A stretch of DNA of 59,067 nucleotides, taken from Verrucomicrobiota bacterium (GTDB taxonomy: Bacteria; Verrucomicrobiota; Verrucomicrobiia; Chthoniobacterales; UBA10450). Below are positions 1-59,067 of this stretch, piece after piece. Position 1 is the first letter of the stretch; every line of letters begins with the position of its first letter. Position numbers and translations under genes: made by a program. Location: NCBI GenBank assembly GCA_003219175.1, contig QHPU01000046.1:311-59377 (forward strand). The letters are read 5' to 3'. The notes under the pieces were generated by a model. The model was not told the origin of the DNA. It did no database searches and was given only the letters and a program-made list of their open reading frames with translations.

Positions 1-694
1 CCAGATACTTGCATACGCGTTCCATCGCCCGCGCTGGGTCAGCAACCAAATCCTCGTAACGTGTCAAGATGGCAGGGATCTCACCAGCTTCAGCCCGCAA
101 CCCCAAACGGGCGGCCTGCAACCAGTGGGACACGCAATAATAAGCGGAGAACTGGCGTGTTTTTCGCGTTCTCTCGAGCGCGATTTGCGCTGCCAGGATA
201 GCGCGCGGATCGCGGATCGTGAGCAGAATCTTCGAATTGGGAAAACGCTCGAGAATTTGTGGAATGAAACGGCGATTGGCCGGCGTCTTCTCAATCCAGC
301 GAATGATCGAATCGAGCGGACGACCAAGAGTGGCGGCGTAAGCTTCGACCATAATTACGAGCAGGTCCTTATCTGCAGTTTTCGGGTGAAATGCCGCCCC
401 TTCGAAACGATCGCGAAATTCGGCTGTTGGGAAATGGCTATAATCGACCTTTTCCCATTCCGGAGGTCCACCGAAAAGCACCCGTGAGAGCGCCTCTTTG
501 GTCAAATAATCAACCTGGGCCCGGCGTCCAACTCGGCCGTACTTGTTAAGAGCCGTGGGGAAATAGGCCGTCTCCTCAGGCAGTACCAGCAACTGGGGAT
601 GACCGTCAAGCAATGCGATCAACAGAGTTGTGCCCGATTTGGCCTGACCGGCAGCGAAGCAGGCGCGTTGCTCGAACGGGAGCGGCTCACTCAT
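1..694 (-). CDS. Sulfotransferase family protein (C-terminus cut by window edge)
   Basis: The minus-strand frame is open for 231 codons from the ATG at 694 and runs off the left edge. It has the hallmarks of PAPS-dependent sulfotransferases: a 5'-phosphosulfate loop AKSGTTLL at residues 18-25, EKTP near 135, a 3'-phosphate-binding RDPRAI segment at 161-166, and RYEDLVADP near 212. The family transfers sulfate from PAPS to a hydroxyl or amine on a sugar, lipid or peptide; the substrate cannot be read here. No signal peptide is visible, so it is probably cytoplasmic. Its ATG overlaps the stop of the upstream epimerase gene (ATGA, 691-694), so the two are probably one translationally coupled unit. 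An epimerase next to a sulfotransferase fits surface-glycan modification, which is inference. Confidence 0.85.
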   Translation of the reverse strand, partial: MSEPLPFEQRACFAAGQAKSGTTLLIALLDGHPQLLVLPEETAYFPTALNKYGRVGRRAQVDYLTKEALSRVLFGGPPEWEKVDYSHFPTAEFRDRFEGAAFHPKTADKDLLVIMVEAYAATLGRPLDSIIRWIEKTPANRRFIPQILERFPNSKILLTIRDPRAILAAQIALERTRKTRQFSAYYCVSHWLQAARLGLRAEAGEIPAILTRYEDLVADPARAMERVCKYL

Positions 695-1641
695 ATTCGG
701 TGCGTCTTCCGAAACCATTCGACAAATCGCGGCAAGCCCTCGTGCAGTTTGGTGGTCGGCCGATAATTTAATAGCCGAGCTGGCTTGGAAATGTCGGCAC
801 AGGTCAACGGGACATCACCTGCTTGTTCTGGCAGGCGATTGATCTTCGCTTTTTTGCCAAGGAGTAATTCAATTTGAGCGATTAAGTCCTTCAGTTGGAC
901 GGTTTCGCTTTCCCCAAGATTGAAAATCTCAAATGGCGTCCCGTTATATCTCAGTGCAGCCATCACTCCTTGAATGGTGTCGTCGATGTAAGTGTAATCG
1001 CGCCGAGTCGCGCCGTCGCCGAACTGGTCTATCGGTTCGCCACGAAGAATGCGGCGGGTGAATTTGTGAATCGCCAGATCAGGCCGCTGCCGAGGTCCGT
1101 AAACTGTGAAAAACCGAAGGACAACGACGCGCATCTGGTAGAGATGGGAAAAGGTCGAACAAAGAAATTCCCCGGCAATCTTCGTGGCAGCGTAGGGACT
1201 GATCGTCTGGGTAAGATGAAAATCTTCGGAAAAAGGCACCGTTTTGCAGATGCCGTAAACGGAAGAACTCGATGCAAAAATAAAGCGCTCGATCCCGACG
1301 ATGCGCGCGGCCTCGAGCAAATGCAGCGTGCCGTTTACGTTTGTATCGTAATATAACTGAGGCTGTGCAATGGACGGTCGAACACCGGCTCGGGCGGCAA
1401 GGTGCGCGATGGCATCGAACTTCTCGCGATGAAAGAGTGCTCGAACGGCGTTGTTGTCGCGCAAATCGATTTGAAAAACCGGTGCGTTCTTCTGAAGGCC
1501 AGCAATATTCGACCGCTTAATTTGCGGGGCGTAAAAATCATTGAAATCATCGAGGATTGCGGCCTCGTGGCCTTCAGCGAGTAATTTCTCGACCAGATGG
1601 GAGCCAATGAACCCCGCGCCGCCGGTGACGAGAATCCGCAT
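691..1641 (-). CDS. NAD-dependent epimerase/dehydratase, UDP-glucuronate 4-epimerase-like
   Basis: A 316-residue extended short-chain dehydrogenase. The start at 1641 was chosen because MRILVTGGAGFIG places the NAD-binding GxxGxxG motif at residues 7-13, as in the family; a longer start at 1692 only adds residues unlike the family. The SSSSVYG segment and the YAATK catalytic tyrosine-lysine motif are present, and RFFTVYGPRQRPD is typical of UDP-glucuronate/UDP-glucose 4-epimerases. It should interconvert C4 epimers of a nucleotide sugar in the cytoplasm. Its TGA overlaps the ATG of the downstream sulfotransferase. The divergent M23 peptidase gene begins only 24 bp away, leaving very little room for two promoters. 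No strong ribosome site is visible before 1641. Confidence 0.88.
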   Translation of the reverse strand: MRILVTGGAGFIGSHLVEKLLAEGHEAAILDDFNDFYAPQIKRSNIAGLQKNAPVFQIDLRDNNAVRALFHREKFDAIAHLAARAGVRPSIAQPQLYYDTNVNGTLHLLEAARIVGIERFIFASSSSVYGICKTVPFSEDFHLTQTISPYAATKIAGEFLCSTFSHLYQMRVVVLRFFTVYGPRQRPDLAIHKFTRRILRGEPIDQFGDGATRRDYTYIDDTIQGVMAALRYNGTPFEIFNLGESETVQLKDLIAQIELLLGKKAKINRLPEQAGDVPLTCADISKPARLLNYRPTTKLHEGLPRFVEWFRKTHRI

Positions 1642-1665
1642 GAAGCGAGCGTAAAGACGAAGCGA

Positions 1666-2350
1666 ATGAGCGGCAAGAGGGTTGCATTCCATACCCTCCT
1701 GTTTGTCGCGGCGGTATTTGGTGTTCTAATCTGGCGATTCGCCCCCGAGCTAACGCGGTCCAGGCATGTCGATCCTGCATTTCAATTGCCGTCGGGCTTT
1801 GAACTGGCTTCGCTTCCCCTTGCCACTCGATTCGATTTCCCCTTGGGAAGCGAGAACGGCGCCCTCGCCTACAAACGCCCAGCGCTTTACTGAAAACTAT
1901 CATCTTGGCGACGATCTCAATGGCATCGGTGGAGAAAACAGCGATTTGGGCGATCCCATTTACGCCGTTGCCGATGGGCGGGTTTTGCTCGCGCGCGACG
2001 GTGGAGCTGGCTGGGGCAATGTCATCATCGTGTTACATGCGTTTCTGGAAAATGGTGTCCGCCGTACTGTGCAGTCCTACTATGGACATTGCGATATCAT
2101 CCTGGTCTCACCCGGCGACGAGGTCCATCGCGGCCAGCAAATCGCAACGGTTGGTACTGCGAACGGCCGCTATTTCGCCCATCTGCATTTTGAAATGCGC
2201 GAGTTCATTACGCCATTCATCGGACCAGGTTATCGGGAGAATACTGCCGGCTGGCTAAATCCCACCGAGTTCATCGCCAAGCATCGCGGCGCGCCAAAGG
2301 ATGACGTGGGACGGACAAGACCGACACCGCCACCTCAGTCGGTTCCTTGA
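1666..2350 (+). pseudogene. M23-type metallopeptidase with one frameshift
   Basis: The gene begins MSGKRVAFHTLLFVAAVFG, a membrane anchor or signal segment, and reads in frame 1 to a TGA at 1891-1893. The family-like remainder continues in frame 2 from about 1873: RFTENYHLGDDLNG, then GNVIIVLHAF, and HLHFEMRE. Removing one A from the AAA run at 1873-1875 joins the two parts cleanly into one M23 (LytM-like) peptidase of about 228 residues. The zinc ligands of the family, HxxxD in HLGDD and HxH in HLHFE, are all present. Such enzymes cleave peptidoglycan cross-links in the periplasm. With an intact active site and a single homopolymer indel, this may be a recent pseudogene or a sequencing error. 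Confidence 0.8.
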
Positions 2351-2363
2351 CTGGACTTCCAAT

Positions 2364-2786
2364 TCAGAGACTCGGATTTGCAAGCAACAGGTAAACCCAA
2401 TTCAAGGCAAGGAGGCCGATAAAGAAACGCCGGAAAAACTTCCGCTCACTCGCGCTCAATCGAACAATGCGCAGAGCCGGGGCGCGCAGAACGACAACTT
2501 GGAAAGCGTAGACATTGAACAGCGACAATCCGCAATAACAGAGGAATGCGAGCGGGTTCCATTCAAATGCCGCGAGAAAATGCGCGTGGAAAAACGCAAT
2601 CGCCGATCGGGTTGCACCACAAGTGAGGCAGGGGCGGCCGGTGAGCGCGTGAAAGAGACAGATCGGCCAGGGCAGTTTCAAGGCCAGCCACGTTGCCGCC
2701 AGCGCCAGGCCGCCTGAAGAAACACTCAACCAGATGAGCTCATGATTCGCCTCGCCCGGGGCGAGTGGCCGGCGAACAATTTGCAC
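2364..2786 (-). CDS. DUF2752 family small membrane protein
   Basis: A 140-residue protein with about three hydrophobic segments and the motif GRPCLTCGATRSAIAFFH near residues 50-67. This C-x-x-C-G-x-T-R/H pattern defines the DUF2752 family, whose biochemical role is unknown. It lies 12 bp downstream of the GYF-Yip1 gene on the same strand, so the two are very likely co-transcribed. The same pairing suggests a shared inner-membrane job, but no function can be assigned. Its 3' end converges on the M23 gene with a 13 bp gap. Confidence 0.75.
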   Translation of the reverse strand: MQIVRRPLAPGEANHELIWLSVSSGGLALAATWLALKLPWPICLFHALTGRPCLTCGATRSAIAFFHAHFLAAFEWNPLAFLCYCGLSLFNVYAFQVVVLRAPALRIVRLSASERKFFRRFFIGLLALNWVYLLLANPSL

Positions 2787-2798
2787 GACGCTCCTCGC

Positions 2799-3677
2799 TC
2801 AGTGATGACCCAAAGCGGCAAGCCCGCCGGCCATAAACAAAAGGACCAACATGAGTCCACAGCAAACGACTAGTGGAAGAAAGATAGCCAGCACCGCCCG
2901 GCCGGTATCGGTTTCATGCGCACGCGCCAAGCCAATGCAATTCACCACGATCCCCCACACCGCCGCGATTACCCCGCCGCAAACCGGAATCACTTGCAGC
3001 ACGCCGGTTGATCCTTGTGTAAATGCCAGGACGCGAAACGTCGTTTCAAACGGTTGGTTCGCTCCTCCGACAATCATCAAGCAGAGATGGACAATGCCAG
3101 CCCCAATAAACAAGACGATGACGATGGCCAGCGGAACAAGGATAATGAACCCGATAGAACCGATACCCATGCCAGCCATCGCGCCGAATGGATTGCGCTG
3201 GTCCGTAAACATTCCGAATGAATGAAAAAGAAGCGAAAACAGAAACGCCACAATCGCGCCCACGCTGCCGCCAACGACTGCATAAATGAGCGGCTCGCCG
3301 AAGCCGCCCTCGCGTTTCATAACGGTGAACGCTTCTGCTGGCCGGGTCAGAACCATTTGCAGCGTTTCGATAAACGCGGTGAAAAATCCTTTTTGCTGCC
3401 GGTCATCCCATGGCAAACCGGAGCGAGCACTCGCCGCTGTGACGGAAGGAATAGACCCAGGACTCGCGGCCTCCGGCTGCGTCGGAACCGCGGCGCCCGC
3501 CGCTGGAATGTCTTGCGCAAATTCGGAAATTTGTGCCAGCGGTTGCCACGCTGGCATGCCGTCACGCCAGCCGAGATCAGTGCCAAGAAAACGTCCACTC
3601 CGAAGTCCAGCCCGAACATCTTCTTCCGAAAACGTGCCGAGACTCGTGCCGCTGCGATTGATGTGAAATGTTGCCAT
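2799..3677 (-). CDS. GYF_2 domain and Yip1-type membrane protein
   Basis: A 292-residue protein. Residues 1-50 (MATFHINRSGTSLG onward, with WRDGMPAWQPL) match the bacterial GYF_2/DUF4339 domain, a small module thought to bind proline-rich peptides. A linker rich in Ala, Pro and Ser follows. The C-terminal 190 residues hold four to five hydrophobic helices rich in Gly, typical of the Yip1 domain. It is probably an inner-membrane protein with the GYF domain in the cytoplasm. It is upstream of the DUF2752 gene in the same direction. The 130 bp before its start holds the nested GTTACAA palindromes described separately, which may include its control region. Confidence 0.8.
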   Translation of the reverse strand: MATFHINRSGTSLGTFSEEDVRAGLRSGRFLGTDLGWRDGMPAWQPLAQISEFAQDIPAAGAAVPTQPEAASPGSIPSVTAASARSGLPWDDRQQKGFFTAFIETLQMVLTRPAEAFTVMKREGGFGEPLIYAVVGGSVGAIVAFLFSLLFHSFGMFTDQRNPFGAMAGMGIGSIGFIILVPLAIVIVLFIGAGIVHLCLMIVGGANQPFETTFRVLAFTQGSTGVLQVIPVCGGVIAAVWGIVVNCIGLARAHETDTGRAVLAIFLPLVVCCGLMLVLLFMAGGLAALGHH

Positions 3678-3730
3678 GCCCTCGCCTTTTAGTTACCCGC
3701 GAGCGCAAAGTCAATGCGACTTCGCCACAG

Positions 3731-3807
3731 GTTACATCGTTAAAAGCTACAAAGGTTACAAGGGCCGAGTATACAACGTTGTAACTCTTGCAACGGTTGT
3801 AACCTTT
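3731..3807. repeat. Nested GTTACAA/TTGTAAC palindromes
   Basis: The octamer GGTTACAA or its complement recurs several times in about 80 bp. AAAGGTTACAA at 3751-3761 is exactly inverted at 3797-3807, and a perfect 12-bp palindrome TACAACGTTGTA lies at 3772-3783 between them. The stretch sits between the stop of the AlkA-like gene and the start of the GYF-Yip1 gene, both on the minus strand. It could be an operator for the latter, a terminator-like hairpin for the former, or a simple-sequence expansion. Confidence 0.55.
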
Positions 3808-4431
3808 TTAACCCTGCTGCATTTCATCCAGCGCTCTCCAGCAGTACCACGCCAGCGCAGAACGATATGGTGCAAATCGCTGTCCCTGTTTCACCATCTG
3901 CTTCGGCGTCGGCAATTTTCGTTTCCCGAAAATTTTCGCGAACCCTTTCCGGACCCCATAATCGTGCACCGGCCAGACATCCGGCCGCCCCAGATCGAAA
4001 AGCAACAACATTTCTACCGTCCAACGCCCAATTCCGCGCACCTCGATCAACCGCTCAACAATTTCGTCGTCGGTCATTTTGGCCATGGCGCGAGCCGTCG
4101 GCACCGTGCCGTCAATCGTTTTCGCCGCCAGATCTTTCAGCGCCGCGACTTTACTGCGCGACAAACCGGCTGCGCGCAATGTTTCATCGGGCGTTTCCAG
4201 CACCAGCTTCGGATCGAGAAATTTTCGTTTCGGAAAAATTGCGCGCACCCGTTTCCAAATGGTAGCAGCCGCTTTTCCGCTCAATTGCTGGTAAGCGATC
4301 GATTCGGCCAAAGCATCAAATGTTCTCACCTTCGGGTTTGGCTCAATCTCGTAGCGACGGGAATGCGAGATCAATTGTGCCAGTCGTTTATCGCTCGCCG
4401 AAAGATGGCGATGCGCTTCGTCATGATTCAT
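3808..4431 (-). CDS. DNA-3-methyladenine glycosylase II family (AlkA/Mag1-like)
   Basis: A 207-residue HhH-GPD base-excision repair glycosylase. The start MNHDEAHRHLS at 4431 was preferred because the 24 codons upstream are encoded by repeat-like DNA. The helix-hairpin-helix VRGIGRWTVEMLLLF and the catalytic aspartate in PVHDYGVRKG are in the expected order, preceded by the AYQQLSGKAAATIW segment seen in yeast Mag1-like enzymes. It removes alkylated purines such as 3-methyladenine from DNA in the cytoplasm. The length matches the short single-domain branch rather than E. coli AlkA. It appears to be a single-gene unit. Confidence 0.9.
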   Translation of the reverse strand: MNHDEAHRHLSASDKRLAQLISHSRRYEIEPNPKVRTFDALAESIAYQQLSGKAAATIWKRVRAIFPKRKFLDPKLVLETPDETLRAAGLSRSKVAALKDLAAKTIDGTVPTARAMAKMTDDEIVERLIEVRGIGRWTVEMLLLFDLGRPDVWPVHDYGVRKGFAKIFGKRKLPTPKQMVKQGQRFAPYRSALAWYCWRALDEMQQG

Positions 4432-4439
4432 GGACACAA

Positions 4440-4475
4440 AGTAAATGACGAAACACGAACGACGAATGACGAAGT
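4440..4475. repeat. Short array of ATGACGAA-like units, leftward copy
   Basis: Just upstream of the glycosylase start, the units ATGACGAA, ACACGAACGACGA and ATGACGAA follow each other. The same units occur in inverse orientation (TTCGTCATT, GTCATCC, GTCATTC) at 4657-4735, on the other side of the hairpin element at 4499-4608. Together they form a roughly symmetrical repeat block that fills the whole intergenic region. Confidence 0.5.
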
Positions 4476-4498
4476 AAGGCGCGCATACAACGCCCGGT

Positions 4499-4608
4499 GT
4501 CATCCCGAGAGGAAGCGAGGGATCTCACCAATGGAGGGATGATCACGCGATAAAGCTTGCATGATCCCAGCTTCGTAGGCCGGGATCCTTGACTTCGTTC
4601 AGGATGAC
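4499..4608. repeat. Dispersed inverted-repeat element, GTCATCCCGAG family
   Basis: A 110-bp element that opens GTCATCCCGAGAGGAAGCGA and ends in an imperfect complement of itself (GGGATCC..TTCAGGATGAC), so the ends can pair. Related sequences lie at 34247-34280 (half element) and at 44618-44688, where one sits inside a coding region. This marks it as a dispersed repeat family rather than a local hairpin. No open frame or transposase is inside. Confidence 0.65.
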
Positions 4609-4656
4609 AACGTGTTGGCGTCAGCGCGTCTTGTCAGAAAAAACCATGGCGCAGGC

Positions 4657-4735
4657 ACACAAACTATTTGTCATTTGAATTCGTCATTCCTTCGTCATGC
4701 GTCATCCGTCATTCGTTATTTTTCCCACGTCATTC
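4657..4735. repeat. Short array of TTCGTCATT-like units, rightward copy
   Basis: Six or so copies of CGTCAT with variable 2-8 nt spacers (ATTTGTCATTTG, TTCGTCATTCC, TTCGTCATGC, GTCATCC, GTCATTCG, CACGTCATTCC). It is the inverse of the array at 4440-4475. It ends shortly before the ribosome site of the downstream hydrolase gene. Confidence 0.5.
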
Positions 4736-4767
4736 CTGTTGCCGCAGGAGGTCTTTTCAGTTTCGTG

Positions 4768-5520
4768 ATGGCCATGGCAACTACTCAACTGACCTACTTC
4801 GGTCATGCTGGATTCAAAGTTCAAACGCCCTCCGGGAAAATCTTGCTGATCGATCCGTGGCTGAAAAATCCGTTGTTCGATAAAGGCGAAGAAGAGCTGA
4901 AAAGACTGAATCGCGCGGATGTAATCTGCCTCACCCATGGGCACTTCGATCACGTCGGCGATTCGGTGGAAATCGCCAAGAAAACGAATGCAAAACTTCT
5001 TTGCACGTTCGATCTCGCGGCCGCTTTACGAAATGGGCTCGGCTTTCCAGGAGACGATTCTTCGCTCGTGGGGCATCTCGGTGGTGAGATCAATGTGCTC
5101 GATGGCGAAATTAAGGCCCGTTTTGTTCCCGCGTGGCATGGCACGGCGATCATGCCAAATGAAAAGTCGCCGCCAATCTATGGCGGAACACCCAGCGGCG
5201 TGGTTTTGTCGATTCGGAACGGCCCCACCATTTATCACACCGGCGATACCGATTTGTTTTCTGACATGGCCCTGGTTCCGCTCGAGCGACCCATCGACTG
5301 GATGCTCGTATGCATGGGCGGGCATTTTACCATGGGACCGGCGCGAGCGGCGCGAGCAGTCGAGCTTGTCAAAGCGAAGTTCGTTGTCCCGATACATTTC
5401 GGGACATTTCCAGTTCTGACCGGGACGCCCGAGATGCTGGCAGACGAATTAAAAAAACTCGGCTCGAATGCACAGGTCCACGCAATGAAACCGGGCGAGA
5501 CTATTTCCTTGTCGGACTGA
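4768..5520 (+). CDS. UPF0173-type metal-dependent hydrolase (metallo-beta-lactamase fold)
   Basis: A 250-residue protein beginning MAMATTQLTYFGHAGFKV. The zinc-binding motif THGHFDHVGD (HxHxDH) lies near residue 55, later metal ligands are visible in AWHGT and HTGDTD, and PIHFGTFPVL is near the C-terminus. This order and length match the UPF0173/YtkL family of predicted metal-dependent hydrolases, whose natural substrate is not established. An AGGAGG box at 4746-4751 lies upstream; a GTG at 4765 or the ATG at 4774 are alternative starts. The protein has no signal peptide and is probably cytoplasmic. Confidence 0.85.
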   Translation: MAMATTQLTYFGHAGFKVQTPSGKILLIDPWLKNPLFDKGEEELKRLNRADVICLTHGHFDHVGDSVEIAKKTNAKLLCTFDLAAALRNGLGFPGDDSSLVGHLGGEINVLDGEIKARFVPAWHGTAIMPNEKSPPIYGGTPSGVVLSIRNGPTIYHTGDTDLFSDMALVPLERPIDWMLVCMGGHFTMGPARAARAVELVKAKFVVPIHFGTFPVLTGTPEMLADELKKLGSNAQVHAMKPGETISLSD

Positions 5521-5736
5521 GACGATTGAATGCCGGTCCAGGTTCGAATCTCAAAGAACGAACATTAAGAGGAAGCTAGGCCTATGTTTGATTTTGGAAA
5601 TGGAAAGCTGTTGATCGCCGGACAGCGTCGGCTCCGGGTGTAACTGGAATCGTGTTCGCCGCTGGACGGATTCGCCGTGGCAATCTCATGGTCGTAATCG
5701 GAACGGCAGCGAGATGTCGATTTTTCGAACTATGAT

Positions 5737-6537
5737 GTGCCGCTCTACGTTCAGATCGTAGACCAGATCAAAGCCAAAATCGCTCCCCGCCTAGGCAATG
5801 GCCCGCTTACCCGTGAGCGTTATTTTATCATACCGTTCGCGTATCAAGACCGCGAAAATCACCCGGAATTCTCGCATTCGTTTATCTCTGTCATTCGAGT
5901 ATTTGCGGACAACAACAAACATCAAAAGCTGACCCCTGGCTTGCCAACGCGAAAATACAAGAATTGGGAATTCGAAGCGTTTACCATAAGCTGGTTGCCA
6001 CGCGATTTCCTCACTAATCCTCACCTGTGCGTCTTTGATGGCCCCGGCAGCCGGCTTTTTCCGAAAAACAATAAGTGTCCGATATCGCCCGGCCGAAATT
6101 TTACTCTCGCAGAAACGATCAAGCTTTCGGTGGACGCAAAGAATGCGGTTGCGATGTGGGGCCCATACGAAATCCGAAAGGAAGGTTTTGATCTAGGCGT
6201 CAGGCGCAAACGCTTACTTGATGGAGGAACCATCAAATACCGTGCCGACGACCGTCTTTATCGAAAAGACAAGATCGCCATCAGTTGTTTTCACGCCATG
6301 GCAGGCTTGGACGAGCTTTTCCCGAATGGCGGGCTGTTCGGCACCGGATTCATGATGTGGGGGTTCAACGGAACCACCCGAGTCCTGATCGAATACGCTG
6401 AGAAGGCGAGTAATAAAGGCTTACTTCTTGACCCGGTGGATGTAAAAAAGGATCGGTCTGTCTTCGTTTATGCCCCCGCTAAGGAGGGCTCGGTACCATA
6501 CAACCCGGCCAAACACGCCAGCGCGTATCACAGATAG
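5737..6537 (+). CDS. Hypothetical protein, probably missing its N-terminus
   Basis: I do not recognise the family. From the GTG at 5737 it encodes 266 residues with no membrane segment, rich in Lys, Arg and aromatic residues, with a central LSVDAKNAVAMWGPYEIRKE and a later GTGFMMWGFNGTTRVLIEY. The frame is open further upstream to 5698 (reading ..RDVDFSNYD before the GTG), and that stretch looks coding, so the annotated start is probably internal. A good ribosome site (AGAGGAAG) precedes an ATG at 5584 in the same frame. However, TAA codons at 5641 and 5695 interrupt it, suggesting a decayed or frameshifted 5' end. The amidase gene follows 129 bp downstream in the same direction. Confidence 0.55.
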   Translation: MPLYVQIVDQIKAKIAPRLGNGPLTRERYFIIPFAYQDRENHPEFSHSFISVIRVFADNNKHQKLTPGLPTRKYKNWEFEAFTISWLPRDFLTNPHLCVFDGPGSRLFPKNNKCPISPGRNFTLAETIKLSVDAKNAVAMWGPYEIRKEGFDLGVRRKRLLDGGTIKYRADDRLYRKDKIAISCFHAMAGLDELFPNGGLFGTGFMMWGFNGTTRVLIEYAEKASNKGLLLDPVDVKKDRSVFVYAPAKEGSVPYNPAKHASAYHR

Positions 6538-6562
6538 GCGAGCGTTAGCTAGCTCAGTGCCG

Positions 6563-6574
6563 GCCTGATCAGGC
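6563..6574. promoter_or_regulatory. 12-bp perfect palindrome before amidase gene
   Basis: GCCTGATCAGGC is a perfect palindrome about 93 bp upstream of the amidase start. It lies in an otherwise featureless gap and could be a dimeric regulator site; nothing else supports that. Confidence 0.25.
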
Positions 6575-6666
6575 GATCAGACGGTTGAAACTGAATCTCC
6601 TTGATGCCCCGGCTTGGCCCAGAAGATGCACTTGCAAAAGGCATTCACCCACGGAGCCTTGCGCGC

Positions 6667-7971
6667 ATGAAATATTCCGGCCCTGCTATTCTTACACGGT
6701 TACCCATTGCGTTGGCGTCGCTCGCCCTGTGTAGCGGATGCTCGTTTACGCCTCTTATTAACAACAAGCTCCCCGGTAACCGCGCTTTCATTGATTACTG
6801 GCCGTCAGACGCGAACAGCAAGCGATTACGGCTGGCGGTAAAAGATAACATCGACATGAAGGGAGTGATCACGACCGCCGGTTCGCAAATTTTCCAGCAA
6901 ACGCACAAGCCTGCGCGCGCCGACGCGGCATGCCTGGCAATCGCCCGCAAACGTAACGTGCAAATCGTTGGCAAAACGAACCTGACCGAATTCGCGGTTT
7001 CGCCCTCCGGTATCAATGAATATTTCGGGACGCCCGAGAATCCGTTGCGGCGTAATCTCATTCCCGGCGGATCCTCGTCGGGGAACGCGGTCGCAATCGC
7101 GAGCGGAATGGCAGATGTGGCTTTCGGGACCGACACAGCCGGTTCCATCCGCGTGCCTGCCGCGTGCTGTGGCATCGTCGGTTTAAAGACGACGTATGGT
7201 TTGATTTCAATCGAACGAGTTTACCCGATCGAGCCTGAACACCTCGACACCATCGGTCCAATGGCAAAGGATATCGCTTCCACGGTTCAGGGGATGGACC
7301 TGCTTCAAAGTGGATTCGCCGCCAAGTATGTTGCCGCTAAGACGGCGAAGCCATCCGGTCGGAGCATCCGGGTGGGCCGCCTCAAACTCAAAGGGACTGA
7401 TCCCGATATCGATGTGGCAATTGATGAGGCAATCGCTAAAGCGGGCTTCCAAGTCGTGCCATTAGACGACAGCTTCCGCGACAAATGGGAAAGCGCGAAG
7501 AAAGACGGGAATACCCTTGCGTCGGCTGGAGCATGGATCAGCGACCAACGACTTCAATTCGCGCTGGGAGTGACGACTCGAACCAAGGCGGTAATCCGGC
7601 TGGGGCAGGTCACCTACACCACAACCTACCGCGCTGCGGTTGCGAGACAGAAAGCGTGGCAGCAAACCCTGAGCAACGTTTTCGAGAATGTGGATGTCAT
7701 TGCTGTGCCGACACTTCAAAAAATGCCGCCAGGACTTCCACTGCTCAATTTGAGAATAGGCATACTCGAGGCGCTAGTCCTTGAGATGCAAAATACGGTC
7801 GCGGTAAGTTTCGCGGGCAATCCAGCCCTGGCAATGCCAATTCCGGTTCGTAACAAGAGGGTTCCGGCCACGAGCCTCCAACTTGTCGGGCCAAGACTGA
7901 GAGAGGCGGAACTGCTTAATGTGGGAAGACAGGTAGAAGAAGCGGTGAAGGATCGTGAGGAGAGGGAATGA
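6667..7971 (+). CDS. Amidase signature family enzyme, predicted lipoprotein
   Basis: A 434-residue amidase. The start at 6667 gives MKYSGPAILTRLPIALASL followed by a lipobox ending CSGC, so it is probably exported and lipid-anchored. The Ser-cisSer-Lys triad can be placed as Lys59 (in VKDNID), Ser136 (first Ser of GGSSSGN) and Ser160 (GSIRVPA). The Lys-Ser and Ser-Ser spacings match other family members. The enzymes hydrolyse amide bonds of varied substrates; export suggests a peptide, peptidoglycan or environmental amide target, which is inference. It is a relative of GatA but lacks the context of a GatCAB operon. Confidence 0.88.
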   Translation: MKYSGPAILTRLPIALASLALCSGCSFTPLINNKLPGNRAFIDYWPSDANSKRLRLAVKDNIDMKGVITTAGSQIFQQTHKPARADAACLAIARKRNVQIVGKTNLTEFAVSPSGINEYFGTPENPLRRNLIPGGSSSGNAVAIASGMADVAFGTDTAGSIRVPAACCGIVGLKTTYGLISIERVYPIEPEHLDTIGPMAKDIASTVQGMDLLQSGFAAKYVAAKTAKPSGRSIRVGRLKLKGTDPDIDVAIDEAIAKAGFQVVPLDDSFRDKWESAKKDGNTLASAGAWISDQRLQFALGVTTRTKAVIRLGQVTYTTTYRAAVARQKAWQQTLSNVFENVDVIAVPTLQKMPPGLPLLNLRIGILEALVLEMQNTVAVSFAGNPALAMPIPVRNKRVPATSLQLVGPRLREAELLNVGRQVEEAVKDREERE

Positions 7972-8024
7972 TGCGCGAGGTCAGGCGTTGAAATTCTCTT
8001 CGTTGTCAAATGATGAAACTAAGA

Positions 8025-8645
8025 CTAGTTCAGAATACCAACCGCGTGATTAACGTTCGGTTTCGGCGCAAATAGACCGCCGCGACAGAGGAATCTGATC
8101 TCCCTCCGAATATACGACAGACCAGATGCAAAATACCGCCGGCATGGGAGGCTTTGACGCTCGATCTCTTCTTTTTCGGCTTTCTTACGATGTTCTCGCT
8201 CCTCTTTAATCGCGTGTTTTTCGTCGTGCGTGAGAGGACGCGTTGTTGTGGCAGTCGTACTGGTTTGCTGTTCGGTTACGGCGGGCGCGCTTGTCACGGG
8301 AGCAGTGACCGTTGCCGGACGCTGCACAACAATTCGAGATGCTACCAGGCGTTCGCCTGATCCGGTGTACTCGATCGAAAGTTGGCTACCGGGCGAAATG
8401 CGCTCGACTGCGATGGGCGCGCCGGATTCATCCACAATAGTCGTTTGCTTGGTAACGCCGTAGCGCAACGGCACCGAATTGGCGTCTGTTCTTACAACAA
8501 CTGTTTCTGAGTTGGGGACATATTCAGTAAACGCGCCCTTCGTCGTCGTCACGGTCGTGGTTGTCTGCGCGAACGCCAGAGTCGTCCCGAACCAAAGTCC
8601 AACGGCGAGCAAAGCCGCGCCAATTTTCGTAATGTTTGTCTTCAT
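8025..8645 (-). CDS. Secreted Thr-rich protein of unknown function
   Basis: A 206-residue protein with a clear signal peptide (MKTNITKIGAALLAVGLWFG.. ending AFAQ). A Thr-rich start and a small beta-rich region with TVVVRTDANSVPLRYGVTK follow, and then a highly charged helix (HDEKHAIKEEREHRKKAEKE). The last 35 residues are Arg/Cys-rich and unlike the rest, so the original stop may have been lost. A TATAAT hexamer lies at 8653-8648, only a few bases before the ATG, and no ribosome site is visible. The transcript may be nearly leaderless. Confidence 0.6.
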   Translation of the reverse strand: MKTNITKIGAALLAVGLWFGTTLAFAQTTTTVTTTKGAFTEYVPNSETVVVRTDANSVPLRYGVTKQTTIVDESGAPIAVERISPGSQLSIEYTGSGERLVASRIVVQRPATVTAPVTSAPAVTEQQTSTTATTTRPLTHDEKHAIKEEREHRKKAEKEEIERQSLPCRRYFASGLSYIRREIRFLCRGGLFAPKPNVNHAVGILN

Positions 8646-8962
8646 ATATTATACATAGGAGGATTCGCGGCCGGCTATGAAGCTGGTCTCCTCAACGGCG
8701 TTCTAATGCGCTACACAGAGGGTTAGCCCAGTAAAACAATGGGAACACCCAGATGTCCCTAACGATTTCCACTCAGAGGGGCACTTGATACCCGACGTTG
8801 GATTTGAATGTTGAACGTCAATCGTGCGTCTATCGTCTATATTAAAGACTGGCTCCTAAGGCCCTCGGAAGGCAACCGAGCGTTCGGACACGAAAACTCT
8901 TTACCTGCGGCGCGCGCGATGCGTTAAGTCACTATGAGCATACCGTTCTCTACCGCGTTCTC
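8646..8962. other. Intergenic region between divergent secreted-protein genes
   Basis: About 317 bp with no convincing gene. It holds the TATAAT at 8648-8653 (minus strand), and otherwise I see no repeats, RNA genes or clear promoter for the rightward gene. Confidence 0.5.
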
Positions 8963-9733
8963 ATGAAACCTCTTATTCACCGCCTTTTCGCGGTCGCTTC
9001 AACAGCCCTGCTGCTAGTCGACGTCAGTTCCGGCGCTGAATCAGTCGATGACCGCGTCGCGAGGGGTAGGGCCTTCGAGCAAAAGTTCCAGGCTAACGAT
9101 GCGCTGACGCAATATCTCGCCGCGGAAAAATTGGAGCCAAAGAATCCGGAGCTTCTTGTCCGGATTGCCCGGCAATATAGATGGCTGATGACGGACGCAT
9201 CGGCGAAGGAAGAAAAACTGCGGCTGGGCCACCTCGCGCTGGACTATTCCATGCGCGCCGCAGCGTGTGGACCTAAGGACTGCGACGCTCAACTTGCGAC
9301 GGCCATTACGCTCGGAAAAATGCTGCCCTATTTACCAACAAAAGAACAGGTATCCGCATCTCCGCGAATCAAGGAATCGGTGGACAAAGCGCTTGAGCTT
9401 GATCCCAGTGACGACACAGCATGGCATATTTTGGGCAGATGGCATCGCGTGCTAGCCGACGTTAATATAGTGAAGCGCACGATGGCCGGATTGTTGTACG
9501 GCAACCTGCCGAAGGGCTCCATCAACGAAGCCGAGCGCGCCATGCAGAAGGCCATCGAGCTGAATCCGAATCGCCTGATGCATTACATTGAACTTGGACG
9601 GATTTACGCGCAGATGGGAAGGACCGATGATGCGCGCCGATTCATCAACAAAGGGCTGGCGATGCCGGACAGCGAAAAGGATGATCCCGAAACGAAGGAA
9701 CGCGGGCGGGAAACGCTCGCGAAACTCCACTAG
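8963..9733 (+). CDS. Secreted TPR protein, RMDN-like
   Basis: A 256-residue protein with an N-terminal signal peptide (MKPLIHRLFAVASTALLLVD). Helical repeats follow, including DTAWHILGRWHRVLADVN, GLLYGNLPKGSINEAERAMQ and a final clear TPR MHYIELGRIYAQMGRTDDAR. The W-x-x-LGRW and L-G-NLP-x-GS features resemble bacterial relatives of the regulator-of-microtubule-dynamics (RMDN) family. It is probably a periplasmic scaffold for protein contacts. Its stop codon overlaps the stop of the convergent asparagine synthase gene on the shared CTAG at 9730-9733. Confidence 0.75.
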   Translation: MKPLIHRLFAVASTALLLVDVSSGAESVDDRVARGRAFEQKFQANDALTQYLAAEKLEPKNPELLVRIARQYRWLMTDASAKEEKLRLGHLALDYSMRAAACGPKDCDAQLATAITLGKMLPYLPTKEQVSASPRIKESVDKALELDPSDDTAWHILGRWHRVLADVNIVKRTMAGLLYGNLPKGSINEAERAMQKAIELNPNRLMHYIELGRIYAQMGRTDDARRFINKGLAMPDSEKDDPETKERGRETLAKLH

Positions 9734-11754
9734 GTTTTCGCCAGTTCGCCGACCTGGGTAGGCCTCGCTTCGGCGGCTGCTGGCGTTTGGATAGCTGACC
9801 ACTCCGGCAGATCGGCAAGACCGCCTCCCATGAAAAGATGGTGCCACAGTTGCGTTGCTACGACCGCCATCAGGCCCATCTCAACCGAGAACCGCGGCAG
9901 GGAACCGGCGCGCATTTTACGAAAATCGTTACGCCATCGAGCAACGGCGGATAAGTCGAAATAGCCGGTTTTGCGCAGCGATTCCTCACTCAAAAGCTGC
10001 GCGATAAACGGCGGTTCCGGTTGCATGTGAAAGCTGTCCAGCGGCGCGCGGAAGATAACTTTGTGCCGACGTGCCACGGATTTTGGCACCCATCGTTCGG
10101 CCAACAGACGCAGCAGGTGTTTGTCCCGAAACCCGCGAAGGCGCCAGCGTGGATGCAGCTTGGCCAGGAAATCGAACACGTCCTCGTCCAGAAAGGGGTA
10201 TCGCACCTCGACCGAAGAATGCATGGCGACGCGATCGCCTTTGGCCTGGAGTAGATGCCCGGCCAACAGAACGCGCGCCGCAATCCAGACTCCGCGATGG
10301 AGCGGATCCCATCGCTTCGCGCGTTCCACAGGAAAATCCAGTTCCGTCCACGGATTCGTCTGCGCGAGAGTTTCGCGCATCGGCTCACTATAAAAGCGCA
10401 GCTTGGAAATCGCGAGCAATCCGTAGGCATCAATCCAGGCATTGGGACCGCCGACCGAATTCTCGACTTGCTGTCGCCACGCATCGGAAAAATGCGGTAC
10501 CTTGTTCACGCTTAGGTAGGCGTTTCGCGCAATATTGCTGAAACCGACCCCGGGGATTAGGTCGAGAAAACCCATGAGCTTAGCCGCCTTGTACCACGGA
10601 TAGCCGACGAGCCATTCGTCTGCACCTTCGCCGGTCAGCACTACTTTTTGTCCACAGCTGTGGACTCGCCCGGAAAGCTGAAGCAATGCGGCGCAGGCCG
10701 TGTCGATTACCGGCGCTTCCGCGGCGGTAATCAACCGGGGATAGGTCGCCAGCGCGTCTTCGTCGCGGAAGTCCTGCACGATCGGCGGCTTGGCGCCGAT
10801 GTGTCGCGCTGAAAGACTGGCCGCATCCAGTTCGTCCAGCTCCGGCTCGTGCACCCGGACGGTGTAGGTGTTGATCGCCGGACCCTTCAAGTGGCAGGCC
10901 AGCGCCACGATCATACTCGAGTCGACACCGCCCGAAAGATAAGCACCGACTGGAACATCAGCTCGTAGTCGCTCTTCCACCGCTTGCAGCAATACCTTTT
11001 CGAAGTCGTCAACGAGTCGCTTCGGATTTTCGCCCCACTCCTCCACACCCTGATCGGGAAAATTCATTTCCCAAAAAGCTCGCTCCTGCACCACGGCACT
11101 AGCACCGTTTCCGTTTCCGGGAGAGATGCTCAGGAAATGTCCGGGTCGGAGAAGCTGGACGCCTTCAAAACACGTTCGCGGTCCAGGCACAGCGGAGAAA
11201 GTGAAGACATGATCAATGCCGCGACGATCTGCCCGCACCGAGACCATACCCGAAGCAAGAAGTCCTTTGATCTCTGACGCGAACAGGAGCCAGTCCCCTT
11301 GCCGCGTCCAAAAAAGTGGTGCGATGCCGAAGCGGTCGCGTCCAAGCTGAAGCTGGCGTTTCCGCTCATCCCATAATGCGATGGCAAACTGGCCTCGCAG
11401 CTTCTCCCACATTTGCTCGCGATGATCTTCCCACAAATGCGGAATGATTTCGGTGTCGCAGTGAGTGACGAGCCGGTGTCCGCGCTCCCTCAGTTCTACC
11501 CGGCGCTCAACGTAATCGAAGAGCTCGCCATTGAAGACAACGAAGACGTTGCGATCTTCATTCCCCATCGGCTGCTGGCCATCGGCTAGACCGACGATGC
11601 TTAGCCGCCGCGACGCCAAAGCGAGTCCGGGCCGCACCAGAAAACCCTCTTCGTCCGGCCCGCGATGCAACAGAGCGCGGGCCATTCGCTGAATGCAACC
11701 TTCCGGCACAAGGCGCTCTCCGGCCAGATCGATGATGCCCGCGATGCCGCACAT
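9730..11754 (-). CDS. asnB: Glutamine-hydrolysing asparagine synthase-type amidotransferase
   Basis: A 674-residue AsnB family enzyme. The start at 11754 leaves MCGIAG, so Cys2 becomes the N-terminal nucleophile of the glutaminase domain; the ATG at 11760 would bury it. The glutaminase half carries LLHRGPDEEG, FNGELFDY and RDRFGIAPLF. The synthetase half has the ATP-pyrophosphatase loop YLSGGVDSSMIVA and GEGADEWLVGYPWYK. It transfers glutamine ammonia to an adenylated carboxylate, aspartate in the classic case. The form of about 670 residues, with an extra C-terminal helical part, is common in biosynthetic and exopolysaccharide clusters. Lying divergent to the polyketide synthase with only 289 bp between, it may amidate that product instead. 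Confidence 0.88.
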   Translation of the reverse strand: MCGIAGIIDLAGERLVPEGCIQRMARALLHRGPDEEGFLVRPGLALASRRLSIVGLADGQQPMGNEDRNVFVVFNGELFDYVERRVELRERGHRLVTHCDTEIIPHLWEDHREQMWEKLRGQFAIALWDERKRQLQLGRDRFGIAPLFWTRQGDWLLFASEIKGLLASGMVSVRADRRGIDHVFTFSAVPGPRTCFEGVQLLRPGHFLSISPGNGNGASAVVQERAFWEMNFPDQGVEEWGENPKRLVDDFEKVLLQAVEERLRADVPVGAYLSGGVDSSMIVALACHLKGPAINTYTVRVHEPELDELDAASLSARHIGAKPPIVQDFRDEDALATYPRLITAAEAPVIDTACAALLQLSGRVHSCGQKVVLTGEGADEWLVGYPWYKAAKLMGFLDLIPGVGFSNIARNAYLSVNKVPHFSDAWRQQVENSVGGPNAWIDAYGLLAISKLRFYSEPMRETLAQTNPWTELDFPVERAKRWDPLHRGVWIAARVLLAGHLLQAKGDRVAMHSSVEVRYPFLDEDVFDFLAKLHPRWRLRGFRDKHLLRLLAERWVPKSVARRHKVIFRAPLDSFHMQPEPPFIAQLLSEESLRKTGYFDLSAVARWRNDFRKMRAGSLPRFSVEMGLMAVVATQLWHHLFMGGGLADLPEWSAIQTPAAAEARPTQVGELAKT

Positions 11755-11977
11755 AAACAAATACTCTTCTAGTTCGAAATTCCCGTGTCGGTTAACGGTT
11801 TTCTCTAAAATTTACTGTTTGCTTGGCCGATAGCGACAGGCCTCAATAGTTGGACCGCGAATAATTAGCGCCTTCGTGCCGTCTAAGAATTCGGTCACGG
11901 TCTGTCGAAGACTGAGTGCGCCACGTGCCGCCTATCTGCCAAACGCGATAAACTGCATCTATCTAGATCATAGATCA

Positions 11978-12006
11978 TTGCTATAGTCTGAAAATTGTTT
12001 TAATGA
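11978..12006 (+). promoter_or_regulatory. Possible promoter of the polyketide synthase operon
   Basis: TTGCTA at 11978-11983, a 17-bp spacer and TAATGA at 12001-12006 resemble a sigma-70 promoter about 40 bp before the start codon. An 8-bp palindrome ATCTAGAT overlaps its upstream edge and could be an operator. The surrounding 11755-12043 gap shows nothing else clear. Confidence 0.3.
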
Positions 12007-12043
12007 TCGCGCCGTTAGCGTCGGGAAACCCCGCACCCTTTTT

Positions 12044-15000
12044 ATGCCAAAAGACCGCATAGCCATTATCGGAACCGGATGCCGTTTCCCCGGCGGTGCC
12101 AATGACGCAGAGTCCTTTTGGAAATTATTGATCGAAGGCAGGGACGCAGTAACCGATGCACCGGCGGACCGGTGGAACGTGGAGCGGTATTATGATCCCG
12201 AGCCGGGAATCGCCGGAAAGACTTTCGCCAAACGCGGCGGATTCCTGGAACAAATCGATCAATTTGACCCGCAGTTTTTTGGCATCTCGCCGCGCGAGGC
12301 GCCTTACGTCGACCCGCAGCATCGCTTGCTCCTGGAAACTTCTTGGGAAGCCATTGAGGACGCCGGAGTCGTCCTCGATTTTGAAAAAGGCAGCGATGTT
12401 GCCGTCTTTGTTGGCATTTCGCATAACGACTACCAAGGGATTCAGAGCACCGCTTTCGACCACTTCGGTATTGCACCCCACACGCCTACCGGGAGCGCGC
12501 ACTCAATCGCCGCGAATCGAATTTCCTACTGTCTAAATCTGCGAGGTCCGAGCGTCGCGATGGACACGGCATGTTCGTCGGCTCTCACTGCGATCCACGC
12601 CGCGTGCGAGCACATTTGGGCCGGACGCGGCGACACCGCACTGGCGGGCGGCGTGACCGTGATAATCACACCGGGCGGATTCATCGGTTTTTCGCAGGCG
12701 TCAATGCTCTCGCCCGATGGCCGATGCGCCGCGTTCGATGCAACGGCAAATGGTTTCGTGCGTGGCGAAGGCGCCGGCATGGTGCTTCTTAAGCGCCTTT
12801 CCCACGCAATTGCAGATGGCGATCCAATTCAGGGAGTAATTCTCGGCACGTCGATCAATCAGGACGGGCATACAAACGGTATCTTCCTACCCAGCGCGGA
12901 AGCACAAACCCGGCTGGTAGAAGAAGCGTGCAAAGATGCTGGCGTATTGCCGCACCAGATTGCATTCGTCGAGGCGCACGGCACCGGTACGGCGGTCGGT
13001 GACCCAATCGAAGCTCATGCTCTGGCGGAAGCTCTGTGCAGGAACCGCTCCGATCCCCTCCCCATCGGCTCGGTAAAAACCAACGTCGGACATCTCGAGA
13101 CCGCCGCCGGCGTCGCGGGACTTTTGAAAGCGATGCTTGTACTCCAGCACCGCAAAATTCCACCGAGCCTCCATTTCAACACGCCGAATCCACACATCGA
13201 TTTCGAGAAATTGAAGTTGCGTGTTCCGACGGCGGTCGAGCCTTTGCCGGAAATGAATGGTGAATGCTTGGCTGGCGTAAACTCGTTTGGTTTCGGCGGC
13301 GCCAATGCGCACGTTATTCTGACGGAACCGCCTCCGCTCCCGCATTTCGCCCATGCAGAATTCTGGCCTGAGCGCGCCTGGCCGGTGATGCTTTCTGCCC
13401 GCTCCGAGGATGCGCTCCGTGGCTACGCGATGAAACTGGCGGCATGGCTCACGGAACGGCTGAACCTCAACGGCGATTCGCCGCTCCTGCCTGATCTTAC
13501 TTACACACTCGGCGCGCGGCGCAATCATCACCCGCATCGCCTGACGCTGGTCGCCCAATCGATAGCCGATCTGATTCAGGAACTCGACGCTTTCGCGATC
13601 AAACAGGATAGCGTAAGGGTGCGAAATTCGTTCACACCGCGTCCTGAGTCCGCTCCGCGCGTTGCGTTCGTCATGAGCGGACAGGGCCCGCAGTGGTGGG
13701 CCATGGGGCGCGAGTTGATGCAACACGAACCGGTTTTCCGGCGGGTCATCGAACAGTGTGATGGCGCGATGCGTGGCATCACGAACTTCTCTCTACTCGA
13801 AGAGCTCACTCGTTCCGAGGAAACCTCGCAGATGCACCGCACCGAAGTTGCGCAGCCGGCCATCTTCGCGATGCAGATCGGGCTGGCCGAGCTTTGGAAA
13901 TCGTGGGGCGTGCAGCCGGCGGCGGTCGCGGGCCATAGCGTAAGTGAAATTGCCGCAGCCTGCGTGGCCGGTTTGTTTTCCTTGGAGCAAGGCGCGCGCA
14001 TTACCGCTCTCCGCGCACAATTTATGGAGAGCTGTGCCCGGGGCGAAGGAAAGATGCTCGCCGTCGGTCTCGGCGAAGAAGAAGCGCAGGCGTTGATCGA
14101 CAAACATGATCGCACCGTTTCAATCGCGGCATTTAACGGCCCCCGCTCGCTTACCCTGGCCGGTCCGCGCCATTCGATCGAAGCGATCTTTGCCGAACTC
14201 GAGCCGCAAGGCGTGTTTGCGCGCATGGTGCGCGTCGATCACCCATTTCATCATTCGATGATGCAACCGGCCTCAGAAGCCCTCGAAAACGCGCTGGCCG
14301 ATCTCGCGCCGCAATCTGAGACTGTCCCGTTGTTCAGCACGGTGACCGGCAATCGCCTCGCCGGTGAGGCCGGCGATGCGGCGCACTGGGGCCGCGGCGT
14401 TCGGCAACCGGTGCAGTTTGCGCCGGCGATAAACGCGATTGCTGATTTCGGCGTGGATATTTGGCTAGAGCTCGGCGCTCACCCCGCTCTGGCTCATTCA
14501 ATCCAGGAGTGTCTTGCTGGCCGCGGCGGTGCAAACCCGATTGTAATTTCGTCGGTTCGCCGGGAGCGCGAACACGGATCGTTGCTCGAAGCGGCAATGG
14601 ATCTACATCGGGCGGGAGTGCCGTTCAACTTCAAGGCGATGACCCCATCGCGTCGTTTGCTCTCGCTCCCGGCTTACTCCTGGGATCGGAACCGCTGGTG
14701 GAACGAGGCTCCCGCCTGGCGCGAAGGCCGACTGGCACCAGGCGGCCGAGGCCTGCTCGATTTTCGCTTGCCGTGCGCGAAGCCTACCTGGTCAGCCCGT
14801 CTAGACAGCCGTCACATGGCGTTTCTCAAAGATCACCGGGTCGAGAACCGTGTTATTTTTCCTGCCGCGGGATTTGTTGATCTCGTAATCGAGGCCGCCA
14901 CGCAGCTCTTCGAGGGCCGGCCTTTCGTGGTCGAGGACCTTGAAATTCGCAAACCACTCATCTTGCCGGAATTGGGCACCGGGATTCAGCTCGAGATTTC

Positions 15001-18000
15001 GTACGAGCCTAACGAGCGCACATTCATGATCCAGAGTCGGCTGGACCAGGGAACATCCTGGTCGTTGCATGTCGTCGGCTCGATGCGCGCCGAACGGACC
15101 GAGTCGAGGTTCGCCGGATCAAGTTTCGAAAGTGAAATCCAGCCGGTTATCTCCAAGCTCAAGCCCATCGATATCGAAGCGTTTTATCGTTATATGAACG
15201 ATCTGGGACTCGGGTATGGTGACACATTTCGCTCTGTTCGCGAGCTTTCCGCCGCAAATGGCGAATCGTCCGGGCGGGTGGCGCTTTCTGAATCGATTGC
15301 GCCGAGAGCCGGTGAGTATCCGTTGCATCCCGTACTGCTCGATGGTGCGTTACACGTGTTTTCCGCCGGTCGTTCAACGGTCGAAGCGCGCGGCTCGCAA
15401 CTTAAATTGCCAGTCCGATTTGGCCGGATCCTGTTTCTCCACTCTCCCGGAGCCTCGGCACGGGTGCGCGCCAGCGTGGTCCAATGCACGGATGAGTTCG
15501 TCGAGGGGCGCATCGCTCTTTATGACGAATCCGGCAAACCGTGTGTTCTAGTGGACGGATTCCGCGCCATCAGTGTCGCCGCGGTGCGCCGGGGTACGCC
15601 CGGCGGAGTCCGCGATGTTCTCTATCATGTGGATTGGCAGCGCACACCAAACGAATCACGCGCGGGGACGTTGGAACCGCTGCCGTTGAACCGTCTGCGC
15701 GACGCTGCTCGAGGCGCGCTCGATGATGTGCTCGCAATGCGCGGCCGCTCCCGGCTAGAAAGTGCGATTGCCGCTCAGGACGATCTCGCTGCTGTCCTGC
15801 TCTGCGCAGGCCTCCGCGAAATGGGAGTTACGATCGGCGCTGATTTCACCGCCGATTCACTGCGTGTCGCCATGTCGATGCGACCAGTTTTCGAACAGTT
15901 GATGTTGAAACTTCAAAAGCGCGGTCTGGTCGAATCAAGTGAATCCGGTTATCGACCAAAGCTGGCGTTCGCAACTGCCGCTGAATCCGCTAACCAGGCG
16001 CAGCAACAGTTCATTACGGATCACCCCGGTCACCTCCCTGAAGCGCAGCTGGTGGCCGGAAATTGCGCTGAGCTCGGTCCGATTCTGCGCGGCGAGAAGG
16101 ACGCGGTGCAGGTACTGTTCGCTGGCGCTGGAGCGGAATTGCTCGACCAATTTTACGGCGACGGTTTGCTGACAAGTCACTGGCTTGCAGCTATCAGCGC
16201 TGCTGTGCAGGAAGCGGCCCGTGTGCTTCCGGAGGGCCGCGGCTTGAGGATCCTCGAAGTCGGCGCCGGTACTGGCGGCCTCAGCGCGCAAGTGCTCCCG
16301 CCGCTGGAGCGCGGCTTGCACTCCTACACATTCACCGACGTCTCGGCTGCTTTCTTCTCGGGTGCCCATCAGAAGCTCGCAAACTTCCCGGAAGTTGAAA
16401 CCAGGATCTTTGATCTTGAAAAATCCGCTGCCGAACAGGGCTTCGAGATCGGCTCGTTCGATTTTATCATCGGCACCAACGTACTTCACGCCGTAGCCAA
16501 CATTCGCGCTTCCCTGCGTAACCTGTACGATCTGCTCGCTCCGGGCGGTTCGCTGGTTTTCATGGACGTGGCCACGCCTCAGTTGTGGACGGAAACGGTT
16601 TTCGGTCTAACCAGCGGTTGGTGGCGCTTTAGCGATCGGGATCTGCGCCCAGTGCATCCACTACTTGGACGTTCGCAATGGGAAACGGTGCTTCGCGAAA
16701 CCGGTTTCAGCGAGACTAGTTCGTTGCCAGGATTAATGGGGCCGGACGGCGAAGGCCAGATCACCATTCTCGCGCGCAAAGCGTGGCAGGCTCCGGCCGC
16801 CCCCGAACCTGTAGTGGAATCTCCGCCGGAAAAATCATTTCTTATTTTTGCCGACCGAGAAGGTATTGGTTCCTCTTTAGCCGAACGCCTGCGCACGACG
16901 GGTATTCGTTGCCGAATTGCCTTCCGTGGGACCTCGTTCGCAGCGAGCGAACTAGACACCTTCACGCTAAGAGCCGAAGCGCCGGAAGATTGGCAGCAAC
17001 TTTTCGCGGCGTGCGCGGGCGAAGCGGCGCCGGAGCGGATCATCTATCTTTGGAACCTTGATACACGAATTGACGATGATGCAGCGATTGGCACCGACGC
17101 GATGCTCCACCTCGCCCAGTGCCTCGATAGCACCTGGCCCACGACCAATCTGCGAATCGACTCCGTTACGCGAGGGGCGGAAGCCGTCGGCCGAGATTCC
17201 AGCCCAACCGTACTCGCGCAGGCCCCCGCCGTCGGGCTGATGCGCGTCATTCTGAACGAATATCCGAACTATGCTTGTCGCGGGATTGATTTGCCGCCGA
17301 CGCCGTCCGCAGCTGATGCAAACTTGCTTTGGATGGAACTGCTGCGCGCCGAATCGGAGCGCGAAGTCGCCTTCCGCGGCGAGGCGCGATATGTCCAGCG
17401 ACTCGAACGCGGACGTCCGCGCCGTGAGCAAACGTTTGATCGCGCTGTCCCGCTGCGACTCGAATCACGTGAGCGCGGCCAGCTCGACACCCTGAGCTTC
17501 GCGCCTTTCAGGCAGCCGTCGTGCGGGCCGGGCGAAGTAATCATCGACGTGAAGGCGGCGGGCATGAATTTCCGCGATGTACTCAAAGCTCTCGCGCTTT
17601 ATCCCGGCGAAGCGCCCGATGCGCGCGTCTTTGGAGACGAAGTTGGCGGTATCGTCATTGCCGTCGGATCCGACGTTACGCACGTGAGGCCGGGCGATCG
17701 GGTCTTTGGTCTGGCCGTGTTCGGGTTGTCGACGCAGACGATCGCGCGCGGCGGCGACGTACGCCGAATTCCTAACGATCTCTCCTTTGAGGAAGCGGCC
17801 ACGATTCCGGTTGTGTTCATGACCTCCTGGCATGCGCTGAAAAATGTGGCGCGACTAAGGAAGGGTGAACGGGTGCTCATACACGCCGGTGCCGGGGGCG
17901 TCGGCATGGCTGCGATCCAGATCGCGCATCATCTGGGCGCCGAAGTCATCGCCAGCGCCGGTAGCCCGGCCAAGCGAACGTTGCTCCAAACGCTCGGCGT

Positions 18001-19705
18001 AAAACACGTAATCGACTCACGGCGCGGTGACTTTGCCGAAGCTGTGATGGAACTTACCGATCGTCGCGGTGTGGATGTAGTGCTCAACGCCCTCGCCGGC
18101 GAAGCAATTCCAATGGGCCTGGGATGCCTCGGTGAGTTCGGTCGCTTTGTCGAAATCGGCAAACGCGACATTTACCAAAACTCCCGTATTCCGCTCCGGC
18201 CGTTGCGGCGCAACGCATCGTTTCACGTTGTCGCGATGGACGCCGTCTTCGCATGTAACGAAACGCTTACGAGAAAGATGCTCGCGGAGATCTCTGACCT
18301 CGTCGAGCAGCGCGCTCTCTGTCCGCTGCCGTTCCGCGCATTTCCAGCAAACAACATCAGTTCAGCCTTTCGGCTCATGGCGGGCGGGAAGCACATCGGC
18401 AAGGTCGTCGTTTCGCTCCCGGAAACATTTGTCCCGCGGCGCGGGGAGCCCATGGCATCGAAGTTCGAAATCAGGTCGGATGGATGCTATCTCATTACCG
18501 GCGCGTTTGGTGGCTTCGGAAAAGTCATTGCCAATTGGCTGGTCCAGTGCGGAGCGCGGCATCTGGTGCTTTCCAGCCGGAATGGCGCATCCACTTCGGA
18601 AGCTGAGGCGTTCGTTAACAGTCTCCATGATCGAAAAGTCACAGTTCAAATCGTAAAAGCCGACGCTGGCTCGCCTGACGACATCGCGCGCCTATTGGCT
18701 GAAATCGGCAGCAACCGTCAGCCCCTTCGCGGAATATTTCATCTCGCCATGTTCATCGACGACGCACCGCTCGCTGCGCTTAACCGCGAGCGAATGGCAA
18801 GCGTAATCGGCCCGAAGGCACTTGGGGCATGGCTCCTCCACGAAGGGACCCGGCACATTGCCCTCGATTGTTTCGTTATGTTTTCATCGATTTCGTCAAT
18901 CTTCGGCAATCCTGCGCAGGGCAATTACGCAGCGGCCAATGCGTTCCTTGATTCGCTCGCACATCACCGTCATGCGCTCGGGCTTCCCGCCTTAACGATA
19001 AACTGGGGTGTGCTGGGCGGAGAAGGCTATGTCGCGCGAAATGAACGCGTAGCCGAGTTTCTCGCCAAACAAGGTATTAGTGAACTTTCGCCCGGCGAAG
19101 TGCTGTCGATTGTTGAGTCCTCACTTCGTGCGGGCAGCGCTCAGGTCGCTGCCATTCGAGTGGATTGGGCGAAATGGAGAACGTTCTTCCGAGGCATGCA
19201 AGGGAGCCCGCTCCTCGAGCGCATCTTCGCGGCGGTCGAGGGCCAGGACAGCGCCGGTGTCACAAGCGATTGGCGAAATAAGATCGAGTCCGCCGCCCTA
19301 GCGGAAAAGGAAACCGTAATCGCCCACGCTGTACGCGAAGTTGTCGGGTCTGTCCTCCGAGTAAAACCGGACACACTACGTGACGATCAACCGCTCACCG
19401 ACCTCGGCCTCGACTCTTTGATGGGCGTTGAAATCGAGAACTCGCTGGAAGCAGCAATCGGCGTCGCTCTGCCGCCTACGAGCTTGATGCGCGCCCGGAC
19501 GATTGGCCAAATCGCAACTTTAATCGCAGGCCACGTTGGCGGCACCGCGCAAAGTGCGACGTCGCCGCCGACTCCACCAAGACCGACAGAACAGTCCGTC
19601 CCATCTTCAATTGAGGTTGATCTCGATGCACTTTCGATTGAACAGATCGGCCGGCTACTCGGCGGCGATGAAAATCCTGTACTCGAGGCAACCCCGCATG
19701 TCTGA
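12044..19705 (+). CDS. Highly reducing type I polyketide synthase (KS-AT-DH-MT-ER-KR-ACP)
   Basis: A 2553-residue, single-module synthase. The KS covers about 1-430 with catalytic Cys177 (DTACSSA), His312 (EAHGTG) and His350 (KTNVGH). The AT covers about 540-840 with Ser632 in GHSVSE and HPFH at 733-736. The DH has His931 and Asp1100. A C-methyltransferase has its SAM loop ILEVGAGTGG at 1403-1412 and NVLHAV downstream. An enoylreductase spans about 1820-2130, with GMNFRDVL at 1840 and AGAGGVGMAAIQ near 1950. The ketoreductase has TGAFGGFG near 2152 and Tyr2295 in NYAAAN. The ACP has Ser2458 in GLDSLMG. All active residues I could check are present. This order is that of fungal LovF-like and related bacterial enzymes that build reduced, often methyl-branched chains. 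There is no thioesterase, so another protein must release the chain. The 8-bp overlap with the condensation-enzyme gene indicates coupling. Confidence 0.95.
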   Translation: MPKDRIAIIGTGCRFPGGANDAESFWKLLIEGRDAVTDAPADRWNVERYYDPEPGIAGKTFAKRGGFLEQIDQFDPQFFGISPREAPYVDPQHRLLLETSWEAIEDAGVVLDFEKGSDVAVFVGISHNDYQGIQSTAFDHFGIAPHTPTGSAHSIAANRISYCLNLRGPSVAMDTACSSALTAIHAACEHIWAGRGDTALAGGVTVIITPGGFIGFSQASMLSPDGRCAAFDATANGFVRGEGAGMVLLKRLSHAIADGDPIQGVILGTSINQDGHTNGIFLPSAEAQTRLVEEACKDAGVLPHQIAFVEAHGTGTAVGDPIEAHALAEALCRNRSDPLPIGSVKTNVGHLETAAGVAGLLKAMLVLQHRKIPPSLHFNTPNPHIDFEKLKLRVPTAVEPLPEMNGECLAGVNSFGFGGANAHVILTEPPPLPHFAHAEFWPERAWPVMLSARSEDALRGYAMKLAAWLTERLNLNGDSPLLPDLTYTLGARRNHHPHRLTLVAQSIADLIQELDAFAIKQDSVRVRNSFTPRPESAPRVAFVMSGQGPQWWAMGRELMQHEPVFRRVIEQCDGAMRGITNFSLLEELTRSEETSQMHRTEVAQPAIFAMQIGLAELWKSWGVQPAAVAGHSVSEIAAACVAGLFSLEQGARITALRAQFMESCARGEGKMLAVGLGEEEAQALIDKHDRTVSIAAFNGPRSLTLAGPRHSIEAIFAELEPQGVFARMVRVDHPFHHSMMQPASEALENALADLAPQSETVPLFSTVTGNRLAGEAGDAAHWGRGVRQPVQFAPAINAIADFGVDIWLELGAHPALAHSIQECLAGRGGANPIVISSVRREREHGSLLEAAMDLHRAGVPFNFKAMTPSRRLLSLPAYSWDRNRWWNEAPAWREGRLAPGGRGLLDFRLPCAKPTWSARLDSRHMAFLKDHRVENRVIFPAAGFVDLVIEAATQLFEGRPFVVEDLEIRKPLILPELGTGIQLEISYEPNERTFMIQSRLDQGTSWSLHVVGSMRAERTESRFAGSSFESEIQPVISKLKPIDIEAFYRYMNDLGLGYGDTFRSVRELSAANGESSGRVALSESIAPRAGEYPLHPVLLDGALHVFSAGRSTVEARGSQLKLPVRFGRILFLHSPGASARVRASVVQCTDEFVEGRIALYDESGKPCVLVDGFRAISVAAVRRGTPGGVRDVLYHVDWQRTPNESRAGTLEPLPLNRLRDAARGALDDVLAMRGRSRLESAIAAQDDLAAVLLCAGLREMGVTIGADFTADSLRVAMSMRPVFEQLMLKLQKRGLVESSESGYRPKLAFATAAESANQAQQQFITDHPGHLPEAQLVAGNCAELGPILRGEKDAVQVLFAGAGAELLDQFYGDGLLTSHWLAAISAAVQEAARVLPEGRGLRILEVGAGTGGLSAQVLPPLERGLHSYTFTDVSAAFFSGAHQKLANFPEVETRIFDLEKSAAEQGFEIGSFDFIIGTNVLHAVANIRASLRNLYDLLAPGGSLVFMDVATPQLWTETVFGLTSGWWRFSDRDLRPVHPLLGRSQWETVLRETGFSETSSLPGLMGPDGEGQITILARKAWQAPAAPEPVVESPPEKSFLIFADREGIGSSLAERLRTTGIRCRIAFRGTSFAASELDTFTLRAEAPEDWQQLFAACAGEAAPERIIYLWNLDTRIDDDAAIGTDAMLHLAQCLDSTWPTTNLRIDSVTRGAEAVGRDSSPTVLAQAPAVGLMRVILNEYPNYACRGIDLPPTPSAADANLLWMELLRAESEREVAFRGEARYVQRLERGRPRREQTFDRAVPLRLESRERGQLDTLSFAPFRQPSCGPGEVIIDVKAAGMNFRDVLKALALYPGEAPDARVFGDEVGGIVIAVGSDVTHVRPGDRVFGLAVFGLSTQTIARGGDVRRIPNDLSFEEAATIPVVFMTSWHALKNVARLRKGERVLIHAGAGGVGMAAIQIAHHLGAEVIASAGSPAKRTLLQTLGVKHVIDSRRGDFAEAVMELTDRRGVDVVLNALAGEAIPMGLGCLGEFGRFVEIGKRDIYQNSRIPLRPLRRNASFHVVAMDAVFACNETLTRKMLAEISDLVEQRALCPLPFRAFPANNISSAFRLMAGGKHIGKVVVSLPETFVPRRGEPMASKFEIRSDGCYLITGAFGGFGKVIANWLVQCGARHLVLSSRNGASTSEAEAFVNSLHDRKVTVQIVKADAGSPDDIARLLAEIGSNRQPLRGIFHLAMFIDDAPLAALNRERMASVIGPKALGAWLLHEGTRHIALDCFVMFSSISSIFGNPAQGNYAAANAFLDSLAHHRHALGLPALTINWGVLGGEGYVARNERVAEFLAKQGISELSPGEVLSIVESSLRAGSAQVAAIRVDWAKWRTFFRGMQGSPLLERIFAAVEGQDSAGVTSDWRNKIESAALAEKETVIAHAVREVVGSVLRVKPDTLRDDQPLTDLGLDSLMGVEIENSLEAAIGVALPPTSLMRARTIGQIATLIAGHVGGTAQSATSPPTPPRPTEQSVPSSIEVDLDALSIEQIGRLLGGDENPVLEATPHV

Positions 19706-21041
19706 CGCCAAACGCGCTCGTTTCAAACAATGGCTTGAGAGCGGTGAGGCCCATCTGCATCCGCTAACTTTACCACAGCGCGAACTGTGGGAAACCTCTG
19801 CGGCTCCGCCAGCCGACGTGTCGAACCACATCTGTTGCGTTATCAACGTTCGCGGGCTGATTTCTCCCGAGGATTGCGTCGCTTCCCTCCAGCGGGTCGT
19901 GAACCGGCAGGAAGTGCTGCGGTTGTCGTTTTTACCCGGAAAAAATGGACCCGTTCAGCTCATTCGCAGTCGCAGCGAGCCGGTGATGCGATTCCGTGAC
20001 GTTCCATCGAATACGCCGCCCGAAAAGATCGAAGAGCTTGCGCTCCAAACCTTTTACCAGCCATTCGATTTGGTTCAGGGACCTCTTTATCGAGTGGAAA
20101 TAATCCGCCGCGCGCCTGACGACCAGATAATGGTTTTCGCGATTCATCATGCCATCGCCGATGGTTGGACGTTAGGCATTTTTGTCCAAGACTTATCTGC
20201 CGCTTATGTCCTGCAACGTACCGGCGCGAGGAACGGATTACCTCCGGTGCTCACCTCATACTCGGCATGGGGCGCCACGGAGCGCAGCACCTGGCAAGCT
20301 GCCGAGCTGGAGCCACGCATCGCTTTCTGGAAATCGCGCATAACGGGAATCCGCCCGCTCTGGACCACACCCCACAATTCCGACATCGTCCTGATGCCTC
20401 AACGCTTGGTGTCTGAGTTGCCGGCTGAAACAACAACCGCGGTTCGCGAACTGGCCCGGTGCAATGGTGCCACACTGTTTAGTACGCTACTGGCGCTATT
20501 TCAGATCGCGCTTTCGCGGTGGACGGGCGAGAACGACATCGTTGTCGGGACGCCGGTGGCAAACCGAATCCGCCAGGATGTCCGCGAGACGATGGGATAT
20601 TTTTCCGGCATCGTTCCGTTGCGCGGCCAGGTGGAGCGGGATCGCCCGTTTACTGAACACGTGCGAATCGTTCACCAGACCACGGTCGATTCGTTTGCCA
20701 ACGCGATGCCGTTCGCGGAACTTGTCCAGGCCGTTGGCGAACATCCGTCGCCGACGCGAAACCCCATCTTCCAAGTGCGCTTTGCTTTGCAAAATCATCC
20801 TATCCCCGATGTCGAAATTCGCGGACTGTCACTGAAGCTGCGGATGCGGTCGACTGGTACTCCGCGGTTTGACCTTGGGTGTGAAATCACCGAACGAGGC
20901 GACACGTTCGAGGTAGTCTGGTTGTTCCGGGAGAACCTTTTTTCCGGACCCGAAATAGAAGAACTAGGTCGGCTGTTCCAATCCGTAATAGAAAATAGTT
21001 CCCGGGTGCCCGAGAGGCGGACTGCTGCCCTAACGAGTTAA
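19698..21041 (+). CDS. Stand-alone condensation-domain acyltransferase
   Basis: A 447-residue protein whose ATG at 19698 lies inside the last codons of the synthase gene (overlap to 19705). It has the condensation-domain catalytic motif HHAIADG at residues 150-156. Later family segments include GTPVANRIRQDVRETMGYFS and RNPIFQVRFALQNHP, and an opening LTLPQRELWE. No adenylation or carrier domain is attached. Such free-standing enzymes (PapA5-like acyltransferases, VibH-like) join a carrier-bound acyl chain to an amine or alcohol. Next to a synthase without a thioesterase, it most likely releases the polyketide by ester or amide formation. The acceptor is unknown. Confidence 0.88.
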   Translation: MSDAKRARFKQWLESGEAHLHPLTLPQRELWETSAAPPADVSNHICCVINVRGLISPEDCVASLQRVVNRQEVLRLSFLPGKNGPVQLIRSRSEPVMRFRDVPSNTPPEKIEELALQTFYQPFDLVQGPLYRVEIIRRAPDDQIMVFAIHHAIADGWTLGIFVQDLSAAYVLQRTGARNGLPPVLTSYSAWGATERSTWQAAELEPRIAFWKSRITGIRPLWTTPHNSDIVLMPQRLVSELPAETTTAVRELARCNGATLFSTLLALFQIALSRWTGENDIVVGTPVANRIRQDVRETMGYFSGIVPLRGQVERDRPFTEHVRIVHQTTVDSFANAMPFAELVQAVGEHPSPTRNPIFQVRFALQNHPIPDVEIRGLSLKLRMRSTGTPRFDLGCEITERGDTFEVVWLFRENLFSGPEIEELGRLFQSVIENSSRVPERRTAALTS

Positions 21042-21045
21042 AACG

Positions 21046-22002
21046 ATGAATATCGCAACAACTGCCGAAACTGTTTCCGAAATGCACGACGAGCACGACG
21101 TTCGCAGTGTTGCCTTCCAAACTCTGGTGATCTCAATCGGTCTTACCGAGGCTGCGCTTTGGGCCGCGGTCTGGCTGGGTTGGATCTGGCTCGCTGTGCC
21201 GCTCGTCCTGGTGGCGGCGCATTTCATGCATGGCATGTTGATTGGTTTTCACGAAGCTTCGCATGGTCTGCTCCGGAAAAGTCGGCGACTGAATGAATTC
21301 GACGGCGTGATCATTGGCATGTTCAGCTTTCTGCCTTTCAGCCTTTATCGCGTGGTGCATCAAACGCATCACATCCATCTCGCCACCGAGCGCGATACCG
21401 AGCTCTGGCCATTTGTTCTTCCGAAAGTTCCTCGCTCGGCACGATGTTGTGCGGCTCTGCTCGAACTTACGGTCGGCTTGTTTTACTCGCCGTTCATTTT
21501 TCTGCGCACTTTTGTCGGTCGCGCCCCCGTAGTCCGAAGCCGCAAGGTCAGGCGGCGAATTTGGGCCGAGTTAGCCCTCAGTGTGGTCGTTTGGACTGCC
21601 CTCATCGCGGCAGTCGCCATCTTGGGCGTGTGGAAATATTTCCTTTGGATGTATTTGGGGCCGGCGATCATTGCGGCAAATCTCCAGAGCTGGCGCAAAT
21701 ATATCGAACATGTCGGCCTAACCGGCGATACGGTAAACAGTTCCACCCGGAGCATTGTGCCGAAAAGCTGGTTCGGACGCGTCTTTGCCTACACTCTGCT
21801 CCACGAGCCTTACCATGGTGTGCACCATCAAAATGCCGCTCTGCCACATCGAGTGCTGCCTCAGTTTACATCCGTGCTTACTCCGAAAACGCCGGGCGAT
21901 GTTGCCCCATTCATGAGTTATCGGCAGGCGTTGCCAGACGTGATTCGCAACCTCGCGAATCCGCGAGTTGGAGCACAATGGTGCGACCCTACACGGAACT
22001 GA
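21046..22002 (+). CDS. Membrane fatty-acid desaturase family protein
   Basis: A 318-residue integral membrane di-iron enzyme. The three histidine clusters are visible: GFHEASHG near residue 68, HQTHHIHL near 106 and HEPYHGVHH near 253, separated by hydrophobic segments. The family introduces double bonds or hydroxyl groups into acyl chains at the membrane. It starts 4 bp after the condensation-enzyme gene, so it belongs to the same operon and probably acts on the polyketide or its acyl partner. A hydroxylase or ketolase activity is also possible in this superfamily. Confidence 0.88.
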   Translation: MNIATTAETVSEMHDEHDVRSVAFQTLVISIGLTEAALWAAVWLGWIWLAVPLVLVAAHFMHGMLIGFHEASHGLLRKSRRLNEFDGVIIGMFSFLPFSLYRVVHQTHHIHLATERDTELWPFVLPKVPRSARCCAALLELTVGLFYSPFIFLRTFVGRAPVVRSRKVRRRIWAELALSVVVWTALIAAVAILGVWKYFLWMYLGPAIIAANLQSWRKYIEHVGLTGDTVNSSTRSIVPKSWFGRVFAYTLLHEPYHGVHHQNAALPHRVLPQFTSVLTPKTPGDVAPFMSYRQALPDVIRNLANPRVGAQWCDPTRN

Positions 22003-22112
22003 CAGCCGATTGCGTCAGCAACGGCGTATTGGTCGAAAGGGAACCAGCATTAAGCGGGAACCGGTAGCTTTCGAAGAGCCGCTCCACCGACCGGCGTTTT
22101 TCCATTTTCAAG

Positions 22113-22849
<737 letters not shown>

Positions 22850-22853
<4 letters not shown>

Positions 22854-23965
22854 CCTTTCTCGATGTCATCATCCGCGGCCTCAAGCGACGGCCACTCCGC
22901 ACAGGCTTAACATTGTTAGGCATTTCGGTCGGCATCGCCGCGGTTGTTGCGTTGATTGGATTGTCTCGAGGTTTGGTCACCAGTTGGACAGCGGGAATGA
23001 GGCAACGTGGGACCGAGATAGTCGTTTCCAACTTTCGGGGTTCTCTCACCCCGAAGCCGTTTCCTGCATTTACCCGGGACCGGATCGCCAATCTCCCCGG
23101 TGTCGCGGCAACCTGTACGATTTTGGTTGATTTGATGGGCATCGAAAACGCCGAGTTGATGATCGTGTCGGGACGCGAATGGGGCTGCTTCGCCTGGGAA
23201 AATCTCAAGCTCGTCTCCGGGCGGATGCCTAACGATCAGAATGAACATGCGGTTGTCCTGGGCACCAACGCCGCGGACATCTTAAAAAAGAAAATCGGCG
23301 ACACGGTGCAGATCGAGACTGAGGAACTCACCGTCGTAGGCATTGCTAACGGTGGGGCATTTGTCGAAAACGGCTCGGTGATTCTTCCGCTCCCCCTGCT
23401 GCAACAGATCACCGGCAATCACGATCAAATCAGCGCCATCGATGTGCGGGTCACTCCCGGCATGAATGATGCCGGGATTCGGCACCTGTGCGACGAGATG
23501 AACAAGCTCATTCCGGAAGGGCATGCCGAGCCGGCCGGCGAACATATTGCGAGCAGTGAGGGCTATCGGGTGATCAATGCTATGAGCTGGGGCACGTCGC
23601 TGCTGGCGATACTGGTCGGTGTGCTTGGCGTCACGAACACCATGCTCATGAGTGTTTTTGAGCGAAAGCAGGAGATCGCTGTTTTGCTTGCCCTGGGATG
23701 GAGACCCAGCCGGATCGTGCGCATGATTTTGTGGGAGTCGGCCTTACTGGGATTCCTCGGCGGCATTATCGGTGTGCTCCTGGGCATCATCGGTGTCCAA
23801 TTGCTGAAAATGGCGCCTGCTCTGCGCGGCATGCTCGAACCGGACTTACGGACCAACCTGATGCTTGAGGCCATTGCTATCGCGGTGTTTGTCGGCGTTC
23901 TAAGCGGACTTTATCCAGCGTGGCGGAGCTCACGAGTAGCACCCAGCCTGGCCTTACACGGATGA
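22850..23965 (+). CDS. ABC transporter permease, FtsX/MacB type
   Basis: A 371-residue permease starting MTFLDVIIRGLKRRPLRTG at 22850, overlapping the ATPase stop by 4 bp. It has one N-terminal membrane helix, a periplasmic domain of about 200 residues (MacB_PCD-like), and three C-terminal helices. These include SLLAILVGVLGVTNTMLMSV and the ALGWRPSRIVRM coupling loop. It would pair as a homodimer with the ATPase above. No membrane-fusion partner is encoded nearby, which fits a LolCDE-like lipid-extracting role better than a drug pump. It is followed directly by the LolA-like gene. Confidence 0.9.
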
Positions 23966-24786
23966 ACAGTGGGAAAACGAGCTCGTCGAAACTATTTATG
24001 ACCCTTGACTTCACAGGCCGCTGGTTCGCCACCGTGAGCGTGGTTCTTATTGCGGTGCCTATGTTTGCCGTGGCGGAAGAGTCGGCGTCTGATCTCGCAG
24101 CCGCTCTGCGCGCAAAAGAAGAGGGTTCAACATTTGTCCGGGTGCGAATGCAGATCGGGAGCGGGGAAAATCAAATACTTCAACTTCAAATTAAATCCCG
24201 CCAGTCGAATACCACCAGTGATATCGTGTATCAGGTTCTGTTTCCGAAAGAGCGTAAAGGCGAAGCCGTTTTACTTCATCGATCGGGCGAAAAATTCAGT
24301 GGAACCACGTTTGCTCCTCCGAATACCGTTAGGCCAATCGTGTCGGGACAAATGAATCAAGCGCTTTTCGGCAGCGATCTTTCCTACGAAGACATAATCG
24401 ATAATCCCTTCCGGTGGCCTCAACAGGCAATTGTCGGAACCGAAGCGATCGATAATATTCAGTGTCAGATCCTCGAATCGAAACCTGGAAAAGGCCACAG
24501 CTCCTCGTATTCCAGCGTGAAAACCTGGGTAGATCCTCGCCGGTTCGTTCCGCTGCGAATCGAGAAATATGACAGCTCGGGCAAAGTTCTGCGCCGGATC
24601 AACATCACCCGTGTTTTGCTCGATGGAAACGACTCCCTGCCTGCTGATCTCAAAGTTTACGGGCCGCGCGGCACCGTCACCGAGATAACCGGGTCACGAA
24701 TCAAGCGAGGCTTGACTTACGCGAACACTGAATTCACGCCAGAAGGTCTAAAGCAGCTCAGCGCGCCGCCTGGTTCTCCTCAATAG
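23962..24786 (+). CDS. LolA-like outer-membrane lipoprotein-sorting protein
   Basis: A 274-residue exported protein. The start at 23962 overlaps the permease stop (ATGA); the ATG at 23998 (MTLDFTGRWFATVSVVLIAV, a signal peptide) is an alternative. The mature part has the features of the LolA-like/DUF4292-type family: LQLQIKSRQSNTTSDIVYQ, PNTVRPIVSGQMNQALFGSD and KTWVDPRRFVPLRIEKYD. These proteins form half-barrels that bind lipid groups in the periplasm. Coupled to a LolCDE-like ABC pair, it could carry the polyketide lipid, or a lipoprotein bearing it, across the periplasm. That is inference from the context. Confidence 0.8.
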   Translation: MNSGKTSSSKLFMTLDFTGRWFATVSVVLIAVPMFAVAEESASDLAAALRAKEEGSTFVRVRMQIGSGENQILQLQIKSRQSNTTSDIVYQVLFPKERKGEAVLLHRSGEKFSGTTFAPPNTVRPIVSGQMNQALFGSDLSYEDIIDNPFRWPQQAIVGTEAIDNIQCQILESKPGKGHSSSYSSVKTWVDPRRFVPLRIEKYDSSGKVLRRINITRVLLDGNDSLPADLKVYGPRGTVTEITGSRIKRGLTYANTEFTPEGLKQLSAPPGSPQ

Positions 24787-25003
24787 CACACCCAGGCAGC
24801 AGACCATTCCGCGCACGCGCGCGCGAGGGGCCGTTGCGAGAGCACAACTCAATCACACTATTGCGAAGAAAGCGCGCGAACGGAGCGGCGATGCCGTCAT
24901 CATGATGTCGAGCGCGGCATGTGCGAACCAATTTTACTCCGAACACAAAAGTAACACGGAGGTTTCAGGCTTTGGGTCGTGCCATCGACAAATTCGAGAT
25001 GTA

Positions 25004-26008
25004 TCATTCGCTTGCGACCGATTCTGCGCGCAACAAACGGCGGCCTTCGACCACTTGCCAGAGAACGAGAGCCGGGATGCCGACGAGCAAGTCGCGGAAG
25101 CGCGCCAAAAGGGATATGGCGAAGGCAGTTTCGCCGGGTATGCCAAGAAGATTGCCGATCACAAGGTAACCGCTTTCCTGGACCCCGAGCTGGCCGGGAA
25201 CAGGAAAAGCCGCTGATTTAACGGTCATCGCCATGCTTTGCAGAATGACCGCATTCGAGAAAGTCGCATGCAGGCCAAGCGCATATAAGGCGATAAAAAT
25301 TTCGCCGGAGCTGCCGATGAGCGAAACTATTGTCCAAATGCAACACGCCAGCACACCACGCCGACGTGTATAAAAGTCGCGTACGGTTTGGTCGAGCGTT
25401 TCGCCGCTTTGCACGAGGGAGCTCCATTCTTTTGATTTCACCAGGCGGGTGATGATTACGCTGACAAAACGAAACATGCCGAGTCGTTGGGCAACGTAGA
25501 AGCCGGCAATGGCAAGAACTCCAAGAACGGCTCCGATCAATGTCGGACCGACCAAACTGCTGCGTCCAGTAGCGTGGACCAGCAAGACTAGACCAAGCAG
25601 GGTGAACTCTATTTGGGTAACAACGCCCAGTGTGACATCAACGATCACACTGGCCGCGGCCGCAGCCATCGGGGTGCCGGTAATGGTGGCGAGTCGCGCA
25701 CGAACAATATCGCCGCCAACCGCGGCCGAAGGAATCAGATTGCTGATCGATTCACCGATCCAACGCATCCAGAACAAACTTTGCAAACGTGGGCGAAGTG
25801 TTTTTGGAAAGAGCACATACCAGGCAGTGGCATCGAGAAAGATCGGGATGAAATGAAACGCGGCGATGCCGACTACGGCCCAGCCGGCAGTCGCGACCGC
25901 AGTGCCGACCGAGGTCGCGCCTTGGCGAATGAGAAGAATGGTGAAGAGCGCGGCACCCGCGAAACCGAGCAGGTAAATTGTTAGTTTGAGCTTGCCGCGG
26001 GTTTTCAT
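25004..26008 (-). CDS. HpnL/UPF0104-type polytopic membrane protein
   Basis: A 334-residue protein starting MKTRGKLKLTIYLLGFAG, with about eight hydrophobic helices. It carries the family segments GESISNLIPSAAVGGDIVRA and AAFPVPGQLGVQESGYLVIG. These match the lysylphosphatidylglycerol synthase transmembrane region family, including HpnL of hopanoid clusters and flippase-like proteins. It probably moves or presents a lipid in the inner membrane. It stands alone, with the polyketide operon converging on its 3' end after a 217 bp gap that shows no gene. Confidence 0.85.
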   Translation of the reverse strand: MKTRGKLKLTIYLLGFAGAALFTILLIRQGATSVGTAVATAGWAVVGIAAFHFIPIFLDATAWYVLFPKTLRPRLQSLFWMRWIGESISNLIPSAAVGGDIVRARLATITGTPMAAAAASVIVDVTLGVVTQIEFTLLGLVLLVHATGRSSLVGPTLIGAVLGVLAIAGFYVAQRLGMFRFVSVIITRLVKSKEWSSLVQSGETLDQTVRDFYTRRRGVLACCIWTIVSLIGSSGEIFIALYALGLHATFSNAVILQSMAMTVKSAAFPVPGQLGVQESGYLVIGNLLGIPGETAFAISLLARFRDLLVGIPALVLWQVVEGRRLLRAESVASE

Positions 26009-26318
26009 GTTCGATCGAAGAATGATCGTGAATACGATCTCCGTTGGTCGCAACTAACGAAAACAAGGAATGGCGGGTTTTCTCGATTTTTCCGGGAAGC
26101 TCGCGTGCGTTGTTCGGCGCCCTCGCTGAACGCGAGAGGAAATTCGCGAAGGCGAGGCGTGTGCGCTCCGCAGCCCAGACGGTCTCTAACGCAACACTAG
26201 ATTCGACTACGACATCCGCTGTAGGCGTGGTCGTTGGCCGCGGCTCCTCTACAGCAATAGCGACTGGCACAACGATTGTGCGCCGCATCGGCTTCAACAA
26301 AAGCGAACAGATAATCCC
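26009..26318. other. Gap between HpnL-like and PAP2 genes
   Basis: About 310 bp without a convincing gene. On the minus strand the frame of the PAP2 gene stays open after its TGA for this whole stretch, but the predicted residues (Thr, Arg and Ala-rich) look like chance. I see no RNA gene or repeat. Confidence 0.4.
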
Positions 26319-26822
26319 TCAAACAAACCCAAGAAATATCGCAGCAATAACATCGCTGAGATAATGCGCACCCAAGCCAATGCGACTGAACCCAACCAAC
26401 ATCACCAGCAAGGCCGCCGAAAAAATGATCAACCTTTGCCACGACTTCGTTCTGACCAGCGGCAGCGTAAACAACAGTGATTGTCCGTAAAGCAAAGTTG
26501 CCCCGATGGTATGTCCGCTGGCGAAACTGTAACCTGCCCAATCGACGAACCACCCGTCGAGAAAAGGACGTTGACGATATATCGCGAGCTTGAGCAATTC
26601 ATTTAGAAGCATGCCGCCAGGAACCGCACCAACCATTGTGAGCAGCGCGGGCCAGGCACGTCTCCAAACAAAAAATATCGCGGCCAAAAACAGGACGATT
26701 CCGGTCCACTCGGCAGAGCCAGGCTCGCTCAAAACATGCAAGATATTGACGAAGCTTTGACCGAGATGCGCATGAAACCAGCCGGCGATATGATCGTCCG
26801 CACCGGCTAACGGATTGACCAC
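26319..26822 (-). CDS. PAP2-superfamily membrane phosphatase
   Basis: A 167-residue protein from a GTG start at 26822. The three phosphatase motifs are present in order: KLAIYRQRP, SFASGHT and SRIGLGAHYLSDV, set among five hydrophobic segments. The family dephosphorylates lipid phosphates such as phosphatidate or undecaprenyl pyrophosphate at the membrane. The sequence stops soon after the third motif (AAIFLGFV then TGA), a little short for the family, so the last membrane helix may have been trimmed. Confidence 0.85.
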   Translation of the reverse strand: MVNPLAGADDHIAGWFHAHLGQSFVNILHVLSEPGSAEWTGIVLFLAAIFFVWRRAWPALLTMVGAVPGGMLLNELLKLAIYRQRPFLDGWFVDWAGYSFASGHTIGATLLYGQSLLFTLPLVRTKSWQRLIIFSAALLVMLVGFSRIGLGAHYLSDVIAAIFLGFV

Positions 26823-27220
26823 AGCGAGGGTCGCGCCGCTCTGGGGGAAAAGAACGCGTTGGACACAAAAAACGGAATTACCGTGGCATGCACCGAACTC
26901 GAGTTTCGTCCGATGTCTCCTTAAAAGAAATTCGATAGATTTCGCCCGATTCCCTCGATGCTTGATCCTTAGGCAAGGAGTGGCTGTTTCTGGCGTTTGG
27001 CCTGGCTCGGACTTGCCGACGCCAAAACAAATGGCGTTCGAAGACCGCCGCTAATGTGTTATAGGACCCCGCTGCTCGAGGCGACGACGCACCCCCTACG
27101 TCAGGCATGCCCGACGCTCCTAAATCCGGCGATTATACAATCATCACTTGCCGACTAAGGCCCAATCCGATACATCAATGGCGGCCCGCACGTGCGATTC
27201 ACTCATAACTGTACTTCACC
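26823..27220. other. Intergenic region with no recognised feature
   Basis: About 398 bp before the outer-membrane barrel gene. No frame on either strand looks like a protein, and I see no tRNA, array or strong promoter. Confidence 0.4.
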
Positions 27221-28150
27221 GTGAACAAAATCCTGCTTCGAAAAGCATCGCGAACATTAGTCGTTTTCACGCTAACAATGCTGACTATAGCCGGAGCCGG
27301 TGACGTCTTCGCAGGGACCGAACCCGAAATACAGCAAACCGCCAAACCGGAAGAGGGAAATTCACACAATCTTTTTAACTACGAGACGACGTACACGTTC
27401 CAGAGCGATTTTGAGGAATCCAAACTCGGGCATGGCGATTCGCTTTACGACGACTTCAGCTTCGACCATCGATTTTTAATCACTGGGAAATGGTATTTTC
27501 GCGCCGGCGTCGAATACGAGCGTTACGATTTTGGGGGCACCAACAACGGCCTGCCCGACCATTTGCAAGGACTCTATGGGCACCTGGCCCTGGAGTACGT
27601 GGTGGAAGATCATCCAGGCGCAGGTATCGAACTCGATCCTGGAGTTTACTTCCAAGATCACATCAGCGGGAACGCTTTCGACGTTCCCGGGAGAGCGTAT
27701 GTGAGTTTTCCTTTGAAGAAGGACAAAATCTTCGCCACGGTCGGTTTCGGCTGGGGCCAATTCCAGGATCCAGTTGTCGCCCCGGGTGGTGGTATTACCT
27801 GGCTGATTAACGACAAGGTGCGCTTGCAGGCTGTATTTCCAAAGCCTGCGCTGGTGTATCAGCCAAATGACGACTGGGACATACGGGCGATTGGGGAACT
27901 GAATTTTCTCGGAGCTCGCACAGATCAAGTGCATACAACAGAGCGGAAACTGCAACTGGACGACGGCGTCGTTCAATACAGTGAGTATCGCGCCGGTTTG
28001 CAGGTTGGGTATTCGGGTTTTAAACCGTTTAAGATCATTGCAGGCGCAGGCGCTACAATTCAGCGCAATTTCGATTTCTTCCGGGTCAATCAGTCGAAGC
28101 GGACTGATCCGGCGCCGTATCTCAGAATCGCAGCGGAAGCGAAATTTTAA
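27221..28150 (+). CDS. Predicted outer-membrane beta-barrel (DUF6268-like), copy 1
   Basis: A 309-residue protein from a GTG at 27221. A signal peptide (..VFTLTMLTIAGAGDVFAG) is followed by alternating beta-type segments with many aromatic girdle residues, such as NYETTYTFQSDFEES, YFRAGVEYERYDFGG and VRLQAVFPKPALVYQPNDDW. It ends in Phe (RIAAEAKF), the usual outer-membrane insertion signal. It is a paralogue of the protein at 32451-33326: both share a PGGGI..W strip, the VFPKPAL/VAPTPRL region and a QYSEYRAG/TYSEVRTG strand. The assignment to DUF6268 is from memory. Its stop overlaps the convergent SCP2 gene by 4 bp. Confidence 0.7.
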   Translation: MNKILLRKASRTLVVFTLTMLTIAGAGDVFAGTEPEIQQTAKPEEGNSHNLFNYETTYTFQSDFEESKLGHGDSLYDDFSFDHRFLITGKWYFRAGVEYERYDFGGTNNGLPDHLQGLYGHLALEYVVEDHPGAGIELDPGVYFQDHISGNAFDVPGRAYVSFPLKKDKIFATVGFGWGQFQDPVVAPGGGITWLINDKVRLQAVFPKPALVYQPNDDWDIRAIGELNFLGARTDQVHTTERKLQLDDGVVQYSEYRAGLQVGYSGFKPFKIIAGAGATIQRNFDFFRVNQSKRTDPAPYLRIAAEAKF

Positions 28151-28575
28151 GGAAACATTTCGCCGAGCTTTCTGGCTACTCCCTGATCGCCGCGAACCTT
28201 TAGTCGGCCAGTAAAATAGGCCCATGTGCCGCTGAGTTGATCACGGCAGATGGCGACCCAATCCTTGTCTTTTGCTATGAAAGTGACATTTGGATCGGGG
28301 ATTTTTCCCTTGCCCATCTTGTAGGTCCCGTTGTTGACCTCGATCCACCATTTGCCGCCGTTCGGTCCGCTCAAGTCCCATTGATAACGAGCGTGCACAC
28401 CTTTTGCTTTTGCCGGTTGAAAACTGCCGCGCATGGCATCGAACACATCCTGCGGCGTCGCATTGGGCGGCTCATTCGACGCCGCCAGGGCGGTGCCCAC
28501 GTTGATCAACGCGGCCAGAGTAGCAATTCTCGCGAAAAATAAGGAGTTCCTCTCTTTCACTGCTCGAATCAGCAT
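28147..28575 (-). CDS. SCP2-type sterol/lipid-binding protein, exported
   Basis: A 142-residue protein. A signal-like start (MLIRAVKERNSLFFARIATLAALINVGTALA, given here in two parts: residues 1-15 and 16-31) is followed by a domain with GKWWIEVNNGTYKMGKGK, PDPNVTFIAKDKDWV and FTGRLKVRGDQGVARKL. These match the SCP2 sterol-transfer fold, which binds a lipid in a hydrophobic tunnel. The last segment is the most conserved part of the family. It lies 34 bp downstream of the ABC-2 permease gene on the same strand, so it may serve that exporter. Confidence 0.8.
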   Translation of the reverse strand: MLIRAVKERNSLFFARIATLAALINVGTALAASNEPPNATPQDVFDAMRGSFQPAKAKGVHARYQWDLSGPNGGKWWIEVNNGTYKMGKGKIPDPNVTFIAKDKDWVAICRDQLSGTWAYFTGRLKVRGDQGVARKLGEMFP

Positions 28576-28609
28576 CGTTGCCGTGGCCGCAGTTGGCCGC
28601 TTAACCTCG

Positions 28610-29794
28610 CTACTCTTCGATGCGCCGCAACAGAAGGGCGGCGCCGATGAAGGTGATGATGGCGCCAGCCAACAGAACTATCAGGTCCCTCAGATAAAAC
28701 GCAGTCGGGGCTTGATACATGTTCACCAGTCGGAACGCGCGGCAGAAATGGGTGAGCGGAAAAATTTCCGAAAGATACTGGATGGCTTTGGGCAGTTGCT
28801 CGAGCGGGGCGAAAGCGCCGGACAAAACAAATACCGGCAGCAAAAAGAAGACGGAAAATTGAATCGCCTGCGTCTGGGTTTTGGAGAGAGCGGAGATGAG
28901 AAGTCCGAGCCCGAGCGAACAAAGCAGGAAGAGGAGGCAGATCAGCATCAACGCGGGCGGTTGATAGAACGGCACATGAAATTGAAAACCGGCGACAAAC
29001 GCGATCACTGCGATGATCACGATCGAGACGCCGAGATACGGCAGGATCTTGCCAATCACAATTTCGCCACGTTTCAGTGACGTGACCATCAACTGGTAAA
29101 GCGTTCCCGATTCCCGTTCGCGCGCGATCGTGCAGGCCATCAATGTAACCGTGAGTAATTGTAAGATGAGCCCGATAATTCCCGGAATAACGTAATCAAT
29201 GAAACGCTCTTTTGGGTTGTAGAGCACTATTCTCTTGGCTGACCACGCTTCCATCAGCGAGACGAATTGCTTGCGAATCTGCAGCGGCAGTTGTTTACCC
29301 AACTCGATCACTTCATCCGGCAAGTCCTCAACGATAAGGTCGCGCTCTTTCATCTGAAAATCGGCCAGACTTTTTTGCACTCCGCCCTCCGCGGCATCGG
29401 CCGTGTTGATGTCGCTCCCATCGACGTACAGGGTCAGCGGTTTCGGATTACCAGCGCTCAGAGAATCGCTCCAGCCCTGTGGAACGATCAGCGCGACCTG
29501 GACGTGATGGCCCAGAAGATCGGACTCATTAGTAGTGTCCGGCGGACCCTGCTGCCACCGAAACGTTTTGCTCTTCAGCACGATGTCGATAAATCGCTGG
29601 GTGCGCGGCGCGTTGTCGCGATTAACCAGCAGGCCGGGGACATCGGTAATGTCGCTCGATTCGAAAGCGTAGCCGAAGAGCAAAATGAAAAGCGGCGGCA
29701 AAATCAGAAGCAAAAGCAGCACTCGTTTGTCGCGATAAATGTGAAGGAACTCCTTGTAGGCGACGCTGAAGATGGCGTGGAGAGAGGAGTTCAT
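28610..29794 (-). CDS. ABC-2 type transporter permease (YhhJ/YbhR-like)
   Basis: A 394-residue permease starting MNSSLHAIFSVAYKEFLHI at 29794. An N-terminal helix (RVLLLLLILPPLFILLFGYA), a periplasmic domain of about 150 residues, and five C-terminal helices with TIARERESGTLYQLMVTSLK are typical of the ABC2_membrane_3 family of drug or lipid exporters. Its ATPase partner is encoded at 30361-31377, but the two are separated by the four-helix-bundle cassette. The extra in-frame codons upstream of 29794 are translations of the GTTGGGCG repeats and were left out. Confidence 0.9.
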   Translation of the reverse strand: MNSSLHAIFSVAYKEFLHIYRDKRVLLLLLILPPLFILLFGYAFESSDITDVPGLLVNRDNAPRTQRFIDIVLKSKTFRWQQGPPDTTNESDLLGHHVQVALIVPQGWSDSLSAGNPKPLTLYVDGSDINTADAAEGGVQKSLADFQMKERDLIVEDLPDEVIELGKQLPLQIRKQFVSLMEAWSAKRIVLYNPKERFIDYVIPGIIGLILQLLTVTLMACTIARERESGTLYQLMVTSLKRGEIVIGKILPYLGVSIVIIAVIAFVAGFQFHVPFYQPPALMLICLLFLLCSLGLGLLISALSKTQTQAIQFSVFFLLPVFVLSGAFAPLEQLPKAIQYLSEIFPLTHFCRAFRLVNMYQAPTAFYLRDLIVLLAGAIITFIGAALLLRRIEE

Positions 29795-29870
29795 GAAAGA
29801 AAACGCCCAACGCTCAATGAAGAGGGACCCGGCAAACGCCAAACACCGAACGCCGAACGCGGCAGAAGAA

Positions 29871-29907
29871 AACGCCCAACGCTCAACGCCCAACGCTCAA
29901 CGGCCAA
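29871..29907. repeat. Left inverted repeat of the cassette
   Basis: Made of AACGCCCAACGCTC-type units. On the minus strand it lies just after the four-helix-bundle stop and before the permease start. It is complementary to 30365-30401, with mismatches at 6 of 37 positions. Confidence 0.7.
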
Positions 29908-29924
29908 TGAGAAGAGCTGCGAAG

Positions 29925-30359
29925 TCATTTTGCGTTTTGCTCTGCTGTTAGGATGCTCGTGAAGAAAATCCTGATTAGCTGCTCGGTTTCGGCGAGGATC
30001 GGGATCATACTTTTTTCGGAGAGCATCTTGGATTTTTCAATCAGGCGAAGCCATCGTCTGGTTTCTTTGAGCTCTTTCAGGCAAACCTTCAGTTTGTGAA
30101 TGAAATCTTTAAGCGATTCGGCGGCCTCTACTTCACCATGATTGCCATATGGAGAAGTGCCGCTGCGGAGAAGCTGGCCAGCAACGTGATTGCCCGCTCG
30201 CGTATTCGGAAGAGCATCAACCAGTCGAATAATTCGCGCGCTGAACTCCGTTGAATCTGCTCTCCGCGCAGCTCCGTACTCCGCCGCGTCCTCCTTCACC
30301 CTGCTATCTGCGTTCCAATGGATGATTGGGCATTCCAGATCGGATGCTTTCTTCTTCAT
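29925..30359 (-). CDS. Four-helix-bundle protein (23S rRNA IVP / Avd-like)
   Basis: A 144-residue, almost wholly helical protein from the ATG at 30359 (MKKKASDLECP). It has features of the TIGR02436-type four-helix bundle: FSARIIRLVDALPNTRAGNH, VAGQLLRSGTSPYGNHGEVE and DFIHKLKVCLKELKETRRWL. The family is best known from ORFs inside 23S rRNA intervening sequences, and it is structurally like Avd of diversity-generating retroelements, a basic nucleic-acid-binding pentamer. Here no rRNA or reverse transcriptase is present. It starts 1 bp after the ABC ATPase stop and is bounded by inverted repeats, so it looks inserted into the transporter operon. Confidence 0.85.
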   Translation of the reverse strand: MKKKASDLECPIIHWNADSRVKEDAAEYGAARRADSTEFSARIIRLVDALPNTRAGNHVAGQLLRSGTSPYGNHGEVEAAESLKDFIHKLKVCLKELKETRRWLRLIEKSKMLSEKSMIPILAETEQLIRIFFTSILTAEQNAK

Positions 30360-30360
30360 A

Positions 30361-31377
30361 TTAATTGGGCGTTGGACGTTGAGCGTTTCGCGTTGGGCGT
30401 TGAATCTGTCTGGCGTTCTCTTCATTCTTCTGCGTCGCCCCTTTCAGCACCGCATCATACCCCTGCGAATACGCCGTAAACACGTCTTCCATATCCGGTT
30501 CGACCCAACGTTCAGCTAACAATTTCAGATCGGGGAAGGGCCAGTTTGTTCGCCAGCTTTGAAGCAATGTTTCCGGCTCGGGCGCATAGATCCGAAGCGC
30601 ACCGCTGCGCAATGAGACACCAAGGATCCCGGTAAGATTGCGCAACCGAACCAGCGCCGGCATCACCGGGTCCACATCGATCTCAAGCAATTTGGTGCGA
30701 AAACTCGCTTTCAGATTTCGCGGTGAAGCTTTGGCCAGGAGTCGGCCGCTCTCGATAAAGCCGACCTCGGTGCAACGTTCCGCCTCATCCATGTAATGAG
30801 TTGTAACGAAGATCGTCTTACCCGCATGACTTAAGTCATAGAGCAGGTTCCAAATGTGTTGCCGATGGACCGGATCGAGACCCGAGGTCGGTTCATCAAG
30901 AAAGAGCAAAGGCGGGTCGTGCACGAGCGCGCACCCGAGCGCGAGCAACTGCCGCATCCCGCCCGATAAACTCCCGGCCGCGGTATCGCGTTTTTCCCTG
31001 AGATCAGTGAGCCCCAACAGATTCGCGATCCGACCATCCAGTTCCGTTATAGGCACGCGACAAGCGCCGCCGAAAAAGCGAAAATTTTCTTCCACCGTAA
31101 GGTCGGGATACAAGCTAAAGCGTTGCGCGACGTAACCAAACTTCGTCCGCACCTGCTGCCGTTCCTGCCAGACGTCGTGGCGTGCGATGGTCGCTTTTCC
31201 GCCGGTCGGATGCGTCAGGCCGCACAACATCCGAATGGTCGTCGTCTTACCGGCGCCGTTAGCTCCAAGGAATCCGAAGATTGTCCCCGGAGCGATGGTG
31301 AGGGAAACTTCCCGCACCGCCTGAACGTTACCAAAATACTTGCTCAGCCTGTCGAGCACGATCACTGGTTCATCCAT
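30361..31377 (-). CDS. ABC-2 transporter ATPase with repeat-derived C-terminus
   Basis: A 338-residue ATPase starting MDEPVIVLDRLSKYFGN at 31377. Walker A is GANGAGKTT, the signature is LSGGMRQL, Walker B is LLFLDEPTSGLD and the H-loop is VTTHYMDEA. It resembles the YhiH/CcmA-type halves of drug or lipid exporters. It should pair with the permease at 28610-29794. The final residues (NARQIQRPTRNAQRPTPN) are encoded by the right inverted repeat of the cassette, so the original C-terminus has been replaced by repeat sequence. The core domain is complete, so it is probably functional. Confidence 0.92.
   Translation of the reverse strand: MDEPVIVLDRLSKYFGNVQAVREVSLTIAPGTIFGFLGANGAGKTTTIRMLCGLTHPTGGKATIARHDVWQERQQVRTKFGYVAQRFSLYPDLTVEENFRFFGGACRVPITELDGRIANLLGLTDLREKRDTAAGSLSGGMRQLLALGCALVHDPPLLFLDEPTSGLDPVHRQHIWNLLYDLSHAGKTIFVTTHYMDEAERCTEVGFIESGRLLAKASPRNLKASFRTKLLEIDVDPVMPALVRLRNLTGILGVSLRSGALRIYAPEPETLLQSWRTNWPFPDLKLLAERWVEPDMEDVFTAYSQGYDAVLKGATQKNEENARQIQRPTRNAQRPTPN
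30365..30401. repeat. Right inverted repeat of the cassette
   Basis: Complement of the left repeat at 29871-29907. It overlaps the 3' end of the ABC ATPase coding sequence and lies immediately upstream of the four-helix-bundle start codon (30359). Confidence 0.7.
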
Positions 31378-31445
31378 TTTCGAAAGGTTATTGCGATGGC
31401 AGAGCAAGATTTGCAACCCGGCAACGTATCGTTAGAAGTGTCCGC

Positions 31446-32447
31446 ATGAGAAAGAGCTGTCTCCTCTCCCTGGTCCTGGCGATTCTCGCCAGCATCCGCG
31501 TGGCGTCAGCGGATCCAGTTTCGGAACTCAGCAGCTTTTCCATTTTCGATAAAATCGATCTGGCGCAACTGGCAAAAAGCGATGCCAAAACTGCGCACGG
31601 ACCGCCGATGAGCAATTCGCGGTTCTTATCGGTGCAAAGCATCTACGTTTTGCCCGGACCACCTGCCCCGCATCTCGAGGCAATGCGCAATTGGAACCCG
31701 TCCGAGCATCACGAACCGAAAGTGTTTCTGCACGGCGACCTCTCTGGTGCAATAAGCGAGTCTTCCTTTGCCAGAATCAAGAGCGCACCAGACAACGGCC
31801 CGGTGCGAGCGCTGGTGAACGCGACGGCCAAAATGGGCAACGATTTGCAGCTCAGTCGCGAGGAAGCAGCGCGATGGAAGGGCGGTAATGCGGCGCTTTC
31901 CTCTGCGGGCGGTGATTTTTGGATGGGCGTTCTGGCCGGGCGCACCCGCGCCTTTATCAGCGGCGGAACATCGGCGCAGTCACCCTACGATCACGCTGGT
32001 CCGTCCATCAAAGCAGGCGAGGAATTAAATGGTCTGCTGCGCGAGCAATCAAAAATTCGGAAGCAGTTTGCCGGAGTGCTTGATAGCAGCGGGATAGGAC
32101 GCGGCGCGGGATCACTCAAGCCGGATTTGTATTGGGAATTGCTCAACACCGATAATGTGGCAGTGGCAACGCTTGGCGCTTTTTATTCACGCACCGCGAG
32201 TGGTGCGGCGCAGGCGGCCGATACGTTTTACTATTCCAGTGGGGGTTATTACGTCACCCTCACGTTGCACCAAATGTGGCCGGTTGATATAGACGGTAAA
32301 CCGCACACCCTGGTTTGGCGGGGTGATATGGTGTCGTCGGCTGCACTGGCCGACTTGCATGGCGTGGAAAAACTCGGCTCAGAATCGGCGATGATGAAAG
32401 ACGTTGCCAAATCCATCGCGCGTTTCCGCCAGGAACGCGGACGCTGA
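31446..32447 (+). CDS. Secreted protein of unknown function
   Basis: A 333-residue protein with a signal peptide (MRKSCLLSLVLAILASIRV ending SADP). I do not recognise the family. Visible segments include FDKIDLAQLAKSDAKTA, RFLSVQSIYVLPGPPAPHLE, LKPDLYWELLNTDNVAVATL and TFYYSSGGYYVTLTLHQMWP. It is probably a periplasmic or surface protein without membrane helices. The outer-membrane barrel gene starts 3 bp after its stop, so the two form one operon, and the periplasmic protein may be a partner of that barrel. The ABC ATPase gene starts divergently 68 bp away. Confidence 0.65.
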   Translation: MRKSCLLSLVLAILASIRVASADPVSELSSFSIFDKIDLAQLAKSDAKTAHGPPMSNSRFLSVQSIYVLPGPPAPHLEAMRNWNPSEHHEPKVFLHGDLSGAISESSFARIKSAPDNGPVRALVNATAKMGNDLQLSREEAARWKGGNAALSSAGGDFWMGVLAGRTRAFISGGTSAQSPYDHAGPSIKAGEELNGLLREQSKIRKQFAGVLDSSGIGRGAGSLKPDLYWELLNTDNVAVATLGAFYSRTASGAAQAADTFYYSSGGYYVTLTLHQMWPVDIDGKPHTLVWRGDMVSSAALADLHGVEKLGSESAMMKDVAKSIARFRQERGR

Positions 32448-32450
32448 GTT

Positions 32451-33326
32451 GTGATTGCTCGTTCCTTCACCCCGCAATTGCTGGCGGCGACTTTGCTGGC
32501 CACCGCCTCATTCGGGACTGACTTTTGGCCGCTCGAATATTCCTTTGAGGAAACGTATGTCGGTGAGGCCACGGTCGCGCGCGGAGCTAAGCGGGTGGAG
32601 GATTTCGATGAAAGCGACACGCTGCTCCGGTTCGTTTTCACACCACGAGTGAAGCTCGGCGTCCTTCGGCTCGGGTTCGAATACGAACAATTCTCTTTCG
32701 GATTAAGCAAAAACGCGCCGCTGCCCAATACCCTGCAATCAGTCGCCACCATCGTCGGCATCGATACTCAATTTTCCGATTCAATTCTCGTTAGGATCGA
32801 AGCAACGCCGGGCGTTTACAGCGAAGCGTTCCGGCCAGGATCGACTGACTTCAACATGCCATTCGAGATCGGCGGCACGTATATTTACAGTCCCAATTTT
32901 CAGTTAGTCCTGGGCGTCAGTATTGATGTGGAACGCAAGTATCCGGTCATTCCTGGCGGTGGGATTCGTTGGAGATTTCAGCCGCAGTGGGTCTTGAATG
33001 CGGTTGCGCCGACGCCACGCCTCGAATACGAATGGAATAAGAATCTCACCCTGTATCTCGGCGCGACTTTAAAGGAAACAAATTTTCGGGTGAGCGACGA
33101 CTTCGGTCGCACCCATGGGATACCCCGGTTGGACCACGCCGTCCTGACCTACAGCGAAGTGCGAACTGGCGTTGGATTTGACTGGAAAGTTGCCCGCTGG
33201 CTCTCGCTCAATGCCGAGGCCGGTTACCAGCCCTATCGCACCTTTGATTTCTATCGCGCCAACGTCCGTTTCCATGAGGATGGCAGCGCCCCCTATGGAA
33301 TGATCGCGCTCCACGGCGCGTTTTGA
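32451..33326 (+). CDS. Predicted outer-membrane beta-barrel (DUF6268-like), copy 2
   Basis: A 291-residue protein from a GTG at 32451, 3 bp after the previous stop. A short signal peptide (..LAATLLATASFG) leads into beta strands (WPLEYSFEETYVGEA, LRLGFEYEQFSFGLS, LVRIEATPGVYSEAF) and a terminal Phe (MIALHGAF). The strand pattern and PGGGIRWRF match the copy at 27221-28150, so they are diverged paralogues. A pore or adhesion role is possible. The compound palindrome element at 33327-33438 begins at its stop codon and may act as its transcript end. Confidence 0.7.
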   Translation: MIARSFTPQLLAATLLATASFGTDFWPLEYSFEETYVGEATVARGAKRVEDFDESDTLLRFVFTPRVKLGVLRLGFEYEQFSFGLSKNAPLPNTLQSVATIVGIDTQFSDSILVRIEATPGVYSEAFRPGSTDFNMPFEIGGTYIYSPNFQLVLGVSIDVERKYPVIPGGGIRWRFQPQWVLNAVAPTPRLEYEWNKNLTLYLGATLKETNFRVSDDFGRTHGIPRLDHAVLTYSEVRTGVGFDWKVARWLSLNAEAGYQPYRTFDFYRANVRFHEDGSAPYGMIALHGAF

Positions 33327-33438
33327 CGGAACATAGGCATGATGCCTGTGCGCCCAGCGGAGTTTTACTCCGCTGCAATGAGAAAAGATAGCGGACAGGA
33401 TGTCCGCTGGGCACACAAACTGGAAGTCTTATGTTCCG
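33327..33438. repeat. Compound palindrome element (outer inverted repeat plus two hairpins)
   Basis: The outer arms CGGAACATA (33327-33335) and TATGTTCCG (33430-33438) are inverted. Inside are two perfect hairpins with 8-bp stems and 3-nt loops: AGCGGAGTTTTACTCCGCT at 33356-33374 and AGCGGACAGGATGTCCGCT at 33390-33408. It lies between convergent genes. It belongs to the same class as those at 39121, 44976, 47023, 47744, 50032 and 51557. Confidence 0.7.
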
Positions 33439-33447
33439 GCGCTACTC

Positions 33448-34233
33448 TTAATATAAATCTTTTCGGCGGTGATCGAATACCGCAAGACGTTCGCGCACCG
33501 ATTTGATCACTTCGTCGGAGATCTCGGCCGAAATCAGTTCTTCCCGATCAACCGACGCCGCGGCAAGAATCACACCATACGGATCGATGATCACCGACGT
33601 GCCGCAAAGTGTGCCGCCATTATCTACGCCGGTGCGGTTCGCCAGGATAAGGTAGCTTTGATTCTCGATCGCACGCGTGAGGGCAAGAATCCGCAGGTGT
33701 TCAACCCGCACGATTGGCCACGCCGATGAATTCAGGAAGACATTCACATGCTGTTCGACGGCGAGCTTACGGCAAACCTCCGGGAAACGGAGATCGTAAC
33801 AAATAGTCAGCCCGAAAACATAATTTCCAACCTGGCAACTCACAAACGAATCACCCGGAGTGAAAACGGAACGTTCGTCGACCTGGGGCGCGGTCACGAG
33901 ATGGGTCTTGCGATATTTCGCGATCATGTTCCCGGCGGCGTCAAAGAAAACCTGCGAATTGTAGATGCGATCGCCTTCCCGCTCCGACACACCGCAGATC
34001 ATCGCTACGGAAAATTCACGCGCGATCTCTTCGAGCCGAGGCACCGCCCCTTGGTTCCAATCGGTCGCGGCTTTTCGGATGATCGGCATCGAGTAGCCGG
34101 TGTCGGACATCTCTGGGAAAATGATCAACTCCGCGCCGGCGTTCTTCGCCCGCGAAGTAAACTCGCGAATCTTGCGCAGATTCGCACCGATCTCGCCCGG
34201 CGCGCAAGAAATTTGAGCAGCAGCGATCTTCAT
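33448..34233 (-). CDS. Carbon-nitrogen (nitrilase family) hydrolase
   Basis: A 261-residue enzyme. The start at 34233 was chosen because AAGGAT precedes it and MKIAAAQISCAPGEIGANL is the typical opening; the ATG at 34251 lies within a dispersed repeat. The catalytic triad is Glu41 (IIFPEMSDTGY), Lys109 (KYRKTHL) and Cys145 (TICYDLRFPE). The family hydrolyses non-peptide C-N bonds, for example omega-amidase or carbamoylputrescine-type substrates. The exact substrate is not evident. It is cytoplasmic and apparently transcribed alone. Confidence 0.9.
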   Translation of the reverse strand: MKIAAAQISCAPGEIGANLRKIREFTSRAKNAGAELIIFPEMSDTGYSMPIIRKAATDWNQGAVPRLEEIAREFSVAMICGVSEREGDRIYNSQVFFDAAGNMIAKYRKTHLVTAPQVDERSVFTPGDSFVSCQVGNYVFGLTICYDLRFPEVCRKLAVEQHVNVFLNSSAWPIVRVEHLRILALTRAIENQSYLILANRTGVDNGGTLCGTSVIIDPYGVILAAASVDREELISAEISDEVIKSVRERLAVFDHRRKDLY

Positions 34234-34246
34234 ATCCTTATTTGCG

Positions 34247-34280
34247 GTCATCCCGAGCGAAAGTCGAGCGATCCCCCCAT
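34247..34280. repeat. Half copy of the GTCATCCCGAG dispersed element
   Basis: GTCATCCCGAGCGAAAGTCG and the following GAGCGATCCCCC match the left arm of the elements at 4499 and 44618. The right arm is not recognisable. It sits just upstream of the nitrilase gene. Confidence 0.5.
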
Positions 34281-34334
34281 GTAATCTTAAAGGTAACGCA
34301 ACGGGCTGCGTCGCCCTAACACGCGCGGCAACAC

Positions 34335-35708
34335 CTACCGCAGAGTCTTATCCAATCTTCCAATTCGCCGGGTCTCCGGCCACCATTTGGCAACGCCGAG
34401 AACCACCAGAATTGTGCCGATACCGCCGCCAACGACAGAAATCACTGGACCAAACAATGCCGCAGTGAGGCCGGATTCCAGCGCGCCGAACTCGTTCGAA
34501 GTACCGATAAAGATATTGTTCACGGCGGAAACACGGCCGCGCATTTCATCGGGGGTGACCAGCTGCACGATAGTCCCGCGAATAATCACGCTGACGCTAT
34601 CGAAGGCGCCGATGAAAAAGAGCATCGCGAGCGAGAACCAGAACACATGCGACAATCCAAAAAAAATGGTGGCGAGTCCAAAGCCAGCGACGCACCAAAG
34701 CAAAGTCACACCGGCGCACTTGATCGGCGGCAAATAGGCGACGACAAGGGCAGTGATAAACGCACCGATCGCCGGCGTTGCGCGCATCCAACCGAGACCG
34801 ATCGCGTCCACGCGTAGAATCTGATCGGCAAACATAGGGAGCAACGCAGTCGCACCGCCGAGCAACACCGCGAACAAGTCGAGCGTGATGGTTGCGAGGA
34901 TGACGTGTTTGCTCATAACAAAACGCATTCCCGCCTGCAAACTGCGCCAGGTATTCAGAACCTCTTGCTTTTTCTTTTCTGGCGCACGCGGAATCGGCAA
35001 TACCAGCAGGAAAAAGAGAAACGAAGTGATGGCATCGATAATGTAAACGCAGGAAAAACTAATATGCACCACAATGAATCCGCTGATGGCGGGCCCGACG
35101 ACTGAGGCAATTTGAAAGACGCTGCTGTTCCAGGTAACGGCGTTGGCGAAGACGTCACGCGGGACGAGGGTCGGAAAGAAAGAGCTGCGTGCGGCCCAGG
35201 CGAAGGTGCGGGCAATTCCTGAAATAAAGAGCAAAAGATAAATCACCGGAATAGAAAAATCATCGAAGTGAAACGCCTGCTGATGACGTTCGAAAACTCC
35301 GGCGATGGCATGCAACAAACCATTACCTTCCCGCAAAACTGGCCAGGCCGGAATCGACAGATGTTTCCAGGAAACGAGCGCTAACACTGCCGAAGTGATC
35401 GCGATGAAAAACTGCGCAATCATGATGATGTGTTTCCGGCTGTATTTATCGGCGATGTGGCCGGCCGGGAGTGAAAGACAGACCACCGGAATCACCAGCA
35501 CCAGGCCAACCAGTCCAAGCGCAGTCGCCGAATGGGTGCGCCGGTAAATCTCCCATTCTACCGCGACGGCCAACATTTGGCGGCCGACGAAGGCGAGAAA
35601 ATTTCCAGTCATGTAGAGATTGAAATTGGCGAACCGAAAAGCGGCGTACGGATCGTGCGATGTAAGAGCAATGGGCGGGGTAACCGGTGGCGCTTCGTCG
35701 TGATTCAT
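34335..35708 (-). CDS. MFS exporter (EntS/MFS_3-like)
   Basis: A 457-residue transporter starting MNHDEAPPVTPPIALTS at 35708, with about 10-12 hydrophobic helices. The loop AGHIADKYSRKH after helix 2 and VTPDEMRGRVSAVNNIFIG after helix 10 are hallmarks of the EntS-like MFS_3 branch, which exports siderophores, macrolides and other small molecules by proton exchange. Residues 25-60 (FNLYMTGNFLAFVGRQMLA) are also typical. There is no regulator next to it, so the substrate is open. The ferredoxin gene starts divergently 94 bp away. Confidence 0.88.
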   Translation of the reverse strand: MNHDEAPPVTPPIALTSHDPYAAFRFANFNLYMTGNFLAFVGRQMLAVAVEWEIYRRTHSATALGLVGLVLVIPVVCLSLPAGHIADKYSRKHIIMIAQFFIAITSAVLALVSWKHLSIPAWPVLREGNGLLHAIAGVFERHQQAFHFDDFSIPVIYLLLFISGIARTFAWAARSSFFPTLVPRDVFANAVTWNSSVFQIASVVGPAISGFIVVHISFSCVYIIDAITSFLFFLLVLPIPRAPEKKKQEVLNTWRSLQAGMRFVMSKHVILATITLDLFAVLLGGATALLPMFADQILRVDAIGLGWMRATPAIGAFITALVVAYLPPIKCAGVTLLWCVAGFGLATIFFGLSHVFWFSLAMLFFIGAFDSVSVIIRGTIVQLVTPDEMRGRVSAVNNIFIGTSNEFGALESGLTAALFGPVISVVGGGIGTILVVLGVAKWWPETRRIGRLDKTLR

Positions 35709-35802
35709 GGAAAAATACGCGCTGAAACGCGCTGGCGAGAGGCTAGCGTCGCGCACTTGTGCTGCAAGGCTCGAGGCTATCTAATTCTGTCGACCTTCCA
35801 CC

Positions 35803-36039
35803 ATGGCAGACAAAACGATGAAACAACCGGAGAATGCGGCGGGACAATGGTATGTCGATGCTTCCTGTGCGCTCTGCCGAAACTGTCTCGAGGAAGCCCC
35901 CTCACTGCTGCAACTCAGCCAAGATCAAACGCATGTGTACTTCGCACGCCAGCCGGCGACGCCGGAAGAAGAAATCGCAGCGGAGCGTGCCATGGACGTT
36001 TGCCCTACACTTGCCATCGGGGATGACGGCGAATTATAA
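35803..36039 (+). CDS. Small [4Fe-4S] ferredoxin
   Basis: A 78-residue acidic protein. Cys22, Cys25 and Cys28 (CALCRNC) with Cys67 followed by Pro (DVCPTLAI) form a single-cluster ferredoxin site of the Fer4_15-like type. It should be a soluble low-potential electron carrier. A second ATG at 35821 would shorten it by six residues. The CysJ-like flavoprotein gene starts 90 bp downstream on the same strand, and this ferredoxin is its most likely redox partner. Confidence 0.85.
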   Translation: MADKTMKQPENAAGQWYVDASCALCRNCLEEAPSLLQLSQDQTHVYFARQPATPEEEIAAERAMDVCPTLAIGDDGEL

Positions 36040-36129
36040 AAACGACCGTCTGATCTACAACATCATCGGCACGATGCTAATGAACGATGCTGTACTTGCA
36101 TCGGAGATGACGCCGCGTAGTTGCAAGCA

Positions 36130-37260
36130 ATGACGCCGGCCTATTCGCGCACCAATCCATTCCCGGCCAAAATGGTCGTCAATCGGCGGATGAACGAAGG
36201 AAACCGCAACAAAGAAACCCGGCATCACGAAATTTCGCTAGTCGGTTCAAGACTGACCTTTGAGCCCGGTGATTCGATGGCGGTTTACGCGACAAACGAC
36301 CCACCCCTGGTCGAGGAAATTATTCGCGCGCTCGGCGCCACCGGCGACGAAATAGTGGCGGCGGGAAAAAATGAAACCGCGCCGCTGCGCCGGGCATTGC
36401 TTCGCAACTATACCATCACCACTCCCACTCCGAAATTCTTGAAAGCGATCGTCGAGCGAGCTTCGGCAGCACCGCTGTTGAAAGAACTTCTCCAGCCCGA
36501 TCACAAGCACGATCTCCAGGTTTATCTCTGGGGGATGGAGATCATTGATTTTCTCCTGCAACATCCCTCCGCCAAATTCACTCCGATAGAATTCGTTAGC
36601 TTGCTAACGAAATTGCAGCCTCGCCTTTATTCCGTCGCCAGCTCCTTGCGCGTCTATCCTGATTCCGTCCATCTTATCGTAGACGTTATTCGCTACGAAT
36701 CGCACGGCCGCCCGCGCAAGGGCGTGGCCTCAACCTTTCTGGCTGAACGTTGCCATGATCAGCCGGTACCGGTTTTCCCGAGCGTAGCGAAACATTTTCA
36801 CCTGCCGGAAGGCGATGCTGATATCATCATGGTCGGCCCCGGGACTGGGATTGCGCCGTTCCGCGCCTTTTTGCAGGAGCGGCGCGCAGTCGGTGCGCGC
36901 GGGCGTAATTGGCTCTTCTTTGGCGCCCAGCACGAAAAATATGATTACTCTTATGGCGAGGAGTTTGAGGAACTAAAAAAACAGAACTTTCTCACTCATC
37001 TCCACCGCGCCTTCTCACGCGATAAGGAACACAAGGTCTACGTGCAACATCGAATGCTGGAGAATGCCGCTGAACTTTGGCGCTGGATCGACGCCGGAGC
37101 CTACTTCTATGTCTGCGGCGACGCGTTGAAGATGGCGAAAGATGTCGATGCCGCCCTGCGCACCATCGTGCAAGACCAAGGTGGCAAGTCGCCGGAGGAA
37201 GCACAGGTCTACGTTGAGCAGATGAAGGCGGAGAAACGCTACAAGCGCGACGTGTACTAA
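36130..37260 (+). CDS. CysJ-like FAD/NADPH reductase lacking the FMN domain
   Basis: A 376-residue flavoprotein starting MTPAYSRTNPFPAKM at 36130. It has the FAD-binding PRLYSVASS motif near residue 178, GVASTFLAERC, the NADPH-binding GPGTGIAPFRAFLQER, the CGDALKMAKDVD segment, and a C-terminal RYKRDVY that stacks on FAD. These are features of the sulfite-reductase flavoprotein/P450-reductase family. The usual N-terminal flavodoxin domain is absent, so electrons must pass to a separate carrier, plausibly the ferredoxin encoded just upstream. It may feed sulfite reductase or another ferredoxin-dependent enzyme. No CysI is in the window. Confidence 0.88.
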   Translation: MTPAYSRTNPFPAKMVVNRRMNEGNRNKETRHHEISLVGSRLTFEPGDSMAVYATNDPPLVEEIIRALGATGDEIVAAGKNETAPLRRALLRNYTITTPTPKFLKAIVERASAAPLLKELLQPDHKHDLQVYLWGMEIIDFLLQHPSAKFTPIEFVSLLTKLQPRLYSVASSLRVYPDSVHLIVDVIRYESHGRPRKGVASTFLAERCHDQPVPVFPSVAKHFHLPEGDADIIMVGPGTGIAPFRAFLQERRAVGARGRNWLFFGAQHEKYDYSYGEEFEELKKQNFLTHLHRAFSRDKEHKVYVQHRMLENAAELWRWIDAGAYFYVCGDALKMAKDVDAALRTIVQDQGGKSPEEAQVYVEQMKAEKRYKRDVY

Positions 37261-37359
37261 TCTCAAAAAACGGCGTTCTCTCGTCGCCGATCTCCAAACG
37301 GGGCGACTTGTTCGTCACAGGACGAATCTGCCAGTTGGCCGAGAGGACGGCCCGCCCGG

Positions 37360-38400
37360 TCATTCAAACGCCACGGCGGCGCGAGCGAGAATAAATCCGA
37401 TAATGCCCGTGGCGGGTAACGTCAGAATCCACGCCCAGATGATCCTTTCCACCACCATCCATTTCACGCCGCTGAATCTTTTGGCTGCTCCCACTCCCAT
37501 GATCGAAGTCGAAATCACGTGGGTGGTCGAAAGCGGGATGCCGTAGACGCTCGCCGTTTGAATAATGAGCGCGGCACTGGTCTCAGCGGCGAATCCATGG
37601 ACCGGCTGAAGTTTCACCAGCTTGTGGCCAAGGGTACGAATGATCCGCCATCCGCCCGCGGCCGTGCCTGCTGCCATCGTGATGGCACAAAGAATTTTCA
37701 CCCATACCGGAATGGCACCGAAAGTCGGCATCCGCAGGAAGGTTAGCCACTCAGGCAAATGCTCGAACCGGCCGGCATTTGTTCCTGTAAAAAGCGCGAG
37801 AGTAATGATGCCCATTGTTTTCTGTGCGTCATTCGTTCCGTGCGAATGCGCCATGAAAGCTGCGCTGAGAATTTGCAGCTTCCCGAAAACAGAATGCACC
37901 GCCCTAGGCGTGAAACGATGGAAGGCTACGAAAAGCGTAAACATCACCAGAGCGCCGAGAAAAAATCCGACCAGCGGTGACGTAACCATCGGGACGACTA
38001 CCTTGGGCCAGAGTCCGGTCTCCCATTTCAAGACCGACCAGTTTCCATGCGCAGTCGCGATCGCGGCGCCGCACAATCCACCAATGAGCGCATGGCTCGA
38101 GCTCGACGGCAGGCCAACCAACCAAGTGGTAATGTTCCACGCGAAGGCGGCGATAAGGGCACATAGCACGGTCGCCATGGTCACGACGTCAGTGTCGACC
38201 AAACCCTTGCCGATAGTGGACGCAACAGCGCCACCCAGAAGCGCACCCGTCAGGTTGAAAACCGTCGCCATCGCAATCGCTTGCCGTGGCGTGAGGACCT
38301 TCGTGGAAACGACCGTGGCGATGGCATTAGCGGCATCGTGAAAGCCATTGCTGTACTCAAAAACAATGGCGGCAAAGACGACGACGAAAAATGTAATCAT
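37360..38400 (-). CDS. pit: Inorganic phosphate transporter, PiT family
   Basis: A 346-residue transporter starting MITFFVVVFAAIVFEYSNGF at 38400. The two family signature repeats are evident: GFHDAANAIATVVSTKVL near the N-terminus, and HSHGTNDAQKTMGIITLAL with PLSTTHVISTSIMGVGAAKR in the second half, plus GLPSSSSHALIGGL. It should import phosphate, possibly as metal-phosphate complexes, with protons or sodium ions. It lies 13 bp downstream of the DUF47 gene, a classic PiT partner, so the two form an operon. Confidence 0.93.
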   Translation of the reverse strand: MITFFVVVFAAIVFEYSNGFHDAANAIATVVSTKVLTPRQAIAMATVFNLTGALLGGAVASTIGKGLVDTDVVTMATVLCALIAAFAWNITTWLVGLPSSSSHALIGGLCGAAIATAHGNWSVLKWETGLWPKVVVPMVTSPLVGFFLGALVMFTLFVAFHRFTPRAVHSVFGKLQILSAAFMAHSHGTNDAQKTMGIITLALFTGTNAGRFEHLPEWLTFLRMPTFGAIPVWVKILCAITMAAGTAAGGWRIIRTLGHKLVKLQPVHGFAAETSAALIIQTASVYGIPLSTTHVISTSIMGVGAAKRFSGVKWMVVERIIWAWILTLPATGIIGFILARAAVAFE

Positions 38401-38413
38401 CGCGAAGAGTCGG

Positions 38414-39052
38414 TTACGCGTATTTGAGAACGACTTGCACGATGACGTTGCCCGCATCGCGACAACGGTCGATTACTTTCTCGAGCAAGTCGTAAAGATC
38501 GCGCAGGAAAATGACGTGCTGGGCCGAATAATCGCCATGATAAAGATCGCGCAACAGTTCCAGCTCAAGCTTGTCCGCATCGCCCTCGATCGTCTGCAGA
38601 CGGGCGTTCATTTCGCGGGCGGTGTGAATGTCGGTTCCTTTGCGCAATTGCCGCACCATCGCCACAACCACCTCAGCAGCCTGATCGAGTAGCTCGACCT
38701 GCCGGCGGAAATTGTGCCCGTGCAAATCTTCCGGGCAAATCAAAAGCCGCTCGCCAATTTTCTCGACGGTCTTCGGGATCTTGTAGAGCGTCGCCGCCAG
38801 CGCCTGAATGTCTTCGCGCTCCAACGGCGTAATGAATGTTTTGGAAAGCTCCTCGGTCAGTTGTTGCGTGATGCGCTTGTCTTCGCGTCGGCTTTCGGCA
38901 AACGCCGCCAGATCACTCGTTGATTCGCTTTTCTCCAGCTTCGCCAGCAAATCGATCAGATGATGAACACTGCTGTCGGCCTGCTGCGCGCTCGCTTCCA
39001 GGAGGTCGTAGAATTTTTCGTCGTGACCGAAAATTTTACCGATTGAGAACAT
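38414..39052 (-). CDS. DUF47/PhoU-like regulator of phosphate transporter
   Basis: A 212-residue all-helical protein starting MFSIGKIFGHDEKFYDLLEA. It has the DUF47 features PLEREDIQALAATLYKI and the E/D-rich helices NARLQTIEGDADKLELELL and HVIFLRDLYDLLEKVIDRCR, which bind metal clusters in PhoU-like folds. The family is encoded next to PiT transporters in many bacteria and modulates their activity. The pit gene follows after 13 bp, matching that arrangement. It is cytoplasmic and membrane-associated at most. Confidence 0.9.
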   Translation of the reverse strand: MFSIGKIFGHDEKFYDLLEASAQQADSSVHHLIDLLAKLEKSESTSDLAAFAESRREDKRITQQLTEELSKTFITPLEREDIQALAATLYKIPKTVEKIGERLLICPEDLHGHNFRRQVELLDQAAEVVVAMVRQLRKGTDIHTAREMNARLQTIEGDADKLELELLRDLYHGDYSAQHVIFLRDLYDLLEKVIDRCRDAGNVIVQVVLKYA

Positions 39053-39120
39053 GGCGTCGTTGTAGCTGGAGTTGTCGATTCCGGCCAGAGGATTTCTTTG
39101 GGAGCACGCTGCAAACGACG

Positions 39121-39147
39121 GAAGATAGGCCTTTGGCCTACATTCCA
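39121..39147. repeat. Hairpin of the GGAAGATAGGC family
   Basis: GGAAGATAGGCC, loop TTT and GGCCTACATTCC form a 12-bp stem with two mismatches. The arm GGAAGATAGGC is identical to the outer arm of the element at 47023-47148, marking it as a member of the same dispersed family. It lies upstream of the DUF47 gene. Confidence 0.6.
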
Positions 39148-39209
39148 GCCGCGGCCAACGAGCAGGCTACAGCGTCGCGCCGGGAATGATCGCAAAGGCA
39201 GTGCTTCGG

Positions 39210-40040
39210 TCACATCTGACCGCGCGGGTGGAGGAACGCGTGTTCGAATGACAGATAAAAGAAGAGGCCCCAGAGTGGTGAGTCGGAAGTTATACCGATC
39301 GGAGCCGCGGCGCCGGCAACAATTTGAAGATCGTTAGGGCAATTGAAGGCGTAACGAAATCCCGGCGAGATCAAGGCCGTCATGGCGCGATTGACGTTTG
39401 CCCGCGCTGTTTTCACTGCGAAATCGACCTCTTCGTTCCAGCCAGCGACCATTTCGAGCATCAGATTGAAGTCGCGCGTGACGGCGTAGATCCCGCTGCC
39501 TCCAAGATTGTAATTGGTCAGATCGTGACCGCGGACGTCGCGGAAGATCGACATGCCGGCGTTGAAGTGAATGGTCCAGCGATCACCAACGATCTTGCTG
39601 AAAGGCAGATTCGTTTCGTAACCGACACGGCCATTACTGAACCCTTTCTGTTTGTTGCCTCTGGGTCAGACCAGTGTCAATCGGGGCGGGAATGCAGGCA
39701 GGCCTTCGCCTTCCATCAAGGCCTGCAATCGGTAATTCGATCGAATATCGGCGGGACCATTCGCGTTGTTCGTGAACCTGTATGGAATGGTGTAGGAAAA
39801 TTGGTGGGTTTGACTAAAGACCGGCCATTCCTGAGTGAATCTGGGCATAGTCTCGTGCGCGTGTCCGGTGAAAAAGCTCGGCAGATTAAAGATGTGCTGC
39901 ACGACGCCGGGCTCCTGATTGTAGGCTTCTTCGATTAGAAACGAGCTGTCCTGAATACCTTTAGCCAGCGGCTTCTCGGCCATGGCCGCCACCGGACCAA
40001 CTACTGCCACCAAAAGAAAATGGAGCGAATGCGTCGCCAT
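39210..40040 (-). pseudogene. Outer-membrane transporter-like protein interrupted by one TGA
   Basis: From the ATG at 40040 (MATHSLHFLLVAVVGPVAAM, a signal peptide) the frame reads SSFLIEEAYNQEPGVVQHIF and FSYTIPYRF up to FPPRLTLV. It then meets TGA at 39668-39666 and continues in the same frame with PRGNKQKGFSNGRVGYETNL, YAVTRDFNLMLEM and a normal end at 39210. Joined, the product is about 276 residues and resembles the MetA-pathway/transporter family of outer-membrane barrels. The stop sits where relatives have a Leu before P-x-G, so a single substitution (or misread) explains it. It lies between the DUF47-pit operon and mgtE on the same strand. Confidence 0.75.
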
Positions 40041-40112
40041 CACATGGGTCACTCTAAGTATAAGCATCCTGATGGCAGCTCTGAAGATGAGGCTCAGGCT
40101 CAGGCCGTGCAA

Positions 40113-41495
40113 TTACAACAGCGTGCCGCGGAGAATGAACAGTGCCACGTTGAAATAAATCACCAATCCGGTTACATCGACCAACGTGGCAACGAACGGG
40201 GCGGAGGAGGCCGCCGGGTCGAGACCACAACGACGCAACAAGAATGGAAGCATAGCTCCGCTCAGGGTTCCCCACAGCACCACTCCGACAAGCGCTACGC
40301 CGACCGTAAAAGCAACCAGCCAATGGTACTTCCCGTAGTCAAAAATGTGCAAATATTGCCACAGGGTAATGCGGAAGAAACCGATGGTTCCAAGAATCAG
40401 CCCGAGGGAAACGCCGGACAGCAGTTCCTTGCGGACGACTCGAAACCAATCCCGCAAACGTAATTCGCCAAGAGCCATCGCGCGGATCACAAGCGTGGTC
40501 GCTTGTGACCCGGAGTTGCCGCCGCTCGAAATGATCAGCGGCAAAAACATCGCAAGAATCGCCGCCCTTTCGATTTCACTGTTGTAACCCTGCATCGCGG
40601 TGGCGGTCAGCATTTCCCCGAGAAATAGAATGATCAGCCAGGTGGCGCGTTTTTTTACCATGCGCGGAAACGGGATGGTAGTGTAGGGCTCATCCAAAGC
40701 TTCCATCCCACCAATTTTTTGGATGTCTTCGGTTGCTTCTTCCTCAGCCACATCAAGCATGTCATCCTGGGTCACGATGCCGACGAGGACACCGTTTGAA
40801 TCAACCACCGCCAGTGCGGCACGATCGTATTTGCGGAAAATGTTTAATGCTTCCTCCTGTGTCTCGTTAACGGTGAGATGGACAAAGTTGCGATCCATGA
40901 TCTCATCGACACGCGTATCGAGCGGCCGGAGCAGGAAATTTCGGATGCGCAGGTCGTCCACGAGTTTGCCGCGCTCATCGACGACGTAGATAAAATTGAG
41001 CGTCTCGCTGTCTTGCCCGTGTTCGCGCACATAGTCGAGCACTTCCTTCACGGTCCAATGCTCGCGCACGGCCACGAAATCCGGCGTCATCAAGCGGCCG
41101 ACACTTCCTTCCGGATAACCAAGCAAAGCCTGGGCAATGCGTCGTTCCTCTGGGGTGAGAAGCTGAATCAGTTGCCGCGCCGCCAAGCTCGGCATTTCCT
41201 CGAGCAAGGCGGTGCGATCGTCCGGTGACATTTCGTTGAGAATCGCCACCACCTGCTCGTGGGCCATACCGCGCAATAGTTCCTGTTGCGCCTCAACATC
41301 GAGGTATTCGAAAACGTCCGCCGCTAATGCCGCCGGCAAAACCCGGAAGATGATGACACGATCATCTTGCGGCAGATCGAGAATGACTTCCGCCACGTCA
41401 GCCCGCGGCCAGTCCCGGAAAATTTCCCGCAAACCGGCGAAATTCCGCGCTTCAATCAAGCTGCGAATTTCCGGAATAAGAATTTTGCCGACCAT
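40113..41495 (-). CDS. mgtE: Magnesium transporter MgtE
   Basis: A 460-residue protein with the full MgtE layout. An N-terminal superhelical domain covers about 1-130 with repeats such as DLPQDDRVIIFRVLP and MSPDDRTALLEEMPS. Two CBS domains cover about 135-260 (SVGRLMTPDFVAVREHWTV and DTRVDEIMDRNFVHLTV). Five membrane helices start near 285, with the pore-lining LPLIISSGGNSGSQATTLVI. The N and CBS domains act as an Mg2+-sensing gate. The gene lies 72 bp upstream of the broken outer-membrane gene and downstream of corA on the same strand, so two Mg2+ systems sit side by side. Confidence 0.95.
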   Translation of the reverse strand: MVGKILIPEIRSLIEARNFAGLREIFRDWPRADVAEVILDLPQDDRVIIFRVLPAALAADVFEYLDVEAQQELLRGMAHEQVVAILNEMSPDDRTALLEEMPSLAARQLIQLLTPEERRIAQALLGYPEGSVGRLMTPDFVAVREHWTVKEVLDYVREHGQDSETLNFIYVVDERGKLVDDLRIRNFLLRPLDTRVDEIMDRNFVHLTVNETQEEALNIFRKYDRAALAVVDSNGVLVGIVTQDDMLDVAEEEATEDIQKIGGMEALDEPYTTIPFPRMVKKRATWLIILFLGEMLTATAMQGYNSEIERAAILAMFLPLIISSGGNSGSQATTLVIRAMALGELRLRDWFRVVRKELLSGVSLGLILGTIGFFRITLWQYLHIFDYGKYHWLVAFTVGVALVGVVLWGTLSGAMLPFLLRRCGLDPAASSAPFVATLVDVTGLVIYFNVALFILRGTLL

Positions 41496-41629
41496 AGGAA
41501 GCGGACCGGTGCTTCGATTTGAGCGCTAGCCGAGCTTTGTAACACCCGTGCAAGCAGAGCGCAATAGCGCCGGCAGCGATTTGCGCGACAGGCGTCGTCT
41601 GTCACTCCAAGGCAGAGAGCGCCGGGCGG

Positions 41630-41635
41630 ATTATA
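41630..41635 (-). promoter_or_regulatory. Possible -10 box for mgtE
   Basis: A perfect TATAAT on the minus strand, about 135 bp before the mgtE start in the 219-bp gap after corA. No good -35 hexamer is at the usual distance. The leader between it and mgtE shows no M-box (ykoK) motif that I can recognise. Confidence 0.25.
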
Positions 41636-41714
41636 CGATAACTATTTTCGGCGTGCGCTAACGAGAAACACCACGAATATCAGTCACCGCCACATCGCAG
41701 ACGCAGATGCGGAT

Positions 41715-42713
41715 TCACAACCATTTCTTTTTCTTGAACCACCAAATTGTCAACCCGGTGGCCACCACCGTGATGGTGATTGCCATCTCATATCCGTACT
41801 TCAATTTGAACTCCTGGATTCCCTCGAAATTCATCCCATACCATGTGCCCACAATCATCAACGGCGTCGTGATTACAGTGATAAGGGTCAGGACTTTTAT
41901 GATTTCTCCCGTCTGATTCGCAGACATATTCAGATAGACCTGCAAAATGCCGGTAAGGGAATCGGTATAGCGCTGCGCGAGTTCCGAAATGTGGAATAGT
42001 CCGTCGTAGACATCTCGATAGTAGGGCACCAAATGCGGCCGGATGAGCTTAAACTCACCGTGCGCAAATCGCGCCAGCACTTCCCGCTGTGGACTGACAA
42101 TATGCCGCAAATGCAATACTTCCTTCTTAATCTGGAGCAGTCGGTTGAGCGTTTGTTTATCGGGAGTTTGCACAACCTCGTGTTCCAATTGGGCGATCTC
42201 GAGGGAGAGTTCATCCAGGGCCGGCTTATAGTTTTCCACGATCCCATCCAGGATGGTATATGCTACCCGATCCGGCGCCCGCGCTATGTGGCCCGTGCCT
42301 CGCAAGCAACGCTCCTCGGTCATGTGCACGCTTTTCAATGGCAATTCGTGATACGTCACCAGAAAATTCCTTCCCAGAAAAAAGTTTAGTTCACTTGTCG
42401 CAAAGACGCCGTCTTTGCGGCTGTAATCCACCGCGTGAATCACCATAAACAGGTAGGGCGTAAATCGGTCACCCTCCTTCGGAGTATATTCCTCGACCTT
42501 GGGTGCCTCGCTCACCGCAACGCAGTCTTCGATCGAAAGCGGATGGAAATGAAAAATACTTTCCAGCACCCGCTGCGATTCCTCTGGTGTGGGATTTTCC
42601 AGGTCCACCCAAAGAAACAGATTGGTGTCCGCCAATAAGGTGGGCATCAAAAATATTTCGATGTCCTTGGTGTGCAGACGGCCCTGGGTGGTAAACGCGA
42701 GTGATCGAATCAT
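41715..42713 (-). CDS. corA: CorA-type divalent metal channel
   Basis: A 332-residue protein. A large cytoplasmic N-terminal funnel is followed by two membrane helices near the C-terminus. The defining pore motif YGMNFEG is followed by KYGYEMAITITVVATGLTIW and a basic tail (WWFKKKKWL) that gates the channel. It should pass Mg2+ (or Co2+/Ni2+) inward as a homopentamer. The start at 42713 is an ATG followed by IRSLAFTTQGRLHTKD, typical of the family. It has its own 145-bp upstream gap and is divergent from the FadJ-like gene. Confidence 0.93.
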   Translation of the reverse strand: MIRSLAFTTQGRLHTKDIEIFLMPTLLADTNLFLWVDLENPTPEESQRVLESIFHFHPLSIEDCVAVSEAPKVEEYTPKEGDRFTPYLFMVIHAVDYSRKDGVFATSELNFFLGRNFLVTYHELPLKSVHMTEERCLRGTGHIARAPDRVAYTILDGIVENYKPALDELSLEIAQLEHEVVQTPDKQTLNRLLQIKKEVLHLRHIVSPQREVLARFAHGEFKLIRPHLVPYYRDVYDGLFHISELAQRYTDSLTGILQVYLNMSANQTGEIIKVLTLITVITTPLMIVGTWYGMNFEGIQEFKLKYGYEMAITITVVATGLTIWWFKKKKWL

Positions 42714-42858
42714 TTCCCCGCGAATATTTGTACCTCGCCCAGCACATAGGCGAGTCTATTCTTCCCTTCAAGCGCGCACTACTCCATCACTCCGATACTC
42801 CATCACCCACCTCTGGTTGCACTTGGCATTCGGCCGAAAGCAGCCAAAATAAATTGTG

Positions 42859-44973
42859 ATGAGCGTCACCGCTACCGCCTCGACGATCCAACGCGAGGTC
42901 GATAATGGACTCTGCCTGCTTACCTTCGATCGTCCGGAATCGGGAACGAATATTTTCGATGCCGCGACCATGGCCGATCTCGAGCAACAGCTCTATGCGA
43001 TTGAGCAGGACGATTCACTCGGGGGCGTGGTGATTCTGTCCGCCAAGAAATCCATTTTTATTGCAGGCGCGGATTTGAAAACATTGCTGCGCCAGGCGCA
43101 GGCCGGCGAGATGCGTGCCTTCATCGCTGAGGGGCAGAGGATTTTTAATCGACTGGCCGCCCTGAAAATTCCGACCTGCGCGGCGATTCACGGCGCCTGT
43201 GCCGGTGGCGGATACGAAGTTGCGCTGGCGTGCGACTGGCGAGTGGCGAGCGACGATCCATCAACGCGGATCGGGTTACCGGAAACGACCCTCGGTTTGA
43301 TTCCGGCCTGGGGTGGGTGCACCCGGCTGCCGCGTTTGATCGGCGCGGAAAGAGCTGCGGAAGTAATTTTGAAAGGGAAATTGCATTCGACGCGGGAAGC
43401 GAAGCAGCTCGGCTTGGTTGATGAAGTGGTTTCGCGCGATCAATTGCTCGACACCGCGAAGAGGAAGATTCGCGAAGGAAAACGGCCTTCGCCCTCTGCT
43501 TTCCCAACGGGCGATGTCGCAGCGCCGCGCATAACTGGAAATGTCGCGCCGGGACGCGCCTACGAAATCATCACGAAAACATCAGATCGTTCCGTCGAGC
43601 AATCGTTAGCAATGGAACTCGATGCGATATCCGAGCTCGGTGAAACCGATGCAACACAAAATCTGATCCGGAACTTTTTCCTGGCTGAGAAATACAAACG
43701 CGGGAGTTCAAAACAACTGGCGGAAAAAATTGCGCACGCAGCGGTAATCGGCGCGGGCGTGATGGGCAGCGGTATCGCGCAATGGCTCAGCTCGCGCGGA
43801 GTGTCGGTGATTTTGCGCGACGTTGGGACGGAAGAACTAAAGCGAGGACTCGCCAACATCGAGAAAACCTACGCCGATGCAGTTAAACGCGGGATCATGA
43901 CGGAAGAACAAGCGAAGGAAGGGCGCGCCCGCATCGTAGCTTCCAGCGTCGCGATTGAAATGCGCGATGTCCAGGTGGTGGTCGAAGCTGCATCGGAGAA
44001 ATTGGAAATAAAAAAACAAATTTTCCGTGATCTCTCCGCCAAGACGCCGGAAACAGCAGCGTTGGCAACAAACACCTCGGCGCTGTCAATCAGTGATCTG
44101 GCTGCCGAGGTCAAAAATCCCGAGCGTGTAATTGGACTCCACTTTTTCAATCCGGTCAGCCGAATGAAACTGGTCGAGGTGGTGGTCGGAACGGAAACGT
44201 CGGACGACACGATTGCGCGGGCGCTCGCGTTCGTACGACAGATCGCGAAGCTGCCCGTGATCGTGCGCGACAGCCCCGGATTTCTGGTAAACCGTGTTCT
44301 CTTTCCCTATTTGCTCGAGGCGGCGGAGCTTTTCGCGAACGGAACAAGCGCCCAGGAAATTGACGGCTCGCTCTTGCAGTGGGGAATGCCAATGGGGCCG
44401 TTGCGGTTAATTGACGAGATCGGCGTCGATATCACGGTGGACATCGCGAACACCTTGGAGAAAGCCTACGGCAAACGCGATCGCGCGGGGAAAATTCTGC
44501 GCGAAATGCAATCAGCGAAAATGCTCGGCCGGAAATCGGGGAGCGGCATCTACAAGTACGAAGGCAAAACGCAGACGCCGAATCCGGAAGTTGAAAAATG
44601 GCGCACCAAAGCATCCAGTCATCCCGAACGCAGTGAGGGATCTCACGAACCCGGACCTAGTCGGGTTCCTCGCTCCGCTCGGAATGACAGAGTGGCTGAT
44701 ATCGCAAATCGCTTAATGTTCCTGATGGTGAACGAATCGGCGCGTTGTCTGGAAGAGAAGGTGGTCGCTTCGCCGGAAGATGCCGATTACGGGATGATTC
44801 TCGGCACCGGCTTCCCCGTCTGGCGCGGCGGACCATTGCGCTTCGCGGAAAACTTTGGAATAAAAAAGATGGTCGGTGAAATGGAAAATCTTGCGCGAAC
44901 TAACGAGAAGTATGGACCCTGTAATCTCCTGCGGGAACACGCGCAAAAGGGAACGAAATTTTATGCTGATTAA
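42859..44973 (+). CDS. fadJ: Bifunctional enoyl-CoA hydratase/3-hydroxyacyl-CoA dehydrogenase (FadJ-like)
   Basis: A 704-residue beta-oxidation enzyme starting MSVTATASTIQREVDNG. The hydratase half (1-190) has HGACAGGGYEVAL and GLPETTLGLIPAWGG, which keep both catalytic Glu residues of FadB-type enzymes. The dehydrogenase half has the NAD-binding VIGAGVMGSGIAQW near 298 and the catalytic His in GLHFFNPVSRMKLVE, with the C-terminal 3HCDH domains after it. About 24 residues near 588-611 (SSHPERSEGSHEPGPSRVPR and following) are encoded by a dispersed palindrome and interrupt the C-terminal domain without breaking the frame. The acyl-CoA dehydrogenase gene downstream supplies the previous step of the pathway. 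Confidence 0.92.
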   Translation: MSVTATASTIQREVDNGLCLLTFDRPESGTNIFDAATMADLEQQLYAIEQDDSLGGVVILSAKKSIFIAGADLKTLLRQAQAGEMRAFIAEGQRIFNRLAALKIPTCAAIHGACAGGGYEVALACDWRVASDDPSTRIGLPETTLGLIPAWGGCTRLPRLIGAERAAEVILKGKLHSTREAKQLGLVDEVVSRDQLLDTAKRKIREGKRPSPSAFPTGDVAAPRITGNVAPGRAYEIITKTSDRSVEQSLAMELDAISELGETDATQNLIRNFFLAEKYKRGSSKQLAEKIAHAAVIGAGVMGSGIAQWLSSRGVSVILRDVGTEELKRGLANIEKTYADAVKRGIMTEEQAKEGRARIVASSVAIEMRDVQVVVEAASEKLEIKKQIFRDLSAKTPETAALATNTSALSISDLAAEVKNPERVIGLHFFNPVSRMKLVEVVVGTETSDDTIARALAFVRQIAKLPVIVRDSPGFLVNRVLFPYLLEAAELFANGTSAQEIDGSLLQWGMPMGPLRLIDEIGVDITVDIANTLEKAYGKRDRAGKILREMQSAKMLGRKSGSGIYKYEGKTQTPNPEVEKWRTKASSHPERSEGSHEPGPSRVPRSARNDRVADIANRLMFLMVNESARCLEEKVVASPEDADYGMILGTGFPVWRGGPLRFAENFGIKKMVGEMENLARTNEKYGPCNLLREHAQKGTKFYAD
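44618..44688. repeat. Dispersed palindrome inserted in frame in the FadJ-like gene
   Basis: The element begins GTCATCCCGAACGCAGTGAG and ends with the imperfect complement of that arm (CTCGCTCCGCTCGGAATGAC); an inner CCCGGACCTAGTCGGG forms the loop end. It is the same family as 4499-4608 and 34247-34280. The reading frame stays open through it. Confidence 0.75.
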
Positions 44974-44975
44974 AG

Positions 44976-45090
44976 ACGCAGGGGCGCAGACATCTTGTCT
45001 GTGGGGCAGACAGGCATCTTGCCTGTCATTTACGAGAGGCAACAGGCAAGATGCCTATTGTCCCCACAGGCTGGAAGCCTGCGCCACGAT
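44976..45090. repeat. Compound palindrome element between fadJ and acyl-CoA dehydrogenase genes
   Basis: A long imperfect inverted pair (45001-45026 against 45042-45067, core AGGCATCTTGCCTGT) can form one stem of about 25 bp. Each arm can also fold alone, for example GACAGGCATCTTGCCTGTC. CAGGCTGGAAGCCTG and outer GGCGCAG/CTGCGCC arms complete it. It fills the whole gap, so transcription from fadJ into the next gene must pass through it. Confidence 0.7.
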
Positions 45091-47019
45091 ATGAAAACGC
45101 CGCTGGAAGCGCCGCCGGAACAGGTCAAAGCCGAAACTGGCGTGAAAGAAAAACCGAAGGCTGCTCCAATCATCGACACCTCTAAGATGTCGGCGGGGAA
45201 AGCCGCCGCCCTCGAACTGGCCGAAGCATCACGCGATCCACTCGACGACCGCGGTAGTTTCGCCAGCAATCTTTTCATCGGAAAGTTCGGCTTCGACCGC
45301 ATCTTCCCTTACCCGGCGCAGAGCGAAGAGGACCGCGCCAAAGGGGAATCGTTTCTCAATGAACTAAAAGATTATCTGCGCGATCACGTCGATGCTGATG
45401 AGATCGATCGCACCGGAGAGATTCCGCAAAAGAACATCGAGGAACTTTTCGCGATGGGCGCGTTCGGCGTGAAGATTCCGCAACAATACGAGGGCCTCGG
45501 TTTATCGCAGGTCAATTACGGTCGCGCCGCGATGTTGCTTGGAAGTTGGGATGCGAACCTGACTGCGCTGGTATCCGCGCATCAATCGATCGGCGTTCCC
45601 CAGCCATTGCTTCTTTTCGGAACCGACGAGCAAAAGAAGAAATATCTGCCGAGAGTGGCGCGCCGCGAGATCTCGGCCTTCGCCCTCACGGAATGGAACG
45701 CCGGTTCCGATCCGGCCAACATGAGTTTGCGCGCGGATCCGACCGAAGACGGTTCCGCTTTCATCCTGAACGGGGAAAAACTTTGGTGCACGAATTTGAT
45801 CAAGGCCGGCGTGTTAGTGGTGATGGCAAAAACACCGCCAAAGATCGTGAACGGCAAGGAGCGCAAGCAAATCACCGCGTTTATCGTCGATGTCGATTCG
45901 CCCGGGCTCGAGATCACGTACCGATGCCATTTCATGGGATTGCGCGCGCTCTACAACGGGATCGTGAAGTTTACCAACGTGCGTGTCCCGCGCGAAAACA
46001 TGATCGCGAAGGAAGGCCAGGGCCTGAAAGTCGCGCTAACGACTTTGAATACGGGACGGCTGACCATTCCGGCTGCCTGCGTCGGTTTATCGAAGCGGTT
46101 GCTCGAGATTTGCCGCAAATGGGCCAAGGAACGGGTGCAATGGGGCGTCCCGATCGGCCAACATTATGCCGTCGCCGGAAAAATTGCGGAGATGGCGGGC
46201 AACGTTTTCGCGATGGAGGCGATCACGTTTTTGACCAGCGCACTGGTCGATCGCAAGGCCGGCGATCTGCGCATCGAAACCGCGATGTGCAAAATGTGGT
46301 CGACGGAAACGACTTGGCGCAATGCCGACGAAGCAATGCAGGTGCGCGGCGGTCGGGGTTACGAAACCGCTGAATCGCTGGCCGGTCGCGGCGAAGAACC
46401 GGTGGCGGTGGAGCGGTTTCTGCGCGATTGCCGCATCAATATGATCTTCGAAGGCTCGAGCGAAATCATGCGGCTGTTTATCGCCCGCGAGGCTCTTGAT
46501 CCACATCTGAAAGTCGGCGGCGCAATTTTCAACACGCAGCTGCCAATGTCAGAGCGATTGAAAGCTGTTCTCACTTCCGGAAAATTTTATGCCGGTTGGT
46601 ATCCAAAACAGTGGCTGCCCGCGAACGCTGGAAATTTGGACAAACTTCACGCCGATCTGCGTCCGTACATCCGTTACGCTGCGCGCACGAGTAAGAAACT
46701 GGCACGCGGTTTATTCCACGCCATGGCGCGATTTGGACCGAAACTGGATCGCGAGCAATTATTGCTCTCTCGTTTTGTGGGCATCGCAACAGAACTCTTC
46801 GCCATCAGCGCCACCTGCTCCTTCGCGCAATACAAAATCGATTCCGGCGAGCCGGCCGACGAAATTCTTTCCGTCGCGAATTATTTCTGTCGTTCCGCCA
46901 AAATGCGAATCGATCATCATTTCGCCGGCACTTCTGAAAATGTTGATAAGCGAGCTTACGATCTGACCCAGGAATTGCTGGCTGGGAAACACCAGAGGTT
47001 TCGCGAAGGAATTGTGTAA
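45091..47019 (+). CDS. Acyl-CoA dehydrogenase, long form (VLCAD/ACAD9-like)
   Basis: A 642-residue flavoprotein starting MKTPLEAPPEQVKAETG at 45091; codons upstream are repeat-derived. It has the acyl-CoA dehydrogenase segments FALTEWNAGSDPANMSL and FMGLRALYNGIVKFTNVRVP, the MQVRGGRGYETAESL loop, and the catalytic Glu region MIFEGSSEIMRLFIA. About 150 residues follow the core domain, as in very-long-chain enzymes that sit on membranes. It catalyses the first, FAD-linked oxidation of acyl-CoA and passes electrons to ETF. It is paired with the FadJ-like gene upstream across a palindrome element. Confidence 0.92.
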   Translation: MKTPLEAPPEQVKAETGVKEKPKAAPIIDTSKMSAGKAAALELAEASRDPLDDRGSFASNLFIGKFGFDRIFPYPAQSEEDRAKGESFLNELKDYLRDHVDADEIDRTGEIPQKNIEELFAMGAFGVKIPQQYEGLGLSQVNYGRAAMLLGSWDANLTALVSAHQSIGVPQPLLLFGTDEQKKKYLPRVARREISAFALTEWNAGSDPANMSLRADPTEDGSAFILNGEKLWCTNLIKAGVLVVMAKTPPKIVNGKERKQITAFIVDVDSPGLEITYRCHFMGLRALYNGIVKFTNVRVPRENMIAKEGQGLKVALTTLNTGRLTIPAACVGLSKRLLEICRKWAKERVQWGVPIGQHYAVAGKIAEMAGNVFAMEAITFLTSALVDRKAGDLRIETAMCKMWSTETTWRNADEAMQVRGGRGYETAESLAGRGEEPVAVERFLRDCRINMIFEGSSEIMRLFIAREALDPHLKVGGAIFNTQLPMSERLKAVLTSGKFYAGWYPKQWLPANAGNLDKLHADLRPYIRYAARTSKKLARGLFHAMARFGPKLDREQLLLSRFVGIATELFAISATCSFAQYKIDSGEPADEILSVANYFCRSAKMRIDHHFAGTSENVDKRAYDLTQELLAGKHQRFREGIV

Positions 47020-47022
47020 GTA

Positions 47023-47148
47023 GGAAGATAGGCATCCTGCCATTCGCCAGTCCGGCTCGGGCCTCGGGCGTCAGGCTTCCAGCCTGAAGATTAGAAATCG
47101 GTAAGTAAGATGCTCGCCGCCCGGAGAGAGGCTGGAAGCCTATCTTCC
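47023..47148. repeat. Compound palindrome element with 11-bp outer arms
   Basis: The outer arms GGAAGATAGGC (47023-47033) and GCCTATCTTCC (47138-47148) are perfect complements. Inside lies the hairpin TCAGGCTTCCAGCCTGA (3-nt loop TCC) and part of another, GGCTGGAAGCC. It lies directly after the acyl-CoA dehydrogenase stop and shares its arm with the hairpin at 39121. Confidence 0.7.
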
Positions 47149-47185
47149 CTGAGTGCTCTGGCACTACGGCTGCTCGGAAAAGGAC

Positions 47186-47737
47186 ATGGTTTCGCTCATT
47201 TTCCTCGGCCTCGCCATCCTCTGCGCGCTGATTTCGCGCATTCTCCTCCTGATCGCGGCCATCAAGATCAGCGCTGGCTGGGCCTTCGGAGTATTTCTCC
47301 CCTTTGGTCCCCTATTCTTTCGGCTCAATTATCCCGAAGAAGCGCGCAATTCGTACTTTTTCCGAGTGGCAACCCTGTTGTGTGTTTTTGGCTTTGTCAT
47401 CTACCAACCACGAATGAGGTTGCACATGCCCAAAATGCATCCAACGGCCGCATCTCCGCGGCTATCAAAGCAAACAGTCGGGTATGCGATGGAAAAACCG
47501 GGCGCTCCGAAAAACCCAAATGCTGCTCCTACGCCGACACTGGAACAACGTCGCACCGCTAACGCAACAGAATTGGAGCGACTGCGCGGAGTAGAAGCGG
47601 AACTCAAATTGCGCAAGCGCGATCTTCTTCACAGCGATACCGAAGGCAACCGCGTCTACGCGATCGACCTGACGTCCTACAGCGAAGCGCTGGCCAAAGC
47701 CACTGCGGAAAAGAATGCGCTCGCCGCGGCGAAGTAG
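47186..47737 (+). CDS. Small membrane protein of unknown function
   Basis: A 183-residue protein from the ATG at 47186. Two hydrophobic helices (MVSLIFLGLAILCALISRIL and FRVATLLCVFGFVIY) are followed by a polar, Pro/Ala-rich and then helical, charged C-terminus (EQRRTANATELERLRGVEAE, ALAKATAEKNALAAAK). I do not recognise the family. A degraded partial copy of its 3' half lies at 49800-49949, on the other side of the S74-domain pseudogene, so the region has been duplicated. Confidence 0.6.
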   Translation: MVSLIFLGLAILCALISRILLLIAAIKISAGWAFGVFLPFGPLFFRLNYPEEARNSYFFRVATLLCVFGFVIYQPRMRLHMPKMHPTAASPRLSKQTVGYAMEKPGAPKNPNAAPTPTLEQRRTANATELERLRGVEAELKLRKRDLLHSDTEGNRVYAIDLTSYSEALAKATAEKNALAAAK

Positions 47738-47743
47738 GGTAGC

Positions 47744-47814
47744 GCGAGCATTTTGCTCGCTCTGGCCGACATTCTGCCGGGCAGACTAGCAGATCGGCGC
47801 CTAACACAGGCGCC
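47744..47814. repeat. Two hairpins after the small membrane-protein gene
   Basis: GCGAGCATTTTGCTCGC at 47744-47760 (7-bp stem, TTT loop) and GGCGCCTAACACAGGCGCC at 47796-47814 (7-bp stem, 5-nt loop). They could end the transcript of the preceding gene, but no T-run follows. Confidence 0.5.
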
Positions 47815-48016
47815 TTATAATCGGCGGTCATAGATCGCCACTACAGCAACCGGTATCGGTTGACGGTAATTACCTCACAGTAATTACTCCATCGCCACAG
47901 CGCGAAACCTTGATTGTCATCTGGATCTTTGATTCGATTGTGGCGTTCTACTGAGCGGCAAGAAATGACTCCCCATTAGGGGAATCCAATCAATACACCA
48001 GAGGAAAAGAAAACTT

Positions 48017-49725
48017 ATGTATCACTCATCCCAATCATTCACAGGCCCGGAACTTGTCTGCATCTTACTACCACGTTTTCGCAGTGTTGTGCTCATGCTC
48101 GTGTGTCTGGCGCTTCCAGCGGCGGCTCGAGCGCAAGTTTTCACCTGCCCCAGCGGTTGCGATCCCCGTAGAAACACGTTCTCGGGTAACGATGCGTTCA
48201 TGAGCAACACAACGGGCAGCGACAACACGGCTATCGGTATTGGTGCGCTCTTTAGAAACACTACCGGCAGCGACAACACGGCCAGCGGTGCATTAACCCT
48301 CGATTTCAACGCAAGCGGTATCGAAAACACGGCCGTCGGCCTTCAGGCGCTCGCAGAGAATACAACCGGCAGTAACGACACCGCCATCGGTGTTAATGCA
48401 CTGGGAAATAAAACAACTGGTAGCAACAACACGGCCAGCGGTGTTAATGCGCTCCAAAACAACACAACTGGCAGCCACAACGCGGCCGCCGGTAGTAATG
48501 CGCTTGAACTCATACCACCGGCAAATTCAACACCGCCACAGGCGACAGTGCGCTTTTGAGCAACACGACGGGCATCAAGAACACCGCAAGCGGCTTTCAG
48601 GCTCTGGAGAACAATACGAGCGGCGGCGACAACACCGGCATTGGATCTACCGCGCTCGCCCATAACACAACCGGGGGCGGCAACACGGCGACGGGTTTCG
48701 CGGCCCTCTTTACCAACACAACGGGCGCCAACAACACAGCCACCGGTCTTGACGCGCTCGTTGCCAACACCATCGGCAACGCCAATACTGCAACGGGGAG
48801 CAGCGCACTTGAAAGCAACACGAGCGGTTCCTCAAATACCGTGACTGGTCTTAGTGCGCTGCAAAGTAATGCAACCGGCAGTTTCGATACCGCGAACGGT
48901 CTTCAGGCACTCCTTAGTAATACCACCGGCGCAGCCAATACGGCGACTGGTTCTCAAGCGCTCAGTGCCGACAAGACCGGAGGAAATAATACCGCGACTG
49001 GTTTTACTGCGCTGCCAAGTAACACAAACGGCAATGATAATACGGCTGACAGCTTTGAAGCGCTTCTCAGCAATACCACCGGTTCTGACAACACCGCTGT
49101 GGGGATTGATGCGCTTATCAATAATACCTCGGGCAAAAGCAACATCGCACTCAGTAGCAATGCCGGCCAAAACCTAACCACCGGCAGCAACAATATCATC
49201 GTTGGCGCGAACGTTCTCGGCAACGCGACTGACGCGAATGTGATCCGGATCGGCAAACAGGGGACACAGAAGTCCACCTTCGTTGCCGGTATCTTTGGGA
49301 CGGCGATGAGCGGGAGTACGGTCGTAGTTAACTCAACGGGTAAGCTGGGCGTTGCTACGTCTTCTTCTCGATTCAAAGAGCAGATCAAGCCCATGGACAG
49401 AAGTAGCGAAGCAATTCTAAAGCTGAAGCCGGTCAGCTTCCGTTACAAAGAAGAAGTTGGTCCGGATGCTATTCCACAGTTTGGACTGGTAGCGGAGGAA
49501 GTAAAAAAGGTCGCGCCTGATTTGGTTACCTATGATGACGACGGAAAACCGTTCACCGTTCGTTAGGAGGCCGTCAATGCGATGCTGCTAAATGAATTTC
49601 TGAAGGAGCACCAAAAGCTGGAAGAGCAGCGACAGTATTTCGAATCAAGGTTGGCATTACAGCAAAAGCAAATCGAAGCGCTTACCTCAGCAGTGCACAA
49701 GCTAAGCGCCGACAACGTATATTGA
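48017..49725 (+). pseudogene. Repeat-rich fibre protein with C-terminal S74 chaperone domain, broken twice
   Basis: After AGAGGAAAAG the ATG at 48017 opens a protein with a signal segment (VVLMLVCLALPAAARAQ). A long run of 17-residue units of the pattern xNTTGSxNTAxGxxALxx follows, about 19 copies over both frames, recalling the beta-roll repeats of trimeric YadA-like heads. Near 48507 one base is missing: the frame ends at 48559, while the repeats continue in another frame from THTTGKFNTATG. The C-terminus (SSSRFKEQIKPMDRSSEAIL, PQFGLVAEEVKKVAPDLV) is a peptidase S74/endosialidase-type chaperone domain. An amber TAG at 49564-49566 sits where relatives carry Tyr before EAVNAMLLNE, and the coiled-coil tail continues to 49725. 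The intact protein would be a surface fibre that trimerises and cleaves itself. Confidence 0.8.
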
Positions 49726-49799
49726 CCCGCGCGGTAGCTGAATCCGAAGACCGACTGCCCGCGCTGCAGCAGCGACGCTGGGTGTGTATTCTAGTTTTG

Positions 49800-49949
49800 T
49801 GGTCACGCGATGAGAAATCACCCTGCACATGCACAACGCTCATCCCACCGCATCGTTTTTGCGGTAGTCAAAGCAAACCGTCGGCTATGCGATTGAAGAG
49901 CCGGGCCAAAACGACCGCGGAGAAGAACGCCCTCGCCAGCGCGAAATAG
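49800..49949 (+). pseudogene. Degenerate partial copy of the small membrane-protein gene
   Basis: The DNA matches parts of 47400-47740. CAAAGCAAAC.GTCGG.TATGCGAT occurs in both, and ACGACCGCGGAGAAGAACGC corresponds to the 3' end ACTGCGGAAAAGAATGCGC, both ending in TAG. The middle of the gene is deleted and frames are mixed. A further short match, ATCGGTTGACSGGAATTRCCTC-like, occurs downstream of each copy (47854-47880 and 50115-50141). Confidence 0.6.
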
Positions 49950-49962
49950 GTCCGAGCCGGAC

Positions 49963-50107
49963 CGCCGGTTCTCTGGAGGGACGCGCGCTGCCAACTCGCG
50001 AAGCCTTTCGGAGTCGCGTCCCTAAATTTTTGGGACTCGCCGCGGCGAGTCCCCCCATTCACCGGTAGGGGCGATTGACCTCAATCGCCAGCACGCGAGG
50101 CGCGTGC
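49963..50107. repeat. Palindrome array upstream of lysine aminotransferase gene
   Basis: It holds a perfect 22-bp palindrome at 50032-50053 (core CTCGCCGCGGCGAG), then GCGATTGACCTCAATCGC at 50071-50088 and GCACGCGAGGCGCGTGC at 50091-50107 (3-nt loop). GGGACGCG near 49979 pairs with CGCGTCCC near 50015. The rest of the 49726-50157 gap is the degenerate gene copy. I see no clear promoter. Confidence 0.6.
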
Positions 50108-50157
50108 GTCCCCCAATCGGTTGACCGGAATTGCCTCACAGGCTATGCTATTTGAGT

Positions 50158-51540
50158 ATGCCGCCTGTGCTCACAGAAGCGGCCCGCCAACCAAAAAAGC
50201 GGAGTCGCATTGCCGAAACGAAAAGCGCTGCTCACGACAGCTCGTGGGCCTTGCGCACACTCGAACAACACATCCTCATGGATGGGTTCAAGGTCGTCAT
50301 CGATCTCAAAAAAAGTCGCGGCTCCTATTTATATGATGCAACGACGGGACGGCGTCTGATCGATTTCTACGGATTTTTTGGCTCCCTCACGATCGGATTC
50401 AATCATCCCTATTTCGATGAGCCCGCGGTGAAAGAGGACCTGCTGCGCGCGGCGAAATTCAAGATCGCAAACTCCGATGTTTATTCGGAAGGCTATGCGG
50501 AATTCGTCGACACGCTTTCGCGCGTGGCCGGATTCCCGCCGCTCGATCGCTATCTCTTCATCGAGGGCGGCGCGCTCGCAATCGAGAACGCGCTGAAGGC
50601 GGCGATGGATTGGAAGGTGCGCAAAAACATGGCCGCCGGTCGCGGGGAACGTGGGACGGAGATTTTGCATTTCCGTCGCGCATTTCATGGCCGCAGCGGC
50701 TACACCATGAGCCTGACCAACACCGATCCGCGCAAGACCGATTTGTTCGCCAAGTTCAACTGGCCGCGGGTTTCGAATCCGGCGATCGATTTTTCTCTGC
50801 CGGAAGATAAGCGCGAAGCCGACGTGATCGAGCGCGAGAAAAAATCGGAGGCCGAGATTCGAAAATTCATCGATGAACGCGGAATCGATATTGCCGCCAT
50901 TATTATTGAACCGATCCAGGGCGAAGGCGGCGATAATCATTTCCGCGGCGAATGGCTGCGGAAATTGCGGGAGATTTGTGACGAGAATGGGATCATTTTG
51001 ATTTTCGACGAAGTCCAAACCGGCCTCTGCACGACCGGCCGCAGCTGGTGCTGCCAGCATTTCGATGTGCAACCCGACCTGCTCGCGTTTGGCAAAAAAG
51101 TGCAGGTTTGCGGTGTGATGGCGGGCCCGCGTCTCGATGAAGTGAAAGACAACGCCTTTCGTTTACCGTCGCGACTGAATTCCACCTGGGGCGGAAATTT
51201 CACCGACATGGTGCGCTCGACTCATTATTTGCGCGTCATCGAGAAAGAAAATTTGGCAGCAAACGCCGGGAAAGTGGGCGCGTATTTCCTCGAACAACTG
51301 CTCGAGTGGCAGCGCGGATGTGACCTCGTTTCGGCAGTGCGCGGGCGCGGTTTGTTTATCGCCTTTGATTTGCCGGACCCGAAAACGCGCGACGATTTCT
51401 GGCGCAAATTGTTTGATGCCGGCTTGCTGGTTTTGAAATCAGGCGAGCACTCGATTCGCTTTCGTCCGGCGCTGGACCTCACGAAACAGGTCGTGGACGA
51501 AGCGATCGAAATTTTGCGGAAGCAATGCAAACAGCGTTAA
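50158..51540 (+). CDS. lat: L-lysine 6-aminotransferase
   Basis: A 460-residue class III PLP aminotransferase starting MPPVLTEAARQPKKRSR at 50158. Family-specific segments include RLIDFYGFFGSLTIGFNHP, FIEGGALAIENALKAAMDWK, HFRRAFHGRSGYTMSLTNTD and IIIEPIQGEGGDNHF. The PLP aspartate is in IFDEVQTGLCTTG and the Schiff-base lysine in AFGKKVQVCG. The pattern matches lysine epsilon-aminotransferases, which convert lysine and 2-oxoglutarate to aminoadipate semialdehyde and glutamate. The next gene encodes the matching semialdehyde dehydrogenase, which supports the call. It is cytoplasmic and has no regulator nearby. Confidence 0.9.
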   Translation: MPPVLTEAARQPKKRSRIAETKSAAHDSSWALRTLEQHILMDGFKVVIDLKKSRGSYLYDATTGRRLIDFYGFFGSLTIGFNHPYFDEPAVKEDLLRAAKFKIANSDVYSEGYAEFVDTLSRVAGFPPLDRYLFIEGGALAIENALKAAMDWKVRKNMAAGRGERGTEILHFRRAFHGRSGYTMSLTNTDPRKTDLFAKFNWPRVSNPAIDFSLPEDKREADVIEREKKSEAEIRKFIDERGIDIAAIIIEPIQGEGGDNHFRGEWLRKLREICDENGIILIFDEVQTGLCTTGRSWCCQHFDVQPDLLAFGKKVQVCGVMAGPRLDEVKDNAFRLPSRLNSTWGGNFTDMVRSTHYLRVIEKENLAANAGKVGAYFLEQLLEWQRGCDLVSAVRGRGLFIAFDLPDPKTRDDFWRKLFDAGLLVLKSGEHSIRFRPALDLTKQVVDEAIEILRKQCKQR

Positions 51541-51556
51541 CAGCGAGTCGATGGGG

Positions 51557-51652
51557 CACAGCCATCCTGGCTGTGGGGCTTACAGGCATCTTGCCTGTTT
51601 CTGCCAAAATGCGCAGGTTGGAAACCTGCGTGCCCCACAGGCGAAACGCCTG
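51557..51652. repeat. Array of four perfect hairpins between lat and the dehydrogenase gene
   Basis: CACAGCCATCCTGGCTGTG (51557-51575), ACAGGCATCTTGCCTGT (51582-51598), GCAGGTTGGAAACCTGC (51613-51629) and CAGGCGAAACGCCTG (51638-51652). Each has a 6-8 bp stem and a 3-nt loop. The array fills nearly all of the 124-bp gap and shares AGGCATCTTGCCTGT with 44976-45090. Confidence 0.75.
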
Positions 51653-51664
51653 CGCCCCAAAATC

Positions 51665-53212
51665 ATGACATCTGTGTTCGAAAAACTCGGGCTCACTGAC
51701 GACAACGCCGGCGTCTTTGACGGCGAATGGCGCGGCGGCGGCGCGAAGATTGACAAGATCTCGCCGATTGATGGGAAGAAACTGGCCAGCGTTCGCACCG
51801 CGTCGGCCGATGATTACGACAAGGCAATCGCGCGCGCGCAGGAAGCGTTCTTAAAATGGCGCGTTACCCCGGGACCAGTCCGCGGCGATACCGTCAGACG
51901 CTTGGGAAATGCGCTCCGCGAGCTGAAACACGAGCTTGGTCAGCTCGTTACTCTCGAATCCGGCAAAATTTTGGCCGAGGGCGAAGGCGAAGTGCAGGAG
52001 ATGATCGACATCTGTGACTTCGCGGTCGGTCAATCGCGCATGCTCTACGGTCTGACCATTCAATCGGAACGACCGTACCACCGTTTGATGGAACAATGGC
52101 AACCGCTCGGTGTCGTTGCCGTCATCAGCGCATTCAATTTTCCGGTCGCAGTATGGTCGTGGAACGCCGCGCTCGCCGCCGTTTGTGGCGACGCCACGGT
52201 TTGGAAACCATCGGAAAAAACTCCCCTCGCTGCCATCGTTGTCACGAAAATTGCAGAGCGCGTCTGCCGCGAAACTGGCGCTGACCCGGCGATCTTCACT
52301 TTGCTACTCGGGGACCGCAAAAGCGTTGGTCAGAAACTCGCGGATGATAAGCGGATTTCTCTCGTCTCGGCTACCGGGTCGGTAAACATGGGCTTGAACG
52401 TCGCGAAGGCGGTTCATGGCCGGCTCGGGCGAACCATCATGGAGCTCGGCGGCAACAATGCGTTGATCGTTGCGCCCAGTGCCGATCTCGAAATGGCGAC
52501 GCAATCGATCTTCTTCGGCGCTGTCGGCACCGCCGGTCAGCGTTGCACTTCCACGCGCCGCGTGATCCTGCACGAGTCAGTCGCGGATAAAGTGCGGAAA
52601 AAGCTTTTAGCAGCCTACAAGAGTCTGCCCATCGGCAATCCGCTGGATCAGAAAACGTTGATGGGTCCTCTCATCGACAAGGGTGCGGTCGACGCCGTCC
52701 TGCAGTCGATCGAGAAGGTCAAAAAGGAAGGCGGCGAAGTTTTATACGGGGGCGAGCGACTCGATGGCGAACAATATTCCGGCGGCTGTTACATGACGCC
52801 GTGCCTGGTGAACGCGAAGCCGGAGTTCGACATTGTTTGTCACGAAACTTTCGGGCCGCTGCTCTATTTGATGACCTACCGCAATTTCGACGAAGCGATC
52901 GCGATTCAAAACGGCGTTCCGCAAGGTTTGACTTCAGCCATCTTCACTAACGACGTCCGCGAAGCAGAAAAATTTGTTAGCGCGGTGGGAAGCGATTGCG
53001 GTATCGCCAATGTGAACACGGGAACGAGTGGCGCCGAAATCGGCGGTGCGTTTGGTGGCGAGAAAGAAACCGGCGGGGGCCGCGAGAGCGGAAGCGATTG
53101 CTGGAAGAGCTACATGCGCCGGCAAACCAACACCATTAATTTTTCCAGCGAGTTGCCGTTGGCCCAGGGCATTCATTTCGGCGCCGGCGACGAAGGTAGC
53201 GCAACGGTGTAG
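51665..53212 (+). CDS. amaB: L-2-aminoadipate semialdehyde dehydrogenase (ALDH7-like)
   Basis: A 515-residue aldehyde dehydrogenase starting MTSVFEKLGLTDDNAGVFDG at 51665. The general base Glu260 (MELGGNNALI) and nucleophile Cys294 (AGQRCTSTRR) are 34 residues apart, as in the superfamily. AISAFNFPVAVWSWNAALAA and the late NVNTGTSGAEIGGAFGGEKE are characteristic of the ALDH7A1/antiquitin group. It oxidises aminoadipate semialdehyde (piperideine-6-carboxylate) to 2-aminoadipate with NAD(P)+. With the upstream aminotransferase it completes the first two steps of lysine degradation. Its last 279 bp overlap the antisense end of the MmgE/PrpD gene. Confidence 0.92.
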   Translation: MTSVFEKLGLTDDNAGVFDGEWRGGGAKIDKISPIDGKKLASVRTASADDYDKAIARAQEAFLKWRVTPGPVRGDTVRRLGNALRELKHELGQLVTLESGKILAEGEGEVQEMIDICDFAVGQSRMLYGLTIQSERPYHRLMEQWQPLGVVAVISAFNFPVAVWSWNAALAAVCGDATVWKPSEKTPLAAIVVTKIAERVCRETGADPAIFTLLLGDRKSVGQKLADDKRISLVSATGSVNMGLNVAKAVHGRLGRTIMELGGNNALIVAPSADLEMATQSIFFGAVGTAGQRCTSTRRVILHESVADKVRKKLLAAYKSLPIGNPLDQKTLMGPLIDKGAVDAVLQSIEKVKKEGGEVLYGGERLDGEQYSGGCYMTPCLVNAKPEFDIVCHETFGPLLYLMTYRNFDEAIAIQNGVPQGLTSAIFTNDVREAEKFVSAVGSDCGIANVNTGTSGAEIGGAFGGEKETGGGRESGSDCWKSYMRRQTNTINFSSELPLAQGIHFGAGDEGSATV

Positions 53213-54679
53213 ATTCGCGCTCTTTCGGCGCGATTTATTCAGGGTAGCGCGCGCAGTCGTTAGCTCAAATAAGCCGTCGAGTTTGTCGGCGGTCTCCATG
53301 CTCATAATAAACTTCTGCAATTTCTTGCACTGATCCTTGCCAACCAGGTCGCCACCCAGTGCAGTAAACTTCACCGCGATTTCATCTTCCGTCATTGGAT
53401 CGCGTGGATCGCCTTTCGGGACATCGACACGAGTAGAATGCTGCTTCCCGTCATTCGTCGTGATCGTCACGCGACTGGGCTGGAATTTCGGAAAGAGCGC
53501 CTCGAACTCTTCGTTCGCCACTACTTTTACCTTGTCCATGATCGGAATGAGAGCGTTATCACGAACGCGTTCTTCCTTGAATTGAAGCGGCGTTACCATC
53601 CCATCCACCAGGCCCACCGCCAGCGAGTAAGGCAGGGAATGATCGGCCGTTTCCTTCGAGTCAGGTCGATACTTGTGCGGATCGCCCAGAATGTCTGCCG
53701 CTCGGGCGATCACTTCGACTTTGATTTCCTTAACCTCGTTAGCCTTGAGCTTATGTTCCTTCACCGTCTTCATCATGGCGGTGAGTGGCGCGTGACTGAG
53801 CGCTTCAATCGGGAAACTTTTCATCCCGCAATCGAGAATCCGATAGTGTGACGTCGGCGAGGTCGGAAGGTCTTTGATCAATCCCTCACCATCGAAGGTG
53901 GCCGGCTGGCCCTTGTATTGCACATGCTTGAAAACGGCAAAGAGACCTTCCTTGCCATCGATAATGTGCTCGGGACCGGAAAACCCATCGCGGGCAAGTA
54001 GCGCACTCTCCGCTCCCATCCGTCCCGCCCACGGATCGACTGTGTTTTTCATGTTCGTCAATTTGCCAGCCGTGACTGCGCCCGGACAAAATGTTCGCGC
54101 GGCACTGATGCCGATCGCGGAAACCATTTGCCCGGGCGTGAGATTCAGCACCCGCCCCGCGGCAACCGGCGCGGCGAATGCGCTTAAGGTGGCGTGATGC
54201 CAACCGTATTCACGCACACCCGGCCGGCCGATCTCGCAAAGGCGCATTTCAATTTCGTAGGCAACGATGGTGGCGAGAACCAGATCCTTCCCGCTCAAGT
54301 CCTCGCTTTCGCAAAGTGCCAGCGGCGCGGCGATGAGATCGCTCGGATGACACGGATCAGCTTTCCAATAGATGTCGTTATAATCCATCGCCCGGATCAT
54401 GTGACCATTCAGAAACGAGGCATCGACGGGATTGGTTTTGAAACCGGAAACAAAGGCGGTTGCGTTTCCTTTCCCACTTCCCATCGCGCGGTAATGCTTC
54501 AGCAGGATTTTGGCGTCGTCCTGTTGACTGCCGCCCAGCGCGCAGCCGATGGAGTCGAACCAGAATAATTTCGCTGCTTGAATCGCTTCCGGGGAAAGAT
54601 GTTCGTACTTCAGGGCGCAAGCCCAATCGGCAATGGTATGTGAAAGGAGACGTTTCGATTCGGTTTGTTGATGTGCCAT
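52934..54679 (-). CDS. MmgE/PrpD family protein with antisense C-terminal extension
   Basis: A 581-residue protein starting MAHQQTESKRLLSHTIADWA. The MmgE/PrpD fold is clear to about residue 480: DSIGCALGGS, FLNGHMIRAMDYNDIYWKAD, KNTVDPWAGRMGAESALLA, and DHSLPYSLAVGLVDG. PrpD converts 2-methylcitrate to 2-methylaconitate; more distant members isomerise or dehydrate related acids, so the substrate is uncertain. From about residue 490 on, the sequence is an antisense reading of the dehydrogenase gene and has no family features. Family members end near 450-490 residues, so the original stop was probably lost and the gene now runs to the next stop at 52934. Confidence 0.85.
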   Translation of the reverse strand: MAHQQTESKRLLSHTIADWACALKYEHLSPEAIQAAKLFWFDSIGCALGGSQQDDAKILLKHYRAMGSGKGNATAFVSGFKTNPVDASFLNGHMIRAMDYNDIYWKADPCHPSDLIAAPLALCESEDLSGKDLVLATIVAYEIEMRLCEIGRPGVREYGWHHATLSAFAAPVAAGRVLNLTPGQMVSAIGISAARTFCPGAVTAGKLTNMKNTVDPWAGRMGAESALLARDGFSGPEHIIDGKEGLFAVFKHVQYKGQPATFDGEGLIKDLPTSPTSHYRILDCGMKSFPIEALSHAPLTAMMKTVKEHKLKANEVKEIKVEVIARAADILGDPHKYRPDSKETADHSLPYSLAVGLVDGMVTPLQFKEERVRDNALIPIMDKVKVVANEEFEALFPKFQPSRVTITTNDGKQHSTRVDVPKGDPRDPMTEDEIAVKFTALGGDLVGKDQCKKLQKFIMSMETADKLDGLFELTTARATLNKSRRKSANLHRCATFVAGAEMNALGQRQLAGKINGVGLPAHVALPAIASALAAPAGFFLATKRTADFGATRSRVHIGDTAIASHRANKFFCFADVVSEDG

Positions 54680-54768
54680 GATATTTTTTTGTTTCGGGTT
54701 TATGAGCTTGAGCGGGCCGTCAAGTTTTTCAAGCGATGATGTACTAAAATGGATACGAAAGACTCCAC

Positions 54769-55275
54769 GTGTTAATTGAGATCAGAGACGAGCGTCCTGA
54801 TGATATTGCCACTGTTCGTGAGGTGAACAGGCGCGCATTCGGGCAGGAGCAGGAAAGCAATATCGTCGATGCCTTGCGGACGAACGGAGGCGTTTTGCTT
54901 TCGTTAGTTGCGATAATGGACGACCGAGCGATCGGACACATCATCTACAGTCCGGTATCTGTTGGTGACATGGTAAAAGGTGCGGCGCTGGGCCCGATGG
55001 CAGTACTCCCGGAGCACCAACGACAGGGAATCGGGAGTAAGCTGGTGGAAGCGGGAAATCGGAAAATGAAAGATGCGGGGTATCCATTCATCATTGTTGT
55101 AGGCCATGCGGAGTACTATCCTCGATTCGGATTCAGACCGGCGAGCCAATATGGAATCAAGTGCGAATGGGATCTTCCAGATGATGTCTTCATGGTGCGG
55201 ATCCTGGACCTGGCGAAGATGCAGGGTGTCTACGGATTAGCAAAGTATCGGGACGAATTTTCGACAGTATGCTAG
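54769..55275 (+). CDS. GNAT family N-acetyltransferase (YhbS-like)
   Basis: A 168-residue protein from a GTG at 54769 (then LIEIRDERPDDIATVREVNR); no in-frame ATG lies nearby upstream. The acetyl-CoA-binding loop VLPEHQRQGIGSKLVEAG with its Q/RxxGxG/A core and the GHAEYYPRFGFRPAS segment are typical of the YhbS-like branch of GNAT enzymes. It acetylates an amine of unknown identity in the cytoplasm. It stands alone between the MmgE/PrpD gene and the TPR genes. Confidence 0.85.
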   Translation: MLIEIRDERPDDIATVREVNRRAFGQEQESNIVDALRTNGGVLLSLVAIMDDRAIGHIIYSPVSVGDMVKGAALGPMAVLPEHQRQGIGSKLVEAGNRKMKDAGYPFIIVVGHAEYYPRFGFRPASQYGIKCEWDLPDDVFMVRILDLAKMQGVYGLAKYRDEFSTVC

Positions 55276-55369
55276 CCTCTGCTCGCGAATCATTGTTTGG
55301 AATCCTGTTAATCCTGTCTAATAAACGCTGCCTTGCTGATAAATTGAGGGTGTGGCAGAAAACGGGAGC

Positions 55370-57032
55370 ATGAAGCCGAAGGGTTTCTTCGGGGAGCTAA
55401 AGCGTCGCAATGTTTACAAAGTTGCGGTCGCATATGCAGTCATCGGCTGGCTGGTCATGCAAGTCGCAGCGACGGTGGTGCCCGCTCTTCATCTTCCGGA
55501 TGCGATCACGACTGGGGTTGTAGTGCTGACTTTGCTCGGGTTCCCGATTTGCTTCTACAAATCGCGTTTGGGTCTACGTCGCTGTGATTGGAGCACTCTT
55601 GTCCGTCGGATTGTTCTTTGTTGGACGATATACCGCTGGACATGGAACGCCTCGGCAGAGGGAGGTAGCTACAGCTCCGCAGAAGTCAATTGCAGTGCTG
55701 CCGTTGCTCAATGAAAGTGGCGATCCGAAAGACGAATATTTCTCCGATGGCTTGTCAGAAGAATTGATCGCGGCGCTTGCTCAAATCAGGGAGCTAAAGG
55801 TCATCGGGCGCAGCTCTTCGTTTCGATTCAAGGAAAGGAAAGAAGAGACCAAAACGATTGGTGAGAAGCTCGGCGTCGCGACTCTGCTCGAGGGCACGGT
55901 GCGCAAACAGGGCGATCGCGTACGAATCGTCGCCGAATTGATCAATGCCGCGGATGGGATCGAACTCTGGACTCGGACTTTCGACCGCGAATTGAAAGAT
56001 ATTTTCGCCGTCCAGCAGGAAATCGCCGCGGCAGTGGCTTCATCATTAAAGGCTACTCTGCTTGGATCAGACCGATCTCAGCCCTCAAATCCAAAAAGCT
56101 CAGAAGCTCACAACGCGTATCTACAAGGGCGTTATTATTTCCAGAGACGCAGTCTCGAGGATTATCGCAAAGCTATCGGTTATTTTGACCAAGCGATCGA
56201 ACTCGACCCTGAATATGCTTTGGCTTACGCCGAACGTTCCGAAGTGTGGACTTTGATCGGGGATGGCACCGGTGAGGGTAAAACCTTGTGGCCAAAGGCG
56301 CGCGCCGATGCGGAAAAAGCCGTCTCCATCGCACCTGCGTTAGCTGAGGCGCATGCCGCCCTCGGCTGGGTTCGCTTTTTTACACAATGGAAATTTGACG
56401 AGGGTCTGCGCGAACTAAAACGCGCCAAAGAGCTGTCGCCAGCCAATCCGACCGCGAACGATCTGCTAGCGCGGGTCATTGTTTATCTTGGGAGACTCGA
56501 TGAGGCGGAGAAGCAAGGCCGGCAAGCAGTCGAATCGGATCCCTTAGCCTTCGCAGCCCAGAACAATCTTGCTCGCATTCTTTGGTATGAGGGCAAACTT
56601 GACGAAGCCGATGCGGTTGCACGCAAAGCAGCAGAGTTACACCCGACTGCGTCTTCCAGTCGCCGGTGGCAGGTTTTAGTTGCCATTCGACGCGGCGATA
56701 ACGAAACAGCGTTACGCGAAGCTCAATTCGAACCAGATGAAAGCTATCGCCGTTTCGAACTTGCGCTCGCGCAATATGCCCGCGGAGATCAAAAGGCCGC
56801 GGATGCGGCTTTGGCCGACCTGATTGGCAACAACCGAGGGCTGGACTATCAGGTCGCGCAGGTTTACGCCGTGCGCGGCGAGAAAGAAAAGGCTTTCGAA
56901 TGGTTACAAATCGCTCTGGATAATCATGACACCGGAATGCTGGCCCTTCTGGTTGAACCGTTGTTGAAAAGCTTGCGCGACGATCCCCGCTACAAAACGT
57001 TGGTCGCGAAGATGAATTTCCCCCCGCAATGA
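55370..57032 (+). pseudogene. TolB-like/TPR membrane protein with internal deletion and frameshift
   Basis: From the ATG at 55370 (GTG at 55352 possible) the gene reads MKPKGFFGELKRRNVYKVAV and VIGWLVMQVAATVVPALHLP, as in the intact copy next door. Near 55553-55567 the frame shifts, and the second membrane segment continues in another frame (VYVAVIGALLSVGLFFVGRY). By comparison with the copy at 57029, roughly 40 residues around the ELTPGGIKRTE region are missing. The TolB-like domain (KSIAVLPLLNESGDPKDEYF, LLEGTVRKQGDRVRIVAELI) and five or so TPRs follow without further damage to 57032. The downstream part could still be translated from an internal start, but without its N-terminal anchor. 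Confidence 0.75.
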
Positions 57033-58798
57033 GCGAGAAGCCTTCGTTCTTTGCGGAACTGAAGCGGCGCAACGTTTACAAAGTTGCCGTCGCGTATGCG
57101 ATCGTCGGTTGGCTGCTGGTCCAGATCGCCACGCAGGTTTTTCCATTCTTGGAAATTCCAAACTGGGTTGTGCGTCTGGTGATCGCATTCGTCGCGATCG
57201 GATTTCCAATCGCGTTGGTGATTGCATGGGCGTTTGAACTGACGCCGGGAGGAATCAAGCGAACGGAAGATGTCGGCCCGAGTGTCGAAGGAACATCGAA
57301 AGGTCGCACTTGGATCTTTGTAGCCGTCATCGGCGCTGCGCTTTCCATCGCATTATTTTTCATCGGCCGCTACAGTGGTCAGCATTCCGCCAGCGGGGGT
57401 GGCACCGAATTACCTGCCAAATCGATCGCGGTCCTGCCATTCGATAATCTCAGTCGCGATCCCGACAATGCGTTCTTTGCCGAAGGCGTACAGGACGAAA
57501 TTCTGACGCGATTGGCCAAAGTCGCGGATCTGAAAGTCATTGCCCGGACCTCGACGCAAAAATTCAAAAGCGCGCCGGAAAATTTGCCTGACATCGCGAA
57601 ACAGCTCGGCGTCTTGCATATCCTGGAAGGCAGCGTGCAAAAGGCGGGCGATCAGGTCCGCGTCAATGTGCAGCTGATCAATGCCCTGACCAACACGCAT
57701 CTGTGGGCGGAAATCTACGATCGCAAGCTCACTGATATTTTTGCGGTCGAGAGCGACATCGCGAAAACAATTGCCGACACCTTGCAGGCGAAGCTGACCG
57801 GTTCGGAAAAGCAGATGATGGCGTCGCAACCAACAACCGACACAACAGCTAACGACTTCTATCACAAGGGCAGATCATTATGGGAAAAAAGAACCGGCGA
57901 TAACATTCCCAAAGCCATTGGTTTTTATGAGCAAGCCATCGCGCACGATCCCAATTATGCGCTGGCTTACGCCGGCCTGGCCAATGCCTACGTTCTGCTT
58001 CCGTTTTACACGGGAAACGCCCGCCGAAGCGACTCACTCGCGAAGGCAAAAGAAGCTGCACTCAAAGCGCTTCAACTTGATCCCAAGGTAGCCGAAGCGC
58101 ATGCCGCCCTCGGCAAGCGTAATTTCTTCAGCATGGATCTCCCCGGGTCGTTGCGTGAGTACCAGCGCGCGATCGAGCTCAAGCCAAACTACGCCACCGC
58201 CCATCAATGGCTTGGCAACGACTCGCTGGTCAGCTTTGGACGATTTGATGAAGCCATCGCCGAAGGTAAACGCGCGATTGAGCTCGACCCGCTCTCACCG
58301 GTCATCAACGCGGATCTGGGTGTAACTCTTTACCTTGCTCGTCGCTACGACGACGCAATGGAGCAATTGCGAAAGACGCTTGCGATTGATCCGACCTTCT
58401 TCTACGCCCATTATAACCTCGGCATCGCTCTGCAATTAAAAGGCGATCTATCGGCGGCGATTGCGGAATACGAAAAAGCCAGACAACTGAGTTACGATTC
58501 GTTCGTGCTGGCCCTCATTGGAGCGGCGAAGGGTCTGGCTGGCGACAAAAGCGCGGCTCAGCAGGCTCTGAAGGGCTTCGATCAGGCAGCTCAAAATCAG
58601 GATGTGGACGAGTATTCGCGCGCCCTCCTCTTCCTGGGGATGAACAACAAAGAGGAGGCTCTTCGCTGTATTGAACGGGCCGTCGCCGCTCGGGACGGTT
58701 CCAGCCTCACCTGGATCAAAGTGGACCCATTGCTCGATCCCTTGCGCGGCGATCCGCGCTTCGAAGCACTCGGGCAAAAAGTGATTGCGCCAAAATGA
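57029..58798 (+). CDS. TolB-like/TPR membrane protein, intact copy
   Basis: A 589-residue protein whose ATG overlaps the previous stop (ATGA, 57029-57032). The layout is a short cytoplasmic start with FFAELKRRNVYKVAVAYAIV, three membrane helices up to about residue 115, a TolB N-terminal-like domain (SIAVLPFDNLSRDPDNAFFA, LHILEGSVQKAGDQVRVNVQ) to about 260, and then TPRs to the end. The same arrangement is often attached to or encoded beside class III cyclases, and here a cyclase gene follows. A role as a membrane signalling scaffold or cyclase partner is likely, but the biochemical activity is not known. Confidence 0.88.
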   Translation: MSEKPSFFAELKRRNVYKVAVAYAIVGWLLVQIATQVFPFLEIPNWVVRLVIAFVAIGFPIALVIAWAFELTPGGIKRTEDVGPSVEGTSKGRTWIFVAVIGAALSIALFFIGRYSGQHSASGGGTELPAKSIAVLPFDNLSRDPDNAFFAEGVQDEILTRLAKVADLKVIARTSTQKFKSAPENLPDIAKQLGVLHILEGSVQKAGDQVRVNVQLINALTNTHLWAEIYDRKLTDIFAVESDIAKTIADTLQAKLTGSEKQMMASQPTTDTTANDFYHKGRSLWEKRTGDNIPKAIGFYEQAIAHDPNYALAYAGLANAYVLLPFYTGNARRSDSLAKAKEAALKALQLDPKVAEAHAALGKRNFFSMDLPGSLREYQRAIELKPNYATAHQWLGNDSLVSFGRFDEAIAEGKRAIELDPLSPVINADLGVTLYLARRYDDAMEQLRKTLAIDPTFFYAHYNLGIALQLKGDLSAAIAEYEKARQLSYDSFVLALIGAAKGLAGDKSAAQQALKGFDQAAQNQDVDEYSRALLFLGMNNKEEALRCIERAVAARDGSSLTWIKVDPLLDPLRGDPRFEALGQKVIAPK

Positions 58799-58851
58799 AG
58801 ATCGATAATTTCTTCATCGAGCTGAAGCGGCGCGATATTTCTGTGAGATAG
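58795..58851 (+). pseudogene. 18-codon stub of a third TolB/TPR gene copy
   Basis: An ATG overlapping the previous stop (ATGA) encodes MKIDNFFIELKRRDISVR and then stops with TAG. FFIELKRR aligns with the opening FFGELKRRN/FFAELKRRN of the two larger copies, so this is the truncated start of a third tandem copy. It may still be translated as a short coupled peptide. Confidence 0.6.
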
Positions 58852-58863
58852 AGAGGAAATCTC

Positions 58864-59067
58864 ATGCCATCCGAGCCTTCCTCCGACGTGAAGCTTGAAA
58901 TCGGTCACGTCTTATTCATCGACATCGTTGGCTATTCGAAGTTGTTGATCACCGAGCAGAGCGATCAGATGCAAACGCTTCGACAGATTGTTCGTGGCAC
59001 CGAGCAGTTCAAAAAAGCCGAAGCAGAAGGGAAACTGCTGCGCTTGCCGACGGGAGACGGGGGCGCC
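58864..59067 (+). CDS. Class III adenylate/guanylate cyclase (N-terminus; runs off window)
   Basis: The 68 codons from the ATG at 58864 (after AGAGAGGAAAT) stay open to the right edge. GHVLFIDIVGYSKLL carries the first metal-binding aspartate region of class III nucleotide cyclases (F-x-D-I-x-G-[YF]), and KLLRLPTGDGGA matches the later RxxGDG segment. The product would make cAMP or cGMP. In relatives a TolB-like/TPR region often follows the cyclase domain in the same chain, so the missing part may resemble the two upstream proteins. Placement directly after those genes suggests one signalling locus. Confidence 0.82.
   Translation, partial: MPSEPSSDVKLEIGHVLFIDIVGYSKLLITEQSDQMQTLRQIVRGTEQFKKAEAEGKLLRLPTGDGGA

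What the first reader, a model, noticed from the sequence alone, without database searches (positions are those of the whole stretch)
12044..24786. Compact polyketide-lipid cluster: LovF-order synthase, free condensation enzyme, desaturase and LolCDE/LolA-like export
Seen: six same-strand genes with overlaps of 4-8 bp or gaps of 4-110 bp. The synthase has all reductive domains plus a methyltransferase and no thioesterase; a stand-alone HHxxxDG enzyme is coupled to it by an 8-bp overlap. Then come a three-histidine-box desaturase, an ABC pair of LolD/MacB type and a LolA-like protein. Known: mycobacterial MAS plus PapA5 and fungal LovF plus LovD use a separate acyltransferase to release a reduced, branched chain. 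Inference: the cluster makes a methyl-branched, unsaturated polyketide, transfers it to an alcohol or amine, and moves the lipid through the periplasm with a Lol-like relay. I do not know of a described cluster with exactly this composition.
Basis: partly seen in the sequence, partly recalled or inferred. Interest (0 to 1): 0.8.

Follow-up and report, generated by a model that had tools for sequence, protein, structure and literature searches.

The report
Conserved polyketide-lipid synthesis and export cluster
A block of about nine genes, shared by many uncultured soil and freshwater Verrucomicrobiota and largely absent from their close relatives, appears to build a methyl-branched fatty chain, join it to another molecule and carry it towards the outer membrane; no paper I could find describes it, and its product is unknown.

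Summary
Six same-strand genes encode a KS-AT-DH-cMT-ER-KR-ACP synthase with no thioesterase, a free condensation (C) protein, a membrane desaturase/hydroxylase, a LolD-type ATPase, a MacB-type permease and a LolA-fold protein. Junctions of -8, +4, +110, -4 and -4 bp fit the description.

Comparative genomics makes it a real unit. About 53 further Verrucomicrobiota loci carry the C protein (47-80% identity); other phyla reach at most 32%. The synthase lies immediately upstream in 33 of 34 testable loci, and the four downstream genes follow in order in 31 of 39. The unit extends upstream of the reported start: a divergent AsnB-type amidotransferase, a periplasmic TPR protein and an amidase recur in 16, 17 and 13 of 20 regions. 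Among 213 genomes of the order, C and AsnB co-occur (p about 1e-20).

Corrections: the C protein is NRPS-type, not PapA5 or LovD; the permease is MacB-like, and housekeeping LolC/E lies elsewhere; LovF resemblance is domain order only.

New: the C-plus-desaturase pair was exchanged by recombination between related clusters.

Best reading: an iterative synthase makes a reduced, alpha-methylated chain, the C protein releases it onto a free amine or alcohol, and the ABC/LolA pair exports it. The product is unproven.

The parts
5737..6537 (+). hypothetical protein (family F20), loosely recurrent near the block
   Evidence: in 2 of 20 fetched regions at 75% identity and 2 other loci; no Pfam match
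6601..7971 (+). amidase-signature hydrolase with a lipobox-like N-terminus (exact start uncertain); conserved flank
   Evidence: PF01425 1e-63; in 13 of 20 fetched regions; N-terminus LALCSGC
8963..9733 (+). TPR protein with a signal-peptide-like N-terminus; conserved flank
   Evidence: TPR Pfam hits; in 17 of 20 regions; hydrophobic N-terminus in 9 of 10
9730..11754 (-). AsnB-type glutamine-dependent amidotransferase, divergent from the PKS
   Evidence: TIGR01536 390.7 bits, over its cut-off of 267.1; co-occurs with the C gene in 22 genomes, p 1e-20; a second Asn synthetase lies elsewhere in the genome
12044..19705 (+). type I PKS, KS-AT-DH-cMT-ER-KR-ACP, no thioesterase
   Evidence: Pfam; all active sites conserved in 37 orthologs; nearest solved full-length relative MAS, nearest cMT CurJ, KS bacterial cis-AT type
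19698..21041 (+). stand-alone condensation (C) protein, HHAIADGW motif, 8-bp overlap with the PKS
   Evidence: PF00668 3.7e-63; HH and DG invariant in 51 orthologs; predicted fold pLDDT 89 matches NRPS C domains; the only PF00668 found in the genome
21046..22002 (+). membrane di-iron desaturase/hydroxylase with three His boxes
   Evidence: PF00487 3e-30; His-box residues invariant in 45 orthologs
22113..22853 (+). LolD/MacB-type ABC ATPase
   Evidence: LolD model 246 bits, below its cut-off of 308; ABC motifs conserved in 40 orthologs
22850..23965 (+). MacB-type FtsX permease (single subunit)
   Evidence: MacB_PCD and FtsX Pfam; LolCE model only 40 bits against 362
23962..24786 (+). LolA-fold periplasmic carrier (PF17131) with a signal-peptide-like N-terminus
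   Evidence: PF17131 1.6e-21; predicted fold pLDDT 87 matches DUF1329/LolA-superfamily structures including P. gingivalis LolA3; hydrophobic N-terminus in 31 of 32 orthologs, no lipobox
19490..21890 (.). recombinant segment: the last ~200 bp of the PKS gene, the C gene and most of the desaturase gene, with a history different from both flanks
   Evidence: four-sequence site patterns WL/WM/WG: PKS 3' end 108/12/13, C 23/109/15, desaturase 30/49/19, LolD 63/1/1, FtsX 79/2/5

Best explanation
This is a dedicated biosynthesis-and-export cluster for a cell-envelope lipid, found so far only in Verrucomicrobiota. Proposed steps: (1) the single-module PKS works iteratively, extends with malonyl units, methylates some alpha carbons from SAM and can fully reduce the chain; (2) having no thioesterase, it hands the ACP-bound chain to the free C protein encoded next to it, which joins it to a small free amine or alcohol; (3) the membrane di-iron enzyme desaturates or hydroxylates the chain, before or after release; (4) the LolD/MacB-type ABC pair lifts the product from the inner membrane, and the LolA-fold protein shields it across the periplasm to the outer membrane. 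An AsnB-type amidotransferase and an amidase belong to most versions, which favours an amide-bearing product. Shown here: gene content, order, conservation, intact active-site motifs, predicted folds, co-occurrence and exchange of the C-desaturase pair. Inferred: iteration, chain length, acceptor, export substrate and final location.
For: Domain content and absence of a thioesterase. Active sites conserved in 37 PKS orthologs, including KS Cys-His-His, AT Ser, DH His and Asp, the cMT SAM motif and catalytic His, ER and KR nucleotide motifs, and ACP Ser. The AT motif HPFH resembles the malonyl signature (HAFH), not methylmalonyl (YASH), which fits the presence of a cMT (motif knowledge is my own). 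The cMT is nearest to active CurJ, whose acidic residue aligns with D/E here. The C gene is coupled to the PKS in 33 of 34 loci, with -77 to +33 bp between them. C is the only PF00668 and the PKS the only multidomain KS protein found in the genome, and no PCP or A domain is encoded in the block, so the acceptor is probably free. Four downstream genes in order in 31 of 39 loci. Housekeeping LolC/E lies elsewhere at 329 bits. LolA-fold model. LolA-like gene co-occurs with C, p 6e-21. AsnB, TPR and amidase in 16, 17 and 13 of 20 regions. Precedents: DevBCA exports heterocyst glycolipids whose aglycone is PKS-made (PMC8064123); LolA2/LolB2 lie in the flexirubin operon and are proposed to serve it (PMC11885536).
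Against: No product is known. The C, AsnB and amidase could act on different molecules. Some loci keep PKS-C but lack the neighbouring ABC/LolA genes (L034, L041, L078, L066) and in one an RND pump follows instead (L066), so the export part is not indispensable or is replaceable. AsnB is missing from several families that have the rest. The only PPTase found is AcpS-type. PF00487 also holds hydroxylases, and the best, weak NCBIfam hit is a hydroxylase. Permeases of this fold are common: 45 FtsX domains in this genome.
Confidence: 0.58

Rival explanations
1. A soluble or secreted secondary metabolite (for example an antibiotic-like polyketide amide) rather than an envelope lipid: the MacB-type ABC pair is an efflux and self-protection pump and the LolA-like protein is incidental.
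For: Patchy distribution, 28 of 213 genomes in the order and only this one of 11 genomes of the genus, is typical of secondary metabolites; MacB-family permeases export antibiotics; L066 has an RND efflux pair straight after the C gene; C-desaturase exchange looks like product diversification.
Against: No MacA-type adaptor or TolC gene was found in the conserved block, while a LolA-fold carrier is; amidase, TPR and LolA-like proteins carry export-like N-termini, which suggests envelope handling.
Confidence: 0.25
2. The ABC pair and LolA-like protein are a lipoprotein-sorting set that merely sits next to a PKS-C-desaturase cluster.
For: LolD-like ATPase at 246 bits and LolA superfamily fold.
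Against: Housekeeping LolC/E is elsewhere; the genes occur in a minority of genomes and co-occur with the C gene at p 6e-21; they keep the same position behind PKS-C in 31 of 39 loci; the permease is not LolC/E by model.
Confidence: 0.07
3. The C protein works as a PapA5- or LovD-like transesterase that esterifies the chain onto a diol or polyketide alcohol.
For: HHxxxDG superfamily; free-standing C enzymes such as SgcC5 form esters (own knowledge), and SgcC5 structures are among the fold matches (ranks 38 and 42).
Against: Nearest sequences and folds are NRPS C domains, mostly amide-forming (Txo2, TycC, LgrA, DhbF); PapA5 is not among the listed hits; AsnB and amidase neighbours point to nitrogen chemistry.
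Confidence: 0.25

Closest known systems
Mycobacterial MAS/PapA5/MmpL7/LppX system for phthiocerol dimycocerosates
   Same: Single-module reducing type I PKS making a methyl-branched chain; release by a stand-alone HHxxxDG enzyme; a LolA/LppX-fold carrier (2byo is a distant fold match); best solved full-length PKS match is MAS.
   Different: Here methyls probably come from SAM via a cMT, not methylmalonyl; the C protein is NRPS-type, not PapA; exporter is an ABC pair, not MmpL; carrier is the larger PF17131/LolA3-like type with no lipobox.
Fungal HR-PKS LovF/LovD (and LovB)
   Same: Domain order KS-AT-DH-cMT-ER-KR-ACP and release in trans.
   Different: KS is bacterial cis-AT type; the cMT is nearest to bacterial CurJ; LovD is a beta-lactamase-fold acyltransferase (own knowledge).
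Cyanobacterial heterocyst glycolipid system HglE and DevBCA
   Same: PKS-made lipid aglycone exported by a MacB-class ABC transporter (PMC8064123); the window ATPase matches the DevA family at 199.5 bits, below its cut-off of 295.8.
   Different: Here there is no membrane-fusion DevB homologue in the block but a LolA-fold carrier; a cMT and a C protein are added; no glycosyltransferase found in the block.
Flexirubin LolA2/LolB2 and P. gingivalis LolA3
   Same: Extra LolA-fold proteins; LolA2/LolB2 lie inside a lipid-pigment operon (PMC11885536); fold match to LolA3.
   Different: Not a flexirubin/aryl-polyene cluster; paired here with its own ABC transporter; no LolB identified.
LolCDE-LolA-LolB lipoprotein sorting
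   Same: LolD-type ATPase, FtsX-fold permease, LolA-fold carrier.
   Different: One MacB-like permease, patchy distribution, and a separate LolC/E in the same genome.

Membership tests
Type I PKS, reducing, C-methylating, single module | KS, AT, DH, cMT, ER, KR and ACP with catalytic residues | tested here: met
Type I PKS, reducing, C-methylating, single module | works iteratively | not testable with these tools
   one module only; iteration inferred from architecture
MAS/PapA5 system | PapA-type acyltransferase | tested here: not met
   PapA5 model does not report the window protein and gives 19 bits against a cut-off of 396 on an ortholog; nearest folds are NRPS C domains
MAS/PapA5 system | methylmalonyl-specific AT, no cMT | tested here: not met
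   cMT present; AT HPFH motif
NRPS-type condensation enzymes (PF00668) | C fold with HHxxxDG | tested here: met
NRPS-type condensation enzymes (PF00668) | subtype (LCL, starter, other) | tested here: inconclusive
   nearest solved chains include LCL-type domains; no reference tree could be built
LolCDE lipoprotein exporter | LolC/LolE-type permease | tested here: not met
   40 bits against 362.45; another locus in the genome scores 329
MacB-type ABC transporter | MacB periplasmic core plus FtsX domain with a LolD/MacB ATPase | tested here: met
   ATPase matches the MacB model at 217 bits
MacAB-TolC/DevBCA tripartite pump | membrane-fusion protein encoded with the ABC pair | tested here: not met
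   none among recurrent families at the window or in related loci; an HlyD-type protein only in L066, with an RND pump
LolA superfamily (PF17131) | LolA-like half-barrel fold and export signal | tested here: met
Membrane fatty-acid desaturases (PF00487) | three conserved His boxes | tested here: met
Membrane fatty-acid desaturases (PF00487) | desaturates rather than hydroxylates | not testable with these tools
   family includes hydroxylases; weak best NCBIfam hit is a hydroxylase

The most novel reading that the evidence does not exclude
A phylum-specific class of envelope lipids: a C-methylated polyketide chain amidated by a free NRPS-type C enzyme, delivered to the outer membrane by a dedicated MacB-type transporter with a LolA-fold carrier (a private Lol-like lipid relay), and diversified between species by swapping the C-desaturase cassette while the chain-building and export parts stay fixed.
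Probability: 0.3. Interest if true: 0.8.

Novelty: new variant of a known kind. Interest (0 to 1): 0.57.

Why it matters
It defines a testable, widely shared biosynthetic unit in a phylum whose envelope lipids are poorly known, and it is present in Verrucomicrobium isolates BvORR106 and BvORR034, so it can be tested in the laboratory. It would give a clear case of a LolA-fold carrier serving a specialised lipid instead of lipoproteins, something proposed for flexirubin but untested in the paper read (PMC11885536), and a partner ABC transporter for such a carrier. The C-desaturase exchange gives a natural experiment on which genes set product identity.

Tried and rejected
PapA/LovD kinship of the C protein: rejected for PapA5 on sequence, model and fold; LovD excluded on own knowledge of its fold. 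Housekeeping Lol: rejected. AsnB as the housekeeping asparagine synthetase: unlikely, because it tracks the cluster and a second Asn synthetase is present. Chance gene neighbours: rejected by synteny. Fungal origin of the PKS: no support. Literature searches combining Verrucomicrobia, polyketide, condensation, desaturase and lipid terms found no description; PMC10308959 reports monomodular Verrucomicrobia PKSs, but with PTM-like KS-AT-DH-KR-ACP-C-A-PCP-TE architecture. No solved relative of the desaturase was found by sequence. A scan centred on another phylum was not possible. F6, F11, F12, F16 and F18 look like antisense or out-of-frame ORFs over the real genes and were ignored. Not done: a C-domain reference tree, the KS tree, and an antiSMASH/MIBiG comparison (no reference sequences available).

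Full report
Observation. The six genes exist at the stated places and strand. The junctions are -8, +4, +110, -4 and -4 bp, with ATGA overlaps at LolD/FtsX and FtsX/LolA-like. Pfam gives KS, AT, DH, methyltransferase, ER, KR and one ACP in the 2553-residue synthase and no thioesterase; PF00668 for the C protein; PF00487; ABC_tran; MacB_PCD plus FtsX; and PF17131.

Is it a unit? A scan of 84,980 bacterial and archaeal species for the C protein gave about 53 loci with 47-80% identity, all labelled Verrucomicrobiota or its subgroups, and then a gap to 32% or less in other phyla. The scan uses short peptide patterns, so very distant relatives could be missed. In these loci the synthase lies immediately upstream of C in 33 of 34 cases with enough upstream sequence, and desaturase-LolD-FtsX-LolA follow in that order in 31 of 39 with enough downstream sequence. 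Two loci put LolA before LolD (L059, L082); L034, L041, L078 and L066 lack the nearby export genes, wholly or largely.

The unit is larger than reported. Regions of up to 20 kb from 20 related genomes (some short or lacking the upstream side) show AsnB (divergent in all 16 that have it), a TPR protein (17) and an amidase (13) upstream of the PKS. Across 213 genomes of the order, C occurs in 28, the AsnB in 26, both in 22 (Fisher p 1e-20); the genomes with AsnB but no C are fragmented MAGs, and most of those with C but no AsnB belong to families f86 and f3, which have a different upstream gene set. The LolA-like gene also tracks C (24 shared, p 6e-21). The genomes are related, so these p-values overstate independence. 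Distribution is patchy: of 11 genomes of the genus only this one has the cluster.

Function of the parts. All catalytic motifs of the PKS are conserved in 37 full-length orthologs: DTACSS, HGTGT, NVGH or NLGH, GHSVG or GHSVS, DH His and Asp, the cMT LExGxGTG motif and NVLHA histidine, ER and KR nucleotide motifs, KR Tyr and Asn, and ACP DSL. The cMT is nearest to the CurJ C-methyltransferase, and where CurJ has a Glu the family has Asp (34) or Glu (3). A His-Glu dyad is described for such domains (PMC9821293), but I did not prove that this position is the dyad partner. The C protein's HH, A, D, G and W of HHxxADGW are invariant in 51 orthologs; its predicted structure (pLDDT 89) matches NRPS C domains best. 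Desaturase His boxes are invariant in 45 orthologs. The genome has one C domain, one multidomain KS protein and one AcpS-type PPTase at about 90% completeness.

Export. The permease is MacB-like, and LolC/E is encoded elsewhere. The LolA-like protein has a signal-like N-terminus in 31 of 32 orthologs and no lipobox; its model (pLDDT 87) matches a DUF1329 protein, 3bk5, P. gingivalis LolA3 and 3buu better than classical LolA. LolA3 has no known function and pairs only very weakly with LolB in P. gingivalis (PMC13103446). LolA2/LolB2 lie in the flexirubin operon and are proposed, not shown, to serve it (PMC11885536). DevBCA is a precedent for a MacB-class ABC exporter of a PKS-derived lipid (PMC8064123).

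New finding. Against locus L051 the window is about 88-95% identical in the PKS 3' end and 91-100% in most of LolD, FtsX and LolA-like, but about 63-82% across C and most of the desaturase. Four-sequence site patterns (window, L051, L032, G514) switch: window+L051 is favoured 108/12/13 in the PKS end, 63/1/1 in LolD and 79/2/5 in FtsX, but window+L032 with L051+G514 is favoured 23/109/15 in C, and more weakly 30/49/19 in the desaturase. This is recombination of the C-desaturase pair between related clusters, unless one contig is chimeric. A second pair, L036/L075, shows the same dip over C (63-81% against mostly 88-94% around it), for which faster divergence is not excluded. I infer that C and desaturase set a variable part of the product.

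Interpretation. The best-supported mechanism is iterative synthesis of a reduced, alpha-methylated chain, release by the C protein onto a free acceptor, oxidation by the di-iron enzyme and export by the ABC/LolA pair. AsnB and amidase suggest nitrogen chemistry, so I favour an amide over an ester, with low confidence. Chain length, acceptor, place of the double bond or hydroxyl, and export substrate are not shown.

Novelty. Every part belongs to a known family; the combination and its conservation across Verrucomicrobiota were not found described in the papers searched, which cover only open-licence PMC texts. I could not compare with MIBiG or BiG-FAM. I therefore call it a new variant of a known kind.

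Noticed in passing
window 19490-21890: The C-desaturase segment has a different history from its flanks (recombination or cassette exchange with related clusters).
   Followed up: yes
L066:11361-15853: An HlyD-type adaptor and an AcrB-type RND pump follow the C gene directly, where other loci have desaturase and ABC/LolA genes.
   Followed up: partly
L050:12255-13856, L059:17644-19428, L064, L072, L077, L079, L082: A secreted-looking alpha/beta hydrolase recurs beside or near the cluster in seven loci; possibly acts on the lipid in the envelope.
   Followed up: partly
L072:15123-16238 and 8 other loci: A methyltransferase-like protein (weak Methyltransf_20 match) recurs near the cluster, mostly in loci where no AsnB was seen.
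   Followed up: partly
window 8025-8645 (-): A small exported-looking protein of no Pfam family; related genes sit between desaturase and transporter genes in L059, L076 and L082.
   Followed up: partly
window 25004-26053 (-): A lysylphosphatidylglycerol-synthase-type membrane protein (PF03706) lies just downstream on the other strand; not shown to be part of the unit.
   Followed up: partly
G000 contig C137: A run of about nine large proteins (810-870 aa), most with two FtsX domains (ADOP-like permeases), on one contig of the same genome.
   Followed up: no
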